From NCBI GenBank assembly GCA_019635285.1, contig JAHBZS010000022.1:1-64000 (forward strand): a stretch of 64,000 nucleotides of DNA, written 5' to 3'. The DNA comes from Rubrivivax sp. GTDB lineage: Bacteria; Pseudomonadota; Gammaproteobacteria; Burkholderiales; Burkholderiaceae_C. The notes under the pieces were generated by a model. The model worked only from the letters and a program-made list of their open reading frames with translations, was not told the origin of the DNA and ran no database searches. Below are positions 1-64,000 of this stretch, one piece after another (position 1 is the stretch's first letter; the number at the start of each line of letters is the position of its first letter). The position numbers and the translations under genes were made by a program.

Positions 1-120
1 GGGCGGCCCAGCAGGCCACGCCGCCGGCGGACAGGCCCGAGGGCCGGCGCGGTAGTGTCGTAGGTCAGGCCGGCCGATGGGGCGCAGCGGGGCGACGATG
101 CGAGCCGCGAACCCGGTGCA

Positions 121-1437
121 TCAAAGCGCCTCCAGGCCGGGCAGCCTATAGCTCCCTTGCAGCAGCTCGTCCTTCGGCAGGTAGGCCCGCAGGATCACCG
201 TGAACGGCTTGCCCTGCGGCGTGGGCAGCCAGTTGGCGCGACGCTCGGGGCCCGGATCTTCGCGTTGCATCCACAGGTCCAGCGAGCCATCGGCGCCGCG
301 CACGAGCCCCGGGGTGCGGTCGCCGATGGCATAGCGGTCGATCGGGTTGGCGGTGAAGAAGGCCTGGCCGTCGGGCGTCAGTTCGTACATCGTCAGCGAC
401 CAGAAGGCATCCACCGGCGGCAGGCGCTCTTTCGTGAAACGCAGGCGCCAGCGGCGGCTGCTGTCGAGCGCGACGGTGCCTTGCGGCGACAAGGCGCGCA
501 TGTACATCGCCTCCACCGGCGGCAACGCGGCCAGGCCCCCCACGGCCACCTGGGCGCGGTAGAGCATGTCCTGGCCGAAGTCACCCAGATCGGACTTGGG
601 GTACATCCAGCCATCGACCACCGGCGCCTGCCGCCGTCCGCGCAGCTGGGCCTTGGCTTCGTCGATGCCGGCTTGGATCTCGGCCGCCTCGGCCGCGCTG
701 AAGCGGCTGGCGTCGAAGCGCCGGCCGATGCCCTGCGCCGCCAGCAGCGGTTCGACGCGCTGCAGCCAGGCCATGTCGGTCACCGGCGGCGGGTTCTCGT
801 CGAGCAGGGCCTGGGCCGACGCGAAGTAGTCGTCCCACGCGGCATTGCGGCCCGCCCGGGCCGGCGGCACCGCCGCCGCCTTGCCGGCCACCTGGATCCG
901 CCCCTGCACGGCCACCGCGGACGCCAGGTCGGCTTCGCCGTCGACCAGCGTGCGCGCCAGCAGCCACACCCAGCGTGTCGGCGAACGCAGCACCGGCCCG
1001 TCGATGCGCGCCGCCTCCTGCGGGCCCAGCAGCGTGACGCGCAGGCCGTCGCGCCCCGTGGTGCGCGTGCCGAGGATGGCGAAGTTGTTGGAGTACATGT
1101 CCATCAGCGCGACCGACAGATAGCGCTCGCCCGAGGGCGGCAGCGTCAGCGTCACCGGGCCGGCGTCCAGGTCGAGCCAGGCGCGGGCATAGAGCGTGTC
1201 GTTGTTGGGCGTGGTGACGAACTGCGTCGTCAGCGTGGTCAGCGCCGTGGCCGCGACCATCTGGTTCGGCGCGACACGCTTCAGCGCCTCGCTGCGCGAG
1301 CCGGCCATCTCGATCAGCGGCAGCGCGTAGATCCAGGCGTCGCGCGCGGCCTCGCGCAGGCTCGGCGCGGCGGCCCGGGCGCTCTCGAGCAGGAGCGGAC
1401 TGGTGAGCATGAACGCAAGCAGACTTCGTCGATCCAT
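121..1437 (-). CDS. DUF1254/DUF1214 domain protein, secreted
   Basis: A 438-residue protein with an N-terminal DUF1254 region and a C-terminal DUF1214 region, the usual two-part layout of this family. The biochemical role of the family is not established. I start it at the ATG at 1437 because this gives a clean export signal (MDRRSLLAF, a hydrophobic stretch, then SARA-AAP), so the mature protein should be periplasmic. The frame stays open 47 codons further upstream, but that part is Arg/Pro-rich and looks untranslated. It is a single gene with no operon partner in view. Family assignment is firm; function is unknown. Confidence 0.85.
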   Translation of the reverse strand: MDRRSLLAFMLTSPLLLESARAAAPSLREAARDAWIYALPLIEMAGSRSEALKRVAPNQMVAATALTTLTTQFVTTPNNDTLYARAWLDLDAGPVTLTLPPSGERYLSVALMDMYSNNFAILGTRTTGRDGLRVTLLGPQEAARIDGPVLRSPTRWVWLLARTLVDGEADLASAVAVQGRIQVAGKAAAVPPARAGRNAAWDDYFASAQALLDENPPPVTDMAWLQRVEPLLAAQGIGRRFDASRFSAAEAAEIQAGIDEAKAQLRGRRQAPVVDGWMYPKSDLGDFGQDMLYRAQVAVGGLAALPPVEAMYMRALSPQGTVALDSSRRWRLRFTKERLPPVDAFWSLTMYELTPDGQAFFTANPIDRYAIGDRTPGLVRGADGSLDLWMQREDPGPERRANWLPTPQGKPFTVILRAYLPKDELLQGSYRLPGLEAL

Positions 1438-1560
1438 CGCACGTCCCCGGCCCGGCGGCATCGCCGGTCCCAGTGTAGGCGTGCGCGGTGGACAGCGCCG
1501 ACGCCAGTTTGCGGTGGCGCCGAGCTGCAGCCGTTGTTTCCCGACCGCCTGCCGATCGGC

Positions 1561-1600
1561 CAAAACAAAAATCCCCACGAATCGATGACTCGCGGGGATC
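1561..1600 (-). terminator. Rho-independent terminator of tRNA-Val
   Basis: Read on the minus strand, ATCCCC (1594-1599) pairs with GGGGAT (1571-1576), with a partly paired inner stem. It is followed by a T-rich run (TTTTTGTTTT, complement of 1562-1571). It begins just past the encoded CCA of tRNA-Val, which fits an intrinsic terminator. Confidence 0.75.
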
Positions 1601-1606
1601 GTTGTT

Positions 1607-1681
1607 TGGTGGGCGGTGCAGGGTTCGAACCTGCGACCCCTGCCGTGTGAAGGCAGTGCTCTACCGCTGAGCTAACCGCCC
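1607..1681 (-). tRNA. tRNA-Val (anticodon CAC)
   Basis: The minus strand folds as a complete cloverleaf. The acceptor GGGCGGT pairs with ACCGCCC, the T-arm carries GGTTCGAACC, and the anticodon stem CTGCC/GGCAG holds the loop TTCACAC with anticodon CAC (complement of 1647-1649), which reads the Val codon GTG. The discriminator A and the CCA tail are encoded (1607-1610). Confidence 0.95.
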
Positions 1682-1707
1682 GGATGCGGTGTCCGGAAAG
1701 CCAGGCA

Positions 1708-2412
1708 TTATGCCAGATCGGCCTGCCACAGCAGCTTGCCGCGACTGCTCTTGTCGATGTCGGCCAGCACCGCGCGGTGCGCGGCCAGCTCCTCTTCGCT
1801 GGGCATCAGGATCGGCAGATCGAAGCCCGACAAGTCGATGACGTCGGCGGCGCCCTCGAGCCCATGCGCTTCGGCTTCGTCGATGACCAGCGAGCCCTGG
1901 CCGCGCGTCATGCAGATGTACACCTCGGCCAGCAGCCCGGCGTCGAGCAGCGCGCCGTGCAGCGTGCGGCTGGAGTTGTCGACCTCCAGGCGCTTGCATA
2001 GCGCGTCCAGCGAGTTGCTCTTGCCGGGGAACATCTCGCGCGCCATCAGCAGGCTGTCGGTGATCTGCGCCACCCGGCCGGCGATGCCGGGCTTGCCGCA
2101 GCGCTCGAGTTCCTTGTCCAGGAAGCCGATGTCGAAGGCGGCGTTGTGGATCACCAGTTCGGCGCCGTCCAGGTAGGCCAGCAGTTCGTCGGCCAGGCTC
2201 TCGAACAGCGGTTTGTCGGCCAGGAACTCCTCGGTCAGGCCGTGCACGCGCAGCGCGTCCGGATGGCTGGGCCGCTGCGGGTTCAGGTAGTAGTGGCGGT
2301 TGTCGCCGGTGAGGCGCCGTCCCACCATCTCGACGCAGCCGATCTCGACGATGCGGTCGCCGCCTTCGGCGCTCAGCCCGGTGGTCTCGGTATCGAGAAA
2401 GATCTGCCTCAT
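1708..2412 (-). CDS. dnaQ: DNA polymerase III epsilon subunit (3'-5' proofreading exonuclease)
   Basis: A 234-residue DnaQ, the proofreading subunit of the replicative polymerase. The DEDDh exonuclease residues are all visible: D7 and E9 in [10 protein letters not shown]94 in IHNAAFD, and H152 with D157 in LHGALLDA. The length matches the family. Its ATG overlaps the stop codon of lgt by four bases (ATGA), so translation of the two is probably coupled. tRNA-Val lies 26 bases beyond its stop. Identification is secure. Confidence 0.95.
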
Positions 2413-3224
2413 GGCCGCGATTGTGGCCGCGATTGTGCCCGCGAGGCCCACCACCACAGGCCCACGCCGATGGCGATCATCGGCAGGCTCAGCCACTGGC
2501 CCTGGCTCAGCCCCAGCGCGCGCAGGCCCAGGAAGCTGTCGGGCTCGCGGAAGTATTCGGCGATGAAGCGGAACACGCCGTAGCCCACCAGGAAGGCGCC
2601 GGACACCTGCCCTGTATGGCGCGGCTTGCTGGCGTACCACCACAGCAGCACGAACAGCAGCAGCCCCTCCAGCGCGAACTGGTACAGCTGCGAGGGATGC
2701 CGTGCGATGTCGGAGCCGGATTGAGGGAACACCATGGCCCACGGCAGCGACGGGTCGGCCGCGCGCCCCCACAGCTCGCCGTTGATGAAATTGCCGATGC
2801 GCCCGGCCGCCAGCCCGGTGGGCACGCAGGGGGCGACCAGGTCGGTCACCTCCAGGAAGCTGCGGCCGCGACGCCGCGCGAACAACGCCATCGCCGCCAG
2901 CACCCCCAGCAGCCCACCGTGGAAGGACATGCCGCCCTGCCACACCGCCAGGATCTCCAGCGGATGCGTGAGGTAATAACCCGGCTTGTAGAACAGCGCA
3001 TAGCCCAGCCGCCCGCCGAGCACCACGCCGACCACGCCGTAGAAGAGCAGGTCCTCGACATCGCGCCGCGTCCAGCCGGCCGCGGCCAGCCACGGATAGC
3101 GCACGCGCCGCCCGGCCAGCCACAGGAACAGGCCGAAGGCCGCCAGATAGGTCAACCCGTACCAGTGGACCTGCACCGGCCCCAGCGACAGGGCCACCGG
3201 GTCGAATTGAGGATGCACCAGCAT
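2409..3224 (-). CDS. lgt: Prolipoprotein diacylglyceryl transferase
   Basis: A 271-residue polytopic inner-membrane enzyme that moves diacylglycerol from phosphatidylglycerol to the lipobox Cys of prolipoproteins. The diagnostic motifs are present: HGGLLG at 102-107 and [13 protein letters not shown] at about 141-153, with several hydrophobic segments between. The chosen ATG (3224) begins [12 protein letters not shown], a typical Lgt start, and overlaps the stop of the upstream LysR gene by one base. The stop overlaps the start of dnaQ. Confidence 0.95.
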
Positions 3225-4156
3225 CAGCGCCTTTCGCTTCGCTTCAGAGACGACGATTGTCGCTGCTGCGCCCGCACAAGGCCGACGACATGGCCGACGA
3301 AGCGCTGCACCACCGGCGGGGCCGGCTCGCGCCACACCAGGCTGGTCTCGCACTGCAGCGCCCCGCCGGCCAGCGAGCGGTAGACCACGCCGGGCCGCTG
3401 CAGCTGCATCACCGACGCCGGCACCCAGGCCAGCCCCATGCCGCTGGATACCAGGTTGACCAGCGTCTGCATCTGGATCGCTTCCTGCGCGATGTGCGGC
3501 GTGGCGCCATGCGCCCGATAGAAGCCCAGCACCGCGTCGTACAGCGAGGGCGCGATGGGCCGCGGAAAGATCAGCAGCGGCTCCGCGGCAATGCGCGCAA
3601 AGCCCGGCCGGCGCAGCGCCGCGGCCGGATGGCCCTGCGGCATCGCCAGCACCAGCGGCTCCTGCAGTGCGGCCCAGGCGGCAAAGCCCGGCGGCGCCGC
3701 GCCCGGCGCGTGCAGCACGAAGCCGGCGTCGATCTCGTCGGCGTCGAAGGCCGCCAGCTGCACGTCCAGCGTGGCCTCGCGCAGCTGCAGCGCCACGTCC
3801 GCATGCGTCTCGCGAAAGCTGCTCAGCCAGCCGGGCAACGGCCCGTAGGCGATGCTGGAGACGAAGGCCAGGCGCAGCTGGCCGGCCAGGCCGGCGGCCG
3901 CTGCCTGCACCAGCCGCGGCAGCGCCTCGGCCTCGGCCAGCAGCCGGCGCGCCTGCGGCAGCAGCGCGGCGCCGGCCGGGCTCAGGCCCACGCGGCGCTG
4001 GGTGCGCTGGAACAGGTCGGCACCCAGTTCGCGCTCCAGGCCGCGGATCGCCAGGCTCAGCGGCGGCTGCGTCATGTGCAGGCGCTGCGCGGCGCGGCTG
4101 AAGTGCAGCTCCTCGGCCACCGCGACAAACTGGCGCAGCGTGCGCAGCTCCGGCAT
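3224..4156 (-). CDS. LysR-family transcriptional regulator
   Basis: A 310-residue LysR regulator. The N-terminal winged HTH ([20 protein letters not shown], then [16 protein letters not shown]) is followed by a substrate-binding domain with the usual features. It is transcribed divergently from ilvD across a 101-bp gap that contains a perfect palindrome, so it may control ilvD, itself, or both. It is also tightly joined by overlap to lgt and dnaQ downstream, which is unusual for a regulator. The effector cannot be inferred. Start chosen at ATG 4156; the frame stays open upstream through AT-rich promoter sequence. Confidence 0.88.
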
Positions 4157-4183
4157 GTGCGCCTCCGATGTATCAATCTGCTG

Positions 4184-4198
4184 CCAATAATATATTGG
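4184..4198. promoter_or_regulatory. Palindrome in the lysR-ilvD divergent promoter
   Basis: CCAATA-ATA-TATTGG is a perfect 6-bp inverted repeat in the only AT-rich patch of the 101-bp region between the two starts. Position and symmetry suit a LysR-type operator overlapping a promoter. Binding is inferred. Confidence 0.45.
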
Positions 4199-4257
4199 AC
4201 AACCAGATTCAGGCGCCGCCATACTGCGCGCCCCGACGAACCCAGCCGAGACCAGCC

Positions 4258-5937
4258 ATGAGTTCCAACCGCCGCTCGAAGAACATCACCGAAGGCGTGG
4301 CCCGCGCCCCCAACCGTTCGATGTACTACGCGATGGGCTACACCGAAGGCGACTTCGGCAAGCCGATGATCGGCGTGGCCAACGGGCACTCGACGATCAC
4401 GCCCTGCAACTCCGGCCTGCAACGCCTGGCCGACGCGGCCGTGATCGGCCTGAAGGAGGCCGGCGCCAACCCGCAGATCTTCGGCACGCCGACCATCAGC
4501 GACGGCATGGCGATGGGCACCGAGGGCATGAAGTACAGCCTGGTGAGCCGCGAGGTCATCGCCGACTGCGTGGAGACCTGCGTCGGCGGCCAGTGGATGG
4601 ACGGCGTGATGGTCATCGGCGGCTGCGACAAGAACATGCCCGGCGGCATGATGGGCATGCTGCGCGCCAACGTGCCGGCCATCTACATCTACGGCGGCAC
4701 CATCCTGCCGGGCCGCTACAAGGGCCAGGACCTGAACATCGTCAGCGTGTTCGAGGCGGTAGGCCAGTTCAGCGCCGGCAAGATGAGCGAAGAGGACTTC
4801 TGCCAGATCGAGCGCCATGCGATCCCCGGCAGCGGCTCCTGCGGCGGCATGTACACGGCCAACACGATGAGCAGTGCCTTCGAGGCGCTGGGCCTGAGCC
4901 TGCCCTATGCGTCGACCATGGCCAACGTCGAAGGCGAGATCGTCTCGATGGTCGAGCGCGCCGCGAAGGTGCTGGTCGACGCGGTCAAGGCCGACCTGAA
5001 GCCGCGTGACATCGTCACCAAGCAGGCGGTGGAGAACGCGGTGGCGGTGATCATGGCCACCGGCGGCTCGACCAACGCCGTGCTGCACTTCCTGGCGATC
5101 ACGCACGCCGCCGGGCTGGACTGGACGATCGAGGACTTCGAGCGCGTGCGCCAGCGCACGCCGGTGCTGTGCGACCTCAAGCCCAGCGGCCAGTACCTGG
5201 CGGTGGATCTGCACCGCGCCGGCGGCATCCCGGCGGTGATGAAGGAGCTGCTGAAGGCCGGCCTGCTGCACGGCGACTGCATGACCATCACCGGCAAGAC
5301 CGTGGCGCAGAACCTGGCCGACGTGCCCGACCTGCAGCCCGGCAATCCGGTGATCCGCCCGGTGTCCGACCCGATGTACGCCCAGGGCCACCTGGCGATC
5401 CTGAAGGGCAACCTCAGCCCCGAAGGCTGCGTGGCCAAGATCACCGGCCTGAAGAACCCGGTGATCACCGGCCCGGCGCGCGTCTTCGACGACGAGCAGA
5501 GCGCGCTGGCGGCCATCATGGCCCAGAGAATCAAGCCCGGCGACGTGATGGTGCTGCGCTACCTGGGGCCCAAGGGCGGCCCGGGCATGCCGGAGATGCT
5601 GGCGCCCACCGGCGCGCTGATCGGCCAGGGCCTGGGCGAGAGCGTCGGCCTGATCACCGACGGGCGCTTTTCCGGCGGCACCTGGGGCATGGTCGTCGGC
5701 CACGTGGCGCCCGAGGCCTACGAAGGCGGCAACATCGCGCTCATCCAGGAAGGCGATGCCATCACCATCGACGCGCACCAGCTGCTGCTGCAGCTGAACG
5801 TGGACGACGCCGAACTGGCGCGCCGCCGCGCGGCCTGGACGCAGCCGGCGCGGCGTTACACCCGCGGCGTGCTCGCCAAGTTCGCGAAAAACGCCAGCAG
5901 CGCCAGCAGCGGCGCGGTGCTCGACAAGTTCGACTGA
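4258..5937 (+). CDS. ilvD: Dihydroxy-acid dehydratase
   Basis: A 559-residue IlvD that converts 2,3-dihydroxy-isovalerate and 2,3-dihydroxy-3-methylvalerate to the keto acids of valine and isoleucine synthesis. The three cluster cysteines are C50 ([11 protein letters not shown]), C123 ([10 protein letters not shown]) and C195 ([11 protein letters not shown]), the spacing of the [2Fe-2S]-type enzymes. The start at 4258 gives [18 protein letters not shown], a standard N-terminus. It stands alone, divergent from a LysR gene. Confidence 0.96.
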
Positions 5938-5954
5938 CCGCCGCTCGACGGCGG
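5938..5954 (+). terminator. GC-rich hairpin directly after ilvD
   Basis: CCGCCG-CTCGA-CGGCGG begins at the base after the ilvD stop and lies before the converging Trp-rich gene. It has no T run, so it may pause or protect a transcript rather than act as a full intrinsic terminator. Confidence 0.4.
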
Positions 5955-5958
5955 CCGC

Positions 5959-6291
5959 TCAGCGCCGGCCGACCTCGTCCGTGGCGGGCGGCGCCGCCTT
6001 GGCGGCCCGCCGGCCCGCATCGGCCGACGGAAACTCCGTGCCGCGCCGCTTGCGGTCCTTAGGCACGCCGAGGCCCAGCGCCACCAGGTTGCGGTTGCGC
6101 CGCTCTTCCTTGGTGCGCTCCATCTTGTCGATGGCCCGGCGCTGCGTCATGCCGGTGGCGTCGACGAAGCCCCACCACGCCACCGCCAGCCCGAAGGGCA
6201 GCAACACCCACCACCACGACCACAAGGCCACCGGGCCGAACTCGGCCAGCTTCATGGTCAGCAACAGGATGCCAAGGAGCAGGAAAGCCAT
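5959..6291 (-). CDS. Small Trp-rich membrane protein (TIGR04438 type)
   Basis: A 110-residue protein with two closely spaced N-terminal hydrophobic segments, one containing LWSWWWVLLPFGLAVAWWGF. A charged segment (about MTQRRAIDKMERTKEERRNRN) and a polar tail follow. This matches the small Trp-rich protein family seen in Burkholderiales, whose function is unknown. The start at 6291 (MAFLLLGILL) removes an unlikely 17-residue extension. It converges on ilvD and is divergent from cytochrome c. Confidence 0.82.
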   Translation of the reverse strand: MAFLLLGILLLTMKLAEFGPVALWSWWWVLLPFGLAVAWWGFVDATGMTQRRAIDKMERTKEERRNRNLVALGLGVPKDRKRRGTEFPSADAGRRAAKAAPPATDEVGRR

Positions 6292-6406
6292 TGCAACTCC
6301 ACCGCAGCGCGCCTTGCCCACATGGCGCAGTCGCGACAGCATGCGCTTTTACAATGCGCCAGGCCACTCTGGCTTGATGGGGGGCGCGGCAAGCGCCAAG
6401 GAAATC

Positions 6407-6715
6407 ATGAAAGCATCGCGCGCGCTGAGCCTGCTGGCCGCGCTGTTCGCCGTGCAGTCGGGCTGGGCCAGCCCCGAACTGGCACAACAGAAGACCTGCA
6501 TGGCCTGCCATGCGGTGGACCGCAAGCTCGTCGGCCCCGCCTACAAGGACGTGGCCGCCAAGTACGCCGGCCAGCGCGACGCCGCGGCCCACCTGGCGGA
6601 CAAGATCGTCAAGGGCGGCGTCGGCGTGTGGGGGCCGGTGCCGATGCCGGCCAACCCCAAGGTCAGCGCCGCCGAGGCGCGCCAGCTGGCCAACTGGATC
6701 CTGTCGATCAAGTAG
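6407..6715 (+). CDS. Class I c-type cytochrome, periplasmic
   Basis: A 102-residue cytochrome c551/c552-like electron carrier. A signal peptide ([22 protein letters not shown]) precedes the haem site CMACH (C31, C34, H35). The likely sixth ligand is M80 in [10 protein letters not shown]. It closes with the usual amphipathic helix ending NWILSIK. A TACAAT hexamer at 6350-6355 is a possible -10 element. It stops one base before the converging AraC gene. The electron partners are not indicated by the neighbours. Confidence 0.92.
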
Positions 6716-6716
6716 C

Positions 6717-7670
6717 TCAGGCGCTGCCCGGCCGCAGGTCGCTGGGTGCACAGCCGAAGCGCGCGCGGAACGCGCGGCTGAAATGCGCCGCGTCGTTGAA
6801 ACCCCAGGAGAAGGCGATCTGGCTGACGCTGCGCGCGGCCAGCGCCGGGTCGCACAGGTCGCGCCGGGCCGCGTCCAGGCGCCGCGCCCAAATCCAGTCC
6901 GACAGCGAGCAGGCCTCGCCGGCCCAGGCGCGGTGCAGCGTGCTGGGCGACAGCCGCAGCTGGCGGGCGATGGCGCCGACGTTCAGCCCCGGGTCGCGCA
7001 GCCGCTCGCGCACCAGCGCGCGCACCTGCTCGCGATGGAAGGCCTGGCATTGCGACAGCGCCTCGCTGCGCGCCGCCGGCAGCGCCGCCAGGCCCGCCAC
7101 CAGGATCTGCGTCACGCTGTCGGCCACCGCCGCCGCCGACTCCGGCGCGAGCGTGCCGATGTCCGCCGCCAGCGTGCGGATCATGCCGATCATCAGGTGC
7201 CCGGCACCGCGCTGGCCGGTGACGGTGGTCGCCGTCAGCGCCTCGGTGCTGCGCAGCGCGGTGCGCAGCGTCGGCCCGGGCAGCATCAGCACGTACTGCT
7301 GGAAATCGCCGTCGAAACTGAGCGTGTAGGGCCGCGTGCTGTCGTACAGCGCAAAGTCGCCGGGCTGCAGCAGGGCGTCGCGCCCATCCTGCGACACGCG
7401 CGCGCAGCCCTGCGACTGGATGCTCACCAGGAAATAGTCCTCCGACGCGCCGGCGATCTTGGCCGGCGTGCGCCGCACGCGTTGCGCCGTGGAGGTGACG
7501 CGCGACAGCTCCAGCGTCGCCAGGCGGTCGACGGCGATTTCCCCGTCGATCGACGCCGCGCCGCTGCCGGGGTCGCAATCCAGCTGCACGTAGGCGTCGC
7601 AGACCATGTCGGTCCAGTAGGCCAGGCGGTCCCGGTGGGCGACATCGGCGGTGCTCAGCAGGCGCTGCAT
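6717..7670 (-). CDS. AraC-family regulator, probably of the aldoxime/nitrile pathway
   Basis: A 317-residue protein with an N-terminal ligand/cupin-like half of the AraC-binding-like type and a C-terminal double-HTH domain (from about residue 215, with [16 protein letters not shown] and [22 protein letters not shown]). It is divergent from the nitrilase and aldoxime dehydratase genes, the usual place for their activator in other bacteria. Start taken at ATG 7670; an ATG 12 codons upstream is also possible. Confidence 0.88.
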
Positions 7671-7805
7671 GACGCGCAGCATAGACGTGCACACGGCGGC
7701 GCGCAAAGGGGCTGCAACACGCAGTCAAGAGCACCGCGACATGCAGGCAAGCGCCGCGGCGGCCGGCTGCCTAGCATGCGCCGCACCCCCACGCTGGAGC
7801 CCTTC

Positions 7806-8870
7806 ATGACCGTCACGCATCCGAAGTTCCGCGCCGCCGCGATCCAGGCCGCGCCGGTGTTCCTCGACCTGGACGCCTCCGTGGACAAGGCGGTGACGCT
7901 GATCGCCGAGGCCGCCGCCAACGGCGCCAAGCTGATCGCCTTCCCCGAGACCTGGCTGCCCGGCTACCCCTGGTTCATTTGGCTGGATTCGCCGGCCTGG
8001 GGCATGCAGTTCATCCAGCGCTACCACGACCACAGCCTGGTCTACGGCTCGCCGCAGGCCGACCGCATCGCCAAGGCCGCCAAGGACCACCAGATCATGG
8101 TCGTCATGGGCCACAGCGAGAAGCACGGCGGCAGCCTGTACATGGGCCAGTGGATCATCGGTGCCGACGGCGAGACGATCGCCATGCGCCGCAAGCTCAA
8201 ACCCACGCACGTCGAGCGCACGGTCTTCGGCGAAGGCGACGGCAGCGACCTGACGGTGTGGGACACGCCGCTCGGCCGCGTCGGCGCGCTGTGCTGCTGG
8301 GAGCACCTGCAGCCGCTGTCGAAATACGCGATGTACGCGCAGAACGAGCAGGTGCACATCGCCGCCTGGCCCAGCTTCTCGCTGTACCGTGGCGGCGCCT
8401 ACGCGCTGGGGCCGGAGGTCAACAACGCCGCCAGCCGCATCTACGCCGTCGAGGGCCAGTGCTTCGTGCTCGCGCCCTGCGCGACGGTGTCGCCGGAGAT
8501 GGTGGAGACGCTGTGCGGCAACGATCCGATGAAGCGCCAGCTGCTGCTGGCCGGCGGCGGCTTCACCTGCATCTACGCCCCCGACGGCCAGCTGATGCAC
8601 GAGCCGCTGCCCGAGGGCGCCGAGGGCATCGTCTATGCCGAGCTGGATCTGGGGATGATCTCGCTGGCCAAGGCCGCCGCCGACCCAGCCGGCCACTATG
8701 CGCGGCCCGACGTGACCCGGCTGCTGCTGGACCGCACGCCCGGCGACCGCGTGGTGGCGCGCCACCGCCAGACGCAGGGCCCGGCGCAGGAGGTGGAGCG
8801 CAGCGGCGAAGAAGAACCTGCGGTGACGCGCGCCGCGGCCGTGGAGCCGGCCGTGCGGCGTGCGGCCTGA
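7806..8870 (+). CDS. Nitrilase (nitrile to carboxylate plus ammonia)
   Basis: A 354-residue branch-1 nitrilase. The catalytic triad is visible: E48 in FPETW, a Lys in the [11 protein letters not shown] segment (about 128-136), and the Cys of CCWEH at 163-167. The sequence around these sites resembles aliphatic and arylacetonitrile nitrilases. The charged C-terminal tail is typical of the filament-forming members. GGAG lies seven bases before the ATG. It is followed after 13 bases by aldoxime dehydratase, so the nitrile is probably made next door. Confidence 0.93.
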
Positions 8871-8883
8871 AGGGGGAGCGACG

Positions 8884-9909
8884 ATGGAATCCGCGATCCC
8901 TGCGCACCTGCAATGCCCGCGCTCGCGCCCGCGCCGCGTGCCGGACGACTACGTGCCGCCCTACCCTTCGTTCGTCGCACGCCATGCACCGACGGTGCAG
9001 CGTGTGGTGATGGCCTATTTCGGCGTGCAGTCGCCCACCCCTCGCGCACCTGCCGCGGAAGCGGCGCTGGCGGAACTGCAGCAGCGCTTCGGCGCGGCGA
9101 ACGGCCCACGCCACTGGGACCGTGCGCGCTACACCGACGAGGCCGGCCACGACAACGTGTTCTGCACCGCCTATTGGGACGACCCGTCGCGCTTCGACGC
9201 CTGGTTCGCCGCGCACGGGCGCGACTGGACACGCACCGCGCGCGACGGGCTCGGCTGCTTCACCGAGATCCTGCGGCCGGACGTGCGCTACTACGAGACG
9301 CTGTTCTCCTCGCCGGACCGCAGCGAGGGCATCGCCACGTTGGCGACGAGCATGAGCGACGTGGTGATGGAGCATGCCTACTGGGGTGGCGCGCGCGACC
9401 GCATGCCTGCGTCGCAGACCGAGGCGATGGAGCCGAGCGGCGAGCCGCGCATCGAGCGCGACGGCGCACGCACCAGCATCACCGGCCACGGCGCGCTGTG
9501 CCTGATCCGCTCCGGTCAGGACTGGAGCGACACCGATGGCGATGAACGCCGGATGTATCAACACGACGTCGAGCCGGTGCTGCGCCAAGGCATGGACTTC
9601 CTGCGCGACCGCGGGCTGGAAGTCGGCTGCTTCGCCAACCGCTACGTGACGGTCGAGGACGCCGCGGGCCGACCGCTGGAGAAGAGCTACGGCATGAGCT
9701 GGTGGAAGAGCCTGGCCAAGCTGGAGCGCTGGGCCGAATCGCATCCGACGCACGTGGCGATCTTCGGCGCGGCGATGAAGTACCTCTCCACGCTGGGCCC
9801 CGCGGCGAAGCTGCGCCTGTACCACGAGGTCACGGTGGCGCGCGCGGACGAGCAGTTCTTCGAGTACCTGAACTGCCATCCGCGCACCGGCATGCTGCGC
9901 GCGCTCTAA
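8884..9909 (+). CDS. oxd: Aldoxime dehydratase (haem enzyme, aldoxime to nitrile)
   Basis: A 341-residue phenylacetaldoxime-dehydratase-family protein that removes water from an aldoxime at a haem b iron. The conserved histidines are visible: H287/H290 in ESHPTHVAIFG, one being the expected proximal haem ligand, and H314 in LYHEV, the expected catalytic His. S210 in LIRSGQDW is a candidate active-site Ser. The start at 8884 is chosen for its AGGGGGAG ribosome site; an ATG at 8860 would overlap nitrilase. The product nitrile feeds the upstream nitrilase. Confidence 0.93.
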   Translation: MESAIPAHLQCPRSRPRRVPDDYVPPYPSFVARHAPTVQRVVMAYFGVQSPTPRAPAAEAALAELQQRFGAANGPRHWDRARYTDEAGHDNVFCTAYWDDPSRFDAWFAAHGRDWTRTARDGLGCFTEILRPDVRYYETLFSSPDRSEGIATLATSMSDVVMEHAYWGGARDRMPASQTEAMEPSGEPRIERDGARTSITGHGALCLIRSGQDWSDTDGDERRMYQHDVEPVLRQGMDFLRDRGLEVGCFANRYVTVEDAAGRPLEKSYGMSWWKSLAKLERWAESHPTHVAIFGAAMKYLSTLGPAAKLRLYHEVTVARADEQFFEYLNCHPRTGMLRAL

Positions 9910-9934
9910 GGGCGAGCGGCCCGCAGCGGCCGGG

Positions 9935-10573
9935 CTACGCGCCGCGGATCTCGGACGCGGCGCGTTCCAGGATGTCGGCGATGCGCCGCTGCTCGGCCTG
10001 CGGCGCGCGGCGGCCGCCGCGCACCGCCGCCTCGACGGCGTCGCGGATGGCCGCCTGCAGCGCCCGGCGCGCATCGCGCAGGTCGCCGCTGTCGTCCGCC
10101 GAGCCGCCTGCGTTGCCGGCCATCGCCGAGCGCATGCCGGCCGCACGTTCGGCGATCCACTTCAGCTGCGCCAACAGCGCGTCGACCGCGGCGCGGTTGG
10201 CGTCCAGATGCGCGCGCCCTTCGTCGGTGATCGAGTAGCGCTTCTTCGTGCCCTCGACCTCGACGCTGGCGTGGCCGGTTTCTTCCAGGTAGGTCAGCGC
10301 CGGGTAGACCATGCCGGGGCTGGGCACGTACCAGCCGCCCGAACGCTCGTCCAGCGCCTTGATCAGTTCATAGCCGTGGCTTGGCTGCTCGGCCAGCAGC
10401 GCCAGTAGCAGCAGTTGCAGGTCGGCCGAGCCGAGCTTGCGGCCGCGGCCGAACACGCCGCGGCCGGCCTCGTCGCCGAAACCGTGGCGGCCGAAGAAGC
10501 CGCCGCGGCCGTGGTGGCGGTGCATCGCGTGGTAGTGGCGATGCATGCGTTCCTGCCAGCAGTGGAAGAACAT
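9935..10573 (-). CDS. PadR-family regulator with His-rich N-terminus (YqjI-like)
   Basis: A 212-residue protein. Residues 1-30 carry eight His and one Cys (MFFHCWQERMHRHYHAMHRHH, then a Gly/Phe/Arg stretch). A PadR winged HTH follows (SADLQLLLLALLAEQPSHGYELIKAL, WYVPSPGMVYPALTYLEE), then a helical C-terminal dimerisation region. The layout resembles E. coli YqjI, a nickel-responsive PadR with a metal-binding N-terminal extension, so metal sensing is a reasonable inference. An inverted repeat lies 19 bases upstream, suggesting autoregulation. No yqjH-like reductase is adjacent. Confidence 0.85.
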   Translation of the reverse strand: MFFHCWQERMHRHYHAMHRHHGRGGFFGRHGFGDEAGRGVFGRGRKLGSADLQLLLLALLAEQPSHGYELIKALDERSGGWYVPSPGMVYPALTYLEETGHASVEVEGTKKRYSITDEGRAHLDANRAAVDALLAQLKWIAERAAGMRSAMAGNAGGSADDSGDLRDARRALQAAIRDAVEAAVRGGRRAPQAEQRRIADILERAASEIRGA

Positions 10574-10591
10574 GGGAAACCTGCTTTCTGA

Positions 10592-10617
10592 GTGTCGATA
10601 GACATATCGTACGACAC
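10592..10617. promoter_or_regulatory. Inverted repeat upstream of padR (likely operator)
   Basis: GTGTCG (10592-10597) and CGACAC (10612-10617) form a perfect outer repeat. CGATA-GACA-TATCG is nested inside. It lies 19 to 44 bases upstream of the padR start, a normal position for an autorepressor site. Confidence 0.5.
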
Positions 10618-10664
10618 ATCTAAAGATCACGCAAGCGAGCTTTTTGCGCCCTCGAGCACCGCGC

Positions 10665-11540
10665 TCAGACCACTTCGAGCGTGTAGAACGACACCGAGCG
10701 TGGTGGCCACAGGACGCGCGGCTGCGCGCCGAACCAGCGCTTGCGCATCGCCTCGCCCTTCATCAGGTCGGCGATGCGCCAGCCCTTGCCTTCGATGGCG
10801 CGCGCGAAGGCCGCGGCATGGAAGGCGCCGACCATCGGCTCGCCCTGCAGCGCCGTCAGCGCACGCGCGGCGGCGAACATCGGCTGCTCTTCGAGCACGG
10901 TCTCCTCACGCCGTGGATAGGCGTCGAAGATCAGCACGCTGCCGGGCGCCAGGATGCGCCGCAGGGTCACCAGCGTCGCCACGGTGACCTGCTGCGGCAG
11001 GTACATGGTCACGCCCAGCCACGACACCAGCGCCGGCCGGCGGGCATCGAAGCCGGCCTGCAGCAGCGACTCGGCCAGATCGTCGTGCGCAAAGTCGACC
11101 GGCACGAACACCAGGTTGGCACCGAGTCCGGGCTGTCGGGCCAGGATCGCGCGCTTCTCGGCCTGCGTCGCCGGATGATCGACCTCGAAGAAGCGGCAGC
11201 GGGCATCGGGGTGATGCAGCGCGGTGCTGTCGAAGCCCGCGCCCAGCACGATCACCTGGCCGAGCCCCGCCGCCAGCCGCGGCCCCAGCGCCTCCTCGAC
11301 GTAGCGCGAGCGCGCCAGCACCTCGCCTTCGAAGCCGCGCACCGGCCCGAGCAGCTGGCCGAGCGCGCGGTCGCCCAGCGGCGACGGCACCGCCACTACG
11401 GCGCTGGGCAGATCGAGAAACAGGTGCGCGAAGCGGTCCTCGAAGACCAGCGGCCGCACGCCGCCCAGCAGGTGGCGATAGCGCATGGCCGCGGTGATGC
11501 GTGCCGTGCGGCTGGCCCTGCCCTTGGCAAGCCTGGCCAT
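10665..11540 (-). CDS. Class I SAM-dependent methyltransferase (TIGR00027/LCMT-like)
   Basis: A 291-residue protein of the leucine-carboxyl-methyltransferase-like family (TIGR00027 type). It shows the SAM-binding segment VIVLGAGFDSTALHHP near residue 90 and the later strand GSVLIFDAYPRRE. Substrates of these bacterial members are mostly unknown. It begins 17 bases after the acs stop, so it is probably read through from acs. The start at 11540 gives MARLAKGRASRTARITAAMR, a usual N-terminus for the family. Confidence 0.85.
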   Translation of the reverse strand: MARLAKGRASRTARITAAMRYRHLLGGVRPLVFEDRFAHLFLDLPSAVVAVPSPLGDRALGQLLGPVRGFEGEVLARSRYVEEALGPRLAAGLGQVIVLGAGFDSTALHHPDARCRFFEVDHPATQAEKRAILARQPGLGANLVFVPVDFAHDDLAESLLQAGFDARRPALVSWLGVTMYLPQQVTVATLVTLRRILAPGSVLIFDAYPRREETVLEEQPMFAAARALTALQGEPMVGAFHAAAFARAIEGKGWRIADLMKGEAMRKRWFGAQPRVLWPPRSVSFYTLEVV

Positions 11541-11557
11541 CGCCTCGCGTCGGGCGG

Positions 11558-13540
<1,983 letters not shown>

Positions 13541-13670
13541 GAGAGTCTCCTGGTGTGTTCGATGCGGTACAGGCGCAAAGTTAAGGCGCCGCTCTGACTG
13601 ATGCCTTACTGTCCCGCAACTACAATTTGCGGCAATCGGGCGTTCCCCGAGCCTCATCGATCCGGCAGCC

Positions 13671-14276
13671 ATGGCCCTTCCGCAAAAAACAAGCAACTCC
13701 CGACTGCCCCCACTGCCCAACCTGATCTTCGCCAGCCGCTGGCTGCAGCTGCCGCTGTACCTGGGGCTGATCCTGGCGCAGGCGGTGTACGTCTTTCACT
13801 TCTGGGTGGAGCTGACGCACCTGATCGAAGCCGCCTTCGGCAACGAGCAGGCGCTGGGCAAGCTGATCACGAGCATCGGCTACAAGAACACGGCCACGGT
13901 CAACGGTCTCAACGAGACCATCATCATGCTCGTGGTGCTGGCGTTGATCGACGTCGTCATGATCAGCAACTTGCTCATCATGGTCATCGTCGGCGGCTAC
14001 GAGACCTTCGTCTCGCGCATGCGCCTCGAAAGCCACCCCGACCAGCCCGAATGGCTGAGCCACGTCAACGCGTCGGTGCTCAAGGTCAAGCTGGCCACGG
14101 CGATCATCGGCATCAGCTCGATCCACCTGCTGAAGACCTTCATCAACGCCGAGAACTACAGCGAGAAGGTGCTGCTGTGGCAGACGCTGATCCACCTCAC
14201 CTTCCTGGCCTCGGCCTTGGCCATCGCCGGCGCCGACCGGCTGATGCCGCACACCAAGCGCCAGCTCGACCACTGA
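13671..14276 (+). CDS. UPF0114/TIGR00645 (YqhA-type) membrane protein
   Basis: A 201-residue inner-membrane protein with about four hydrophobic segments ([40 protein letters not shown], a third around [13 protein letters not shown], a fourth around [16 protein letters not shown]). The family signature region [18 protein letters not shown] is clear. Function of the family is unproven. It is divergent from acs and converges on the Mnh operon. Confidence 0.9.
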
Positions 14277-14301
14277 CCCCGCGCGGCTGTCCGACCGGCT
14301 G

Positions 14302-14649
14302 CTAGCTCGGCGGCGGCGGCTCCGGCGGCAGCGGCGCCTGCGACGGCGAACGCAGATGCAGCGCCGCCTTGGCCAGCAGGTTGGCCGACACCGGCGCGGT
14401 GACGAAGAGGAACAGCGCGATGAGCAGCTCGTGCGGCAGCCAGGCGCCCTGCGCGAAGTGCGCCGCCATGCTGGCCAGCAGCACACCGCCGACGCCCAAG
14501 GTCGTGGCCTTGGTCGGCGCGTGCAGCCGCATGTAGAAGTCGCGCAGGCGCAGCAGGCCGATCGCCCCCATCAGCGTGAAGAAGCCGCCGACCACCAGCA
14601 TGGCGGCGATCAGAAGCTGCCAGCCCCAAGGCAACGCTGCGAAGTCCAT
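14302..14649 (-). CDS. mnhG: Na+/H+ antiporter subunit G
   Basis: A 115-residue small subunit (MnhG/MrpG/PhaG) of the multi-subunit cation/proton antiporter, with three hydrophobic segments and the motif GLLRLRDFYMRLHAPTKATTLG. I start it at ATG 14649, preceded by AGGGG; an ATG at 14673 overlaps mnhF and is also possible. It is the last gene of the operon. The tail is Pro/Ser-rich. Confidence 0.92.
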   Translation of the reverse strand: MDFAALPWGWQLLIAAMLVVGGFFTLMGAIGLLRLRDFYMRLHAPTKATTLGVGGVLLASMAAHFAQGAWLPHELLIALFLFVTAPVSANLLAKAALHLRSPSQAPLPPEPPPPS

Positions 14650-14659
14650 CACCGCCCCT

Positions 14660-14932
14660 TCATTCGATGACATCGCCGTGGCACAGGTAACGCGCCAGCG
14701 CCACGGTGGAGACGAAGCCCAGCAGCGCGATCAGCAGTGCCGCGTCGAAGAACAGCTCGGTGCCATGGCGCAGCCCCAGCAGCACGACCAGCGCCACCAC
14801 CGTCATGTACATCGTGTCCAGCGCCAGCACGCGGTCCGGCAGCTCGGGCCCGCGCAGCAGCCGCCAGGCGCAGCACAGCAGCGACGCCCCGCAGCACAGC
14901 AGCGCGAAGTCGAGCGCCCATTGCACGATCAC
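14660..14932 (-). CDS. mnhF: Na+/H+ antiporter subunit F
   Basis: A 90-residue MnhF/PhaF subunit with three membrane segments and the family stretch RGPELPDRVLALDTMYM. The ATG overlaps the mnhE stop by four bases. It works only within the complex. Confidence 0.92.
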   Translation of the reverse strand: MIVQWALDFALLCCGASLLCCAWRLLRGPELPDRVLALDTMYMTVVALVVLLGLRHGTELFFDAALLIALLGFVSTVALARYLCHGDVIE

Positions 14933-15456
14933 CGGTCCAGCCCCTCGAAGATGCGGCGCAGCGGCCGTTCATAGCGCTGCTTGATCTGCGCCGCCAGGCC
15001 GGCCGCGTCGCGGCAGTCCAGCGCATGCACCAGGATCTGATGGCGCTGTGCGTCGACCACGCAGGACACCGTGCCCGGCGTCATCGTGATGATGGTCGCC
15101 AGCAGCGTCACCGCGCTGGGGTGCTGCGCGTCCAGCGCCACCGGCACCCAGGCCGGCTGCGGGTCGGCCCACGGGTTCAGCACGATGCGCGCCACGGTGA
15201 TGTTGGACATGACGATGTCGTACAGCACCACGGCGCCCAGGCGCAGGGCCTGGCCCGGCGCGCGCGGCCGCACCGCGTCGCCGATGAAGCCGTGCAGCAG
15301 CCGGGGCAGGCCCCAGGCCAGCGGCGCCCCGGTGAGCAGCACGGCGGGCGCGAGGCTCTGCTGCAGCAGCAGCCACACCGCCGCCAGCACCAGCGACAGC
15401 ACCGGATGCGGCAGCCAGCCCAGGCGCGGCTCGGCGTCGCGGCCCGTCGGCGTCAT
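14929..15456 (-). CDS. mnhE: Na+/H+ antiporter subunit E
   Basis: A 175-residue MnhE/PhaE subunit. Two to three hydrophobic segments are followed by a soluble domain with the conserved TPGTVSCVVDAQRHQILVHALD. Four-base overlaps join it to mnhD upstream and mnhF downstream, so the complex is made by coupled translation. Confidence 0.92.
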   Translation of the reverse strand: MTPTGRDAEPRLGWLPHPVLSLVLAAVWLLLQQSLAPAVLLTGAPLAWGLPRLLHGFIGDAVRPRAPGQALRLGAVVLYDIVMSNITVARIVLNPWADPQPAWVPVALDAQHPSAVTLLATIITMTPGTVSCVVDAQRHQILVHALDCRDAAGLAAQIKQRYERPLRRIFEGLDR

Positions 15457-17054
15457 CGCGGGCCTCCGGCCCGGCCGTCGTAGGGCCGCGTGCTCTGCGT
15501 GGCCTCGCCCTGGGCGCCCAGCACGGCGCGTGCGTAGGCGGCGCGGTCGTTGAGCTGCAGCGCCGTCGCCGCGGTGTAGCGCTGGATGGGCGCGGCGAAC
15601 ACGCTCATGGCCACGGTCGTGGCCAGCAGCAGCAGCGTCGCGCCGATCAGCTTGGGGCTGGTGCCCGAAGGCGTGCTGGCCGGCAGGTCGTCGCGCACAT
15701 GCCAGAACATGATGCTGCCGGCGCGTGCCAGCCCGATCATCGTCAGGAAGCCCACCCCCAGCACCGTGGTCCAGATCGCCGCCTGCCAGGTGTGCTCACT
15801 GGACGCCTGCAGCAGCATGAGCTTGCCGATGAAGCCGGGCAGCGGCGGCAGCCCGGCCGCCGACGCCGCGGCCAGCAGCATCAGCAGCCCCATCAGCGCC
15901 GGCTGGGCCAGCGGCGAGGCCGGCACCAGGCGGTCGGCCGCGTCGCCGCGCTGCGCGGCCACCAGTTCGGCGAGCAGGAACAGCCCGGCGATGACCAGCG
16001 TGCTGTTGGCCATGTAGTACAGCCCGGCCGACCAGGCGTCGGCATTGAACAGCGACAAGGCCACCAGCACCGTGCCCACCGAGGCCATCGTCAGCCAGGC
16101 CACCAGCCGCTCCAAGGTGTGCGCGGCCAGCGCGCCCAGCACGCCCAGCACGCTGGTGCCCAGCGCCAGCGGCAGCAGCAACGGCTCCACCGCATAGGCC
16201 GACGCGCCGGCGTCGGCGCCGAAGACCACGCCGTGCACGCGCCAGATGGCGTAGACGCCGACCTTGGTCATGAGGGCGAACAGCGCCGCCACCGGCGGGC
16301 ACGCGGCGGCATAGGTGGCCGGCAGCCACAGCGACAGCGGCAGCAGCGCCGCCTTGAAGCCGAAGACCACCAGCAGCAGCCAGGCCGCCGCCTGCGCGAT
16401 GGCGGCGTCCGGCGCTTCGACGCGCGCCACGCGCAGCGCCAGGTCGGCCAGGTTCAAGCTGCCGGTCTGCGCATAGAGCAGCGAGACGCCGACCAGGAAC
16501 AGCGCCGACGCCGCCAGGTTGAGCACCATGTAGTGCAGGCCGACGCGCAGCCGCCGCTCGCCCAGGCCGTGCAGCATCAGCGCGTAGCTGGCGATCAGCA
16601 GCACCTCGAAGAACACGAACAGGTTGAACAGGTCGCCGGTGACGAAGGCGCCGTTCAGGCCCATCAGCTGGAACTGGAACAGCGCGTGGAAGTAGCGCCC
16701 GCGTGCGTCCCAGCCGCCGGTGGCGTACCACAGCACCGGCACGGCCACCACCGAGGTCAGCAGCAGCATCAGCGCGCTCAGCCGGTCGATGACGATGGCG
16801 ATGCCGTAGGGCGCCGGCCATGCGCCGAGCAGGTAGACCCGAATCTCGCCGCCGGCCGCCTGCTGCACCAGCGCCGCCGCCAGCACCAGCCCGAGCAGCA
16901 CCGACCCCTGCGCGATGCGCCGCGCGCACAGCAGCCGGCGGTGGCCGTGCGCGCTGTCGTCGCCGCCGTGGTCGCCGATGAGCAGCAGCAGGATCGCCGT
17001 CGCCGCCGGCAGCAGCACCGGCAGGACGGGCAGTTGCGCGTCGATCCAGCTCAT
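15453..17054 (-). CDS. mnhD: Na+/H+ antiporter subunit D (NuoL/M/N-like proton channel)
   Basis: A 533-residue MnhD/PhaD with about 14 membrane segments. It is homologous to complex I antiporter-like subunits, with conserved Glu and Lys in membrane helices (FVFFEVLLIASYALMLHGLG; FGFKAALLPLSLWLPATYAA). ATG 17054 overlaps the mnhC stop by four bases. The C-terminal tail is polar. Confidence 0.94.
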   Translation of the reverse strand: MSWIDAQLPVLPVLLPAATAILLLLIGDHGGDDSAHGHRRLLCARRIAQGSVLLGLVLAAALVQQAAGGEIRVYLLGAWPAPYGIAIVIDRLSALMLLLTSVVAVPVLWYATGGWDARGRYFHALFQFQLMGLNGAFVTGDLFNLFVFFEVLLIASYALMLHGLGERRLRVGLHYMVLNLAASALFLVGVSLLYAQTGSLNLADLALRVARVEAPDAAIAQAAAWLLLVVFGFKAALLPLSLWLPATYAAACPPVAALFALMTKVGVYAIWRVHGVVFGADAGASAYAVEPLLLPLALGTSVLGVLGALAAHTLERLVAWLTMASVGTVLVALSLFNADAWSAGLYYMANSTLVIAGLFLLAELVAAQRGDAADRLVPASPLAQPALMGLLMLLAAASAAGLPPLPGFIGKLMLLQASSEHTWQAAIWTTVLGVGFLTMIGLARAGSIMFWHVRDDLPASTPSGTSPKLIGATLLLLATTVAMSVFAAPIQRYTAATALQLNDRAAYARAVLGAQGEATQSTRPYDGRAGGPR

Positions 17055-17458
17055 CGCGCGTCCTCGCCGGCGTCCGGTGGTGCCGGTGGCGCCGGTGGTG
17101 GCGGTGGTGTCGGGGATGTCGGCGGGCGCGGGTCGGCGCGGCCGTCGACCTGGTCGCTGCCGATGTCGTGCCGGCCGCGCACCGCCAGTTCGATGACGAA
17201 GCCGGTGGTGGCGAAGCCGATGACGATGGCGGTGAGCACCAGCGCCTGCGGCAGCGGGTCGGCCAGCGGCGCCGGCCCGCCCAGGATCGGCGGCGCCGCG
17301 CTCCACAGGCGGCCCATGCTGAAGATGAAGACGTTGACCGCATAGCCCAGCAGCGTCAGCCCCAGCACCACCGTGAAGCTGCGCCCGCGCAGCATCAGGT
17401 AGACACCCACGGCAACCACCCAGCCGATGCCCGTGGCGACGAGAAACTCCAGGGTCAC
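17051..17458 (-). CDS. mnhC: Na+/H+ antiporter subunit C (NuoK-like)
   Basis: A 135-residue MnhC/PhaC with three membrane helices and the NuoK-like segment LTAIVIGFATTGFVIELAVRGRH. It has an unusual low-complexity tail of about 25 residues made of Pro, Ala and Thr. An 88-base gap separates it from mnhA; the remaining operon junctions overlap or leave only about 10 bases. Confidence 0.92.
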   Translation of the reverse strand: MTLEFLVATGIGWVVAVGVYLMLRGRSFTVVLGLTLLGYAVNVFIFSMGRLWSAAPPILGGPAPLADPLPQALVLTAIVIGFATTGFVIELAVRGRHDIGSDQVDGRADPRPPTSPTPPPPPAPPAPPDAGEDAR

Positions 17459-17546
17459 GTGAGCCCCTCGTCCGATGCGACCATCGGCCGATCCGCCAGG
17501 GCGATTGCGGCCCGGACGGGGAACAGCCGAGTGCCTGGCCCACGCA

Positions 17547-20378
17547 TCACGCGCCCCCCTTTGCCTTGCTGGCCGCGCCCAGCACCGACAGCATGAGCAT
17601 CGTCGCGCCGACCACGGTGACGTACACGCCCAGGTCGAACAGCGCCGCGCTGGCCAGCGGCAGTTCGCCCAGCAGCGGCACCGAATGATGGCCGTGCGCG
17701 CTGGTCAGGAACGGGCGGCCCAGCACGAACGCGCCGAGGCCGGTAAGGCAGGCGATGCCCAGGCCGCTGCCGATCCAGCGCACGAAGCGCCGCCCGCCGG
17801 CCGCGCGCAGCAGCGCCTCGGCCCGCGCTTGCCCCAGCCCCATGTACTGCAGCACCAGCGCCGCCGCCGTCACCAGGCCGGCGATGAAGCCGCCGCCGGG
17901 CAGGTTGTGGCCGCGCCAGAAGATGTAGACGCTGAAGACCAGCGCGATCGGCAGCACCAGGCGCGCCACGCGGCGCAGCAGCGGCTCGGCCTCGTGGTCC
18001 CAGGGCCGGCCATGCGCATCCACCGTCGAGCGCCGCGCGCGCAAGCCGTCCAGCAGCGCCAGCACGGCGATGCCGGCGATGCCGAGCACGGTGATCTCGC
18101 CGAAGGTGTCGTAGCCGCGGAAGTCGACGAGGATCACGTTGACCACGTTGCTGCCGCCGCCCAGCGGCAATGCGTTCTCCAGGAAGTACCAGCTGATCGA
18201 GGTGGGCTCGCGCGTCAGCATCAGCCAGGCCAGCACGGCGAAGCCGCCGCCGGCGGCCGCGGCGATGAGCGCATGGCGCAGGCGCTGCGTGCGGCCCGAT
18301 TCGCGCGGCGAGGTCTGCGGCAGCAGCGCCAGGCCCATCAGCAGCAACGCGGTGGAGACCACGTCCACCGACAGCTGCGTCATCGCCAGGTCGGGCGCCG
18401 ACAGGCCGATGAAGGTGATCGAGGCCACCAGCCCGACCGCGCCGGTGAGCACCACCGCCACGAAGCGCTGGCGCTGCAGGCGCAGCAGCACGATGCCGAT
18501 CAGGCCCAGCAGCGCCCAGACGACGATGGCCAGCGGCGGGGCCGGCAGCGGCGCGCGGGCGCCGGCCTGCGGCCATGCGCCCACCGTCCAGGCGAAGGGC
18601 AGCGCGGCGGCGAGCACGGCGGTACCGATCAGCCAGGCGATGTAGCACTGCAGCGAACCGTTCTCCAGCGTCGAGACGATGCGCCCGGCAGCGCCGAGCA
18701 GCCCGTCCACCAGCCACGTATACACCGCCTTGCCGCCCCAGGCCGCGGGCTGGTAGCGATGCAGCCGGCCGCCGCGCCGCAGCCCGGCATACAGCGCCAG
18801 CCCGGCCAGCAGGCCGAACAGGCTCATCAGCAGCGGCGCGTTGACGCCGTGCCACAGCGCCAGGTGGAACGCCGGCGCGGGCGCGCCCAGCGCCGCCGTA
18901 CTCACCGCACGCACCAGCGGCTCGGCGACGAAGGGCGCCAGCCCGACGACGATGCACACCGCCACCAGCAGCAGCACCGGCGCCTTCATGCCCCAGGGCG
19001 GCTCGTGCGGCCGCGCGCCGGCCAGGTCGCGCGGCGGGCCGTCGAAGAAGGCGTCGTGCACCAGGCGCACCGAATAGGCCGCCGAGAACAGCCCGCCCGC
19101 GGTGGCCAGCGTCGGCAACAGCCAGCCCAGGCTGCCCCACAGCCGGGTGCCCGCATGCAGCGCCTGCTCCAGCATCATCTCCTTGCTGATGAAGCCGTTC
19201 AGCGGCAGCACGCCGGCCATCGCCGCCGACGCCACCAGCATCAGCGTGCCCATCACCGGCATCAGCGCCATCAGCCCGCCCAGCCGGCGCAGGTCGCGCG
19301 TGTGGGCCTCGTGGTCGACGATGCCGGCGCTCATGAACAGCGCCGCCTTGAAGGCCGCGTGGTTGAGGATGTGGAACACCGCCACCACCATCGACAGCGG
19401 CGTGGACAGGCCGATCATGAAGGTGATGAGCCCCAGGTGGCTGATCGTCGAATAGGCCAGCAGACTCTTCATGTCGTGCCTGAAGAGGGCGACGAAGGCC
19501 GCGAAGACCATCGTCACCAGCCCGGTGGTGGCCACCACGCCTTCGAACAGCGCCGTGCCACCCAGCACCGGATAGAGCCGCATCATCATGAAGAGGCCGG
19601 CCTTGACCATCGTCGCCGAGTGCAGGTAGGCCGACACCGGCGTCGGCGCCGCCATCGCCTGCGGCAGCCAGAAGTGGAACGGCCACTGCGCGCTCTTGGT
19701 GAAGCAGCCGACCAGGATCAGGCCCAGCGCCAGCGGATAGCGCGGGTCGGCGCGCACCGGCTCGCCCCGCGTCAGCAGCACCGACAGGTCGTAGCTGCCG
19801 CCGATCTGCCCGAGCAGCACGATGCCCGCCAGCATCACCAGCCCGCCGCCGCCGGTGACGGCCAGCGCCATGCGCGCGCCGTCGCGCGACGCCTCGCGGC
19901 CGCCCCAGTAGCCGATGAGCAGGAAGGAGCTGATGCTGGTCAGCTCCCAGAACACCAGCACCAGCAGCAGGTTGTCCGACAGCACGATGCCCAGCATCGC
20001 CGCCATGAAGAGCATCAGCGTGGCGAAGAACTTGCCCGCCGGGTCGTCGGCCTGCAGGTAGTAGGCCGCGTAGACGATGACCAGCAGGCCGATGCCGCTG
20101 ATCATCGCGGCGAACATCCAGCCCAGCGCATCGAGGCGGAAGTCGGCATCCAGGCCGATGGCCGGCGCCCACTCGACGCGCGTGCGCGGCACCTCGCCGG
20201 CGAACACGGCCGGCGCCTGCGTCGCCAGCAAGGCCAGCACGGCCAGCGCCACGGCCGCGGCCACCGCCGCGCTGCCGACGCGACGCACCGGCGTCTCGAC
20301 GCGGCCGATCCACTGGCAGAGCACCGTGCCGACCAGCAGCGGCAACAGGACGATGGCATACAGCACGGCGCGCACCAT
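17547..20378 (-). CDS. mnhA: Na+/H+ antiporter fused subunits A and B
   Basis: A 943-residue protein that carries the NuoL-like MnhA antiporter domain in the first 650 or so residues. It then has an MbhE/MrpB-like segment (VILVDFRGYDTFGEITVLGIAG) and a C-terminal MnhB domain (VYIFWRGHNLPGGGFIAGLV). A and B are therefore one polypeptide, as is common in proteobacterial Pha systems. It is first in the operon mnhAB-C-D-E-F-G. The start at 20378 gives MVRAVLYAIVLLPLLVG, a membrane-embedded N-terminus. The complex exports Na+ (or K+) in exchange for protons. Confidence 0.94.
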   Translation of the reverse strand: MVRAVLYAIVLLPLLVGTVLCQWIGRVETPVRRVGSAAVAAAVALAVLALLATQAPAVFAGEVPRTRVEWAPAIGLDADFRLDALGWMFAAMISGIGLLVIVYAAYYLQADDPAGKFFATLMLFMAAMLGIVLSDNLLLVLVFWELTSISSFLLIGYWGGREASRDGARMALAVTGGGGLVMLAGIVLLGQIGGSYDLSVLLTRGEPVRADPRYPLALGLILVGCFTKSAQWPFHFWLPQAMAAPTPVSAYLHSATMVKAGLFMMMRLYPVLGGTALFEGVVATTGLVTMVFAAFVALFRHDMKSLLAYSTISHLGLITFMIGLSTPLSMVVAVFHILNHAAFKAALFMSAGIVDHEAHTRDLRRLGGLMALMPVMGTLMLVASAAMAGVLPLNGFISKEMMLEQALHAGTRLWGSLGWLLPTLATAGGLFSAAYSVRLVHDAFFDGPPRDLAGARPHEPPWGMKAPVLLLVAVCIVVGLAPFVAEPLVRAVSTAALGAPAPAFHLALWHGVNAPLLMSLFGLLAGLALYAGLRRGGRLHRYQPAAWGGKAVYTWLVDGLLGAAGRIVSTLENGSLQCYIAWLIGTAVLAAALPFAWTVGAWPQAGARAPLPAPPLAIVVWALLGLIGIVLLRLQRQRFVAVVLTGAVGLVASITFIGLSAPDLAMTQLSVDVVSTALLLMGLALLPQTSPRESGRTQRLRHALIAAAAGGGFAVLAWLMLTREPTSISWYFLENALPLGGGSNVVNVILVDFRGYDTFGEITVLGIAGIAVLALLDGLRARRSTVDAHGRPWDHEAEPLLRRVARLVLPIALVFSVYIFWRGHNLPGGGFIAGLVTAAALVLQYMGLGQARAEALLRAAGGRRFVRWIGSGLGIACLTGLGAFVLGRPFLTSAHGHHSVPLLGELPLASAALFDLGVYVTVVGATMLMLSVLGAASKAKGGA

Positions 20379-20469
20379 AACCCATCGCCCTGCGGCCGCC
20401 CCGCGCTGCGCCTGCCGCCGCGGCGAAGGGCATTCCCTAGAATGCGCGGGCCCCCATAGCTGCCCCTGA

Positions 20470-21879
20470 ATGCGCGCCCTGCCTCGCCACCTCCTCCCGG
20501 CCATGCTGCTGGGCGCGGGCTCCGCCGCACAGGCCGCGGGGCTGGACGGCCGCACACTGTCGGCCTGGTGGGGCCTGCCCTTCGCCGGCATGCTGCTGTC
20601 CATCGCCATCCTGCCGCTGGCCGCACCGAAGGTCTGGCACCCGCACTTCGGCAAGATCACCGCGGGCTGGGTGCTGCTGGTGCTGCTGCCCTTTGCGCTG
20701 GTGCACGACCTGGCCAGCACCGGGGCCATGCTGGTGCACACGCTGCTCGGCGAGTACCTGCCGTTCATCATCCTGCTGACGGCGTTGTTCACCGTGGCCG
20801 GCGGCATCTACATCCGCGGCAACCTGCACGGCAGCCCCGGGATGAACGCCGCGCTGATGGGCATCGGCGCCGTGCTGGCCAGCTTCATGGGCACCACCGG
20901 CGCGTCGATGCTGATGATCCGCCCGCTGATCCGCGCCAACGACAACCGCAAGCACGTCGCGCACGTGATGGTGTTCTTCATCTTCATCGTCAGCAACGCC
21001 GCCGGCTCGCTGACGCCGCTGGGCGACCCGCCGCTGTTCCTGGGCTTCCTGAAGGGCGTGGACTTCTTCTGGACTGCGCGGCACGTGTTTCCGCAGACGC
21101 TGTGCCTGGTCGGCGCGCTGCTGCTGCTGTTCTATGTGCTGGACGGCTGGTTCTATCGCCAGGAGGGCGTCAAGCCCTACGACCCGACGCCCGACACGCG
21201 CGGCTTCGCCATCGAGGGCGGCATCAACTTCCTGCTGCTGGGCGCGGTGGTGGCGCTGGTGCTGATGAGCGGCATCTGGAAACCGGGCATCGCCTTCGTG
21301 GTCGCCGGCACCGAGGTCGGCCTGCCGCAGCTGGTGCGCGACGTGGCGCTGCTGGCAGTCGCGGGGCTGTCGCTGGCGCTCACCCGGCGCCAGGTGCGCG
21401 ACGCCAACCAGTTCTCGTGGGCACCGATGCAGGAGGTGGCCAAGCTGTTCGCCGGCATCTTCATCACCATGGTGCCGGTGCTGGCCATGCTGAAGGCCGG
21501 CGAGGCCGGCGCCTTTGCGGCGGTGACCCGCGCGGTGACCGCACCCGACGGCTCGCCGCTGCCGTGGGCGTACTTCTGGTTCAGCGGCAGCTTGAGTTCG
21601 TTCCTGGACAACGCACCGACCTACCTGGTGTTCTTCAACCTGGCCGGCGGCGACCCGGCGGTCTTGATGACCACGCTGGCGCCGACCCTGGCCGCGATCT
21701 CCGCCGGCTCGGTGTTCATGGGCGCCAACACCTACATCGGCAACGCGCCGAACTTCATGGTCAAGGCCATCGCCGAGGACCGCGGCATCCGCATGCCGAG
21801 CTTCTTCGCCTACATGGCCTGGTCGATCGTGGTCCTGGTTCCGCTGTTCGTGGTCATGACCTTTGTCTGGTTCGTCTGA
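20470..21879 (+). CDS. nhaD: NhaD-type sodium:proton antiporter
   Basis: A 469-residue polytopic membrane protein of the ion-transporter superfamily that includes NhaD, ArsB and CitM. It has a hydrophobic leader ending AQAAGLDGRTLSAWWGLPFAG, and the conserved segments FMGTTGASMLMIRPLIRAN and SNAAGSLTPLGDPPLFLGFL. It is divergent from the Mnh operon (91-bp gap) and is followed after 11 bases by fumarase. A dicarboxylate or citrate transport role cannot be excluded from sequence, but NhaD-like is the best family match. Confidence 0.87.
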   Translation: MRALPRHLLPAMLLGAGSAAQAAGLDGRTLSAWWGLPFAGMLLSIAILPLAAPKVWHPHFGKITAGWVLLVLLPFALVHDLASTGAMLVHTLLGEYLPFIILLTALFTVAGGIYIRGNLHGSPGMNAALMGIGAVLASFMGTTGASMLMIRPLIRANDNRKHVAHVMVFFIFIVSNAAGSLTPLGDPPLFLGFLKGVDFFWTARHVFPQTLCLVGALLLLFYVLDGWFYRQEGVKPYDPTPDTRGFAIEGGINFLLLGAVVALVLMSGIWKPGIAFVVAGTEVGLPQLVRDVALLAVAGLSLALTRRQVRDANQFSWAPMQEVAKLFAGIFITMVPVLAMLKAGEAGAFAAVTRAVTAPDGSPLPWAYFWFSGSLSSFLDNAPTYLVFFNLAGGDPAVLMTTLAPTLAAISAGSVFMGANTYIGNAPNFMVKAIAEDRGIRMPSFFAYMAWSIVVLVPLFVVMTFVWFV

Positions 21880-21890
21880 AGGAGTCTTCC

Positions 21891-23417
21891 GTGAGTACCG
21901 TCATCCGCCAATCCGACCTCGTCGAATCCGTCGCCGCCGCGCTGCAGTACATCAGCTACTACCACCCGGCCGACTACATCGAGCATCTGGCGCGCGCCTA
22001 CCAGGCCGAGGCCAGCCCCGCGGCCAAGGACGCCATCGCGCAGATCCTCACCAACAGCCGCATGTGCGCCGAAGGCCGCCGGCCGATCTGCCAAGACACC
22101 GGCATCGTCAACGTGTTCCTGAAGGTGGGCATGGACGTGCGCTTCGAGGGCTTCACCGGCAGCCTGGAGGACGCCGTCAACGAAGGCGTGCGCCGCGGCT
22201 ACAACGACCCCGAGAACGTGCTGCGCGCCTCGGTGGTGGCCGACCCGTTGTTCGAGCGCAAGAACACCAAGGACAACACGCCGGCGGTGGTGCATGTCAG
22301 CCTGGTGCCGGGCAACACCGTGGACGTGCAGGTCGCCGCCAAGGGCGGCGGCAGCGAGAACAAGAGCAAGTTCGCCATGCTCAACCCCAGCGACAGCGTC
22401 GTCGACTGGGTGCTGAAGACGGTGCCGACGATGGGCGCCGGCTGGTGCCCGCCGGGCATGCTGGGCATCGGCATCGGCGGCACCGCCGAGAAGGCCATGC
22501 TGATGGCCAAGGAGGCGCTGATGGACCCGATCGACATGTTCGACCTGAAGGCCCGCGGCCCGCAGAACAAGACCGAGGAGCTGCGCATCGAGCTGTGCGA
22601 CAAGATCAACGCGCTGGGCATCGGCGCGCAGGGCCTGGGCGGCCTGACCACGGTGCTGGACGTGAAGATCGCGCTGTACCCCACGCACGCCGCCAGCAAG
22701 CCGGTGGCGCTGATCCCCAACTGCGCGGCCACGCGCCACGCGCACTTCGTGCTCGACGGCAGCGGCCCGGCCTACATCGACCCGCCGAGCCTGGACCTGT
22801 GGCCCGACGTGCACTGGCAGCCGGACTACAACCAGAGCAAGAAGGTCAACCTGGACACCCTGACCCCGCAAGAGGTGGCCAGCTGGAAGCCGGGGCAGAC
22901 CTTGCTGCTCAACGGCAAGATGCTCACCGGCCGCGACGCCGCGCACAAGCGCATCCAGGACATGCTGGCATCAGGGCAGAAGCTGCCGGTGGACTTCAGC
23001 AACCGCGTCATCTACTACGTCGGCCCGGTGGACCCGGTGCGCGACGAGGTGGTGGGCCCGGCCGGCCCGACGACCGCCACGCGCATGGACAAGTTCACCG
23101 AGATGATGCTGTCGCAGACCGGGCTGATCAGCATGATCGGCAAGGCCGAGCGCGGCCCGGTGGCCATCGAGGCCATCCGCAAGCACAAGAGCGCCTACCT
23201 GATGGCGGTGGGCGGCGCCGCCTACCTGGTGGCCAAGGCCATCAAGCAGGCCAAGGTGGTGGGCTTTGCCGACCTGGGCATGGAGGCGATCTACGAGTTC
23301 GACGTGAAGGACATGCCGGTGACGGTGGCCGTCAGCTCCGACGGCAGCAGCGTGCACGAGACCGGGCCCAAGGAATGGCAGGCGAAGATCGGCAAGATCC
23401 CGGTCGCCGTGGGCTGA
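21891..23417 (+). CDS. fumA: Class I (iron-sulfur) fumarate hydratase
   Basis: A 508-residue [4Fe-4S] fumarase of the TCA cycle. Candidate cluster cysteines occur in RPICQDTG, GWCPPGMLG and IPNCAATRH. The start is GTG 21891, preceded seven bases earlier by AAGGAG; no in-frame ATG fits as well. It is close behind nhaD, so the two may be co-transcribed. Confidence 0.94.
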   Translation: MSTVIRQSDLVESVAAALQYISYYHPADYIEHLARAYQAEASPAAKDAIAQILTNSRMCAEGRRPICQDTGIVNVFLKVGMDVRFEGFTGSLEDAVNEGVRRGYNDPENVLRASVVADPLFERKNTKDNTPAVVHVSLVPGNTVDVQVAAKGGGSENKSKFAMLNPSDSVVDWVLKTVPTMGAGWCPPGMLGIGIGGTAEKAMLMAKEALMDPIDMFDLKARGPQNKTEELRIELCDKINALGIGAQGLGGLTTVLDVKIALYPTHAASKPVALIPNCAATRHAHFVLDGSGPAYIDPPSLDLWPDVHWQPDYNQSKKVNLDTLTPQEVASWKPGQTLLLNGKMLTGRDAAHKRIQDMLASGQKLPVDFSNRVIYYVGPVDPVRDEVVGPAGPTTATRMDKFTEMMLSQTGLISMIGKAERGPVAIEAIRKHKSAYLMAVGGAAYLVAKAIKQAKVVGFADLGMEAIYEFDVKDMPVTVAVSSDGSSVHETGPKEWQAKIGKIPVAVG

Positions 23418-23425
23418 GCGCGACG

Positions 23426-24223
23426 ATGGCGCCGCGCATCCGCGTCGGTGTCGGGGGCTGGACCTACGAGCCCTGGCGCAACAACTTCTACCCGGCCGGC
23501 TGGCCACAGGCCCGCGAGCTGGAGTACGCCGGCCGGCAGCTGAACGCCATCGAGATCAACGGCACCTACTACAGCGCGCAGTCGCCGGCCACCTTCGCCA
23601 AGTGGCGCGACAGCGTGCCCGACGACTTCGTGTTCTCGCTGAAGGCCTCGCGCTTTGCCACCAACCGGCGCGTGCTGGCCGAGGCCGGCGAATCGGTGGC
23701 GCGCTTCGTCGCCAGCGGCATCACCGAACTGGGCCCGAAGCTCGGGCCCATCGTCTGGCAGTTCGCGCCGACGAAGCGCTTCGACCCGATGGATTTCGAG
23801 GCCTTCCTGCAGCTGCTGCCGAAGCGCGCCGCCGGCCTGCCGCTGCGCCACGTGATGGACGTGCGGCACGACAGCTTCTGCACGCCCGAGTACCTGGCGC
23901 TGGCGCGGCGCCACGGCGTGGCCACGGTGCTGACCGAGTCCGACGACTACCCCACGATCTTCGACGCGCACAGCGGCCTGGTCTACGCACGCATCATGCG
24001 CACCGAATCGGGCCTGGCCGAAGGCTGCACGCCGCAGACGCTGGACGCGCTGGCGGGCTGCGCACGGCTGCTGCAGGCCGGCGGCCTGCCCGACGGCATG
24101 CCGCGGCACGATGGCATGCCGGGCGTGCCCGGCACGCCGCGCGAGGTGTATCTGTACTTCATCAGCGGCGCGAAGGAGCGCGCGCCGGCCGCGGCGATGG
24201 CGCTGCTGCGCCGCCTGGGGTAG
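23426..24223 (+). CDS. DUF72 (YecE-type) protein
   Basis: A 265-residue TIM-barrel-like DUF72 protein. Family marks are IRVGVGGWTYEPWRNNFYP at the N-terminus, the segment EINGTYYSAQSPATFAKWRD and the C-terminal VYLYFISGAKERAP. The function of DUF72 is not established. It starts eight bases after fumarase and probably ends that transcript. Confidence 0.88.
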   Translation: MAPRIRVGVGGWTYEPWRNNFYPAGWPQARELEYAGRQLNAIEINGTYYSAQSPATFAKWRDSVPDDFVFSLKASRFATNRRVLAEAGESVARFVASGITELGPKLGPIVWQFAPTKRFDPMDFEAFLQLLPKRAAGLPLRHVMDVRHDSFCTPEYLALARRHGVATVLTESDDYPTIFDAHSGLVYARIMRTESGLAEGCTPQTLDALAGCARLLQAGGLPDGMPRHDGMPGVPGTPREVYLYFISGAKERAPAAAMALLRRLG

Positions 24224-24230
24224 GCGCAGC

Positions 24231-25526
24231 TCAGCCCGGGGCGCCGTCCGCGGGCGGCGCCGCTGCGACGGGCGGCGCGGTCGGGGTGTGGACCACGCGC
24301 TGCGGGAACGGAATCTCGATGCCGCGTTCGTTCAGCGTCTGCAGCACCGCCAGGTTGACGGCCGAGCGCACGTTGCCCTGGCCGTTCTGCGGGTCGCGGA
24401 TCCAGAACAGCACGGTCAGTTCCAGGCCATCGGACGCGAAGGACGAGAGCTGCACGCCGGGCGCGGGATCCGCCAGCACGCGCGGCACGCGCGCCGCGGC
24501 TTGCGTCAGCGCGGGGATCAGCGCCTCCAGGTCGGTGCCGTAGGCCACCTGCACCACGGTGCTGACCAGCATGTTGGGATCGGCCAGCGACAGGTTCTCG
24601 ACGCGCTGCGTGGTCAGCATCTCGTTGGGCACGATGGACTCGCGCCCACTGAGCGCGCGCACCACGGTGTAGCGCGTCTTGATGTCGGTGATGTGCCCCT
24701 CGAAGTTGTCGACGCGCACCAGGTCGCCGATGCGCAGCGACCGCTCGGCCAGGATGACGAAGCCGCTGACATAGTTGGCCGCCAGCTTCTGCAGGCCCAG
24801 GCCGATGCCCACGCCGATGGCGCCGCCGATCACCGACAGGGCGCTGATCGGAATGCCCACCGCGGTCAGCGCGATGAGCACGCCAATGATCAGCAGCATC
24901 GCGCGCGTGGCGTTGGCCGCGATCTTGCGGGCCGAGATGCTGGTGCCGACGGCGCCTTTGAGCAGCTGCGCCTCGATCGCCGACGACAGCCACAGCACGC
25001 CCAGCAGCACGATGCCGGCGCTCAGCCCGCCCTGCACCATCATCAGCAGCGACACGGTGACGCCGCCGACGCGCCAGTGCACGCCCTCCATCTCGTCCAC
25101 CAGCAGCGGCAGCAGCCCGGTCAGCCACAGCACCAGGCCGACCCACACCAGCCAGGAGACGGTGCGCTCGAGCCGCCGCACCAGCGTGGAGTTGGGAAAG
25201 GCGGTGCGCAGCACCTGCACGCTGATGCGTATCAGCACCAGGCTGAACAGGATGGGCACCGCCAGCCGCAGCAGGCCCACCGGCAGCAGGTCGTCCAGGG
25301 CCCAGCGCGCCACCACGCCCACCAGCAGCGCCGCCACCGGGAAGAACACGCCGTCGTAGATGCGCGCGCCGAACCAGATGCTGCGCTCGCGCGCGTGCCG
25401 GCCACGCGCCAGCCAGACCAGGCCGTAGGCCGCCGCCAGCGAGCCGACCAGCATCGCCACCTCGACCAGCACCGCCTGCGGTGTCAGGTCGTTCAGCGCC
25501 TGCTGCAGCGAGTTCAGGTTCTGCAT
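24231..25526 (-). CDS. MscS-family mechanosensitive ion channel
   Basis: A 431-residue channel with five or six N-terminal membrane helices. The MscS core follows: a pore-lining helix region (VIGGAIGVGIGLGLQKLAANYVSGF) and the beta domain (RIGDLVRVDNFEGHITDIKTRYTVVR), then a soluble vestibule domain and a Pro/Ala-rich tail. It releases solutes on hypo-osmotic shock. It follows the deacetylase-like gene by 33 bases and may be co-transcribed with it. Confidence 0.92.
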   Translation of the reverse strand: MQNLNSLQQALNDLTPQAVLVEVAMLVGSLAAAYGLVWLARGRHARERSIWFGARIYDGVFFPVAALLVGVVARWALDDLLPVGLLRLAVPILFSLVLIRISVQVLRTAFPNSTLVRRLERTVSWLVWVGLVLWLTGLLPLLVDEMEGVHWRVGGVTVSLLMMVQGGLSAGIVLLGVLWLSSAIEAQLLKGAVGTSISARKIAANATRAMLLIIGVLIALTAVGIPISALSVIGGAIGVGIGLGLQKLAANYVSGFVILAERSLRIGDLVRVDNFEGHITDIKTRYTVVRALSGRESIVPNEMLTTQRVENLSLADPNMLVSTVVQVAYGTDLEALIPALTQAAARVPRVLADPAPGVQLSSFASDGLELTVLFWIRDPQNGQGNVRSAVNLAVLQTLNERGIEIPFPQRVVHTPTAPPVAAAPPADGAPG

Positions 25527-25559
25527 GGCGCGGACGGGGCGTCTTGCGACGCCATCGCC

Positions 25560-26495
25560 TCAGATCTCGGCCAGCACGCGCAGGTGCGCGGCGACGCTGC
25601 GCGCCAGCGCGCTGAGGTTGTAGCCGCCTTCCAGGCAGGAGACGATGCGCCCCTGCGCATGGCGTTCGGCCAGCGCCTTGATGCGCTGCGTGATCCATTC
25701 ATAGTCTGCCTCGACCAGGCCCAGCTGGCCCAGGTCGTCCTCTCGGTGCGCGTCGAAGCCGGCCGAGATGAAGATCATCTGCGGCCGGAACTCCTCCAGC
25801 CGCGGCATCCACATCATCTCGATCAGCTCGCGGATGGCCGGTCCGCGGCTGTAGGCCGGCACCGGCAGGTTGATCATGTTGGTGCCCAGCGGCGCACCGC
25901 CGCTGAACGGATAGAGCGGATGCTGGAAGAAGCTGACCATCAGCACCCGCTCGTCGTTGGCGATGATGTCCTCGGTGCCGTTGCCGTGGTGCACGTCGAA
26001 GTCGATGATGGCCACGCGCTGCAGGCCGTGCACATCCAGCGCATGGCGCGCCGCCACGCTCACGTTGTTGAAGAAGCAGAAGCCCATCGCCTGGTCGCGC
26101 GTCGCATGGTGGCCCGGCGGGCGCACGGCGCAGAAGGCATTGCTGCAGCGGCCCGACAGCACGGCGTCGGTGGCCGCCACCGCGGCGCCCGCCGAGCGCA
26201 GCGCCGCCTGCAGCGTGCCGCTGCCCACGACGGTATCCGGGTCCACCGCACGCGGCTCGCCGGCCGCTTGCACCTGCTGCATCAGGTCAATGACCTCGGC
26301 CACATAGCCGCTGGTGTGCGCACGCGACAGATGTTCCGGCGTCACCAGGGGCGCGTCCTGGAAATCCAGCGCGATGTCCAGCCCGGTGGCGCGCAGGTGG
26401 TCGGCGATGGCGTCCAGCCGCTGCGGACACTCGGGATGGCCCGCGCCCATATCGTGCAAACGGCACTCCGGATGACTGTAGTACGCGGTGCTCAT
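25560..26495 (-). CDS. Histone-deacetylase-family amidohydrolase
   Basis: A 311-residue zinc hydrolase of the HDAC/acetoin-utilisation/acetylpolyamine-amidohydrolase superfamily. The catalytic His pair is in RPPGHHA, metal ligands are in DFDVHHGNGT and SAGFDAH, and the C-terminal GGYN loop is present. It should deacetylate a small molecule or protein lysine. The substrate is unknown. It is divergent from moxR with a 37-bp gap. Confidence 0.92.
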   Translation of the reverse strand: MSTAYYSHPECRLHDMGAGHPECPQRLDAIADHLRATGLDIALDFQDAPLVTPEHLSRAHTSGYVAEVIDLMQQVQAAGEPRAVDPDTVVGSGTLQAALRSAGAAVAATDAVLSGRCSNAFCAVRPPGHHATRDQAMGFCFFNNVSVAARHALDVHGLQRVAIIDFDVHHGNGTEDIIANDERVLMVSFFQHPLYPFSGGAPLGTNMINLPVPAYSRGPAIRELIEMMWMPRLEEFRPQMIFISAGFDAHREDDLGQLGLVEADYEWITQRIKALAERHAQGRIVSCLEGGYNLSALARSVAAHLRVLAEI

Positions 26496-26532
26496 GCCTG
26501 GGGCGTCGGGCTTTTGGGTTAAGGTCTGCGGG

Positions 26533-27459
<927 letters not shown>

Positions 27460-27485
27460 CCCTGCCGCTGCGGCCTGCGACTTCC

Positions 27486-27590
27486 CCCCCGGCGGGGGCG
27501 AGCCTGGGCGCGAAGGCTCCAGGGGACCTCTCCCGACTCGCCAGCGCTCGGGCGTCTTCAGCCGACGCGGCCGGCCAGGCCCGCTGGCCG
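27486..27590 (+). promoter_or_regulatory. Two strong hairpins in the moxR-DUF58 spacer
   Basis: CCCCC-GGC-GGGGG lies at 27486-27498. CGGCCAG-GCCCG-CTGGCCG, a perfect 7-bp stem, lies at 27572-27590. They lie in a 167-base stretch within an otherwise tightly packed operon. A role in RNA stability or attenuation is possible but unproven. Confidence 0.4.
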
Positions 27591-27626
27591 AACGGCGATG
27601 CCGGATCGGCGGCGGCCACACGGTCG

Positions 27627-28616
27627 ATGGGGCGCTGGACCGGCAAGGAACGCCGGCGCAGGGGGCTGCGCGGCCGCCTCCGCCGCTGGTGGCTGGCGCG
27701 GCATCCGCGGACCGACACCTGGACGCTGGCCCAGCAGAACATCTACATCCTGCCCACCAAGGGCGGCTGGGCCTTCGGCGTGACGCTGCTGGCCATGCTG
27801 GTGTCGTCCATCAACTACCAGCTGAACCTGGGCTACGTGCTCACCTTCCTGCTCGCCGGCAGCGGCCTGGTGTCCATCCATCTCACCCACGGCACGCTGC
27901 GCGGCCTGACGCTGCGGCTGCGGCCCGTGGCCCCGGTGTTCGCCGGCGAGCCGGCGCGTCTGGAGGTGGTCATGTCCAACCCCGGCAAGGCGCGGCACGG
28001 CGTGGGCCTGCGCTTCCAGCAGCGCGGGCGGCAGGACCGCAACGCCTGGTGCGACGTGCCCGCGCTCGGCCAGGCCAGCGCCAGCCTGAGCGTCGTGCCC
28101 ACCGCGCGGGGCTGGCACGCGTTGCCGGTGCTGGTGGTCGAGACGCAATTCCCCTTCGGCCTGTTCCGCGCCTGGACCCACTGGCGGCCCGCGCAGCAGG
28201 TGCTGGCCTATCCGGCGCCGGAACAGCCCGCCCCGCCGCTGCCGCCGGCCAGCAGCGCGCCGGGCAGCGCGCTCGCGCGCCCCGGCCAGGGCAGCGAACT
28301 CGACGGCGTGCGCGCCTGGCGGCGCGGCGACAGCCGGCGCCACGTGGTGTGGAAGAAGGCGGCGCGCAGCGGCCAGATGGTCAGCCGCGAGACCACGTCG
28401 GAGCAAAGCCGCGAGCTGTGGCTCGACTGGCACGCGGCGCACGGCGCCGGGCGAGCCGACGCCGAGGCACGCCTGTCACGGCTGGCCGCCTGGCTGCTGG
28501 CGGCCGAAGCCCAGGGGCTGGTCTACGGCCTGCGCCTGCCGGGCCGGCAGTTCGCACCCGACCGCGGCGAACTGCACCAGCGCCAGCTGCTGCGCGAGTT
28601 GGCGCTGTGGAGCTAG
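27627..28616 (+). CDS. DUF58 domain protein
   Basis: A 329-residue protein. A basic N-terminus (KERRRRGLRGRLRRWW) precedes two membrane helices (WAFGVTLLAMLVSSINYQLN, LGYVLTFLLAGSGLVSIHLT). A soluble beta-rich part follows and then the DUF58 core DGVRAWRRGDSRRHVVWKKA. It is the likely MoxR partner. I start at ATG 27627; a GTG at 27456 overlapping the moxR stop would add 57 low-complexity residues and is less likely. Confidence 0.87.
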   Translation: MGRWTGKERRRRGLRGRLRRWWLARHPRTDTWTLAQQNIYILPTKGGWAFGVTLLAMLVSSINYQLNLGYVLTFLLAGSGLVSIHLTHGTLRGLTLRLRPVAPVFAGEPARLEVVMSNPGKARHGVGLRFQQRGRQDRNAWCDVPALGQASASLSVVPTARGWHALPVLVVETQFPFGLFRAWTHWRPAQQVLAYPAPEQPAPPLPPASSAPGSALARPGQGSELDGVRAWRRGDSRRHVVWKKAARSGQMVSRETTSEQSRELWLDWHAAHGAGRADAEARLSRLAAWLLAAEAQGLVYGLRLPGRQFAPDRGELHQRQLLRELALWS

Positions 28617-30655
28617 GCCGCCGCGGGCTCGTGCTGCCCGCGTGGCCGGGCTGGAGCCACCTGCCGCGCGACAGCCGCGACACGCTGTTCCAGCTGGCGG
28701 TGATCGGCTGGACCGTGCTGCCGCACGCGTCGCACCTGGCGCCCTGGTGCCTCGCGCTGACCGCGTTGATGCTGGTCTGGCGCGCCTTGCTGGCGCTGAG
28801 CAACGCGCCGCTGCCCAGCCGCTGGGCGGTGGCCGCGGTGCTGGCGGTGGCGGTGGCGCTGACGCTGTGGACCGAACGCACGCTGTTCGGCAAGGAAGCC
28901 GGCGTCACCCTGCTGGTGGTGTTGATGTCGCTGAAGACGCTGGAGCTGCGCGCACGCCGCGATGCGATGGTGGTGTTCTTCCTCGGCTTCTTCCTGGTGC
29001 TGACCAATTTCCTCTATTCGCAGTCGATGCTCACGGCCGCGGCCATGCTGCTGTCGGTGTGGGGCCTGATGACCGCACTGGTGCTGGCGCACATGCCGGT
29101 GGGCAAGCCGCCGCTGCGCCAGGCCGGTGCCCTGGCGGCGCGCGCGGCGCTGCTCGGGGCGCCGCTGATGGTCGCCTTGTTCCTGCTGTTCCCGCGCATG
29201 GCGCCGCTGTGGGGCGTGCCGCAGGACGCGGTCGGCAAGACCGGCCTGTCCGGCACGATGCGCATGGGCGCGATGGCCGAGATCGCCAACGACGACGAGA
29301 TTGCGCTGCGCGTGCGCTTCGACGGGCCGCCGCCGCCGCCCGAGGCGATGTACTTCCGCGGCCCGGTGCTGTCGCGCTTCGACGGGCGCGATTGGACGCG
29401 CCAGGCGAGCAGCGCGCCGCTGGCTGCGCCGCAGCGCGCCGAGTTGCAGCTGCAGGGCCGGCCGCTGCGCTACGAGATGACGCTGGAGCCCAGCCGGCTG
29501 GCGCTGCTGCCGCTGCTGGAGCTGACCCCCGACCGCGGCGGCGCGGCACCGGTGCTCGAAGGCATGAATGCGTGGCAGCGCGGCGACCTGCAGTGGCAGA
29601 CCGAGCGCCCGGTCGCCGAGCGGCTGCGCTTCGAGGCCGCTGCCTGGCCGCAGCACCGCCACGGGCCGCGCCGTCCGACGCCGGCGCTGCAGGAGTACCT
29701 GCAGCTGCCCTACGGCTACAACCCGCGCACGCGCGCCTGGGCCGCCGAACTGCGCAGCCAGCCGCGGCTGGCGCAGGCCGACCCGCGCACCCTGGTGAAC
29801 GCGGTGCTGGAGCACTTGCGCACCCACGAATACCTCTACACGCTGGAACCCGGCACCTATGGCCGGGACGCCGTCGACGAGTTCTGGTTCGACCGCAAAC
29901 TGGGCTTCTGCGAACACTTCGCGGCCAGCGTGACGGTGGTGCTGCGTGCGATGGACGTGCCCGCGCGGGTCGTCACCGGCTACCAGGGCACCGACCCGCT
30001 GCCGGTGGATGGCTACTACATCGTGCGCCAGAGCAACGCCCACGCCTGGGTGGAGTACTGGCAGCCGGACGAAGGCTGGGTGCGCCTGGACCCGACCGCC
30101 GCAGTGTCGCCCAACCGCGTGATGCGCGGCGCCAGCCTGGTGCCGCGGCAGGGCCTGCTGGCCGACGCGCTGGGCGGCGTCAACCCGCAGCTGCTGGCCG
30201 ACCTGCGCAACCTGCTCGAAGCCACCGGCAACCGCTGGAACCAGTGGGTCATGAACTACTCGCGCAGCCAGCAGCTGCATCTGCTGGAAAGCCTGGGCGT
30301 CGAAGCGCCGAGCTGGCACGACCTGGCGCTGGCGCTGATCGGGTTGCTGTGCGCCGGCAGCCTGACCGGCGCGGCCTGGGCGCTGTGGGACCGCTATCGG
30401 CAGGACCCGTGGCAGCGGCTGCAGCGGCGCATCCAGCAGCGCCTGGCGCAGCTGCAGGTGACGGTGCAGGCGCACGACCCGCCGCGCACGCGGGCCGAGC
30501 GCGTGCGCCAGCGCCTGGGCGCCGCCGGCGAAGCGCTGGCGCAGCAGCTGGAAGCGCTGGACCGGGCACGCTACGCCCAGCCGGGCCGCGGCGGCCTGGC
30601 GCGCGGCTGGTGGCGGCGCTTCGCCGAACTGGCGTCCGCGGCGGGCCACGGATAA
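28607..30655 (+). CDS. TgpA-like transglutaminase membrane protein (DUF3488)
   Basis: A 682-residue protein: about five or six N-terminal membrane helices (DUF3488), a large periplasmic transglutaminase-like domain, one further membrane helix near residue 590, and a cytoplasmic basic tail. The Cys-His-Asp triad is visible in KLGFCEHFAASV, NAHAWVEYW and VRLDPTAAV. The start is uncertain: GTG 28607 overlaps the DUF58 stop by ten bases, and GTG 28631 is an alternative. It forms a unit with moxR and DUF58. Confidence 0.88.
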   Translation: MELGRRGLVLPAWPGWSHLPRDSRDTLFQLAVIGWTVLPHASHLAPWCLALTALMLVWRALLALSNAPLPSRWAVAAVLAVAVALTLWTERTLFGKEAGVTLLVVLMSLKTLELRARRDAMVVFFLGFFLVLTNFLYSQSMLTAAAMLLSVWGLMTALVLAHMPVGKPPLRQAGALAARAALLGAPLMVALFLLFPRMAPLWGVPQDAVGKTGLSGTMRMGAMAEIANDDEIALRVRFDGPPPPPEAMYFRGPVLSRFDGRDWTRQASSAPLAAPQRAELQLQGRPLRYEMTLEPSRLALLPLLELTPDRGGAAPVLEGMNAWQRGDLQWQTERPVAERLRFEAAAWPQHRHGPRRPTPALQEYLQLPYGYNPRTRAWAAELRSQPRLAQADPRTLVNAVLEHLRTHEYLYTLEPGTYGRDAVDEFWFDRKLGFCEHFAASVTVVLRAMDVPARVVTGYQGTDPLPVDGYYIVRQSNAHAWVEYWQPDEGWVRLDPTAAVSPNRVMRGASLVPRQGLLADALGGVNPQLLADLRNLLEATGNRWNQWVMNYSRSQQLHLLESLGVEAPSWHDLALALIGLLCAGSLTGAAWALWDRYRQDPWQRLQRRIQQRLAQLQVTVQAHDPPRTRAERVRQRLGAAGEALAQQLEALDRARYAQPGRGGLARGWWRRFAELASAAGHG

Positions 30656-30661
30656 TTGCGC

Positions 30662-31726
30662 ATGACTTCGATCGCCTGCCGGCTGCTGCTGGCCCTGAGC
30701 CTGGCCGCGCTGCTGCCGCACGACGCGCTGGCCCGCAAGCCCAAGCCGCGCGATGCGGGCCACGCCGAGAGCCCGGCCGGCGCCTACGCGACGCGCCCCG
30801 AGGTGCGCGACTTTGCGGCGCAGCTGGCCGAGCGCCGCCAGCTGCCGGTCGAATGGGTGCTGGCGCAGCTGGCGCAGGCGCGCCTGCAGCCCGCCGCGCA
30901 GCGGCTGATGATGCCGCCGCCCGCGGGCACCGCCAAGAACTGGGCCGCCTACCGCGACCGCTTCGTCGAGCCGCAGCGCATCACGGCCGGTGCACGCTTC
31001 TGGCAGGACAACGCCGCCTGGCTGCAGCGCGCCGAGGCGCAGTACGGCGTGCCGCCCGAGATCGTCGTCGGCATCGTCGGCGTCGAGACTTTCTACGGCC
31101 GCGTCACCGGCAACTTCCGCGTGCTGGACGTGCTGAGCACGCTGGCCTTCGACTTCCCCAGCGGGCGCAGCGACCGCAGCGCCTTCTTCCGCGACGAGCT
31201 CGAGGAATTCCTGCTGCTGAGCCGGCGCGAGGGCGTGGACCCGGCCGCGGCGAAGGGCTCCTTCGCCGGCGCGATGGGGCTGCCGCAGTTCATGCCCGGC
31301 AGCATCAACCGCTACGCGGTGGATTTCGACGAGGACGGCCACATCGACCTGAACGGCAGCGCCGCCGACGTGGTGGGCAGCGTGGCCCGCTACCTGGCGG
31401 CGCATGGCTGGCAGCGCGGCATGGCCGCCACGTACGCGGTGGCGCCGCCGGTGGACACGCGCGCGCGCGCCACGCTGCTGCAGCCGGACATCCTGCCCAG
31501 CTTCAGCGCCGAGCAGATGGCCGCGCTGGGCGCCGAACTCGACGCCGCCGGCCGCGCCCACGTCGGCCCGCTGGCGCTGGTGGAACTGCAGAACGGCAAT
31601 GCCGCGCCGAGCTTCGTCGCCGGCACGCAGAACTTCTACGCGGTGACGCGCTACAACCAGTCGAGCTACTACGCGATGGCCGTGATCACGCTGGGCGAGA
31701 GCGTCAAGCGCCAGCGCGAGCCCTAG
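30662..31726 (+). CDS. mltB: Lytic murein transglycosylase B
   Basis: A 354-residue MltB-family peptidoglycan lytic transglycosylase. It has a signal-like N-terminus (MTSIACRLLLALSLAALLP), the catalytic Glu in IVGVETFYGRVTG, and the family segment GAMGLPQFMPGSINRYAVDF. The signal lacks an obvious lipobox, so this form may be periplasmic rather than a lipoprotein. The start is ATG 30662; a TTG at 30656 is in frame just before it. It lies six bases behind the TgpA-like gene. Confidence 0.92.
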   Translation: MTSIACRLLLALSLAALLPHDALARKPKPRDAGHAESPAGAYATRPEVRDFAAQLAERRQLPVEWVLAQLAQARLQPAAQRLMMPPPAGTAKNWAAYRDRFVEPQRITAGARFWQDNAAWLQRAEAQYGVPPEIVVGIVGVETFYGRVTGNFRVLDVLSTLAFDFPSGRSDRSAFFRDELEEFLLLSRREGVDPAAAKGSFAGAMGLPQFMPGSINRYAVDFDEDGHIDLNGSAADVVGSVARYLAAHGWQRGMAATYAVAPPVDTRARATLLQPDILPSFSAEQMAALGAELDAAGRAHVGPLALVELQNGNAAPSFVAGTQNFYAVTRYNQSSYYAMAVITLGESVKRQREP

Positions 31727-31752
31727 CCTGGCGCCTTGCCCGAGGGCGCGGG

Positions 31753-32397
31753 CTACGCCGCCACGCCCTGCTCGCGCGCCGCCTGCTCCTGCACGCGCAG
31801 CGCGCTCTGGAAGGCCGGCCGCTGCTGCAGGCGCTGCCAGTAGGCGGCCACCGCCGGCGTGAACTGCGCCGACAGCTTCAGCCTCTCGGCCAGCATCAGC
31901 GCATAGCCCACCGACACGTCGGCCGCGGTGAAGCGGCCCGCCGCCAAGAAGGGCGACGCCTCCAGGCGCGGCTGCAAGGTGCGCAGGCGCGCCAGGAACC
32001 ACTTGCCGTAGTCGTCCACCACCTGCGGAAGGCGGCGCTCGGGCGGCTCGAACTGGCCATAGCGCAGCAGCAGCGTCTGCGGGAAGGTGAGCGTGGCCTC
32101 GCCGAAGTGCAGGAAGTTCAGGTAGTCGGCGAAGCCCGCTTCGTCGGGCTCGACGTTCAGCGCGCGCGGCGAATGGCGCACCGCCAGGTACTGGCAGATG
32201 GCCGCGGATTCGGTGAGCCGCGACTCGCCGTCGATGAGCAGCGGAATGGTGCCCAGCGGGTTGAGCTGCAGGTAGTCGCGCTTCAGCACGCGCGGCGGGA
32301 AGGGCAGCATGCGCAGCTCGCGCGGCACGCCCAGCTCTTCGAGCATCCACAGCGCGCGGAAGGAACGCGCGCTCATGCAGTGGTACAGGACGATCAT
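31753..32397 (-). CDS. Glutathione S-transferase family protein
   Basis: A 214-residue GST. The N-terminal thioredoxin-like domain is MIVLYHCMSARSFRALWMLE and includes the LNPLGTIPLL and RLTESAAICQYL glutathione-site segments. The C-terminal all-helical domain contains FTAADVSVGYAL. It lies two bases after the HMG-CoA lyase stop and is probably the last gene of the leucine operon. Its role there is not known. Confidence 0.9.
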   Translation of the reverse strand: MIVLYHCMSARSFRALWMLEELGVPRELRMLPFPPRVLKRDYLQLNPLGTIPLLIDGESRLTESAAICQYLAVRHSPRALNVEPDEAGFADYLNFLHFGEATLTFPQTLLLRYGQFEPPERRLPQVVDDYGKWFLARLRTLQPRLEASPFLAAGRFTAADVSVGYALMLAERLKLSAQFTPAVAAYWQRLQQRPAFQSALRVQEQAAREQGVAA

Positions 32398-32399
32398 GC

Positions 32400-33302
32400 T
32401 CAGACTCCCGGCCGTTTGGCCAACAATGCGCGCGACACGCGCGATGCGGGCTCGCGCCCCAGTTGCGAACTGATCCACGCCGCGACGTCCACCAGCGCAT
32501 CCAGGTCGATGCCGGTGGTGGCCCCCAGGCCGTGCAGCAGGTAGACCACGTCTTCGGTGGCGACGTTGCCGGTGGCGCCCTTGGCATAGGGGCAGCCGCC
32601 CAGCCCGCCCACCGACGCGTCGAAGCAGCGCAGGCCGAACTGGTACGACGCCGCCACGTTGGCCACGGCCATGCCGTAGGTGTCGTGGTAGTGGCCGGCC
32701 AGCCGCTCGACCGGCAGCACGCGCGCGCAGGCTTGCAGCATGCGCTGCACCGAGGCCGGCGTGCCCACACCGATGGTGTCGCCCAGCGAGACTTCGTCGC
32801 AGCCGATGTCGACCAGGCGTGCGGTGACCTCGGCCACCTTGGCCGGCGCCACCGGGCCCTCGTACGGACAGGCGATGACGCAGGACACGTAGCCGCGCAC
32901 CTTGATGCCGGCCTCGCGCGCGGCGGCCATCACCGGCAGGAAGCGATCGATGGACTCGGCGATGCTGCAGTTGATGTTCTTCTTCGAGAAGGCCTCCGAC
33001 GCCGCGGCGAACACCGCCACCTGGTCGGCGCCGGCGGCCCGCGCCGCCTCGAAGCCCTGCAGGTTGGGCGTCAGCACCGGATAGCTGACGCCGGCACGGC
33101 GCTTCAGCGTGCGCATCAGCTCGGCATGGTCGCCCATCTGCGGCACCCACTTCGGCGACACGAAGGACGTGGCCTCGATCTCGCGCAGCCCGGCGTCGGC
33201 CAGGCGATCGATCAGCTGCAGCTTGGTGGCCAGCGGCACCACCTGCTTCTCGTTCTGCAGGCCGTCGCGCGGCCCCATCTCGACGATGCGCACGGGCGTC
33301 AT
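32400..33302 (-). CDS. liuE: Hydroxymethylglutaryl-CoA lyase
   Basis: A 300-residue HMG-CoA lyase (MvaB/LiuE) that splits HMG-CoA to acetyl-CoA and acetoacetate, the last step of leucine breakdown. Key parts are RDGLQNE (12-18), the metal His pair in GHYHDTYG (H204, H206), and the signature GLGGCPYAKGATGN with the active Cys C237. The start overlaps the stop of the carboxylase alpha gene by four bases. Confidence 0.95.
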   Translation of the reverse strand: MTPVRIVEMGPRDGLQNEKQVVPLATKLQLIDRLADAGLREIEATSFVSPKWVPQMGDHAELMRTLKRRAGVSYPVLTPNLQGFEAARAAGADQVAVFAAASEAFSKKNINCSIAESIDRFLPVMAAAREAGIKVRGYVSCVIACPYEGPVAPAKVAEVTARLVDIGCDEVSLGDTIGVGTPASVQRMLQACARVLPVERLAGHYHDTYGMAVANVAASYQFGLRCFDASVGGLGGCPYAKGATGNVATEDVVYLLHGLGATTGIDLDALVDVAAWISSQLGREPASRVSRALLAKRPGV

Positions 33303-35287
33303 GCGGCCTCCTCGAAGTCCACCAGATCGACGCCGTCGACCACCTGGTCACCGACGCCGTAGCGGAAGGCCTTGACCGTGCCGCGCCGCGGGGCGTGGAT
33401 GGTGTGCTCCATCTTCATCGCCTCCAGCACCAGCAGCGGCGCGCCCTTGTCCACCGTGGCGCCGGCTTCGGCGATGAGCGCGATCACCTTGCCCGGCATC
33501 GGCGCCTTCAGCCCGCTGCCGACATCGTCGCCCGCGCCGCCGGCATGCAGCGTGTTCATCAGCACCAGCGGCCAGGCGCGGCCCTCGAAGAAGACATGGC
33601 GGCGCTCGCCGGCCACGACCACCGTGGCATGCACGCGGCGTTCGCCCAACTGCGCGTCCAGCTGGCCGTTGGCGCCGCTGCGGCCGCGCACGCGCAGCGG
33701 CGGGCCGTCCAGCGCCATCTCGTAGCCGCCCGGCACCGCCTGCACCGCCACCGCACGCGCCAGCTCGCCGTGGCGGAACGTCAATGTGCGCGTCGCCCGA
33801 CCGTTGAGGCGCCAGCCGTCGAGCATGCGCCACGGCGACCCATGGTCGGCGGCGTGCGCGGCGGCTGCCGCCTCGCGCTGCAGTTCGGCCAGCGCCGCCA
33901 GCAGGCACACCTCGTCCGGCACGGGGGACTTCGGCGGGAACAGGTTGGCCTGCTCGCGCTCGATCAGCGCCGTGTCCAGGTCCGCCTGAGCGAAGGACGG
34001 CACGCCCACCAGGCGCGACAGGAACTCCACGTTGTTGGCCACGCCGACCACGCGGTACTGCGCCAGCGCCTGGCGCATGCGCGCCAGCGCCGCATCGCGC
34101 GTGCGGTCCCAGACGATCAGCTTGGCGATCATCGGGTCGTAATGCGGCGTGATGGTGTCGCCCTGCTCCACCCCGGTGTCGACGCGCACGTGTTCGTTCT
34201 CGGCCGGCGGCGACAGGTGCAGCAGCTTGCCGGTGGACGGCAGGAAGCCCTTGTCGGGGTCTTCGGCATAGATGCGCGCCTCGAGCGCATGGCCGTCGAT
34301 GGACAGCTGCTCCTGGCGCAGCGGCAGCGGTTCGCCAGCGGCCACGCGCAGCTGCCACTCCACCAGGTCCAGCCCGGTGATCATCTCGGTCACCGGATGC
34401 TCCACCTGCAGCCGCGTGTTCATCTCCATGAAGTAGAAGCTGCCGTCCTGGTTGGCGATGAACTCCACCGTGCCGGCGCCGACATAGCCCACCGCCTTGG
34501 CGGCATCCACCGCGGCCTGGCCCATCGCGGCGCGGCGCTCGCGCGTCATGCCCGGCGCGGGCGCTTCTTCCAGCACCTTCTGGTGGCGGCGCTGCACCGA
34601 ACAGTCGCGCTCGAACAGGTAGACGCAGTTGCCGTGCGTGTCGCCGAAGACCTGGATCTCGATGTGCCGCGGCCGCAGCACGTACTTCTCGACCAGCACG
34701 TGCTGGTCGCCGAAGGCGTTCTTCGCCTCGCGCTGGCACGAGGCCAGCGCCGCCGCGAAGTCTTCGGCCTTGTCGACACGGCGCATGCCCTTGCCGCCGC
34801 CGCCGGCACTGGCCTTGATGAGCACCGGGAAACCGATGTCGCGGGCCTGCGCCTCCAGGAAGGCCGGATCCTGCTCGTCGCCGTGGTAGCCGGGCGTCAG
34901 CGGCACGCCGGCCTGGCCCATCAGCGCCTTGGCCGCCGACTTGCTGCCCATCGCGCGGATGGCCGACGCCGGCGGGCCGACGAAGACGATGCCGGCCGCG
35001 GCACAGGCTTCGGCGAAGGCCTCGTTCTCCGACAGGAAGCCGTAGCCCGGATGCACCGCCTGCGCGCCGGTGGCCCGGGCGGCGTCGAGGATCTTGTCGG
35101 CACGCAGGTAGGACTCGCGTGCCGCCGGCGGGCCGATCAGCACCGCCTCGTCGGCCAGGCGCACGTGGCGCGCGTTGGCGTCGGCTTCGGAATACACCGC
35201 CACCGTGGCGATGCCCATGCGCCGCGCGGTCTTGATGACGCGGCAGGCAATTTCCCCGCGGTTGGCGATAAGGATCTTTTCAAACAT
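33299..35287 (-). CDS. liuD: Methylcrotonyl-CoA carboxylase, biotin-containing alpha subunit
   Basis: A 662-residue alpha subunit (MccA/LiuD). The biotin carboxylase domain (MFEKILIANRGEIACRVI, AGGGGKGMR, EMNTRLQVEHPVTE) is followed by a linker and a C-terminal biotinyl domain with EAMKMEH (biotinylated Lys about 625). With LiuB it carboxylates 3-methylcrotonyl-CoA. The start at 35287 replaces a longer frame by seven codons, because MFEKILIANR is the usual N-terminus. It is separated from liuB by vapBC. Confidence 0.95.
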   Translation of the reverse strand: MFEKILIANRGEIACRVIKTARRMGIATVAVYSEADANARHVRLADEAVLIGPPAARESYLRADKILDAARATGAQAVHPGYGFLSENEAFAEACAAAGIVFVGPPASAIRAMGSKSAAKALMGQAGVPLTPGYHGDEQDPAFLEAQARDIGFPVLIKASAGGGGKGMRRVDKAEDFAAALASCQREAKNAFGDQHVLVEKYVLRPRHIEIQVFGDTHGNCVYLFERDCSVQRRHQKVLEEAPAPGMTRERRAAMGQAAVDAAKAVGYVGAGTVEFIANQDGSFYFMEMNTRLQVEHPVTEMITGLDLVEWQLRVAAGEPLPLRQEQLSIDGHALEARIYAEDPDKGFLPSTGKLLHLSPPAENEHVRVDTGVEQGDTITPHYDPMIAKLIVWDRTRDAALARMRQALAQYRVVGVANNVEFLSRLVGVPSFAQADLDTALIEREQANLFPPKSPVPDEVCLLAALAELQREAAAAAHAADHGSPWRMLDGWRLNGRATRTLTFRHGELARAVAVQAVPGGYEMALDGPPLRVRGRSGANGQLDAQLGERRVHATVVVAGERRHVFFEGRAWPLVLMNTLHAGGAGDDVGSGLKAPMPGKVIALIAEAGATVDKGAPLLVLEAMKMEHTIHAPRRGTVKAFRYGVGDQVVDGVDLVDFEEAA

Positions 35288-35334
35288 GCCCGTGCTCCGC
35301 TGGACCATCCCCTGGGGTCAACATCCGATGTCTC

Positions 35335-35736
35335 TCAGTGCCGCCACACACGCAAGCCGCGATGCTGCTCGAAGGCATCGAAGTCGCGGTCGTCGTGCAG
35401 CAACGCATAGTCACGCTCGATGCAGAAGGCCGCCACCAGCACGTCGACGGCGCTGCGCACCGTGTGGCCGCGGCCGCGCAGGTGGCGATAGTGCTCCGCC
35501 GCGGCGACGGCGAGTTGCGGGTCGAGCGAGGCCTCGATCTCCAGCCGCTGCATCAGCTGGCGCGCGTTGCGCAGTTCGTGTTCGAGCCGGAAGCCGCGCA
35601 GCACCTCGAAGAGCACCAAGTCGGGCACAACGAGCCGCACTTCGCCGTGGTCCAGCAGCTGCGCCAGAAGGTCGGCGGCCGGCGCTTCGGCGCCGTTGAA
35701 GAAGTCGATCCACACCGACGAATCAACGACCAGCAC
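35335..35736 (-). CDS. vapC: VapC-type PIN-domain toxin
   Basis: A 133-residue PIN-domain endoribonuclease. The acidic metal-binding residues are visible: D5 (LVVDSSVW), E44 (VLFEVLRG), D98 (SAVDVLVA) and D115/D116 (LLHDDRDFD). It overlaps the end of vapB by 14 bases, the usual toxin-antitoxin coupling. It sits inside the leucine operon, 47 bases before liuD. Confidence 0.9.
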   Translation of the reverse strand: MLVVDSSVWIDFFNGAEAPAADLLAQLLDHGEVRLVVPDLVLFEVLRGFRLEHELRNARQLMQRLEIEASLDPQLAVAAAEHYRHLRGRGHTVRSAVDVLVAAFCIERDYALLHDDRDFDAFEQHRGLRVWRH

Positions 35737-35998
35737 GGCGGGTTCCCTGGGGGGTCGACCGGCGCGGCGGCGGTGGCTCGTTGGCCACCGCCGCCGTTGG
35801 CGCCACTGTGGCGGACCAGTCGATCGACTCGTCGCCCTGCCACTGGAGCTTGCCGCGCCACTTGAGGATCTCGCGGTAGGCCGCCTGGCGGGCCAGCAAC
35901 TTCAAGCCGGCCTCGACCGCATCCTTCTTGGTCTTGAACGGACCGGCCTTCATGGCATCGGCCATCAAGCCGTCGTCGATATCGATGTTGGTGCGCAT
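35723..35998 (-). CDS. vapB: VapB-type antitoxin with extended C-terminus
   Basis: A 91-residue antitoxin. The first 60 or so residues are a standard VapB (MRTNIDIDDGLMADAMKAG, FKTKKDAVEAGLKLLARQ). The last 30 or so, rich in Pro and Arg, exceed the usual length and partly overlap vapC. An inverted repeat lies directly upstream, consistent with autoregulation by the VapBC complex. Confidence 0.87.
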   Translation of the reverse strand: MRTNIDIDDGLMADAMKAGPFKTKKDAVEAGLKLLARQAAYREILKWRGKLQWQGDESIDWSATVAPTAAVANEPPPPRRSTPQGTRRAGR

Positions 35999-36001
35999 GA
36001 T

Positions 36002-36036
36002 GTGTATGAAATCAGAATTCTATGCGCATCATACAC
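36002..36036. promoter_or_regulatory. Inverted repeat upstream of vapB (likely operator)
   Basis: GTGTATG (36002-36008) and CATACAC (36030-36036) are perfect 7-bp arms with a 21-bp AT-rich spacer. The repeat starts four bases before the vapB ATG, the usual place for a VapBC operator. Confidence 0.5.
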
Positions 36037-36202
36037 TTCGGCTGACCGCTTCAGCCCGCAGCCCCGCCGCCAGCTCAAGTACCGGGCGGGCGTGGCACAG
36101 GCCGGTGGTGGCGTCACGCGCCGAGGTCAGACGCGCGCTGGCCCGTCGCTCACGACAGCCCAGGTCGCGCAGCAGCCCCCAGGCCAAATCGGCGCCGGTC
36201 AT
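36029..36202 (-). CDS. Small ORF of 57 codons between liuB and vapB, unidentified
   Basis: An open frame from ATG 36202 beginning MTGADLAWGLLRDLG, with a GGAG ribosome-like site eight bases upstream. It starts 18 bases after the liuB stop. I do not recognise the product and see no membrane or signal segment. It occupies the place where the methylglutaconyl-CoA hydratase gene would normally lie, but does not look like a fragment of that enzyme. It may be a real small gene, a remnant, or chance. Confidence 0.3.
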   Translation of the reverse strand: MTGADLAWGLLRDLGCRERRASARLTSARDATTGLCHARPVLELAAGLRAEAVSRSV

Positions 36203-36220
36203 CGTCCGTGCTCCATGCGA

Positions 36221-37828
36221 TCACATCCTGAACAGGCCGAAGCGGGTCGGCGCGATCGGCGCGTTCAATGCGGCCGCGAGCGACAGGCCCAGCACACGCC
36301 GCGTCTGCGCCGGGTCGACCACGCCGTCGTCCCACAACCGCGCGCTGGCGTAGTACGGATGGCCCTGGTGCTCGTACTGTTCGAGCAGCGGCGCCTTGAA
36401 CGCGGCCTCGTCTTCCTTGGCCCACTGCCCGCCCTTGGCCTCGATGCCGTCGCGCTTGACGGTGGCCAGCACGCTGGCCGCCTGCTCGCCGCCCATCACG
36501 CTGATGCGCGCGTTGGGCCACATCCACAGGAAGCGCGGGCTGTAGGCGCGGCCGCACATGCCGTAGTTGCCGGCGCCGAAGCTGCCGCCGATGAGCACGG
36601 TGAGCTTGGGCACCTGCGCGGTGGCCACCGCGGTGACCATCTTCGCGCCGTCCTTGGCGATGCCGGCGTTTTCGTACTTGCGGCCGACCATGAAGCCGGT
36701 GATGTTCTGCAGGAACAGCAGCGGCACGCCGCGCTGCGCGCACAGCTCGATGAAGTGCGCACCCTTCTGCGCGGACTCGCCGAACAGGATGCCGTTGTTG
36801 GCGACGATGCCGACCGGCATGCCATGCAGCCGCGCGAAGCCGGTGACCAAGGTGGTGCCGTAGCGGGCCTTGAACTCGTCGAAGCGCGAGCCGTCGACCA
36901 CGCGCGCGATGACCTCGCGCACGTCGTAGGGCTTGCGCGTGTCGGCGGGGATCACGCCGTAGAGCTCCTGCGGGTCGTACAGCGGCTCTTCGCTGGGCTC
37001 CAGCGTCACCGTCTGCGGCTTAGCCCGGTTGAAGCTGGCAACGATGCGCCGCGCGATGAAGAGGGCGTGGCTGTCGTTCTCGGCCAGATGATCGGCCACG
37101 CCGGACAGGCGCGTGTGCACGTCGCCGCCACCCAGGTCCTCGGCCGACACCACCTCGCCGGTGGCGGCCTTCACCAGCGGCGGGCCGCCCAGGAAGATGG
37201 TGCCCTGGTTGCGCACGATCACCGTCTCGTCGCTCATCGCCGGCACGTAGGCGCCGCCTGCCGTGCATGAGCCCATCACCACCGCCACCTGCGGGATGCC
37301 CAGCGCCGACATGTTGGCCTGGTTGTAGAAGATGCGGCCGAAGTGCTCGCGGTCGGGGAAGACCTCGTCCTGCCGGGGCAGGAAGGCGCCACCGGAATCG
37401 ACCAGGTAGATGCACGGCAGCTGGTTCTGCAGCGCGATCTCCTGCGCGCGCAGGTGCTTCTTCACGGTGATCGGGTAGTAGGTACCGCCCTTCACCGTGG
37501 CGTCGTTGGCCACGATCATGCATTCGCGGCTCATCACGCTGCCGATGCCGGTGACGATGCCGGCCGACGGCGCCTCGTCGTCGTACATGCCCAACGCGGC
37601 CAGCTGGCCCACCTCGAGGAAGGGCGTGCCGGGGTCCAGCAGGTGCGCCACGCGGTCGCGCGGCAGCAGCTTGCCGCGCGCTTCGTGGCGCGCCCGGGCC
37701 ACCTCGCCGCCGCCCTCGGCCACCTGCGCCGCCTTGGCGCGCAAGTCGTCGACCAGCGCGCGCATACGCGTGGCATTGGCGCGGAACTCGTCCCCGCGGG
37801 TATCGATCTGCGACTTCAGTGCCTGCAT
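36221..37828 (-). CDS. liuB: Methylcrotonyl-CoA carboxylase beta subunit (carboxyltransferase)
   Basis: A 535-residue beta subunit (MccB/LiuB) with the two crotonase-fold carboxyltransferase halves. Diagnostic parts are [51 protein letters not shown] and [17 protein letters not shown]. It transfers carboxyl from biotin on LiuD to 3-methylcrotonyl-CoA. It is 11 bases after liuA. Start ATG 37828 ([15 protein letters not shown]) is standard. Confidence 0.95.
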
Positions 37829-37839
37829 GGTGGGCCCGC

Positions 37840-39018
37840 CTACATCGACTCGGAATACAGCTCGCGGCCGATGAGCATGCGGCGGATCTCGCTGGTGCCC
37901 GCGCCGATCTCGTACAGCTTGGCGTCGCGCCACAGCCGCCCGGCCGGGAATTCGTTGATGTAGCCGTTGCCGCCCAGCGCCTGGATCGCCTCGCCGGCCA
38001 TCCAGGTGGCCTTCTCCGCCGAGTACAGGATGGCGCCGGCCGCGTCCTTGCGCAGGGTGCGCGCATGGTCGCCGCGGTCGCAGGCCTGGCCCACCGCATA
38101 GACGTAGGCGCGGCTCGCCGACCAGGTGCTGTACATGTCGGCGATCTTGCCCTGCATCAGCTGGAACTCGCCGATGCTCTGGCCGAACTGCTTGCGCTCG
38201 TGCACATAGGGCAGCACCACGTCCATGCACGCGGCCATGATGCCCAGCGGCCCGCCGGACAGCACCGCGCGCTCGTAGTCCAGGCCGCTCATCAGCACCT
38301 TGACGCCCTTGCCCTCGCCGCCCAGCACGTTCTCCACCGGCACTTCGCAGTCGTCGAAGAACAGCGGCCAGGTGTTGCTGCCGCGCATGCCCAGCTTGTC
38401 GAGCTTGGTGCCGTAGCTCAGGCCCTTGAAGCCCTTTTCGACGATGAAAGCCGTCATGCCGCTGGGGCCGGCGTTGAGGTCGGTCTTGGCGTAGATCACC
38501 AAGGTGTCGGCGTCGCCGCCGTTGGTGATCCACATCTTGCTGCCGTTGAGCACATAACGGTCGCCCTTCAGGTCGGCACGCAGCTTCATGCTGACCACGT
38601 CGGAGCCGGCGTTGGGCTCGCTCATGGCCAGCGCGCCGACGTGCTCGCCGCTGACCAGCTTGGGCAGGTACTTCGCCTTCTGCGCCGCGCTGCCGTTGCG
38701 GTGGATCTGGTTGACGCACAGGTTGGAATGCGCGCCGTAGCTCAGGCCCACCGACGCCGAGGCGCGCGACACTTCTTCCATGGCGATGATGTGCGCCAGG
38801 TAGCCCATCTGGTTGCCGCCGTAAGCCTCGCTCACGGTCATGCCGTGCAGGCCCAGCGCGCCCAGCTTCTTCCACAGGTCGGGCGGGAACTGGTTGTCAC
38901 GGTCGATGTCCGCGGCCCGCGGCGCGATCTGCTCGGCCGCGAAGGCCTGCACGCTGTCGCGCAGCATGTCGAGGGTCTCGCCCAAGGCGAAGCTCAGGCC
39001 GGTGGTCAGGCTGCTCAT
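37840..39018 (-). CDS. liuA: Isovaleryl-CoA dehydrogenase
   Basis: A 392-residue acyl-CoA dehydrogenase. The expected isovaleryl-type catalytic Glu is E249 in [15 protein letters not shown], the position that distinguishes this branch from medium-chain enzymes. FAD/substrate segments [11 protein letters not shown] and MWITNGG are present, and the C-terminal [19 protein letters not shown] is intact. It carries out the second step of leucine breakdown. Confidence 0.94.
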
Positions 39019-39046
39019 TCAGGGGGCTCCAGGTTTCAGGCCCGTA

Positions 39047-40777
<1,731 letters not shown>

Positions 40778-40862
40778 GCCTCGTCTCCTGCTGTGCCCGG
40801 CCGTCGATGGGCGGGTCCGATGCCGAAGCTTAAGGCCCCGAGGCGCGCCTTTGGCGCCATAC

Positions 40863-40884
40863 TGGTTGCATATCGTGCCAACCA
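40863..40884. promoter_or_regulatory. Inverted repeat in the ligase-AraC divergent promoter
   Basis: TGGTTG (40863-40868) and CAACCA (40879-40884) form perfect 6-bp arms with a 10-bp spacer, in the 124-bp gap between the divergent starts. Spacing near one helical turn suits a dimeric regulator, probably the adjacent AraC protein. Confidence 0.4.
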
Positions 40885-40901
40885 AACCAGAAGCACTCCG
40901 C

Positions 40902-41969
40902 GTGAAACCGACCCGCTCCGAGGCGTCCCGACCGCCCGCACGCCAAGCCGCCACGCCGATGGCCTTCGTACAGGCCGTGGTGCGCGGCTTCGAGCGCTAC
41001 GGCGCCGACCCTTCGGAGGCGCTGCAGCGGGCACAAATCGCGCCGTCGCAGCTGCAGCGTGCCGAAGCCCGCGTCACCGCCGCGCAGTTCGAGCAGTTGT
41101 GCGGCGCGGCCATGCAGCAGCTCGACGACGAGGCGCTGGGCTGGTTCACGCGCCGCCTGCCCTGGGGCAGCTACGGACTGCTGTGCCGCGCCTCGCTGGG
41201 CGCGCCCAACCTGGGCGTGGCGCTGAAGCGCTGGTGCCGGCACCACCGGCTGCTGGTCGACGACATCGAGCTGACGCTCACCGATGACGGCCAGGTGGCC
41301 ACCTTGTCCATCGGCGAGCACCGCGACGTGGGCACGCTGCGCGAGTTCTGCCTGCTCACCAGCCTGCGCTACGTGCACGGCTACGCCTGCTGGGCGGTGG
41401 ATTCGCGCATCGCGCTGTACGAAGCGGCCTTCCCCTTCGAGGCGCCGCCGCATGCGGCGGTCTACCCGCTGCTCTTCCCGGGGCCGGTGCGCTTCGGCGC
41501 GGCGCGGGCCGGCTTCAGCTTCGATGCGCACTACCTGGGGCTGCCGCTGCGCCGTGACGAGCGCGCGCTGCGCACCATGCTGCAGCACGCGCTGCCGCTG
41601 ACGGTGCTGCAGTACCGGCGCGACCGCCTGCTGGTGCAGCGCGTGCGCGACCTGTTGAACCAGCCTTCCGCCGACGCGCTGCATGCCGAAGGGCTGGCGC
41701 GCGCGCTGAACGTCTCGCTGCGCACCCTGCACCGCCATCTGCGCCAGCAAGGCGCGACGGTGCAGTCGCTGAAGGACGAGGTGCGCTGCGCCCGCGCGCA
41801 GGACGCGCTGCGCCGCAGCCGGCATCCGGTGAAGCAGATCGCGCACCAGCTGGGTTTCCGCAGCGAGAAGAGCTTCGCGCGGGCCTTCCGGCAGTGGACG
41901 GGCGCCACGCCCAGCGACTGGCGCAGCGGCGCCGCCACGACACGATCGGATACCACTTTTTCCAACTGA
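40902..41969 (+). CDS. AraC-family regulator of the leucine/isovalerate cluster
   Basis: A protein of about 355 residues with an N-terminal PF12625-like (arabinose-binding type) domain and a C-terminal AraC HTH ([42 protein letters not shown]). It is divergent from the leucine operon, where it stands in for the LiuR regulator of pseudomonads. Start uncertain: GTG 40902 (with AGAAG upstream) or ATG 40959, which begins [15 protein letters not shown]. Confidence 0.85.
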
Positions 41970-42016
41970 CGGCGGCAGAATTCCCGGCTGGCCCTCGGGC
42001 CGGGGGAAGGCCGACC

Positions 42017-42769
42017 ATGCGTGACTTCCAGGACTCCACGCTGTGGCGCATCAGCGCCTACGAGCGCATGCGCCTGCAGCGCGCTTCGAGCGCGTTTGCG
42101 CAGCTGGGCGAGAACACCATGCTGCCGACCACGCTGCTGGCCGATCTGCGCCAGCTGGAAGGGCGTCGCCAGGAAGGCGACGTGCTGGAGATCCTGGCCG
42201 CCTGCATGCGCCACAGGCAGGCCGCGCTGATCTGCCTGGAATACCAGGGGCTGGTCTGGCCCATCACGGTGTTCCCCAACGAGCTGGTCTACCACTCGCC
42301 GCGCGACATGGCGCTGGCCACGCGCGACGGGCTGGCCACGCTGAAGGTGCTGTCCTGCGACGCGCCGGGCATGCGCCCGCCGGGCCATTGGGTGCACGAG
42401 CGCGTGGGCCGCATCGAGCACTACCACCCGCTGAAGCCGCTGCTGTGGCAGATGGCGCTGCACGGCCCGCGCAGCGAGCGGCTGTCCGAAATCTCCGGGC
42501 AGGTGGCCTACCGCGTGACGCTGTCGCGCGAAGACCGCCTGCTCGCCCCCGGCGCCCTGGGCCCGGCCGCCGACCGCCTGCGCGCGAATTCGGCCGCGCT
42601 GCGCGACATCGCCCAATGGCCGGGCATGAGCACCGAGCGCGCCTGCCGGCTGCTGAATGCGCTGTACCTCAGCTCGGCGCTGATGGTCATGCGCAGCCAC
42701 CCCGCGGCCGCGCACGAAGGCGGCCTGCTCGGCCGGCTGCTGGGGCGCGACAAGCCGCCGCGGCGCTAG
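42017..42769 (+). CDS. Conserved-looking hypothetical protein, cytoplasmic
   Basis: A 250-residue protein I do not recognise. It has a strong ribosome site (GGGGGAAGG) before ATG 42017. There is no signal or membrane segment. The middle contains PITVFPNELVYHSPRDM and a helical C-terminal half with RACRLLNALYLSSALMVMRS, and a basic end. It lies 47 bases after the AraC gene and its last four bases overlap the converging enolase-like gene. Coding is well supported by codon pattern; function unknown. Confidence 0.75.
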   Translation: MRDFQDSTLWRISAYERMRLQRASSAFAQLGENTMLPTTLLADLRQLEGRRQEGDVLEILAACMRHRQAALICLEYQGLVWPITVFPNELVYHSPRDMALATRDGLATLKVLSCDAPGMRPPGHWVHERVGRIEHYHPLKPLLWQMALHGPRSERLSEISGQVAYRVTLSREDRLLAPGALGPAADRLRANSAALRDIAQWPGMSTERACRLLNALYLSSALMVMRSHPAAAHEGGLLGRLLGRDKPPRR

Positions 42770-44064
42770 CGGCTGTGCCCGAAAGCGGCCGCGCCGGCAA
42801 AGCGCGCGGCGGCACCCAGCCGCTGCTCGATGCGCAGCGCCTCGTTCCACTTGGCCATGCGCTCGCCGCGTGCAAAGGCGCCCACCTTCAGCTGGCCGAC
42901 GCCCCAGCCGATGGCCAGGTGCACGATGCTGGTGTCCTCGGTCTCGCCGGAGCGTGCCGACACGATGCCGGCATAACCCGCGGCCTGGGCGGCGCGCCAG
43001 GCGTCCAGCGTCTCGGTCAGCGTGCCGCGCTGGTTGGGCTTGAGCAGCACGCAGTTGGCCGCGCCCGCGGCGGCGGCTTCCTGGACACGCGCCGCCTGCG
43101 ACACCAGCAGGTCGTCGCCGACCACCTGCACGCGGCGCCCGGCCGCGCGCGTGAAGCGGGCAAAGCCGTCCAGGTCGTCCTCGGCCAACGGGTCCTCGAT
43201 CGACACGATCGGATAGCGCTCGATCCAGCGCAGCAGCAGCTCGATCAGGCCGTCGGCGTCCAGCTCGCGGCCCTCCAGCCCCAGGCGATAGCGGCCGTCG
43301 CGGCCGAATTCCGACGCCGCCACGTCCAGCGCGATGGCCACCTGCGCGCCGGGTGCGAAGCCGGCCTCCTCGATGGCCGCCACCAGCGCCTGCAGCGCCT
43401 GTTCGTTGGTGTCGAAGTCGGGCCACCAGCCGCCTTCGTCGGCCACGCCGTGCAGCGGGCCGCGCCGGCGCATGCCCAGCCCCGCGCAGCGATAGACCTC
43501 GGCCGTCCATTCCAGTGCCTGCGCAAAGCTGGTGGCACCCGGGCACACCACCATGAAGTCCTGGATGTCCACGCGCCGCCCGGCGTGCGCGCCGCCGCCG
43601 AAGATCTGGATCTGCGGCATCGGCAGCAGCGTGGCCGGGCCGCCGCCCAGGGTACTGCCCAGCCAGCGATAGAGCGGCAGCCCCGCCGACGCCGCCGCCG
43701 CATGGGCCGCGGCCAGCGACACCGCCAGCGTGGCGTTGGCGCCCAGGCGCGTCTTGTCCGGCGTGCCGTCCAGCGCGATCAGGCAGCGGTCCAGCGCGGC
43801 CTGGTCGGCGGCGTCGCAGCCGGCCAGCGCGGCGGCGATCTCGCCCTGCACGTGCGCCAGCGCGCGCTGCACGTCCAGCCCGCCGAAGGCGCTGCCGCCG
43901 TCGCGCAGTTCCAGCGCCTCGCGCGTGCCGGTGGAGGCGCCCGCCGGCACGATGGCCCGGCCGAGCGCGCCGTCGCCCAGCGTGACCTCGGCCTCCACCG
44001 TGGGCCGGCCGCGGCTGTCCCAGACGCGGCGCGCCAGCACCTGGCGGATGCGGGTGTCCTTCAT
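42766..44064 (-). CDS. Divergent enolase paralogue
   Basis: A 432-residue enolase-fold protein. Kept residues include S44 (AGASTG), H160 (GGGAHAG), E210 (ADEGG), metal ligands D247, E290 (SIEDP) and D317 (VGDDL), K342 (LLKPNQ) and K393 (GQLKVG). Two usually invariant positions are changed: the QEF Glu is D169 (IQDF) and the SHRSGETED His is A370 (SARSGETED). It is probably not the glycolytic enzyme. It overlaps the upstream kinase gene by four bases, so it likely acts on a phosphorylated product of that kinase. Confidence 0.87.
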   Translation of the reverse strand: MKDTRIRQVLARRVWDSRGRPTVEAEVTLGDGALGRAIVPAGASTGTREALELRDGGSAFGGLDVQRALAHVQGEIAAALAGCDAADQAALDRCLIALDGTPDKTRLGANATLAVSLAAAHAAAASAGLPLYRWLGSTLGGGPATLLPMPQIQIFGGGAHAGRRVDIQDFMVVCPGATSFAQALEWTAEVYRCAGLGMRRRGPLHGVADEGGWWPDFDTNEQALQALVAAIEEAGFAPGAQVAIALDVAASEFGRDGRYRLGLEGRELDADGLIELLLRWIERYPIVSIEDPLAEDDLDGFARFTRAAGRRVQVVGDDLLVSQAARVQEAAAAGAANCVLLKPNQRGTLTETLDAWRAAQAAGYAGIVSARSGETEDTSIVHLAIGWGVGQLKVGAFARGERMAKWNEALRIEQRLGAAARFAGAAAFGHSR

Positions 44065-45059
44065 GCGGCGATCTCCTGATGCCAGGCCTGCGCCACCGGC
44101 TGCAGACGCGGCAGCGGCGCGACCAGCAATGCACGGGCGGTGCGGCGCACGACATCGCGCGACGCGTCGTCCTGCAGATACTCCACCGGCGACTTGCCGT
44201 CGACGCGCGCCAGCAGCAGCCCGGGCAGCAGCCTCGCGGCGCGTTCCTCCACGGCCTCGGCCGGCTCCCAGCGCACGCCCGCCAGGTAGGCCGCGGCCAG
44301 CGCGTCGTAGCAGGCCAGGAAGCCCGCGCGGGCCGCCGGCGTCCACAGGCACTTCAGCAGCAGGTGGTTCAGGCAGAAGGCCAGGTCGAAGGCCGGGTCG
44401 CCCCAGACCGCGCATTCGGCGTCCAGGAACACCGGCGCCTGCCCGTCGACGAGGATGTTCTTGGGGCTGACATCGCCGTGCACCAGCGTCTTCGCCTGCG
44501 CCTGCGTCGTACGCACCAGCGCGCGCAGCGGCTCGGCCAGGTCCGGGTGCCGGGCCGCGGTGGCCAGCAGGTAGGGCTCGAGCCGGATGTCGAAGAAGAT
44601 CGCCTGGCTGTCGAACTGCGCCGCCAGCGCCGGCCGGGACGCCGCGTGCGCGTGGATGCAAGCCAGCGCCCGCCCCACGGCCGCCGCGGTGCGCGTGTCG
44701 GCCAGGCCGTCGCGCAGCTGCTGCTTCCACAGCGCGTGCGCCGGCAGGTAGTCCATCACCAGCACGCCCAGTTGCGGCTGCTGGCCGCGCACCCTTGGTG
44801 CGCAGCCCGGCAGCGCGGCGTCGGCCACGCGCATCCAGCGCGCCTCGTAGAGGTTGCGCGTGATCGGCGCCTGCCAGTCGGCCGCCACGCGCAGCTTGGG
44901 CAGCGCGCGCTTGACGCACAGCGTGCCCGCGGCAGTCTCGACGCGCCAGATGTCCGAGGACACGCCGCCGGTCAGCGGCTCGCCGCTCAGCGGCCCGGGC
45001 CCGGCCAGGCCCAGTTCACGCAGCGCCTGCGCGAAGACCTGCGGCACGGGCTGGTTCAC
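44061..45059 (-). CDS. APH/MtnK-like small-molecule phosphotransferase
   Basis: A 332-residue kinase of the aminoglycoside-phosphotransferase/5-methylthioribose-kinase fold. The catalytic loop is HGDVSPKNILV and the metal-binding motif is LDAECAVWGDPAFDLAF. The nucleotide-binding lobe has GGVSSDIWRVE and CVKRAL. I use GTG 45059, which has AAGGGA six bases upstream; an ATG at 45119 overlaps the preceding stop but would add 20 low-complexity residues. It overlaps the enolase paralogue, which points to a phosphorylated intermediate. Antibiotic resistance is unlikely in this setting. Confidence 0.85.
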   Translation of the reverse strand: MNQPVPQVFAQALRELGLAGPGPLSGEPLTGGVSSDIWRVETAAGTLCVKRALPKLRVAADWQAPITRNLYEARWMRVADAALPGCAPRVRGQQPQLGVLVMDYLPAHALWKQQLRDGLADTRTAAAVGRALACIHAHAASRPALAAQFDSQAIFFDIRLEPYLLATAARHPDLAEPLRALVRTTQAQAKTLVHGDVSPKNILVDGQAPVFLDAECAVWGDPAFDLAFCLNHLLLKCLWTPAARAGFLACYDALAAAYLAGVRWEPAEAVEERAARLLPGLLLARVDGKSPVEYLQDDASRDVVRRTARALLVAPLPRLQPVAQAWHQEIAA

Positions 45060-45115
45060 TGGCGTCCCTTCGGGCTGCGCCCCGTGGTGTTCGCTCTGAG
45101 GGCGGCCCGGCGGGC

Positions 45116-46081
45116 TCATGCGTAGCCCGATTCCACCAGCTTCACCAGTGCATGCAAGGCCTGGTTCACCGGCGTGGCCACGCCCAGCGCATGGCCGCGG
45201 CGCGCGACGAAGCCGTTGAGGTGGTCGATCTCGCTGGGCTTGCGCCGCGCCATGTCCTGCGCGGTGGACGACAGCTGCTGCGGCATGGCCAGCGCGATCT
45301 TCGCCACCGCCTCGCGCGAGGCCTGCGGCGGCAGCGTCACGCCGCTGGCCGCGGCCACCGCGATGACCTCCTGCACGACCCGTTCCTGCACCTCGACGAT
45401 CTGCGGCTGCGCCGCCAGCCGCGCATAAGGCATCTGCGCCAGCGCCGAGATCGCGTTGTAGGCGCAGTTGACCAGCAGCTTGGTCCACAGCTCGACCGCG
45501 ACATCGGGCACGATGCGCACCGGCACCTGCGCGCCGGCGAACAGGTCCACCAGCGCCTGCAGCGTCGGCCATTCGGGCACCGACGATTGGGTGCCGCCGG
45601 GCATCGCGCCGACGGCCAGGTCACCGCGGCCGAAATGCCGCACCACGCCGGGCCCGCCCAGCGCCACGGCCACATAGACCACGGTGGCGATGACGCGGCA
45701 CGCCAGATGCCGCGCCAGCGTCTCGGCGTTGTCGACGCCGTTCTGCAGGCTCATTACCCAGGTCGCCGCATCCACGTGGGGGGCCATCTGCCGCGCCGCC
45801 GCCTCGCTGTCGCCGGACTTGACGCAGCACAGCACCAGCTCGGCGCCGCGCAGTGCGGCGGGGTCGCTGCTCGCCTGCAGCACCACTGTGTGCGTGGTGC
45901 GGCCCATCTCCAGTTTCAGGCCGTCACGCTGGATCGCCTGCACATGCGCCGGCCGGCCGACCAAGGTCACCTCGTGGCCGGCACGCGCCAGCATGGCGCC
46001 GTAGAAGCTGCCCACCGCGCCGGCGCCCATCACGCCGATGCGCCGCAGGCGCGGCGCCGGCTCAGACGATGCGGCTGCCAT
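45116..46081 (-). CDS. Ketopantoate-reductase-like (PanE/ApbA) oxidoreductase
   Basis: A 321-residue NAD(P)H-dependent reductase of the 2-dehydropantoate 2-reductase family. The dinucleotide motif GAGAVG is at 19-24, and the catalytic region LWTKLLVNCAYNAISAL has K201, N205 and N209. The start overlaps the end of the ligase gene by 20 bases. In this operon it more likely reduces or oxidises a branched keto/hydroxy acid than serves pantothenate synthesis, but that is inference. Confidence 0.88.
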   Translation of the reverse strand: MAAASSEPAPRLRRIGVMGAGAVGSFYGAMLARAGHEVTLVGRPAHVQAIQRDGLKLEMGRTTHTVVLQASSDPAALRGAELVLCCVKSGDSEAAARQMAPHVDAATWVMSLQNGVDNAETLARHLACRVIATVVYVAVALGGPGVVRHFGRGDLAVGAMPGGTQSSVPEWPTLQALVDLFAGAQVPVRIVPDVAVELWTKLLVNCAYNAISALAQMPYARLAAQPQIVEVQERVVQEVIAVAAASGVTLPPQASREAVAKIALAMPQQLSSTAQDMARRKPSEIDHLNGFVARRGHALGVATPVNQALHALVKLVESGYA

Positions 46082-47603
46082 GGCCGGCCCAGTACTTGTC
46101 GCGCAGCAGCCGCTTGTAGAGCTTGCCGGTGGGGTGGCGCGGCAGTTCGGCCAGAAAGTCCACCGAACGCGGGCACTTGATCGGCGACAGCTGCTCGCGG
46201 CAGAAGGCGATGAGCTCCTGCTCCAGCGCCGGGCCGGCTTCGGCCATGTCGCGCGGCTGCACCACCGCCTTGACCTCTTCGCCGAACTCCTCGTTCGGCA
46301 CGCCGAAGACCGCCACGTCGACCACCTTGGGGTGCGTGACCAGCAGGTTCTCGGCTTCCTGCGGGTAGATGTTCACGCCGCCGGAGATGATCATGTTGGC
46401 CTTGCGGTCGGTGAGGTACAGGTAGCCCTCGGCGTCCATGTGGCCGATGTCGCCGAGCGTGCTCCAGCCCTTCGCGTTGCGGCTCTGCGCGGTCTTCTCC
46501 GGGTCGTTGTGGTACTCGAAGACCTTGCCGTCGGAGAAGTACACGCCGCCGGTCTGGCCCGGCGGCAGCTCCGTGCCGTCGTCGTCGCAGATGTGCAGCA
46601 CACCCACCACCGCGCGGCCCACCGTGCCCTGGTGCGCCAGCCACTGCGGCGAATCGACCAGGGTCATGCCCATGCCCTCGGTGCCGGCGTAGTACTCCCA
46701 GATGATCGGGCCCCACCAATCGATCATCTGCTGCTTCACCGGCACCGGGCACGGCGCCGCCGCATGGATGGCGATGCGCAGACTGGACAGGTCGTGCGCC
46801 AGGCGCTGCGCGTCGGGCAGCTTGAGCATGCGCACGAACATCGTCGGCACCACCTGGGTGTGCGTAATGCGGTGCTGCGGCACCAGGCGCAGGAACTCGG
46901 CGGCGTCGAAGTGTTCCATGACCACCACCGTGCCGCCCAGGCGCATCACCGACATCGCAAAGCGCAGCGGCGCCGCGTGGTACAGCGGCCCGGGCGACAG
47001 GTAGACGGTATCCGGACCCATGCCCCACGGCCCCATGCACACCTTGAGCAGCGAATTGACGAAGGCGATGTCGGTCGACTCCGGCGGCACGAACACGCCC
47101 TTGGGCCGGCCGGTGGTGCCCGACGAATAGAGCATGTCGCCGCCGGCAGAGGGGTCGGCCACCGGCGTCGTCGGCTGGCCGGCCACCGCCTGCTCGTAGG
47201 CGGTGTAGCCGTCGATCGTGCCGTCGAGCATCAGCCGCGTCTGCAGCGCCGGCGTGTGGCCCAGCAGTTCGCCGGCCTGGCGCGCCAGCGCCATCGAGCT
47301 GATGAACACCTTGGCGCCGCAGTCGTTGACGATGTAGGCGGCCTCGCCGGCGGTGAGCCGGCTGCTGATGGCGGTGTAGACGATGCCGGCGCGCTGCGCC
47401 GCCCAGCAGATCTCGAAATAGCGCGGGTGGTTCTCCAGCATCAGCGCGATGCGGTCGCCGGCGTTCACGCCGACGCTGCGCAAGTAGTGCGCCAGCCGGT
47501 TGGAGCCTTCGTCGAGCTGCCGGTAGCTGACGGCCTGGCCGCTGCCCGCCATGCGGTACGCCGGCTTGTCCGGCGACGTCTGGGCATGGATCGAAGGATG
47601 CAT
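46062..47603 (-). CDS. Acyl-CoA ligase of the P450 cluster
   Basis: A 513-residue AMP-forming fatty acyl-CoA or aryl-CoA ligase. It has [11 protein letters not shown] at about 151-161, YYAGTEGMG, the [12 protein letters not shown] motif and the C-terminal PTGKLYKR Lys. GGGAGACC precedes ATG 47603. It is first in the minus-strand operon ligase-panE-kinase-enolase and divergent from ferredoxin-P450 across 149 bases, so both may share the TetR-type element there. Confidence 0.9.
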
Positions 47604-47681
47604 CGTCGTGGTCTCCCGTGCTGTGCAGGCAGTGTAGGCCGGCCGATGATGCGGTGCCGCAGCATGGCGCCCGCCCGGCAA

Positions 47682-47704
47682 AACTTGAACACCGATTCGA
47701 ATTT
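47682..47704. promoter_or_regulatory. TetR-type operator candidate, copy 1 (ferredoxin-P450 / ligase)
   Basis: AACTTGAA-CACC-GATTCG-A-ATTT, 49-71 bases before the ferredoxin start. The same pattern with identical spacing is found upstream of tetR (50266-50288), 18 of 23 positions matching. It overlaps the -35 and spacer of the predicted promoter. Confidence 0.65.
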
Positions 47705-47713
47705 TTCTATGAT
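47685..47713 (+). promoter_or_regulatory. Sigma70 promoter of ferredoxin-P450
   Basis: TTGAAC (47685-47690), a 17-bp spacer, then TATGAT (47708-47713), 39 bases before the ferredoxin ATG. This is a near-consensus housekeeping promoter, and the overlapping repeat suggests it is repressed. Confidence 0.65.
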
Positions 47714-47752
47714 GCGCCGTCCGCGCCGGCCCAACCCTCACCCGGAACCACC

Positions 47753-48073
47753 ATGCCCACAGTCATCTTCTTCGAACACAACGGCACGCGCCACGAGGTC
47801 GACGCCACCAACGGCGTGTCGCTGATGCGCGCCGCCGTGGACCACAACGTGCCCGGCATCGACGCCGACTGCGGCGGCGCCTGCGCCTGCGCCACCTGCC
47901 ACGTGTACGTCGACCCGGCCTGGCTGGCGAAGACCGGTGCCCGCACCGAGATGGAAGAAAGCATGCTCAGCTTCGCCGCCGCCACGCAGGAGAACTCCCG
48001 CCTGTCCTGCCAGATCGAGATGAGCGACGCGCTGGACGGCATCGTGCTGCGCTTGCCCGACGGTCAACACTGA
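47753..48073 (+). CDS. [2Fe-2S] ferredoxin (putidaredoxin/adrenodoxin type)
   Basis: A 106-residue electron carrier. Cluster ligands C40, C46, C49 and C86 fit the vertebrate-type C-x5-C-x2-C spacing, in [18 protein letters not shown] and SRLSCQIEM. It is 13 bases before the P450 and should pass electrons to it, with the reductase encoded at 53972-55195 as donor. Confidence 0.94.
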
Positions 48074-48086
48074 ACGGAGATCGCCC

Positions 48087-49355
48087 ATGAACGCACCCGC
48101 CCACGACGCCGAACTACAGGCCCTGGCCCGCGAGGACGCCTTCTCGCTGCCGATCGAGCAGATCGACGTCAGCAAGCCGCGGCTGTTCCAGGAAGACACC
48201 GTCGGCCACTACTTCGCGCGGCTGCGCCGCGACGACCCGGTGCACTTCAACGACAACCAGTTCTACGGACGCTTCTGGTCGGTGACCAAGTGGAAGGACA
48301 TCATGGCCGTGGACACCAACCACGCCGTCTATTCGTCCGACTACACCCAGGGCGGCATCGCGCTGTGGAACGCGCCCGACGTGAAGCAGCGGCTGCACAT
48401 GTTCATCGCCATGGACCCGCCCCGGCACGACGAGCAGCGCAAGGCGGTGAGCCCGATCGTCGCGCCGCACAACCTGGTGTCGATGGAGGCGACGATCCGC
48501 GCGCGCACGGCCAAGGTGCTGGACGAGCTGCCGCGCAACGAAGAATTCAACTGGGTGCAGCGCGTGTCGATCGAGCTGACCACGCAGATGCTGGCCACGC
48601 TCTTCGACTTCCCCTTCGAGGACCGCCAGTTGCTGACCTGGTGGTCCGACGTGTCGACCTCGGTGCCTGAAGTCGACCACATCGTCGAGTCGCAGGAAGC
48701 CCGCATGGTCGAGCTGGGCAAGATGCACGCCTACTTCACCCGGCTGTGGAACGAGCGCGTCAACGCGCCGCCGAAGAACGACCTGGTGTCGATGCTGGCG
48801 CACAACCCGGCCACGCGCAACATGGGCCCGCTGGAATACATGGGCAACCTGGTGCTGCTGATCGTCGGCGGCAACGACACCACGCGCAACTCGATGACCG
48901 GCGGCGTGCTGGCAATGAACCGCTACCCCAGCGAATGGGCCAAGCTGCGCGCCAACCCGTCGCTGGTGGACAGCACGGTGTCGGAGATCATCCGTTGGCA
49001 GACGCCGCTGCCGATGATGCGCCGCACCGCGCTGCAGGATGCCGAGCTGGGCGGCAAGAAGATCCTCAAGGGCGACAAGGTCGTCATGTGGTACCTGTCG
49101 GGCAACCGCGACGAAGAGATGATCGACGACGCCGACGCCTTCATCATCGACCGGCCGCGGCCGCGCCAGCACCTGAGCTTCGGCTTCGGCATCCACCGCT
49201 GCGTCGGCAACCGCCTGGCCGAGCTGCAGCTGAAGATCCTGTGGGAAGAGATCCTGAAGCGCTTCCCGGCCATCGAAGTCGTCGGCCCGCCGAAGCGGCT
49301 GATGTCGAACTTCGTGCGCGGCATCAGCGACCTGCCGGTGCGCATCCCCGGCTAG
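48087..49355 (+). CDS. Cytochrome P450, CYP153-like
   Basis: A 422-residue soluble P450. The I-helix motif GGNDTTRNS is at 261-269, ExxR is E300-R303, and the haem loop FGFGIHRCVG has thiolate ligand C372. Segments SIELTTQMLATLFDFP and LVLLIVGGNDTTRNSMTGG, and HLSFGFGIHRC, are those I associate with CYP153, which hydroxylates terminal carbons of alkanes and terpenes. Ribosome site CGGAGA precedes the ATG. The exact substrate cannot be read from sequence, and a related bacterial P450 family is the alternative. Confidence 0.92.
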   Translation: MNAPAHDAELQALAREDAFSLPIEQIDVSKPRLFQEDTVGHYFARLRRDDPVHFNDNQFYGRFWSVTKWKDIMAVDTNHAVYSSDYTQGGIALWNAPDVKQRLHMFIAMDPPRHDEQRKAVSPIVAPHNLVSMEATIRARTAKVLDELPRNEEFNWVQRVSIELTTQMLATLFDFPFEDRQLLTWWSDVSTSVPEVDHIVESQEARMVELGKMHAYFTRLWNERVNAPPKNDLVSMLAHNPATRNMGPLEYMGNLVLLIVGGNDTTRNSMTGGVLAMNRYPSEWAKLRANPSLVDSTVSEIIRWQTPLPMMRRTALQDAELGGKKILKGDKVVMWYLSGNRDEEMIDDADAFIIDRPRPRQHLSFGFGIHRCVGNRLAELQLKILWEEILKRFPAIEVVGPPKRLMSNFVRGISDLPVRIPG

Positions 49356-49462
49356 GAGCCTGGGCGGCAGAAGCCGCGCCGCCTCGTAGCCCGCGGCTTG
49401 ATGTACCGCTCCCCCGAGCCCCCGCCGAGAGGGAGCTCCCACTCGTTGGACCGCACCCTCCA

Positions 49463-49483
49463 GCCTCCCTCCGCGAGGGCGGC
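49463..49483 (+). terminator. Hairpin downstream of P450
   Basis: GCC-T-CCCTC-CGC-GAGGG-C-GGC forms an 8-pair stem with one mismatch, 108 bases after the P450 stop. No T run follows, so it may be a weak terminator or a transcript end-protecting structure. A second palindrome, GGGAGCTCCC, is at 49431-49440. Confidence 0.3.
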
Positions 49484-49515
49484 CCCAGTCAGTCTGACGA
49501 GTGCTTGTGCGCAGT

Positions 49516-49617
49516 TCAGCCCACGCTGAGCACCGCCATGCGGCGCAGGTTCAGCGCCATGCACACGAGCTTCCATTCGGCTCGCAACCGGTGCAGGCCG
49601 CCCAGGCTCCTGGGGCG
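49516..49617 (-). pseudogene. Transposase C-terminal remnant (IS1182/IS5-like)
   Basis: Directly after the tetR stop the same strand stays open for 33 codons to a TGA at 49516. It reads about SLGGLHRLRAEWKLVCM then ALNLRRMAVLSVG. This matches the end of DDE transposases of the IS1182/IS5 type, which close with a helix like EWxLVCLALNLRRM. No start and no other part of the element is present, so it is a truncated relic. Confidence 0.65.
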
Positions 49618-50256
49618 TCAGTCGAGGCGCACGGTCGCCAGGAACACCCGGCTCAGTTCGGTCTCCATGCGCTTGTCGTGCAGGCCGATCGGCCCCGGGT
49701 TGTGCAGCACCGCGTTGACCAGCGTGCCGAACACCAGCTGCAGCGCGATGCCCACGCGCAGCCGGCGTTGCGCCGCCGGCACCTGCTGCAGGTGCGCGGC
49801 CAGCGCCAGATAGACGGCGTCGCCCAGCTGCCGGCCGTAGGCGTGCAGTTGCGGCCAGTACAGGCGGGAGCGCGCCGGATCGGAATGCGCGGCACGGAAG
49901 ATGCCGCGATGCTCGCGATGGATGTGCACCAGATGGCGCACGATCTGCGCCACCTTGCGCGCGTTACCGGCGCGCGTGAAGCGCGCGCTGACCAGCAGCG
50001 CCTGCGTGTCCTGCAGCGCCTGCTCGCCGGTGACGCGCAGCAGCTCGGCGAACCAGGCGTCCTTGTCCTCGAAGCGCGAGTAGAACGAGCCCACCGACAT
50101 GCCGGCGTCGCGCGTCAGCTGCGCCACCGACAGCGTGCTGAGATCGTGCGTGTCGAGCAGCCGGCGCCCGGCCTGCAGCAGGGCCTGGTGCTTCAGCAGG
50201 CTGCGCGACTGCTTGGCCGCGCGCACGCCCTTCGATGTCTTGCCCGGTGCCTGCAT
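49618..50256 (-). CDS. TetR-family regulator of the P450 cluster
   Basis: A 212-residue TetR/AcrR protein with a basic leader and an HTH near residues 45-65 (LSVAQLTRDAGMSVGSFYSRFEDKD). A helical ligand domain follows. The 23-bp element shared with the ferredoxin-P450 promoter begins ten bases before its start, so it probably represses itself and the cluster. The stop codon abuts a transposase remnant, but the protein looks full length. Confidence 0.9.
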   Translation of the reverse strand: MQAPGKTSKGVRAAKQSRSLLKHQALLQAGRRLLDTHDLSTLSVAQLTRDAGMSVGSFYSRFEDKDAWFAELLRVTGEQALQDTQALLVSARFTRAGNARKVAQIVRHLVHIHREHRGIFRAAHSDPARSRLYWPQLHAYGRQLGDAVYLALAAHLQQVPAAQRRLRVGIALQLVFGTLVNAVLHNPGPIGLHDKRMETELSRVFLATVRLD

Positions 50257-50265
50257 GCTGCGCGT

Positions 50266-50288
50266 AACTTGAATGGAGATTCGGATTT
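50266..50288. promoter_or_regulatory. TetR-type operator candidate, copy 2 (tetR)
   Basis: AACTTGAA-TGGA-GATTCG-G-ATTT, spacing identical to the copy at 47682-47704. It lies 10-32 bases upstream of the tetR start, where a bound repressor would block its own expression. Confidence 0.65.
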
Positions 50289-50342
50289 GCGCCGCATGCT
50301 AGTGGCGGCCCAGCGGGCCGTCAAATCGACGCACCAGGGTGC

Positions 50343-51347
50343 TCAGGGCCGGTAGTCCGCCGCCAAAAAGCGCTGCAGCGCGGCGTTGACCTCGGCCGGC
50401 CGCTCCTGCTGGATCCAGTGGCCGGCGCCGTCGATCAGCAGCTTGGCGCGCAGCTGCGGCACCTGCGCGTCCATCTGCTCCAGGTGCTTGCGGCCCATCT
50501 TCGAGTTGATGACACCGTCGTGCGTGCCGGCGATGAACAGCGCCGGCGGCAGGATCTTGGCGCCCTGGAACGGCGCCGTCAGCGCCCAGTTGCGGTCGAG
50601 GTTGCGGTACCAGTTGAAGCCGCCGCGAAAGCCGCTGCGCCTAAAACCCGCGGCATAGGCCTCGATGTCGGCCGGCGTCAGCCATGCCGGCAGCTCCACG
50701 GGGTCGTCGCAGCCGTCGAGGAAGCCGCCGCCGGGGGCGACCATCAGGCCGAGGGCGCGGCCGGCCGGTGCGTCGCCCGAGCCGAAGACCAGCACGCGGC
50801 GCATCGCCGCCGGGATGTCGCGCTCGAACTCGGCCTCGGGCACGCCCTCGCGGTTGAAGTAGAACCAGTAGAAGTTGTCGCGGCCGTCGGCGCGCAGCAG
50901 GGCCAGCGGCGGCGCCGCGGGATGGCGCGCGCGGAAGGGCACGCTCAGCGCCGCCACGGCCTGGAACAGGTCCGGGCGCATCAGCGCCGCGCTCCAGGCC
51001 ACCATCGCGCCCCAGTCGTGGCCGACGACGGCGGCGCGCGTCTCGCCCAGCGCGGCCACCAGCGCCACCAGGTCGCCCACCAGGTCGGTGATGGCGTAGG
51101 CGTCGATGTCCCTGGGCGCCGAGCTGCCGCCGTAGCCGCGCATGTCCGGCGCCACCACGTGGTAGCCGGCCGCCGCCAGCGCCGGCATCTGGTGGCGCCA
51201 CGAATAGCCCAGCTCCGGCCAGCCGTGCACCAGCAGCACCAGCGGCCCCTGCCCCATCTCGGCGATGTGCAAGGTGATGCCATTCGCGGCAACGTCGCGC
51301 CGCGTGATGCCATCGGCGACGTCGCGCCGCGTGATTCCCTCATCCAT
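50343..51347 (-). CDS. Alpha/beta hydrolase, epoxide-hydrolase-like
   Basis: A 334-residue hydrolase. It has the oxyanion segment HGWPE (41-45), nucleophile D111 in GHDWGA, a lid with FRGGFNWYRNLDRNW providing the likely Tyr, and the His in GHWIQQE. An Asp nucleophile points to epoxide hydrolase or haloalkane dehalogenase rather than an esterase. The N-terminus has a tandem repeat (GITRRDVA twice). It is last in the operon headed by ferredoxin reductase. Confidence 0.88.
   Translation of the reverse strand: MDEGITRRDVADGITRRDVAANGITLHIAEMGQGPLVLLVHGWPELGYSWRHQMPALAAAGYHVVAPDMRGYGGSSAPRDIDAYAITDLVGDLVALVAALGETRAAVVGHDWGAMVAWSAALMRPDLFQAVAALSVPFRARHPAAPPLALLRADGRDNFYWFYFNREGVPEAEFERDIPAAMRRVLVFGSGDAPAGRALGLMVAPGGGFLDGCDDPVELPAWLTPADIEAYAAGFRRSGFRGGFNWYRNLDRNWALTAPFQGAKILPPALFIAGTHDGVINSKMGRKHLEQMDAQVPQLRAKLLIDGAGHWIQQERPAEVNAALQRFLAADYRP
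51288..51341 (-). repeat. 27-bp tandem duplication in the hydrolase N-terminus
   Basis: Two adjacent 27-base units (51315-51341 and 51288-51314) match at 24 positions and encode EGITRRDVA and DGITRRDVA. A third partial copy (NGIT) follows. It looks like a recent slippage duplication that keeps frame. Confidence 0.8.
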
Positions 51348-51360
51348 GCGTCCTCTCCGC

Positions 51361-52590
51361 TCAGGCCACGCGCTCGACGCGATAGCCCTCCTGTTGCAAG
51401 TCCCGCAGCATCTGGTCCACGTGCGCCGCGCCGCGCGTCTGCACCACCACCTCGATCTGCGCGCGCTCCACCGACAGCGAACTGAAGGCGCGCTGGTGCT
51501 GCACCTCGTCGATGTTGGCGCCCAGCCGACCCAGCGCCGACGCCACCTCGGCCAAGGTGCCCGGCACGTCGCGCACGTCGAAGCGCAGCCGCACCAGACG
51601 GCCCGACTTGACCATGCCGCGGTGGATGATCTCGGCCAGCATCAGCGGCTCGATGTTGCCGCCGCTCAGCACCAGCCCGACGTGGCGGCCGGCGAAGCGC
51701 TCGCGCTCGGCCAGCAGCGCGGCCAGGCCGGCAGCGCCGGCGCCTTCGACCACGGTCTTCTCGATCTCCAGCAGCATCAGGATGGCCTGCTCGATGGCGT
51801 CCTCGTCGACCAGCAGCACCTGCTGCACGTGCTGGCGCAGCAGCGGCACCGTCAGCCCGCCCGGGGACTTGACCGCAATGCCGTCGGCCACCGTCGCCTG
51901 GCCGCATGCGCGTGCGCCGTCGTGCAGCGCATTCCACACCGGCGGAAAGCGCTCGGCCTGCACGCCGTACAGCTGCAGATCGGGGCGCAGCGCATGCGCC
52001 GCCACGCCGATGCCGGACAGCAGGCCGCCGCCGCCGATGGGCACGAGCAAGGTGTCCAGGGCGGGCACCTGCGCCAGCATCTCCAACGCGATGCTGCCCT
52101 GCCCGGCCATCACCGCCACGTCGTCGTAGGGGTGCACCAGCGTGAGCCCGCGCTCGGCGGCCAGCGCCAGGCCGTGCAGCCGCGCCTCGTCGAAGGTGTC
52201 GCCGACCAGCAGCACCTCGGCGCCGAAGCGGCGCGTGTTGTCCACCTTCACCGCCGGCGCGAAGCGCGGCATGACGATGGTGGCCGGCACGCCCATGCGC
52301 TGCGCGTGGTAGGCCACGCCTTGCGCATGGTTGCCGGCCGATACCGCCAGTACGCCGCGCGCCGCCTCGTCGGCCGTCAGCTGGGCCATGCGGTTGAAGG
52401 CGCCGCGTTCCTTGAAGGACGCGGTGAACTGGTGGTTCTCGAACTTCAGGTAGACCTCGCAGCCGCACAGCTGCGACAGCGTGCGCGAGTGCAGGCACGG
52501 CGTGGTCACCACCTGGCCGGCCATGCGCGCCGCGGCCGCGCGGATGGCGTCCAGACTCACGGCGTCGGTGGGCGCGGCCGCCGGCTGCAT
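51361..52590 (-). CDS. Threonine ammonia-lyase-like PLP enzyme with ACT domain
   Basis: A 409-residue fold-type II PLP enzyme. The Schiff-base Lys is K60 in ASFKERGA. The phosphate-binding Gly loop is in VPIGGGGLLSG, and LSGGNIEP comes near residue 320. A C-terminal ACT-like regulatory domain occupies about 335-405. By sequence it should deaminate Thr or Ser to 2-oxo acids. Its presence between a DUF6285 gene and an epoxide hydrolase suggests it may act on another hydroxy amino acid here, but this is not shown. Confidence 0.9.
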   Translation of the reverse strand: MQPAAAPTDAVSLDAIRAAAARMAGQVVTTPCLHSRTLSQLCGCEVYLKFENHQFTASFKERGAFNRMAQLTADEAARGVLAVSAGNHAQGVAYHAQRMGVPATIVMPRFAPAVKVDNTRRFGAEVLLVGDTFDEARLHGLALAAERGLTLVHPYDDVAVMAGQGSIALEMLAQVPALDTLLVPIGGGGLLSGIGVAAHALRPDLQLYGVQAERFPPVWNALHDGARACGQATVADGIAVKSPGGLTVPLLRQHVQQVLLVDEDAIEQAILMLLEIEKTVVEGAGAAGLAALLAERERFAGRHVGLVLSGGNIEPLMLAEIIHRGMVKSGRLVRLRFDVRDVPGTLAEVASALGRLGANIDEVQHQRAFSSLSVERAQIEVVVQTRGAAHVDQMLRDLQQEGYRVERVA

Positions 52591-52962
52591 TCAGGCCTCC
52601 TTCGCGCGCCGGTAGCTTGCGTAGCTCGGCTGGTCCACCGCCAGCTTGTCCAGCGTGCTCTGCCACAGGTGCGCCGGCAGCCCCGGGGTCTGCAGGTTGA
52701 TGCGGCCGTCGGCGATGCGCTCGCACAGCAGCGCGTTCAGCTCGGCCAGGCTGCCGTCGGCCTGCAGCAGCGTGCGCAGGCGCTGCCGTTCCTGGGCGTC
52801 GGCCGCGGGCGCCAGCTGCAGCTGCCGGCGCACGATGTCCACCATGTTCGCGGCCACGCGCGCGTGGTACGCGGCATGGCCCGGCAGCTGGGGAATGGCC
52901 TGCTCGCGCAGGAACAGCGCCACCGCGGCGAGCAGGTCCTCGGTGTCGGGCCGCTGGTGCAT
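52591..52962 (-). CDS. DUF6285 protein, partner of the adjacent kinase
   Basis: A 123-residue helical protein beginning MHQRPDTEDLLAAVALFLRE and containing HARVAANMVDIVRRQL, the pattern of DUF6285. Such proteins are regularly encoded next to APH-fold acyl-CoA kinases. I recall LvaB, the small partner of the 4-hydroxyacyl-CoA kinase LvaA of Pseudomonas putida, as being of this type. It touches the kinase stop (one-base overlap) and the next gene's start, so the three are translationally linked. Confidence 0.82.
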   Translation of the reverse strand: MHQRPDTEDLLAAVALFLREQAIPQLPGHAAYHARVAANMVDIVRRQLQLAPAADAQERQRLRTLLQADGSLAELNALLCERIADGRINLQTPGLPAHLWQSTLDKLAVDQPSYASYRRAKEA

Positions 52963-53984
52963 CAGGCGGCCTGGCGCGGGCGTGGCACCAGCAGCTCCAG
53001 CAGGTCGATCTCGGCCTCGGAGGCGCGCCGGCCGATGGCCGCGCGCTCGGCATTGCGCTCGGCGCCGCTGAGGTACGAATGCGCCATCGACTGGCAGATC
53101 ACGCCCCACTTCAAGCTGCCCAGCACCTCCCAGTAGTGCACGCGTTCGGCATCGACCTGGCCGCCGGCTTCGGCATAACCGGCGAACAGCTCCTCGCGCG
53201 TGCCGAAGCCGCCCACCGGCAGCTCCAGCCGGCCGTAGCGCCAGCTGGTCACGCACAGCCAGCCCAGGTCCTCCATCGGGTCGCCCAGATGCGCCAGCTC
53301 CCAGTCCAGCACCGCGCGCAGGCCGTCTTCGCCGACGATCAGGTTGCCATTGCGGAAGTCGCCGTGCACCAGGCGCAGGTCGGCGGTCTGGGCGGGCGCG
53401 TGCGTCTTCAGCCAGCGCAAGGCCAGCTCGAACACCGGCTGCCGCAGGCCGTGGCTGCGGTACTGCGCCTCGTAGTGCGCCAGCTCCTCGGCCGGCGGCG
53501 CGCGGCGCAGCGGCGGCAAGGTGGCGGGCGCGATGCGGTGGATGCGCGCCAGGGCCTGGCCGCATTGCCGCGCCAGCCGCCCGCGCGCGTTGGCCAAGGC
53601 GGGCTCGGTGACGATGCGGCGGCCGAGCGTCTCGCCGGCGATGCGCTGCATGAAGAAACCCTCGCCCATCGCCTCCGCCGGCTGCAGCACCCAGGGCACG
53701 GCCGGCGCGGGCACGCCGGCCGCGGCCACCAGGCCCAGCAGCACGGCCTGCGTGGCCAGCGTGGCGTTGCCCTCGGCACGCTGTGCCGAGCCGGCCGGCG
53801 CGCGCCGCAGGATCAGCGGCAGCGCGCTGCCATCGTCCAGCCGCAGGTCGAAGGACCAGGTCTCCTGGCTGGCGCCACCCGACAGGCGCCGCAGGTCGGC
53901 GATGTCGCGCCCGCCGGCGTGCAGCTGCGGGGCCAGCGCGCCCAGCTGCTGCTGCAGCTGCTGCTGCGCACTCAGCTCAGCCAT
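52962..53984 (-). CDS. APH-fold phosphotransferase, ACAD10/LvaA-like
   Basis: A 340-residue kinase. The nucleotide lobe has LSGGASQETWSFD, the catalytic loop is HGDFRNGNLIV (207-217) and the metal motif is LDWELAHLGDPMEDLGW. This is the branch linked to acyl-CoA metabolism (LvaA, the kinase part of ACAD10/11), which phosphorylates hydroxyacyl-CoA. It is clearly different from the kinase at 44061-45059. The start overlaps the reductase end by 13 bases. Confidence 0.88.
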   Translation of the reverse strand: MAELSAQQQLQQQLGALAPQLHAGGRDIADLRRLSGGASQETWSFDLRLDDGSALPLILRRAPAGSAQRAEGNATLATQAVLLGLVAAAGVPAPAVPWVLQPAEAMGEGFFMQRIAGETLGRRIVTEPALANARGRLARQCGQALARIHRIAPATLPPLRRAPPAEELAHYEAQYRSHGLRQPVFELALRWLKTHAPAQTADLRLVHGDFRNGNLIVGEDGLRAVLDWELAHLGDPMEDLGWLCVTSWRYGRLELPVGGFGTREELFAGYAEAGGQVDAERVHYWEVLGSLKWGVICQSMAHSYLSGAERNAERAAIGRRASEAEIDLLELLVPRPRQAA

Positions 53985-55195
53985 GTCTTGAATTCGGAGG
54001 CCGGGTCGGCGGCCATCGCCTTGGGCACGCTGGCGCCGCGCTCGAGCAGCTTCTTCGCGGTGACGAAGGCCGCGGCGTCGCTCATCGCGTCGACCGCCTG
54101 CAACTGCTCGCCGCGGTAGTACCAGACCGACTGGCTGCGCTCGGTCTTGCCCGGCCGCACGACCACGTCGTCGTAGCCGCGGTGCAGGCCGGCGATCTGC
54201 AGCTTGCAGTCGTACTGGTCCGACCAGAACCACGGCAGCGCGGCATAGGGCTTGTCCTGGCCGGCGACGGTGTGGGCCGCGACGGCGGCCTGGTCGTTGG
54301 CGTTCTGCACCGATTCGAGCCGGGTGTGCTGGCCGCGGTAGTCGAAGCTGCAGCAGTCGCCGGCCGCCAGGATCAGCGGGTCGGAGGTGCGGCAGTGCGC
54401 ATCGACGACGATGCCGTTGTCCACGCGCAGGCCGCAGGCCTGTGCCAGTTCGACGTTGGGGGTCACGCCGATGCCCACCAGCACCACGTCGGCATCGATG
54501 CGGCTGCCGTCTTCCAGTTCGGCGCCGCAGACCCGGTCGCCATCGGCCAGCAGGCGGCGCAGGGCCACGCCTTCGCGCACGTCGACGCCATGGCTGCGGT
54601 GCAGCTGGCGGAACCAGTCCGACGTGGCCGGCGCGGCCACGCGCTGCAGGATGCGCGGCGCGGCTTCGAGCAGCGTCACCTGCAGGCCCCGGGTGGCCGC
54701 TACCGCCGCGGCCTCCAGGCCGATGTAGCCGCCGCCCACCACCAGCAGCCGCTGGCCCGCAACGAGGTGCGGCGCCAGCGCGTCGGCATGGGCCAGGCTG
54801 CGCATCGGCAGCACGTGGCGCAGCTCGCCGCCGATGTCCGCCGGCAGACGGCGCGGCGTGGCGCCGGTCAGCAGCACCAGCTGGCTGTAGTCGAGCTGCG
54901 TGCCGTCGGACAGCCGCACGCGGCGCGCCTCGCGGTCGATGGCCTCGGCGCGCACGTTCAGCCGCAGGTCGATCTGCTGCTCTTCGTACCAGGCGGCGGC
55001 GCGGATCAGGATCTGCTCGACCGGCAGGCCATCGGCCAGGTATTTCTTCGACAGCGGCGGCCGGTGGTAGGGCAGCACGGGCTCGTCGCTGACGAGCACC
55101 ACCGGGCCGGCGTAGCCGGCACGGCGCACGCTGTTGGCAAAGGCCGCGGCGGCATGGCCGCCGCCGATCAGCACCACCGGTGCAGTGCTTGGCAT
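53972..55195 (-). CDS. FAD-dependent ferredoxin reductase (putidaredoxin reductase type)
   Basis: A 407-residue NAD(P)H:ferredoxin reductase. The FAD site is VVLIGGGHAAAAFA with HRPPLSKKYL, and the NAD site is LLVVGGGYIGLEAAAVAA. The second FAD segment is ILAAGDCCSF. The C-terminal domain is of the rubredoxin/putidaredoxin reductase kind. GGAGA precedes ATG 55195. It heads the minus-strand operon and is the obvious electron source for the ferredoxin-P450 pair 6 kb away. Confidence 0.92.
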   Translation of the reverse strand: MPSTAPVVLIGGGHAAAAFANSVRRAGYAGPVVLVSDEPVLPYHRPPLSKKYLADGLPVEQILIRAAAWYEEQQIDLRLNVRAEAIDREARRVRLSDGTQLDYSQLVLLTGATPRRLPADIGGELRHVLPMRSLAHADALAPHLVAGQRLLVVGGGYIGLEAAAVAATRGLQVTLLEAAPRILQRVAAPATSDWFRQLHRSHGVDVREGVALRRLLADGDRVCGAELEDGSRIDADVVLVGIGVTPNVELAQACGLRVDNGIVVDAHCRTSDPLILAAGDCCSFDYRGQHTRLESVQNANDQAAVAAHTVAGQDKPYAALPWFWSDQYDCKLQIAGLHRGYDDVVVRPGKTERSQSVWYYRGEQLQAVDAMSDAAAFVTAKKLLERGASVPKAMAADPASEFKTWLS

Positions 55196-55320
55196 GAGAG
55201 GTCTCCTTGCGCAATGGCTCGCTTCACTATACCCACTGGCGCCGGTCTGGCGGCCGGGGCGACCCTGACCGGCGCGGGCCGTCTGCGCAGGGACCGGCCG
55301 GGTTCCGCCACGCGGCGCTG

Positions 55321-56340
55321 TCAGATTCCCTGTGCGCTCTTCAGCGTCTTCATGCGGTCCACCGACTGCAGCTTCAGCGTCTGCGGCTGGCCGGCGCGCA
55401 CGATGTCCAGCGTGACCTCGCGCTCCGGCGCGCCGCCGGCCCACAAGGTCTTCCACAGCACTTCAAGGGCGTGGACCGCGGTGCCGTCGATGCGCAGGAT
55501 GCGGTCGCCCGGCTCCAGGCCGGCCACCTCCGCCGGGCTGTCGCTGTTGACGCGCACCACGCGGATCGTGCCTTCGGCCTCGACGCAGCTGACGCCCATC
55601 CAGGCACGCCGGCTCAGGCTGCTGCTGCCGCGGCTGCGCAGTTCGGGCAGGATGGGCAGCAGCAGATCGATGGGCACGAACAGGTTGCCGCTCTGCGGTG
55701 GCGCGCCCGGGCCGGCGGCATCCTTCAGCAGCAGCGAGCCGATGCCCACCAGTTCGCCGCGCCCGTTGAACAGCCCCGCGCCGCTGTGGTCGGGCCGCGC
55801 CGGCGCGGTGAAGAGGGCGCCGTCGAGGTGATATTCCCAGTAGCCGGAGAAGCTGCGCCGCGACAGCAGCTGCGCCGCGCTGACGGCGCCGTCTTCGCCG
55901 CCGCTGACGATCATCAGCGGCTCGCCGCGGGCCAGCGCGGCGGCGCTGCCGTAGGGCGCGGGCTCGATGCGCAGCGGCGCCAGCGGCTGCACCAGGCCAA
56001 AGCCGGTGGCCACGTCGTAGCCCACCAGTCGCGCCGGCACCTCGCGCTCGTCGTCGGTGATCAGTTGCACCTGCTCGGCTTCGAGGACCAGGTAGCCGAT
56101 GGTCAGCACCAGGTCACCGCTGCCGATGACCACGCCCGAACCCTGCCGCGTGCGCCCCAAGGTGGCGGCCGACCGGGCGTCCTCGACGGCCAGCACGCGC
56201 ACCCCGACCACCGCCGCGCTGGCGCGTTGCAGCGCGCGTGACTGGGCTTCGATGTCCGAAGGCGGTTCGGCGGCATGGCCGTGCCAGGCCAGCGCAAGAC
56301 CGAGCAGCAGCGACGGCAGGCGCAGCGAACGCGCGGACAT
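55321..56340 (-). CDS. HtrA-like periplasmic protein with degenerate protease site and PDZ domain
   Basis: A 339-residue exported protein: signal peptide ending GHAAEPP, a trypsin-like domain (about 40-235), then one PDZ domain (about 245-325, VNSDSPAEVAGLEPGDRILRIDG). Against DegP, the catalytic His position is Tyr83 (TIGYLV) and the Asp position is Gly113; only Ser186 (DHSGAGLF) remains. It is therefore probably not a protease and may bind or scaffold. GGAGGTG gives a strong ribosome site before ATG 56340. Confidence 0.85.
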   Translation of the reverse strand: MSARSLRLPSLLLGLALAWHGHAAEPPSDIEAQSRALQRASAAVVGVRVLAVEDARSAATLGRTRQGSGVVIGSGDLVLTIGYLVLEAEQVQLITDDEREVPARLVGYDVATGFGLVQPLAPLRIEPAPYGSAAALARGEPLMIVSGGEDGAVSAAQLLSRRSFSGYWEYHLDGALFTAPARPDHSGAGLFNGRGELVGIGSLLLKDAAGPGAPPQSGNLFVPIDLLLPILPELRSRGSSSLSRRAWMGVSCVEAEGTIRVVRVNSDSPAEVAGLEPGDRILRIDGTAVHALEVLWKTLWAGGAPEREVTLDIVRAGQPQTLKLQSVDRMKTLKSAQGI

Positions 56341-56400
56341 GGCACACCTCCGGCAGCGACGGTTGGCGGCCATCATAGGACGGCCGCGCCGAGCCTGCCT

Positions 56401-56994
56401 TCAGCGGCGCCGCGACCCTCCGAACGGCGTCTGGCCGCGCCAGTAGCGGATGGTCAGGTAGCCGCCGAGCATGCCGCCCAGATGCGCGAAGTGCGCCACG
56501 CCGCTGCGGCCGGACAGGCCGAACAGCAGCTCGATGACGCCGAAGACGATGACGAAGGTGCGTGCCTTCATCGGGATCGGCGGGAACAGCGGCATGATGG
56601 TGCGGTTGGGAAACAGCATGCCGAAGGCCAGCAGCAGGCCGAACAGCGCGCCCGAGGCACCGACCGTGGGCACGTTCGAGCCCGTCAGCCAGGTGACCAG
56701 CAGCTGCGCCAGCGCCGCGCTCAGCAGGCTGGCCAGCAGGAACTGGGCGTAGCGCGTGCGGCCCCACAGCCGCTCGAGCTCGGAGCCGAACATCCACAGG
56801 CCGAGCATGTTGAAGAACAGGTGCAGGATGCTGCCGTGCAGGAAGCCGTAGCTGACCAGCTGCCACGGCCAGAACAGCCCCGACTGCAGCGGCCACAGCG
56901 CGAACAGGATCTCCAGCCGCACGAACTGGTCGACGCAGAACACCGCGGTGCAGATCAGCATCAGGGCCTGGGTCAGCGGCGGGATCGGCGGCAT
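56401..56994 (-). CDS. Rhomboid intramembrane serine protease
   Basis: A 197-residue six-helix rhomboid. The catalytic Ser is S114 in GASGALFG and the His is H171 in HLGGMLGG; N62 sits in HLFFNMLGLWMFG. It cleaves membrane-protein substrates within the bilayer. It lies 60 bases upstream of the HtrA-like gene on the same strand. Start taken at ATG 56994 (MPPIPPLTQALM). Confidence 0.92.
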   Translation of the reverse strand: MPPIPPLTQALMLICTAVFCVDQFVRLEILFALWPLQSGLFWPWQLVSYGFLHGSILHLFFNMLGLWMFGSELERLWGRTRYAQFLLASLLSAALAQLLVTWLTGSNVPTVGASGALFGLLLAFGMLFPNRTIMPLFPPIPMKARTFVIVFGVIELLFGLSGRSGVAHFAHLGGMLGGYLTIRYWRGQTPFGGSRRR

Positions 56995-57039
56995 GTCGAT
57001 GTCGAGGCGATCAGCGCCGCAGAGCAGCAAGCGCTAGGG

Positions 57040-57124
57040 TGGTGCCCGGGGCCGGACTCGAACCGGCACGCCTTGCGGCGGGGGATTTTGAGTCCCCTGC
57101 GTCTACCGATTTCGCCACCCGGGC
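57040..57124 (-). tRNA. tRNA-Leu (anticodon CAA)
   Basis: A class II cloverleaf on the minus strand. The acceptor GCCCGGG pairs with CCCGGGC. A long variable arm is present, the T-arm is GGTTCGAGTCC, and the loop CTCAAAA has anticodon CAA (complement of 57088-57090), reading UUG. CCA is encoded. Confidence 0.95.
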
Positions 57125-57225
57125 TGTGGGTGCGGCCATTGGCACGCGAGGGCGCGGATTATGGCACGTGGCCCGCAGGGTCACGGCGGCAGGCTGCCAC
57201 AATAGGGCGCAGGAACACGCACGAC

Positions 57226-58146
57226 ATGGCCGCGAAAAAACCACCGATCTACAAGTCGCTGCGCGACACCATCGGCGCGACGCCGCTGGTGCGTCTGCAA
57301 CGCCTGCCCGGCGCCGACAACGAGGCGCGCGGCAACATCATCCTGGGCAAGCTGGAGGGCAACAACCCGGCCGGCTCGGTGAAGGACCGGCCGGCGCTGA
57401 GCATGATCCTGCGCGCGGCCGAGCGCGGCGAGATCCAGCCGGGCGACACGCTCATCGAGGCCACCTCGGGCAACACCGGCATCGCGCTGGCCATGGCGGC
57501 GGCGATGATGGGCTACCGCATGATCCTGGTCATGCCCGAGGACCTGTCGATCGAACGCGCGCAGACCATGAAGGCCTATGGCGCCGAACTGGTGCTGACG
57601 CCGCGCTCCGGCGGCATGGAATACGCGCGCGACCTGGCCGACCAGATGGTCGCCGACGGCAAGGGCCGCGTGCTCGACCAGTTCGCCAACCCCGACAACC
57701 CGCGCATCCACTACGAGACCACCGGCCCGGAGATCTGGCACGACACGGCGGGACAGGTCACGCATTTCGTCAGCGCCATGGGCACCACCGGCACGATCAC
57801 CGGCGTGTCCCGCTACCTGAAGGAAAAGAACCCGGCGGTGCGCATCGTCGGCGCGCAGCCCAGCGAGGGCTCGCGCATCCCGGGCATCCGCAAGTGGCCG
57901 CAAGCCTACCTGCCGAAGATCTACGACCCGAAGCACGTGGACGAGATCGTGCTCGTCAGCCAGGCCGATGCCGAGGACATGGCGCGGCGCCTGGCGCGCG
58001 AGGAGGGCCTCTTCGCCGGCATCTCCGCCGCCGGCGCCTGCTGGGTGGCGCTGCAGCTGGCGCGGTCGGTGGAGAAGGCGACCATCGTGTTCGTCGTCTG
58101 CGACCGCGGCGACCGTTATCTGTCGACCGGGGTATTTCCCGCATGA
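57226..58146 (+). CDS. cysM: Cysteine synthase B (O-acetylserine sulfhydrylase)
   Basis: A 306-residue PLP enzyme. The Schiff-base Lys is K53 in AGSVKDRPAL, the substrate loop is EATSGNTGIALA and the phosphate loop is MGTTGTITGVSRYL. Residue pattern (KDRPAL, QPSEGSRIPGIRKWP) is that of CysM rather than CysK. It makes cysteine from O-acetylserine and sulfide or thiosulfate. Confidence 0.94.
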   Translation: MAAKKPPIYKSLRDTIGATPLVRLQRLPGADNEARGNIILGKLEGNNPAGSVKDRPALSMILRAAERGEIQPGDTLIEATSGNTGIALAMAAAMMGYRMILVMPEDLSIERAQTMKAYGAELVLTPRSGGMEYARDLADQMVADGKGRVLDQFANPDNPRIHYETTGPEIWHDTAGQVTHFVSAMGTTGTITGVSRYLKEKNPAVRIVGAQPSEGSRIPGIRKWPQAYLPKIYDPKHVDEIVLVSQADAEDMARRLAREEGLFAGISAAGACWVALQLARSVEKATIVFVVCDRGDRYLSTGVFPA

Positions 58147-58201
58147 GCGCGCCGGGCGGTACCCAGCGACTCATCCCGAAGCACACGATGCGGAGCGCCG
58201 T

Positions 58202-58735
58202 ATGAACTACCGTTTCTGTCCGCAGTGCGCAACGCCGCTGGAATGGCTGCCGGCCATGGAAGACGGCGGCAGCAAGGAGCGGCTGCGCTGCGTGGGCTGC
58301 GGCTGGACGCATTGGAACAACCCGACGCCAGTGCTGGCGGCGGTGATCGAATGCGCCGACCGCGAGGGCCGGCTGCTGCTGGCCAAGAACGCCGCGTGGA
58401 AGGGCAATGTGTTCGCGCTGATCACCGGCTTCATGGAGGCCGGCGAGACGCCGCAGGAAGGCGTCGCGCGCGAGATCGCCGAAGAAACCTCGCTGCAGGT
58501 GGACGCGCTGAAGCTGATCGGCGTCTACGACTTCCAGCGCATGAACCAGGTGATCATCGCCTACCACGCGGTCGCGCGCGGCGAGGTAAAGCTGTCGCCG
58601 GAGCTGGCCGAGTACCGACTGTTCGCGCCGCAGGACGTGCGCTGCTGGCGTGCCGGCACCGGCTATGCGCTGGCCGACTGGCTGCGCTCGCGCGGCCACG
58701 AGCCGCAGTTCTTCGATCCTCCCGGACGTTCTTGA
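58202..58735 (+). CDS. Nudix hydrolase with zinc ribbon
   Basis: A 177-residue protein. An N-terminal zinc ribbon (C6, C9, C30, C33) precedes a full Nudix box (76-98, GFMEAGETPQEGVAREIAEE then TSL). This resembles NAD-pyrophosphatase-like (NudC-type) Nudix enzymes but is shorter. The substrate is not clear. It is 55 bases after cysM and 14 before tusA, probably one transcript. Confidence 0.9.
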   Translation: MNYRFCPQCATPLEWLPAMEDGGSKERLRCVGCGWTHWNNPTPVLAAVIECADREGRLLLAKNAAWKGNVFALITGFMEAGETPQEGVAREIAEETSLQVDALKLIGVYDFQRMNQVIIAYHAVARGEVKLSPELAEYRLFAPQDVRCWRAGTGYALADWLRSRGHEPQFFDPPGRS

Positions 58736-58749
58736 GGGCCCGAGCGACG

Positions 58750-58977
58750 ATGGAAGTGCACAAGGAAATCGATACCCGCGGGCTGAACTGCCCGCTGCCG
58801 ATCCTCAAGGCCAAGAAGGCGCTGGCCGACATGGCCAGCGGCCAGGTGCTGAAGGTGGTGGCCACCGACCCCGGGTCGGTGCGCGACTTCCAGGCCTTCG
58901 CGCGCCAGACCGGCAACGAACTGGTCGAGCAGACCAGCGCCGGCAGTGAGTTCACCCACTACCTGCGCCGCCGCTAG
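58750..58977 (+). CDS. tusA: TusA-family sulfur carrier
   Basis: A 75-residue sulfur-transfer protein with the conserved CPxP motif (C14, LNCPLPILK). It accepts persulfide sulfur from IscS-type desulfurases for tRNA thiolation or other pathways. Grouping with cysM fits sulfur metabolism. It abuts the converging galU stop with no spacer. Confidence 0.92.
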   Translation: MEVHKEIDTRGLNCPLPILKAKKALADMASGQVLKVVATDPGSVRDFQAFARQTGNELVEQTSAGSEFTHYLRRR

Positions 58978-59859
58978 TTACAGGTCGACGCCGCGCAGGA
59001 AGTCGCGGAAGCCCGGCCCCAGCTGGGGATGGGCCAGCGCCAGTTCGACGGTGGCTTGCAGGAAGCCCTCCTTGCTGCCGCAGTCGTAGCGCTTGCCTTC
59101 GTAGCGGTAGGCAAAGACCTTCTCGCGCCGCAGCATCGACGCGATGCCGTCGGTCAGCTGGATCTCGCCGCCCACGCCGCGCGGCTGCGCGCTGATCTCG
59201 TCGAACACGCCGGGCGTCAGGATGTAACGGCCGGCCACGCCCAGGCGCGACGGCGCCACCTCGGGCGCGGGCTTCTCGACGATCTGCGTGACATCGACGA
59301 CGCGGTCGTTGACCGCCTGGCCGGCGACGATGCCATAGCGCCGCGTCTGTTCGGCCGGCACCTCCTGCACCGCCAGGATCGACGCGCGCCATTCGGCGAA
59401 CTGCTCGACCATCTGCGCCAGCACCGGCTTGCCGTCGGGCGGGCCGACCATCAGGTCGTCGGCCAGCAGCACCGCGAAGGGCTGGTCGCCGACCAGGCGC
59501 TGCCCGCACAGCACCGCATGGCCCAGGCCCAACGGCTGCGCCTGGCGCACGTAGATGCACTCCATGTCGTCCGGCTTGACGCTGCGCACCACCTCCAGCA
59601 GTTCGTGCTTGCCCGCCTGTTCGAGGGCTAGCTCCAACTCGAAAGTCATGTCAAAGTGGTCTTCGATCGGCCGCTTGTGGCGACCGGTGACGAAGATCAT
59701 CTCGCGCACGCCGGCGGCATAGGCTTCCTCCACGGCATACTGGATCAGCGGCTTGTCCACCACCGGCAGCATCTCCTTGGGCTGCGCCTTGGTCGCGGGC
59801 AGGAAGCGGGTTCCCAGTCCGGCCACGGGAAAGATGGCTTTCTTCACCAACAACGGCAT
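58978..59859 (-). CDS. galU: UTP-glucose-1-phosphate uridylyltransferase
   Basis: A 293-residue GalU that makes UDP-glucose for envelope polysaccharides. Nucleotidyltransferase motifs are [44 protein letters not shown] and VEKP. It is full length and converges on tusA with no gap. Confidence 0.95.
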
Positions 59860-59928
59860 CTCTACAATCCCCCCGATCGCGTCGAGTCATTGTGGCACGC
59901 GCCCCCTGCGTGCCGAGGCACAGGTTAC

Positions 59929-60933
59929 ATGGATGTCCTGATCGTCGAGCCGCTCGAACCCGAAGTCCTGCAGTGGATCGACGCACGTCATCCGGTGCGC
60001 TTCGCGCCGCAGCTCGACCGCGACCCGCGCGCGCTGCGCCAGGCCATGTTCAACGTGCGCGCGCTGATCGCCCCCGCGTCGGTGGCGCTGGATGCGCAGG
60101 CGCTGCACTTCGCGCCGGTGCTGCGCGCGGTCGGACGGCTCAGCGCGGGCACCGAGAACCTGGACGTGGACGCCTTCGCCCGCGCGGGCGTCGAGATCGT
60201 GCGCCCCAGCACGGCCAGCGCCGGCGCCGAGGCCGAGTTCGCCATCGGCGCGATGCTGCAGCTGCTGCGCCGCGTGCCGGTGCGCAGCAACGACGGCCTG
60301 CTGGTCGGCCGCGAATTGTCCGGCGCCACGGTCGGGCTGGTGGGCATGCCCGCGGCCGCGCGGCCGCTGGCCGAGTTGCTGGGCGCCTTCGGCGCGCGGG
60401 TCGTGGGCTACGACCCCGCGCTGCACCAGTCCGACGGCCTGTGGGAGCGCTGGAAGGTGGCGCCGATGGGCCTGCGCGAGCTGGTCGAATGCAGCGACGT
60501 GCTGTGCGTGCTGCTCCACTACTTCAGCCGCTACCAGGGCCTGCTGGGCGAGCGCTTCCTGCCGCACTGCAAGCCCGACCAGGTGCTGGTCAGCCTGGGT
60601 CACTCCAGCCTCTTCGACGAGGCCGCGTTGGCCGAGGCGATGGACTCCGGCCGCATCGCCGCGGCCTGGTTCGACAGCATGGAGCCGAACATGCTCGACT
60701 TCGGCCGGCCGCTGCGCGCGGTGCGCAACCTGCAGGTCACGCCGCGCGTGGCCGGCACGACGCGCGAGTCGCGCATCCGCGGCGCCTGGGCGGTGGTGCG
60801 GCGCATCGACGAGATCCTTAGCGAGACGCCGCCGCGCCCCGACTTCAGGCCGACGACCGAAGACGATGCGCTTGATCTTGAAGACGATCCAGCGTCCGCC
60901 GGAAGTCCTCCAGGCGCTGTTTCTCCTGGCTGA
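59929..60933 (+). CDS. D-2-hydroxyacid-dehydrogenase-like protein, catalytic residues replaced
   Basis: A 334-residue protein with the two-domain fold of D-isomer-specific 2-hydroxyacid dehydrogenases. The usual catalytic Arg (VNxxRG) is H225 (VSLGHSS) and the catalytic His (TPHxxG) is R273 (TPRVAGTT); the Glu remains (E252). The Rossmann GxGxxG is degraded (GMPAAA, 139-144). It may bind a ligand or have changed chemistry. The last 30 residues, acidic and Pro-rich, lie over the end of valS. Confidence 0.82.
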
Positions 60934-63685
60934 CCACCGCGGCCGGCGCGCGCTCGACGAAGCTGGCGTTGCCCAGCTTGGCGCTGGCCTTGGTGATCTC
61001 GGCCTCGATGCGCGCGATCTCCTTGGCCAGGCGCGCGCTCTCGGCGGCGACGTCGATCTGCACCTGCAACGCCAGCCGCGCGTCGCCCTGCACCGCCACC
61101 GGCAGGTTGCGCGTGGCGTCGGCGAAGGCCGCGTCGTCGTCGAAGAGGCGCAGCTCCGACAGCCGGGCCAGCGCCTTCAGCACCGGCGCCGCCGAGGCCA
61201 GGAACGCAGAGTCACCGCTGGCCAGCAGCGGCACGCGCTCGGCCGGTGACAGGTTCATCTCCGAGCGCAGCTGCCGGCAAGCCCCGGCCACCGCCTTGAG
61301 CCGCTCGACCCAGGCATCGGCTTCGGCGTCGATGCGCTGCAGCTCGGCCTTCGGATAGGGCGCGGTGAGGATGCCTTGGCCGGTGCCGGCCGCGCCGCGC
61401 CCGGCCAGCGGCGCCACGTGCTCCCACAGCTCGGCGGTGATGAAGGGCGCCACCGGATGCAAAAGCCGCAGCACCGCTTCCAGCACGCGCAGCAGCGTGC
61501 GCCGCGCCGCGCGCTGCTGCGCCGGCGTGCCGCCGGCGATCTGCACCTTGGCGATCTCCAGGTACCAGTCGCAGTACTCGTCCCAGACGAAGGCATAGAT
61601 GGCGTTGGCCACGTTGTCCAGCCGGTAGTCGGCGAAGCCACGCTCGACCTCGGCCTCGACGCGCTGCAGCTGGTTGACGATCCAGCGGTCGGCCATCGAG
61701 AAGTGCATGTAGCCCTCGGGCCCGCAGTCGTGCGTGCACTGCTGGATGCCGCGGTCGTGCTCGTCGAGACCGTGGACCTGCATCAGCACGAAGCGCGTGG
61801 CGTTCCACAGCTTGTTGCAGAAGTTGCGGTAGCCCTCGCAGCGCTTGGTGTCGAAGTTGATGTCGCGGCCCAGGCTGGCGTAGCTGGCCATGGTGAAGCG
61901 CAGCGCGTCGGCACCGTAGGCCGGCATGCCCTCGGGGAACTCCTTGGCGATGCGCGCGGCGACCTTCGGCGCGGTCTCGGGCCGGCGCAGGCCGACGGTG
62001 GACTTGGCGGTCAGCGTGGCCAGATCGACGCCCTGGATCAGATCCACCGGGTCGAGCACGTTGCCTTCGCTCTTGCTCATCTTCTGGCCATGCGCGTCGC
62101 GCACCAGGCCGTGGATGTAGACGTCGCGGAACGGCACCTTGCCGGTGAAGTGCAGGGTCATCATGATCATCCGGGCGACCCAGAAGAAGATGATGTCGAA
62201 GCCGGTAACCAGCACGCTGGACGGCAGGAACAGCGTCTGCTCGACCGTCTCGCCCGGCCAGCCGACCGTGGAGAACGGGAACTGCGACGCCGAATACCAG
62301 GTGTCGAGCACGTCGGGGTCGCGCGTCAGCTCGCCGCGGTAGCCCGCGGCGTCGGCCTTGGCGCGCGCCTCGGCTTCGCTGCGCGCGACGAAGATCTCGC
62401 CGCCGCTGCCGTACCACGCCGGGATCTGGTGGCCCCACCACAGCTGGCGGCTGAGGGTCCAGTCCTGGATGTTCTTCATCCACTGGTTCCAGGTGTTCAC
62501 CCACTGCGGCGGCACGAAGCGCACGTCGCCGCGTTCCACCGCGGCGATGGCGCGGCCGGCGATCGACTGGCCGTCGCGTCCCGGCTTGGTCATCGCCATG
62601 AACCACTGGTCGGTGAGCATCGGCTCGACGATCTGGCCGGTGCGCGCGCAGCGCGGCACCACCAGCCGGTGCTTCTTGGTTTCGGCCAGCAGGCCTTGCG
62701 CATCCAGGTCGGCGACGATCTTCTTGCGCGCGACGAAGCGGTCCAGCCCGCGGTAGGCCGGCGGCGCGTGGTCGTTGAGCGTCGCGTCCAGCGCCAGCAC
62801 GCCGATCATCGGCAGCCCGTGGCGCTGGCCGACCGCATAGTCGTTGGCGTCGTGCGCCGGCGTCACCTTGACCACGCCGGTGCCGAACTCGCGGTCCACG
62901 TAGGCGTCGGCGATGACCGGGATCGTGCGCCCGGTCAGCGGTAGCGTCACCTGCTTGCCGACGTAAGCGGCGTAGCGCTCGTCGTCCGGATGCACCATCA
63001 CCGCGGTGTCGCCGAGCAGTGTCTCCGGCCGCGTCGTCGCCACCACCAGCGCACCCGAACCATCGGCCAACGGATAGCGGATGTGCCAGAGGAAGCCGTC
63101 TTCCTCCTCGCTCTCGACCTCCAGGTCCGACACCGCTGAGCGCAGCACCGGATCCCAGCTGACCAGCCTCTTGCCGCGGTAGATCAGCCCTTCCTCGTAC
63201 AGCCGCACGAAGGTCTCGTTGACCACCGCCGACTGCGTGGCGTCCATCGTGAAGTACTCGCGCGACCAGTCCACCGTGTCGCCCAGCCGGCGCATCTGGC
63301 CGGTGATGGTGCTGCCGCTGACCGCTTTCCACTGCCACACGCGTTCCAGGAAGGCCGCGCGGCCGATGTCGTGCCGGCTCTTGCCTTCTTCCTGCAGCTG
63401 GCGCTCGACGACGATCTGCGTGGCGATGCCGGCGTGGTCGGTGCCCGGCAGCCACAGCGTGTTGAAGCCGCGCATGCGGTGGTAGCGGATCAGCGCGTCC
63501 ATGATCGTGTGGTTGAACGCGTGCCCCATGTGCAGCGTGCCGGTGACGTTGGGCGGCGGCAGCTGGATGCTGAACGAAGGCTTGGCCGGGTCCAGCGTGG
63601 GCGTGAAGGCGCCGCTGGCTTCCCACTGCGGCGCCCAGCGCGCCTCGATGGCGGCGGGTTCGAAGGACTTGGCGAGTTCGGTCAT
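60845..63685 (-). CDS. valS: Valyl-tRNA synthetase
   Basis: A 946-residue class I synthetase. The HIGH motif is HMGH (52-55, [15 protein letters not shown]) and KMSKS is at about 535-539 ([10 protein letters not shown]). The editing domain and a C-terminal coiled coil (from about residue 875) are present. The last 89 bases overlap the opposite-strand gene at 59929-60933. Start ATG 63685 ([17 protein letters not shown]) is standard. Confidence 0.96.
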
Positions 63686-63830
63686 GGCGAGGGCCGAAGT
63701 GCCGACAAACGCGGTCTCGCGCTGTGGCCTTGGCACGTTCAGGGAGGGTGTCGATTGTAGGTGGCGGCTCCTGCGCGAGCCCCCCGCGCCAGATGCCCGA
63801 GAATCGCCCTCGCCGCCCGGCCCACCCACC

Positions 63831-64000
63831 ATGCACGACCCGCCCACCGCGCCGCGCCCCATCGCGCCCAGGGCCCGCCTGGTGCGCGTCATCGGAAGCC
63901 CCGGGGGGCAAGGGCGCCTGTCGCCGTTGCGCAAGACCCTGCTCTTCTTTCTGGCACTCTTCGTGCTGAGCGCGCTGCTGGCTTGGCTGGACCCCCGGCC
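63831..64000 (+). CDS. Membrane protein, 5' part only (cut by window end)
   Basis: An open frame from ATG 63831 that runs off the window after 56 codons. It begins [18 protein letters not shown] and contains one hydrophobic segment ([17 protein letters not shown]). It is divergent from valS. No good ribosome site is visible, so the start is tentative, and the family cannot be named from this piece. Confidence 0.5.

Follow-up and report, generated by a model that had tools for sequence, protein, structure and literature searches.

Gene organization of the locus

The window analysed here, a 64,000-nucleotide stretch of DNA from Rubrivivax sp., bears a 12.4-kb cluster of twelve genes (Table 1). 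All twelve had been listed in an initial annotation of this DNA, and all were found where it had placed them, intact and with no internal stop codons. The tight overlaps described there are correct, given measured spacings of -20, -4 and -4 bp in the ligase-PanE-APH1-ENO run and of -13, -1, 0 and 13 bp in the FdR-APH2-DUF6285-TDH-EH run. An Rfam scan returned two tRNAs and nothing else.

Table 1. Features of the 12.4-kb cluster; coordinates are those of the window.
Feature	Coordinates	Strand	Matches and remarks
ENO, enolase paralogue, 432 aa	42766..44064	-	Pfam Enolase_N/C; TIGR01060 482 bits
ENO codon A370 (canonical: His, yeast H373)	42955..42957	-	
ENO codon A208 (canonical: Gly of GDEGG)	43441..43443	-	
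ENO codon D169 (Glu in 31/31 canonical enolases)	43558..43560	-	
APH1, MTR-kinase-like small-molecule kinase, 352 aa	44061..45119	-	PF01636
PanE-like (ketopantoate-reductase family) reductase	45116..46081	-	PF02558/PF08546; TIGR00745 265 bits, cut-off 141
Acyl-CoA ligase (AMP ligase)	46062..47603	-	FadD4-like but under that model's cut-off
2Fe-2S ferredoxin of the P450 unit	47753..48073	+	PF00111
CYP153-family P450	48087..49355	+	Top PDB match CYP153A7, 587 bits
TetR regulator	49618..50256	-	Adjoins P450, likewise in L003
Alpha/beta hydrolase, epoxide-hydrolase-like (EH)	50343..51347	-	No link to PanE-APH1-ENO
Threonine ammonia-lyase (TDH) with ACT domain	51361..52590	-	NF005600 607 bits, cut-off 496
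DUF6285	52591..52962	-	PF19802
APH2, second kinase	52962..53984	-	PF01636
Ferredoxin reductase (FdR)	53972..55195	-	PF07992/PF14759

The P450 is CYP153-like, as had been proposed, and ENO is indeed a paralogue, a separate canonical enolase being encoded elsewhere in the same genome. The two APH-fold kinases, described as unrelated, are so within a single Pfam family that both match: APH1 lies nearest to 5-methylthioribose (MTR) kinase, and APH2 nearest to a protein deposited as a putative acyl-CoA dehydrogenase. The threonine-dehydratase-like enzyme is present but not unusual, as it is an ordinary threonine ammonia-lyase that passes the corresponding NCBIfam model (Table 1). The nearest NCBIfam model for FdR is AndAa, with 347 bits, under its cut-off of 650.

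Parts of the cluster occur separately in relatives

The initial annotation had read the P450, the ligase, both kinases, ENO, DUF6285, the threonine-dehydratase-like enzyme and the hydrolase as jointly forming one oxidative pathway. The close packing of the genes speaks for this reading, as do the conservation of both Lig-PanE-APH1-ENO and Fdx-P450-TetR at a second locus (L003) and the presence of APH1 in five of the six P450 genomes, the window's own included. Against it, the parts are found apart in relatives, the very outcome that the initial annotation had named as refuting it, and the threonine ammonia-lyase is of the ordinary kind. Among 250 genomes of the window's order, the P450 is present in 6 (E <= 1e-100), APH1 in 38 (E <= 1e-30) and APH2 in 9 (E <= 1e-40). 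In the four further genomes that encode P450 as well as APH1, the two genes are on different contigs, and none of the eight P450 places examined, of nine outside the window, has APH1 or ENO within the 12–18 kb inspected around it. A complete genome from the window's own family (L186) has PanE-APH1-ENO with no P450 or ligase match. Among 46 loci compared with the window, only L003 has the full TetR/P450/Fdx/Lig/PanE/APH1/ENO set, and the EH-TDH-DUF6285-APH2-FdR run is absent from its 21 kb. Thirty stretches of the order contained none of the cluster's partner genes, except for ligases of 25–35% identity in five.

We therefore reject the view that the genes from P450 to enolase form one system and consider a single pathway very improbable; the cluster probably consists of distinct, adjacent units. 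The comparative loci split it into (i) the PanE-like reductase, APH1 and ENO, (ii) the CYP153-family P450 and its ferredoxin, and (iii) APH2-DUF6285 beside ordinary genes such as the threonine ammonia-lyase. DUF6285 travels with APH2, which it adjoins in all four stretches fetched from ten other APH2 places; the open-licence literature searched does not mention DUF6285. The P450, APH2-DUF6285, the threonine ammonia-lyase and the hydrolase are thus neighbours of PanE-APH1-ENO and not established members. Since the ligase is operonic with PanE-APH1-ENO in both the window and L003, it, and perhaps the P450 too, may be locally linked to that unit. The P450 and ferredoxin are shared with known CYP153 alkane hydroxylase units, a reductase being present in some relatives; we saw nothing new in the P450 itself, it was seen beside PanE-APH1-ENO in only two genomes, and we found no link between it and the route proposed below. 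Of the earlier scheme, phosphorylation followed by elimination remains likely for APH1 and ENO, while its extension to all twelve genes is not supported.

APH1 is paired with ENO at nearly every locus

Of the 76 loci found via APH1, 75 have ENO next to the kinase. Both genes are on one strand in 74 of the 76, kinase first in 70, with a median gap of -4 bp; of the other two, one (L029) stops at a contig edge and one (L046) has both genes by tblastn. A kinase–enolase fusion considered for L046 was rejected; as the 715-residue frame there has no N-terminal enolase portion, we regard it as run-together or shifted and give it no weight. In the reverse search, APH1 was present in 32 of the 33 order genomes with an ENO match of at least 59% identity among the matches listed, and in the 33rd (G100) the ENO match begins at base 11 of its contig. 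Six APH1 genomes have no ENO paralogue of at least 59% among the matches listed, and the second enolases of two genomes without APH1 (G286, G316) carry canonical residues.

The association extends to plasmids: in all 16 records examined, of 32 matches, an ENO homologue lies within 6 kb of APH1. It is directly adjacent in 11 and 2.8 to 6 kb away in 5, on the opposite strand in 4. Distances for APH1 and ENO are correlated (r = 0.907; 70 loci, using 70 of the 71 paralogues described below), a value computed for these two genes only, with no control gene. The kinase is widespread and its pairing with the modified enolase near-constant; the pair occurs in Proteobacteria, Actinomycetes and haloarchaea.

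ENO represents a diverged enolase clade

ENO has the two-domain enolase fold, and its predicted structure resembles true enolases (TM about 0.95). Its TIGR01060 score exceeds the cut-off of 300, compared with 629–726 bits for the best match per genome among the matches listed, and it is 48% identical to its own genome's canonical enolase. From 61 enolase and 65 kinase matches that were long enough to be kept, we aligned 59 of the 61 enolases (no stop, 380–480 aa) with the window's ENO and 11 plasmid proteins, giving 71 paralogues. These were compared with 31 canonical enolases, which are the top-scoring matches among those listed and not a random draw.

Residues K345, K396, E211, H159, D246, E295, D320, R374 and S375 are kept in 71/71 paralogues, and the loop serine S39 in 70/71, with one gap. 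Three residues invariant in 31/31 canonical enolases are replaced in every paralogue: E168D, H373A and a Gly-to-Ala exchange before DEGG. D169 of ENO is the site of E168 in yeast numbering. ENO thus shares with canonical enolase (EC 4.2.1.11, TIGR01060) the fold, base, acid, metal ligands and phosphate binders, but differs in these three residues, in its separate clade and in its near-constant kinase partner. Further changes in the clade are T397 to V or I and N151 to G or S. A rapid tree search, whose result includes a number of long branches, separated the paralogues from the 31 canonical enolases by a branch with SH-aLRT 100. On sequence grounds, the ENO paralogues are a diverged enolase clade.

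The equivalents of E168 and E211 in Staphylococcus aureus enolase touch the 2PG hydroxyl (PMC4667285); a second source assigns a lysine as base and the E211 equivalent as acid (PMC10619443). Throughout the ENO clade, one residue in contact with the leaving hydroxyl is replaced, along with others in conserved active-site motifs. The literature searched contained nothing usable on the role of His373. The wider family does not have a single catalytic set, since an Enterobacter homologue, a divergent gene with 35% identity to ENO, carries Lys in place of E211 and Gly in place of H373.

APH1 belongs to none of the described glycerate kinase classes

APH1 passes PF01636 with 77.3 bits (cut-off 23.2) and contains the HGD.SPKN catalytic loop; H214, D216, N221 and D233 are invariant in 17 sequences. 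Its predicted structure has a pLDDT of 91.3, with residues 1–18 under 50; these first 18 residues are doubtful, an alternative GTG start lying at 45059. MTR kinase (MtnK) provides both the nearest PDB folds and the top NCBIfam match (TIGR01767, MTRK), yet identity is 15–18%, the score of 60.3 bits is far under the cut-off of 275, and no family named in the scanned or annotated neighbourhoods is one of methionine salvage.

If glycerate is the substrate, APH1 would catalyse the same kind of step as glycerate kinases I (GlxK/GarK), II (GckA/MOFRL) and III (plant type), but it belongs to none of these families; PF02595 and PF13660 (classes I and II) are absent from it, PF01636 alone passing its cut-off. 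L-glycerate is the enantiomer that described glycerate kinases use poorly. One account describes three unrelated glycerate kinase classes, with some L-glycerate activity in GckA-type enzymes (PMC2063504). The window's genome has a separate gene for GckA, a D-glycerate 2-kinase, in addition to its canonical enolase. GckA occurs in 35 of 38 APH1 genomes and 101 of 212 others, GlxK in 0 of 38 and 61 of 212. We had considered that APH1 replaces a missing glycerate kinase, for which a complementary distribution had been expected; as GckA instead co-occurs with APH1, this idea was rejected. The GckA–APH1 association may merely reflect lineage or lifestyle.

Neighbours of the pair vary between lineages

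A same-strand reductase lies within 350 bp of the pair in 28 of 76 loci (19 hydroxyacid dehydrogenases, 9 PanE), and 48 have none. One representative resembles glyoxylate/hydroxypyruvate reductase (211 bits, cut-off 455). In three Rhizobium plasmids PEP carboxylase is the first gene of the run that includes APH1, and a 78% PEP carboxylase match occupies that position near APH1 in a further genome (G352). In Paracoccus and Roseibium, FAH and SDR genes follow ENO, and in G315 genes of these types likewise come after the pair; the Paracoccus FAH resembles 2,4-didehydro-3-deoxy-L-rhamnonate hydrolase (352 bits, cut-off 500). These genes recall the dehydrogenase and hydrolase logic of Route III of sugar-acid breakdown; in the part of the source available, the end products of Route III are pyruvate and either glycolate or lactate, and no kinase or glycolytic-type enolase step is described (PMC6336799). 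No SDR plus FAH hydrolase was among the window proteins scanned. At L041, a partial D-threonate-kinase match and an above-cut-off PdxA match stand beside the pair, their clusters occurring in six and four loci, respectively. Elsewhere the neighbourhoods include ring-cleavage-like genes, acyl-CoA ligases and an EamA transporter, and since they vary so widely, the substrate may differ between lineages. Neighbourhood genes were called from codon usage, with some genes missed or mis-started. The Roseibium plasmid stretch also has a sulfatase-like gene, and one cluster adjoining APH1 (c28) has no Pfam match.

A candidate route into the PEP pool

ENO and APH1 probably convert a small hydroxy acid to PEP or another phosphoenol compound. 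We propose that PanE-APH1-ENO would constitute a three-step route lifting a small 2-oxo or 2-hydroxy acid into the PEP pool, a reading to which we assign a probability of roughly 0.6. The 2-hydroxy acid would be made by a reductase, PanE-like in the window and a D-2-hydroxyacid dehydrogenase elsewhere, or, in sugar-acid operons, be supplied directly by a fumarylacetoacetate-hydrolase-type enzyme. APH1 would then phosphorylate the 2-hydroxyl, and in ENO the retained lysine would remove the C2 proton and the retained glutamate expel the 3-substituent, yielding PEP or a close analogue. We infer the reaction order, the action of APH1 on the 2-hydroxyl, PEP as product and the substrate. The initial annotation knew of no described alkane or terpene pathway with this gene set; among the papers listed from the open-licence literature searched, we found neither a described kinase–enolase pair nor an L-glycerate route.

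As to the substrate, our tentative preference, held at somewhat less than even odds, is L-glycerate, because a D-glycerate 2-kinase and an ordinary enolase are already present in the genome; ordinary enolase is not known to use this enantiomer. D-2-hydroxyacid dehydrogenases and PanE usually form the R (D) acid, so that D-glycerate would fit these reductases better. The pair could alternatively provide a plain glycerate-to-PEP route, with APH1 as D-glycerate 2-kinase and ENO as an ordinary 2-phosphoglycerate enolase dedicated to it, which would suit the glyoxylate/hydroxypyruvate-reductase-like neighbour, PEP carboxylase within the gene run and the kept core catalytic residues of ENO. We nevertheless consider this unlikely: GckA and a canonical enolase are already encoded in the window's genome, GckA accompanies APH1 in 35 of 38 genomes, and replacement of three canonical-invariant residues throughout the paralogues is hard to explain with an unchanged substrate. 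Slightly less improbable is another 2-hydroxy acid, either a four-carbon sugar acid (threonate, erythronate or tartrate) or a lactate substituted at C3, for example 3-sulfolactate, from which ENO would expel hydroxide or sulfite. Given the position of E168 next to the leaving group, a different C3 substituent would fit, and the D-threonate-kinase and PdxA matches of L041 agree with such a substrate; the three plasmids in which PEP carboxylase accompanies APH1, however, point to PEP itself, and no sulfonate or sulfite gene was named in 13 annotated plasmid stretches. Returning to the preferred substrate, an undescribed route to PEP from L-glycerate (or another source other than D-2-phosphoglycerate), with substrate-changed enolases and a glycerate kinase of a fourth type, having the APH fold, is conceivable but falls short of an even chance. 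A substrate-changed clade of true enolases that keeps the catalytic set would be the first known to us.

Few enzymes are regarded as so conserved in function as enolase, and good matches to its annotation models are given the name of the glycolytic enzyme. If our reading is true, the altered leaving-group site and the partner kinase would clearly exemplify a change of function in an enzyme of glycolysis, APH1 would bring a new kinase fold to 2-hydroxy-acid metabolism, and database entries would be corrected: members of the ENO clade are labelled phosphopyruvate hydratase, and APH1-type kinases aminoglycoside phosphotransferase.

The cluster looks like a juxtaposition of separable units

All genes listed in the initial annotation were found where it had placed them (see table). 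The tight overlaps that it had described are likewise present: from the ligase through PanE and APH1 to ENO, neighbouring genes share 20, 4 and 4 bases, and the FdR–APH2–DUF6285–TDH–EH run is packed just as tightly, with Fdx and P450 lying on the plus strand between the two minus-strand runs. The P450, called CYP153-like, does group with CYP153, and the threonine-dehydratase-like enzyme passes the NCBIfam cut-off for threonine ammonia-lyase.

Features of the cluster, its surroundings and comparison loci
Feature	Location	Strand	Description
Upstream genes	32400-40777		Resemble leucine (liu) degradation operon; Pfam identifies one AMP ligase and one acyl-CoA dehydrogenase, other members guessed by size alone
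250-aa protein	42017-42769		No Pfam match; convergent with ENO; 83% identity in L003
ENO	42766-44064	-	Enolase paralogue
APH1	44061-45119	-	MTR-kinase-like kinase
PanE	45116-46081	-	Ketopantoate-reductase-family reductase
Lig	46062-47603	-	Acyl-CoA ligase
Fdx	47753-48073	+	2Fe-2S ferredoxin
P450	48087-49355	+	Cytochrome P450
TetR	49618-50256	-	Regulator
EH, TDH, DUF6285, APH2, FdR	50343-55195	-	Alpha/beta hydrolase, threonine ammonia-lyase, DUF6285 protein, second kinase, ferredoxin reductase
APH2-DUF6285	52591-53984	-	Recurrent two-gene unit
Second P450 (L141)	G000:C53:20480-21700		CYP153-like, window's own genome; 69% identity to window's P450
Plasmid pair (L105)	L105:6193-8918		Enterobacter chuandaensis; APH1-like kinase and enolase homologue

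A pattern scan of genome contigs for APH1, which detects close relatives only, gave 46 loci, and only in one of these, L003, are P450, Fdx, TetR and a close ligase present beside APH1. Across the 250 Burkholderiales genomes of the order set, APH1 occurs in 38, P450 in 6 and APH2 in 9; five of the six P450 genomes (window's own counted) also carry APH1 and three carry APH2, but at different places. Neither APH1 nor ENO was found in eight stretches around P450 relatives, and P450 was absent from all four stretches around APH2 relatives, each of which contains DUF6285. In a complete genome belonging to the same family as the window (L186), PanE–APH1–ENO is present with no P450 or ligase match. 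Since the parts are found apart in relatives, the P450-to-enolase cluster looks like a juxtaposition of units, and the single unified oxidative pathway proposed initially is unsupported. The ligase, which belongs to the APH1 operon in both the window and L003, is the sole remaining candidate for a local link. The part worth following is the widespread kinase with its diverged enolase.

The 17.6 kb around the second P450 showed no match to the window's other cluster genes. Near the APH2-DUF6285 unit, an acyl-CoA dehydrogenase match was seen in two of the four stretches. ACAD10/11 combine a kinase with a dehydrogenase acting on hydroxyacyl-CoA, and a similar combination may serve as a lead to the role of the APH2 unit. 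No mention of DUF6285 was found in the open-licence literature searched.

APH1 is paired with ENO

The structure model of APH1 is good (pLDDT 91.3), and its closest solved folds are 5-methylthioribose kinases (15-18% identity), which makes a role in metabolite phosphorylation more likely for APH1 than one in drug resistance. ENO adjoins APH1 in 45 of the 46 scan loci; in the exception, L029, the contig ends just past APH1. When 30 order stretches are counted as well (76 loci), the two genes share a strand in 74 and the kinase comes first in 70, at a median spacing of -4. Of 32 plasmid matches, 16 were examined (13 annotated), some of them from Rhodococcus and from two archaea, Halomarina and Haladaptatus, and tblastn detected an ENO homologue within 6 kb of APH1 in all 16, adjoining it in 11 and lying 2.8-6 kb off in five; among the adjoining homologues, one is split over two frames and one is a divergent gene at 35% identity.

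Because these loci and plasmids had been found via the kinase, a reverse search was run from the enolase. Of the 250 order genomes, 33 had an ENO match of at least 59% identity among the matches listed, 32 of them with APH1; in the remaining genome, the match starts at base 11 of its contig. The reverse search and follow-up checks strengthened the pairing and left the odds given to the readings unchanged. ENO-clade distances track APH1 distances (r = 0.907), a correlation that could also arise from shared descent alone.

On the E. chuandaensis plasmid, an APH1-like kinase (38.5%) adjoins a divergent gene labelled "hypothetical protein", whose product is an enolase homologue (35%) that carries Lys in place of E211 and Gly in place of H373. 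Also in this run are an aminotransferase, U32 and M14 peptidases and an MFS gene. The kinase and enolase homologue form a still further derived pair.

ENO paralogues share an altered active site

The alignment covers 71 paralogues and, for comparison, 31 canonical enolases, made up of the 30 top-scoring from a phylum sample plus the genome's own; residues are numbered as in yeast enolase. H159, Q167, E211, D246, E295, D320, K345, R374, S375 and K396 are kept in all paralogues, and S39 in 70, with a gap in the other. E168 is replaced by Asp, H373 by Ala and the Gly before DEGG by Ala throughout, T397 by Val (68) or Ile (3), and N151 by Gly (65) or Ser (6). At these five positions, E, H, G, T and N are invariant among the 31 canonical enolases. 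One more position, Ala in canonical enolases, carries Trp in 65 paralogues, with Ser in 4 others and Ala in 2, and may mark subgroups. A branch with SH-aLRT 100 separates the paralogues from the canonical enolases. The paralogue signature was seen in 29/29 order loci checked, and G291 and G352 each show it in a second enolase located on the contig of APH1; in G286 and G316, with no APH1 among the matches listed, the second enolase has canonical residues. One structural paper puts the counterparts of E168 and E211 at the hydroxyl of 2PG (PMC4667285), and another names the lysine as the base (PMC10619443). ENO retains base and acid, with the leaving-group side altered.

Scoring 482 bits against TIGR01060, ENO clears the cut-off of 300 and is therefore annotated as an ordinary enolase; the best match per genome, among matches listed, reaches 629-726 bits. 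Its relatives in plasmid records are labelled phosphopyruvate hydratase. Asp at 168 together with Ala at 373 would separate such paralogues from canonical enolase in annotation.

The substrate of the pair

Same-strand reductase genes within 350 bp of the pair come from two families: of the 76 loci, 19 have one for a D-2-hydroxyacid dehydrogenase, nine have one for a PanE-like protein, and 48 have neither. Three representatives of the dehydrogenase show similarity to glyoxylate reductase or phosphoglycerate dehydrogenase, below both cut-offs. In some loci the pair is followed by genes for a FAH (fumarylacetoacetate-hydrolase type) hydrolase and an SDR; in Inquilinus, pentonate-dehydratase-like, SDR and AraD1 genes precede it, and RraA, UxuA or galactarate-dehydratase-like genes accompany it elsewhere. 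In three Rhizobium records, a PEP carboxylase gene stands ahead of those for the dehydrogenase and APH1 (one PEP carboxylase scored, 1114 bits; cut-off 815). These neighbours suit a C3 hydroxy acid entering metabolism as PEP.

Both D-2-hydroxyacid dehydrogenase and PanE families usually yield D acids, which speaks for D-glycerate and against L-glycerate. However, the window's genome has both GckA, a class II D-glycerate 2-kinase, and a canonical enolase, so that a second kinase–enolase pair for D-glycerate would be redundant, and GckA occurs in 35 of the 38 APH1 genomes; D-glycerate is thus a distinctly unlikely substrate. We tentatively favor L-glycerate, at a probability of about 0.4. Its source would be L-sugar acids, through an SDR and FAH-type cleavage on the pattern of Route III of sugar-acid breakdown (PMC6336799). 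The glycerate kinases described so far favor D-glycerate, with L-glycerate at 13-34% of the D rate for the enzymes measured (PMC2063504). Other hydroxy acids are somewhat unlikely substrates. An extradiol-dioxygenase-like gene in Sphingobium (290.9 bits, below the cut-off of 321.4) and acyl-CoA ligases with crotonase near the pair in four MAG loci do not obviously fit conversion of a C3 acid to PEP.

In L084, L097 and L083, all of one family, a further gene precedes APH1; its product has about 210 aa in two of these genomes, and a PdxH-like PNPOx domain was demonstrated in L083 only.
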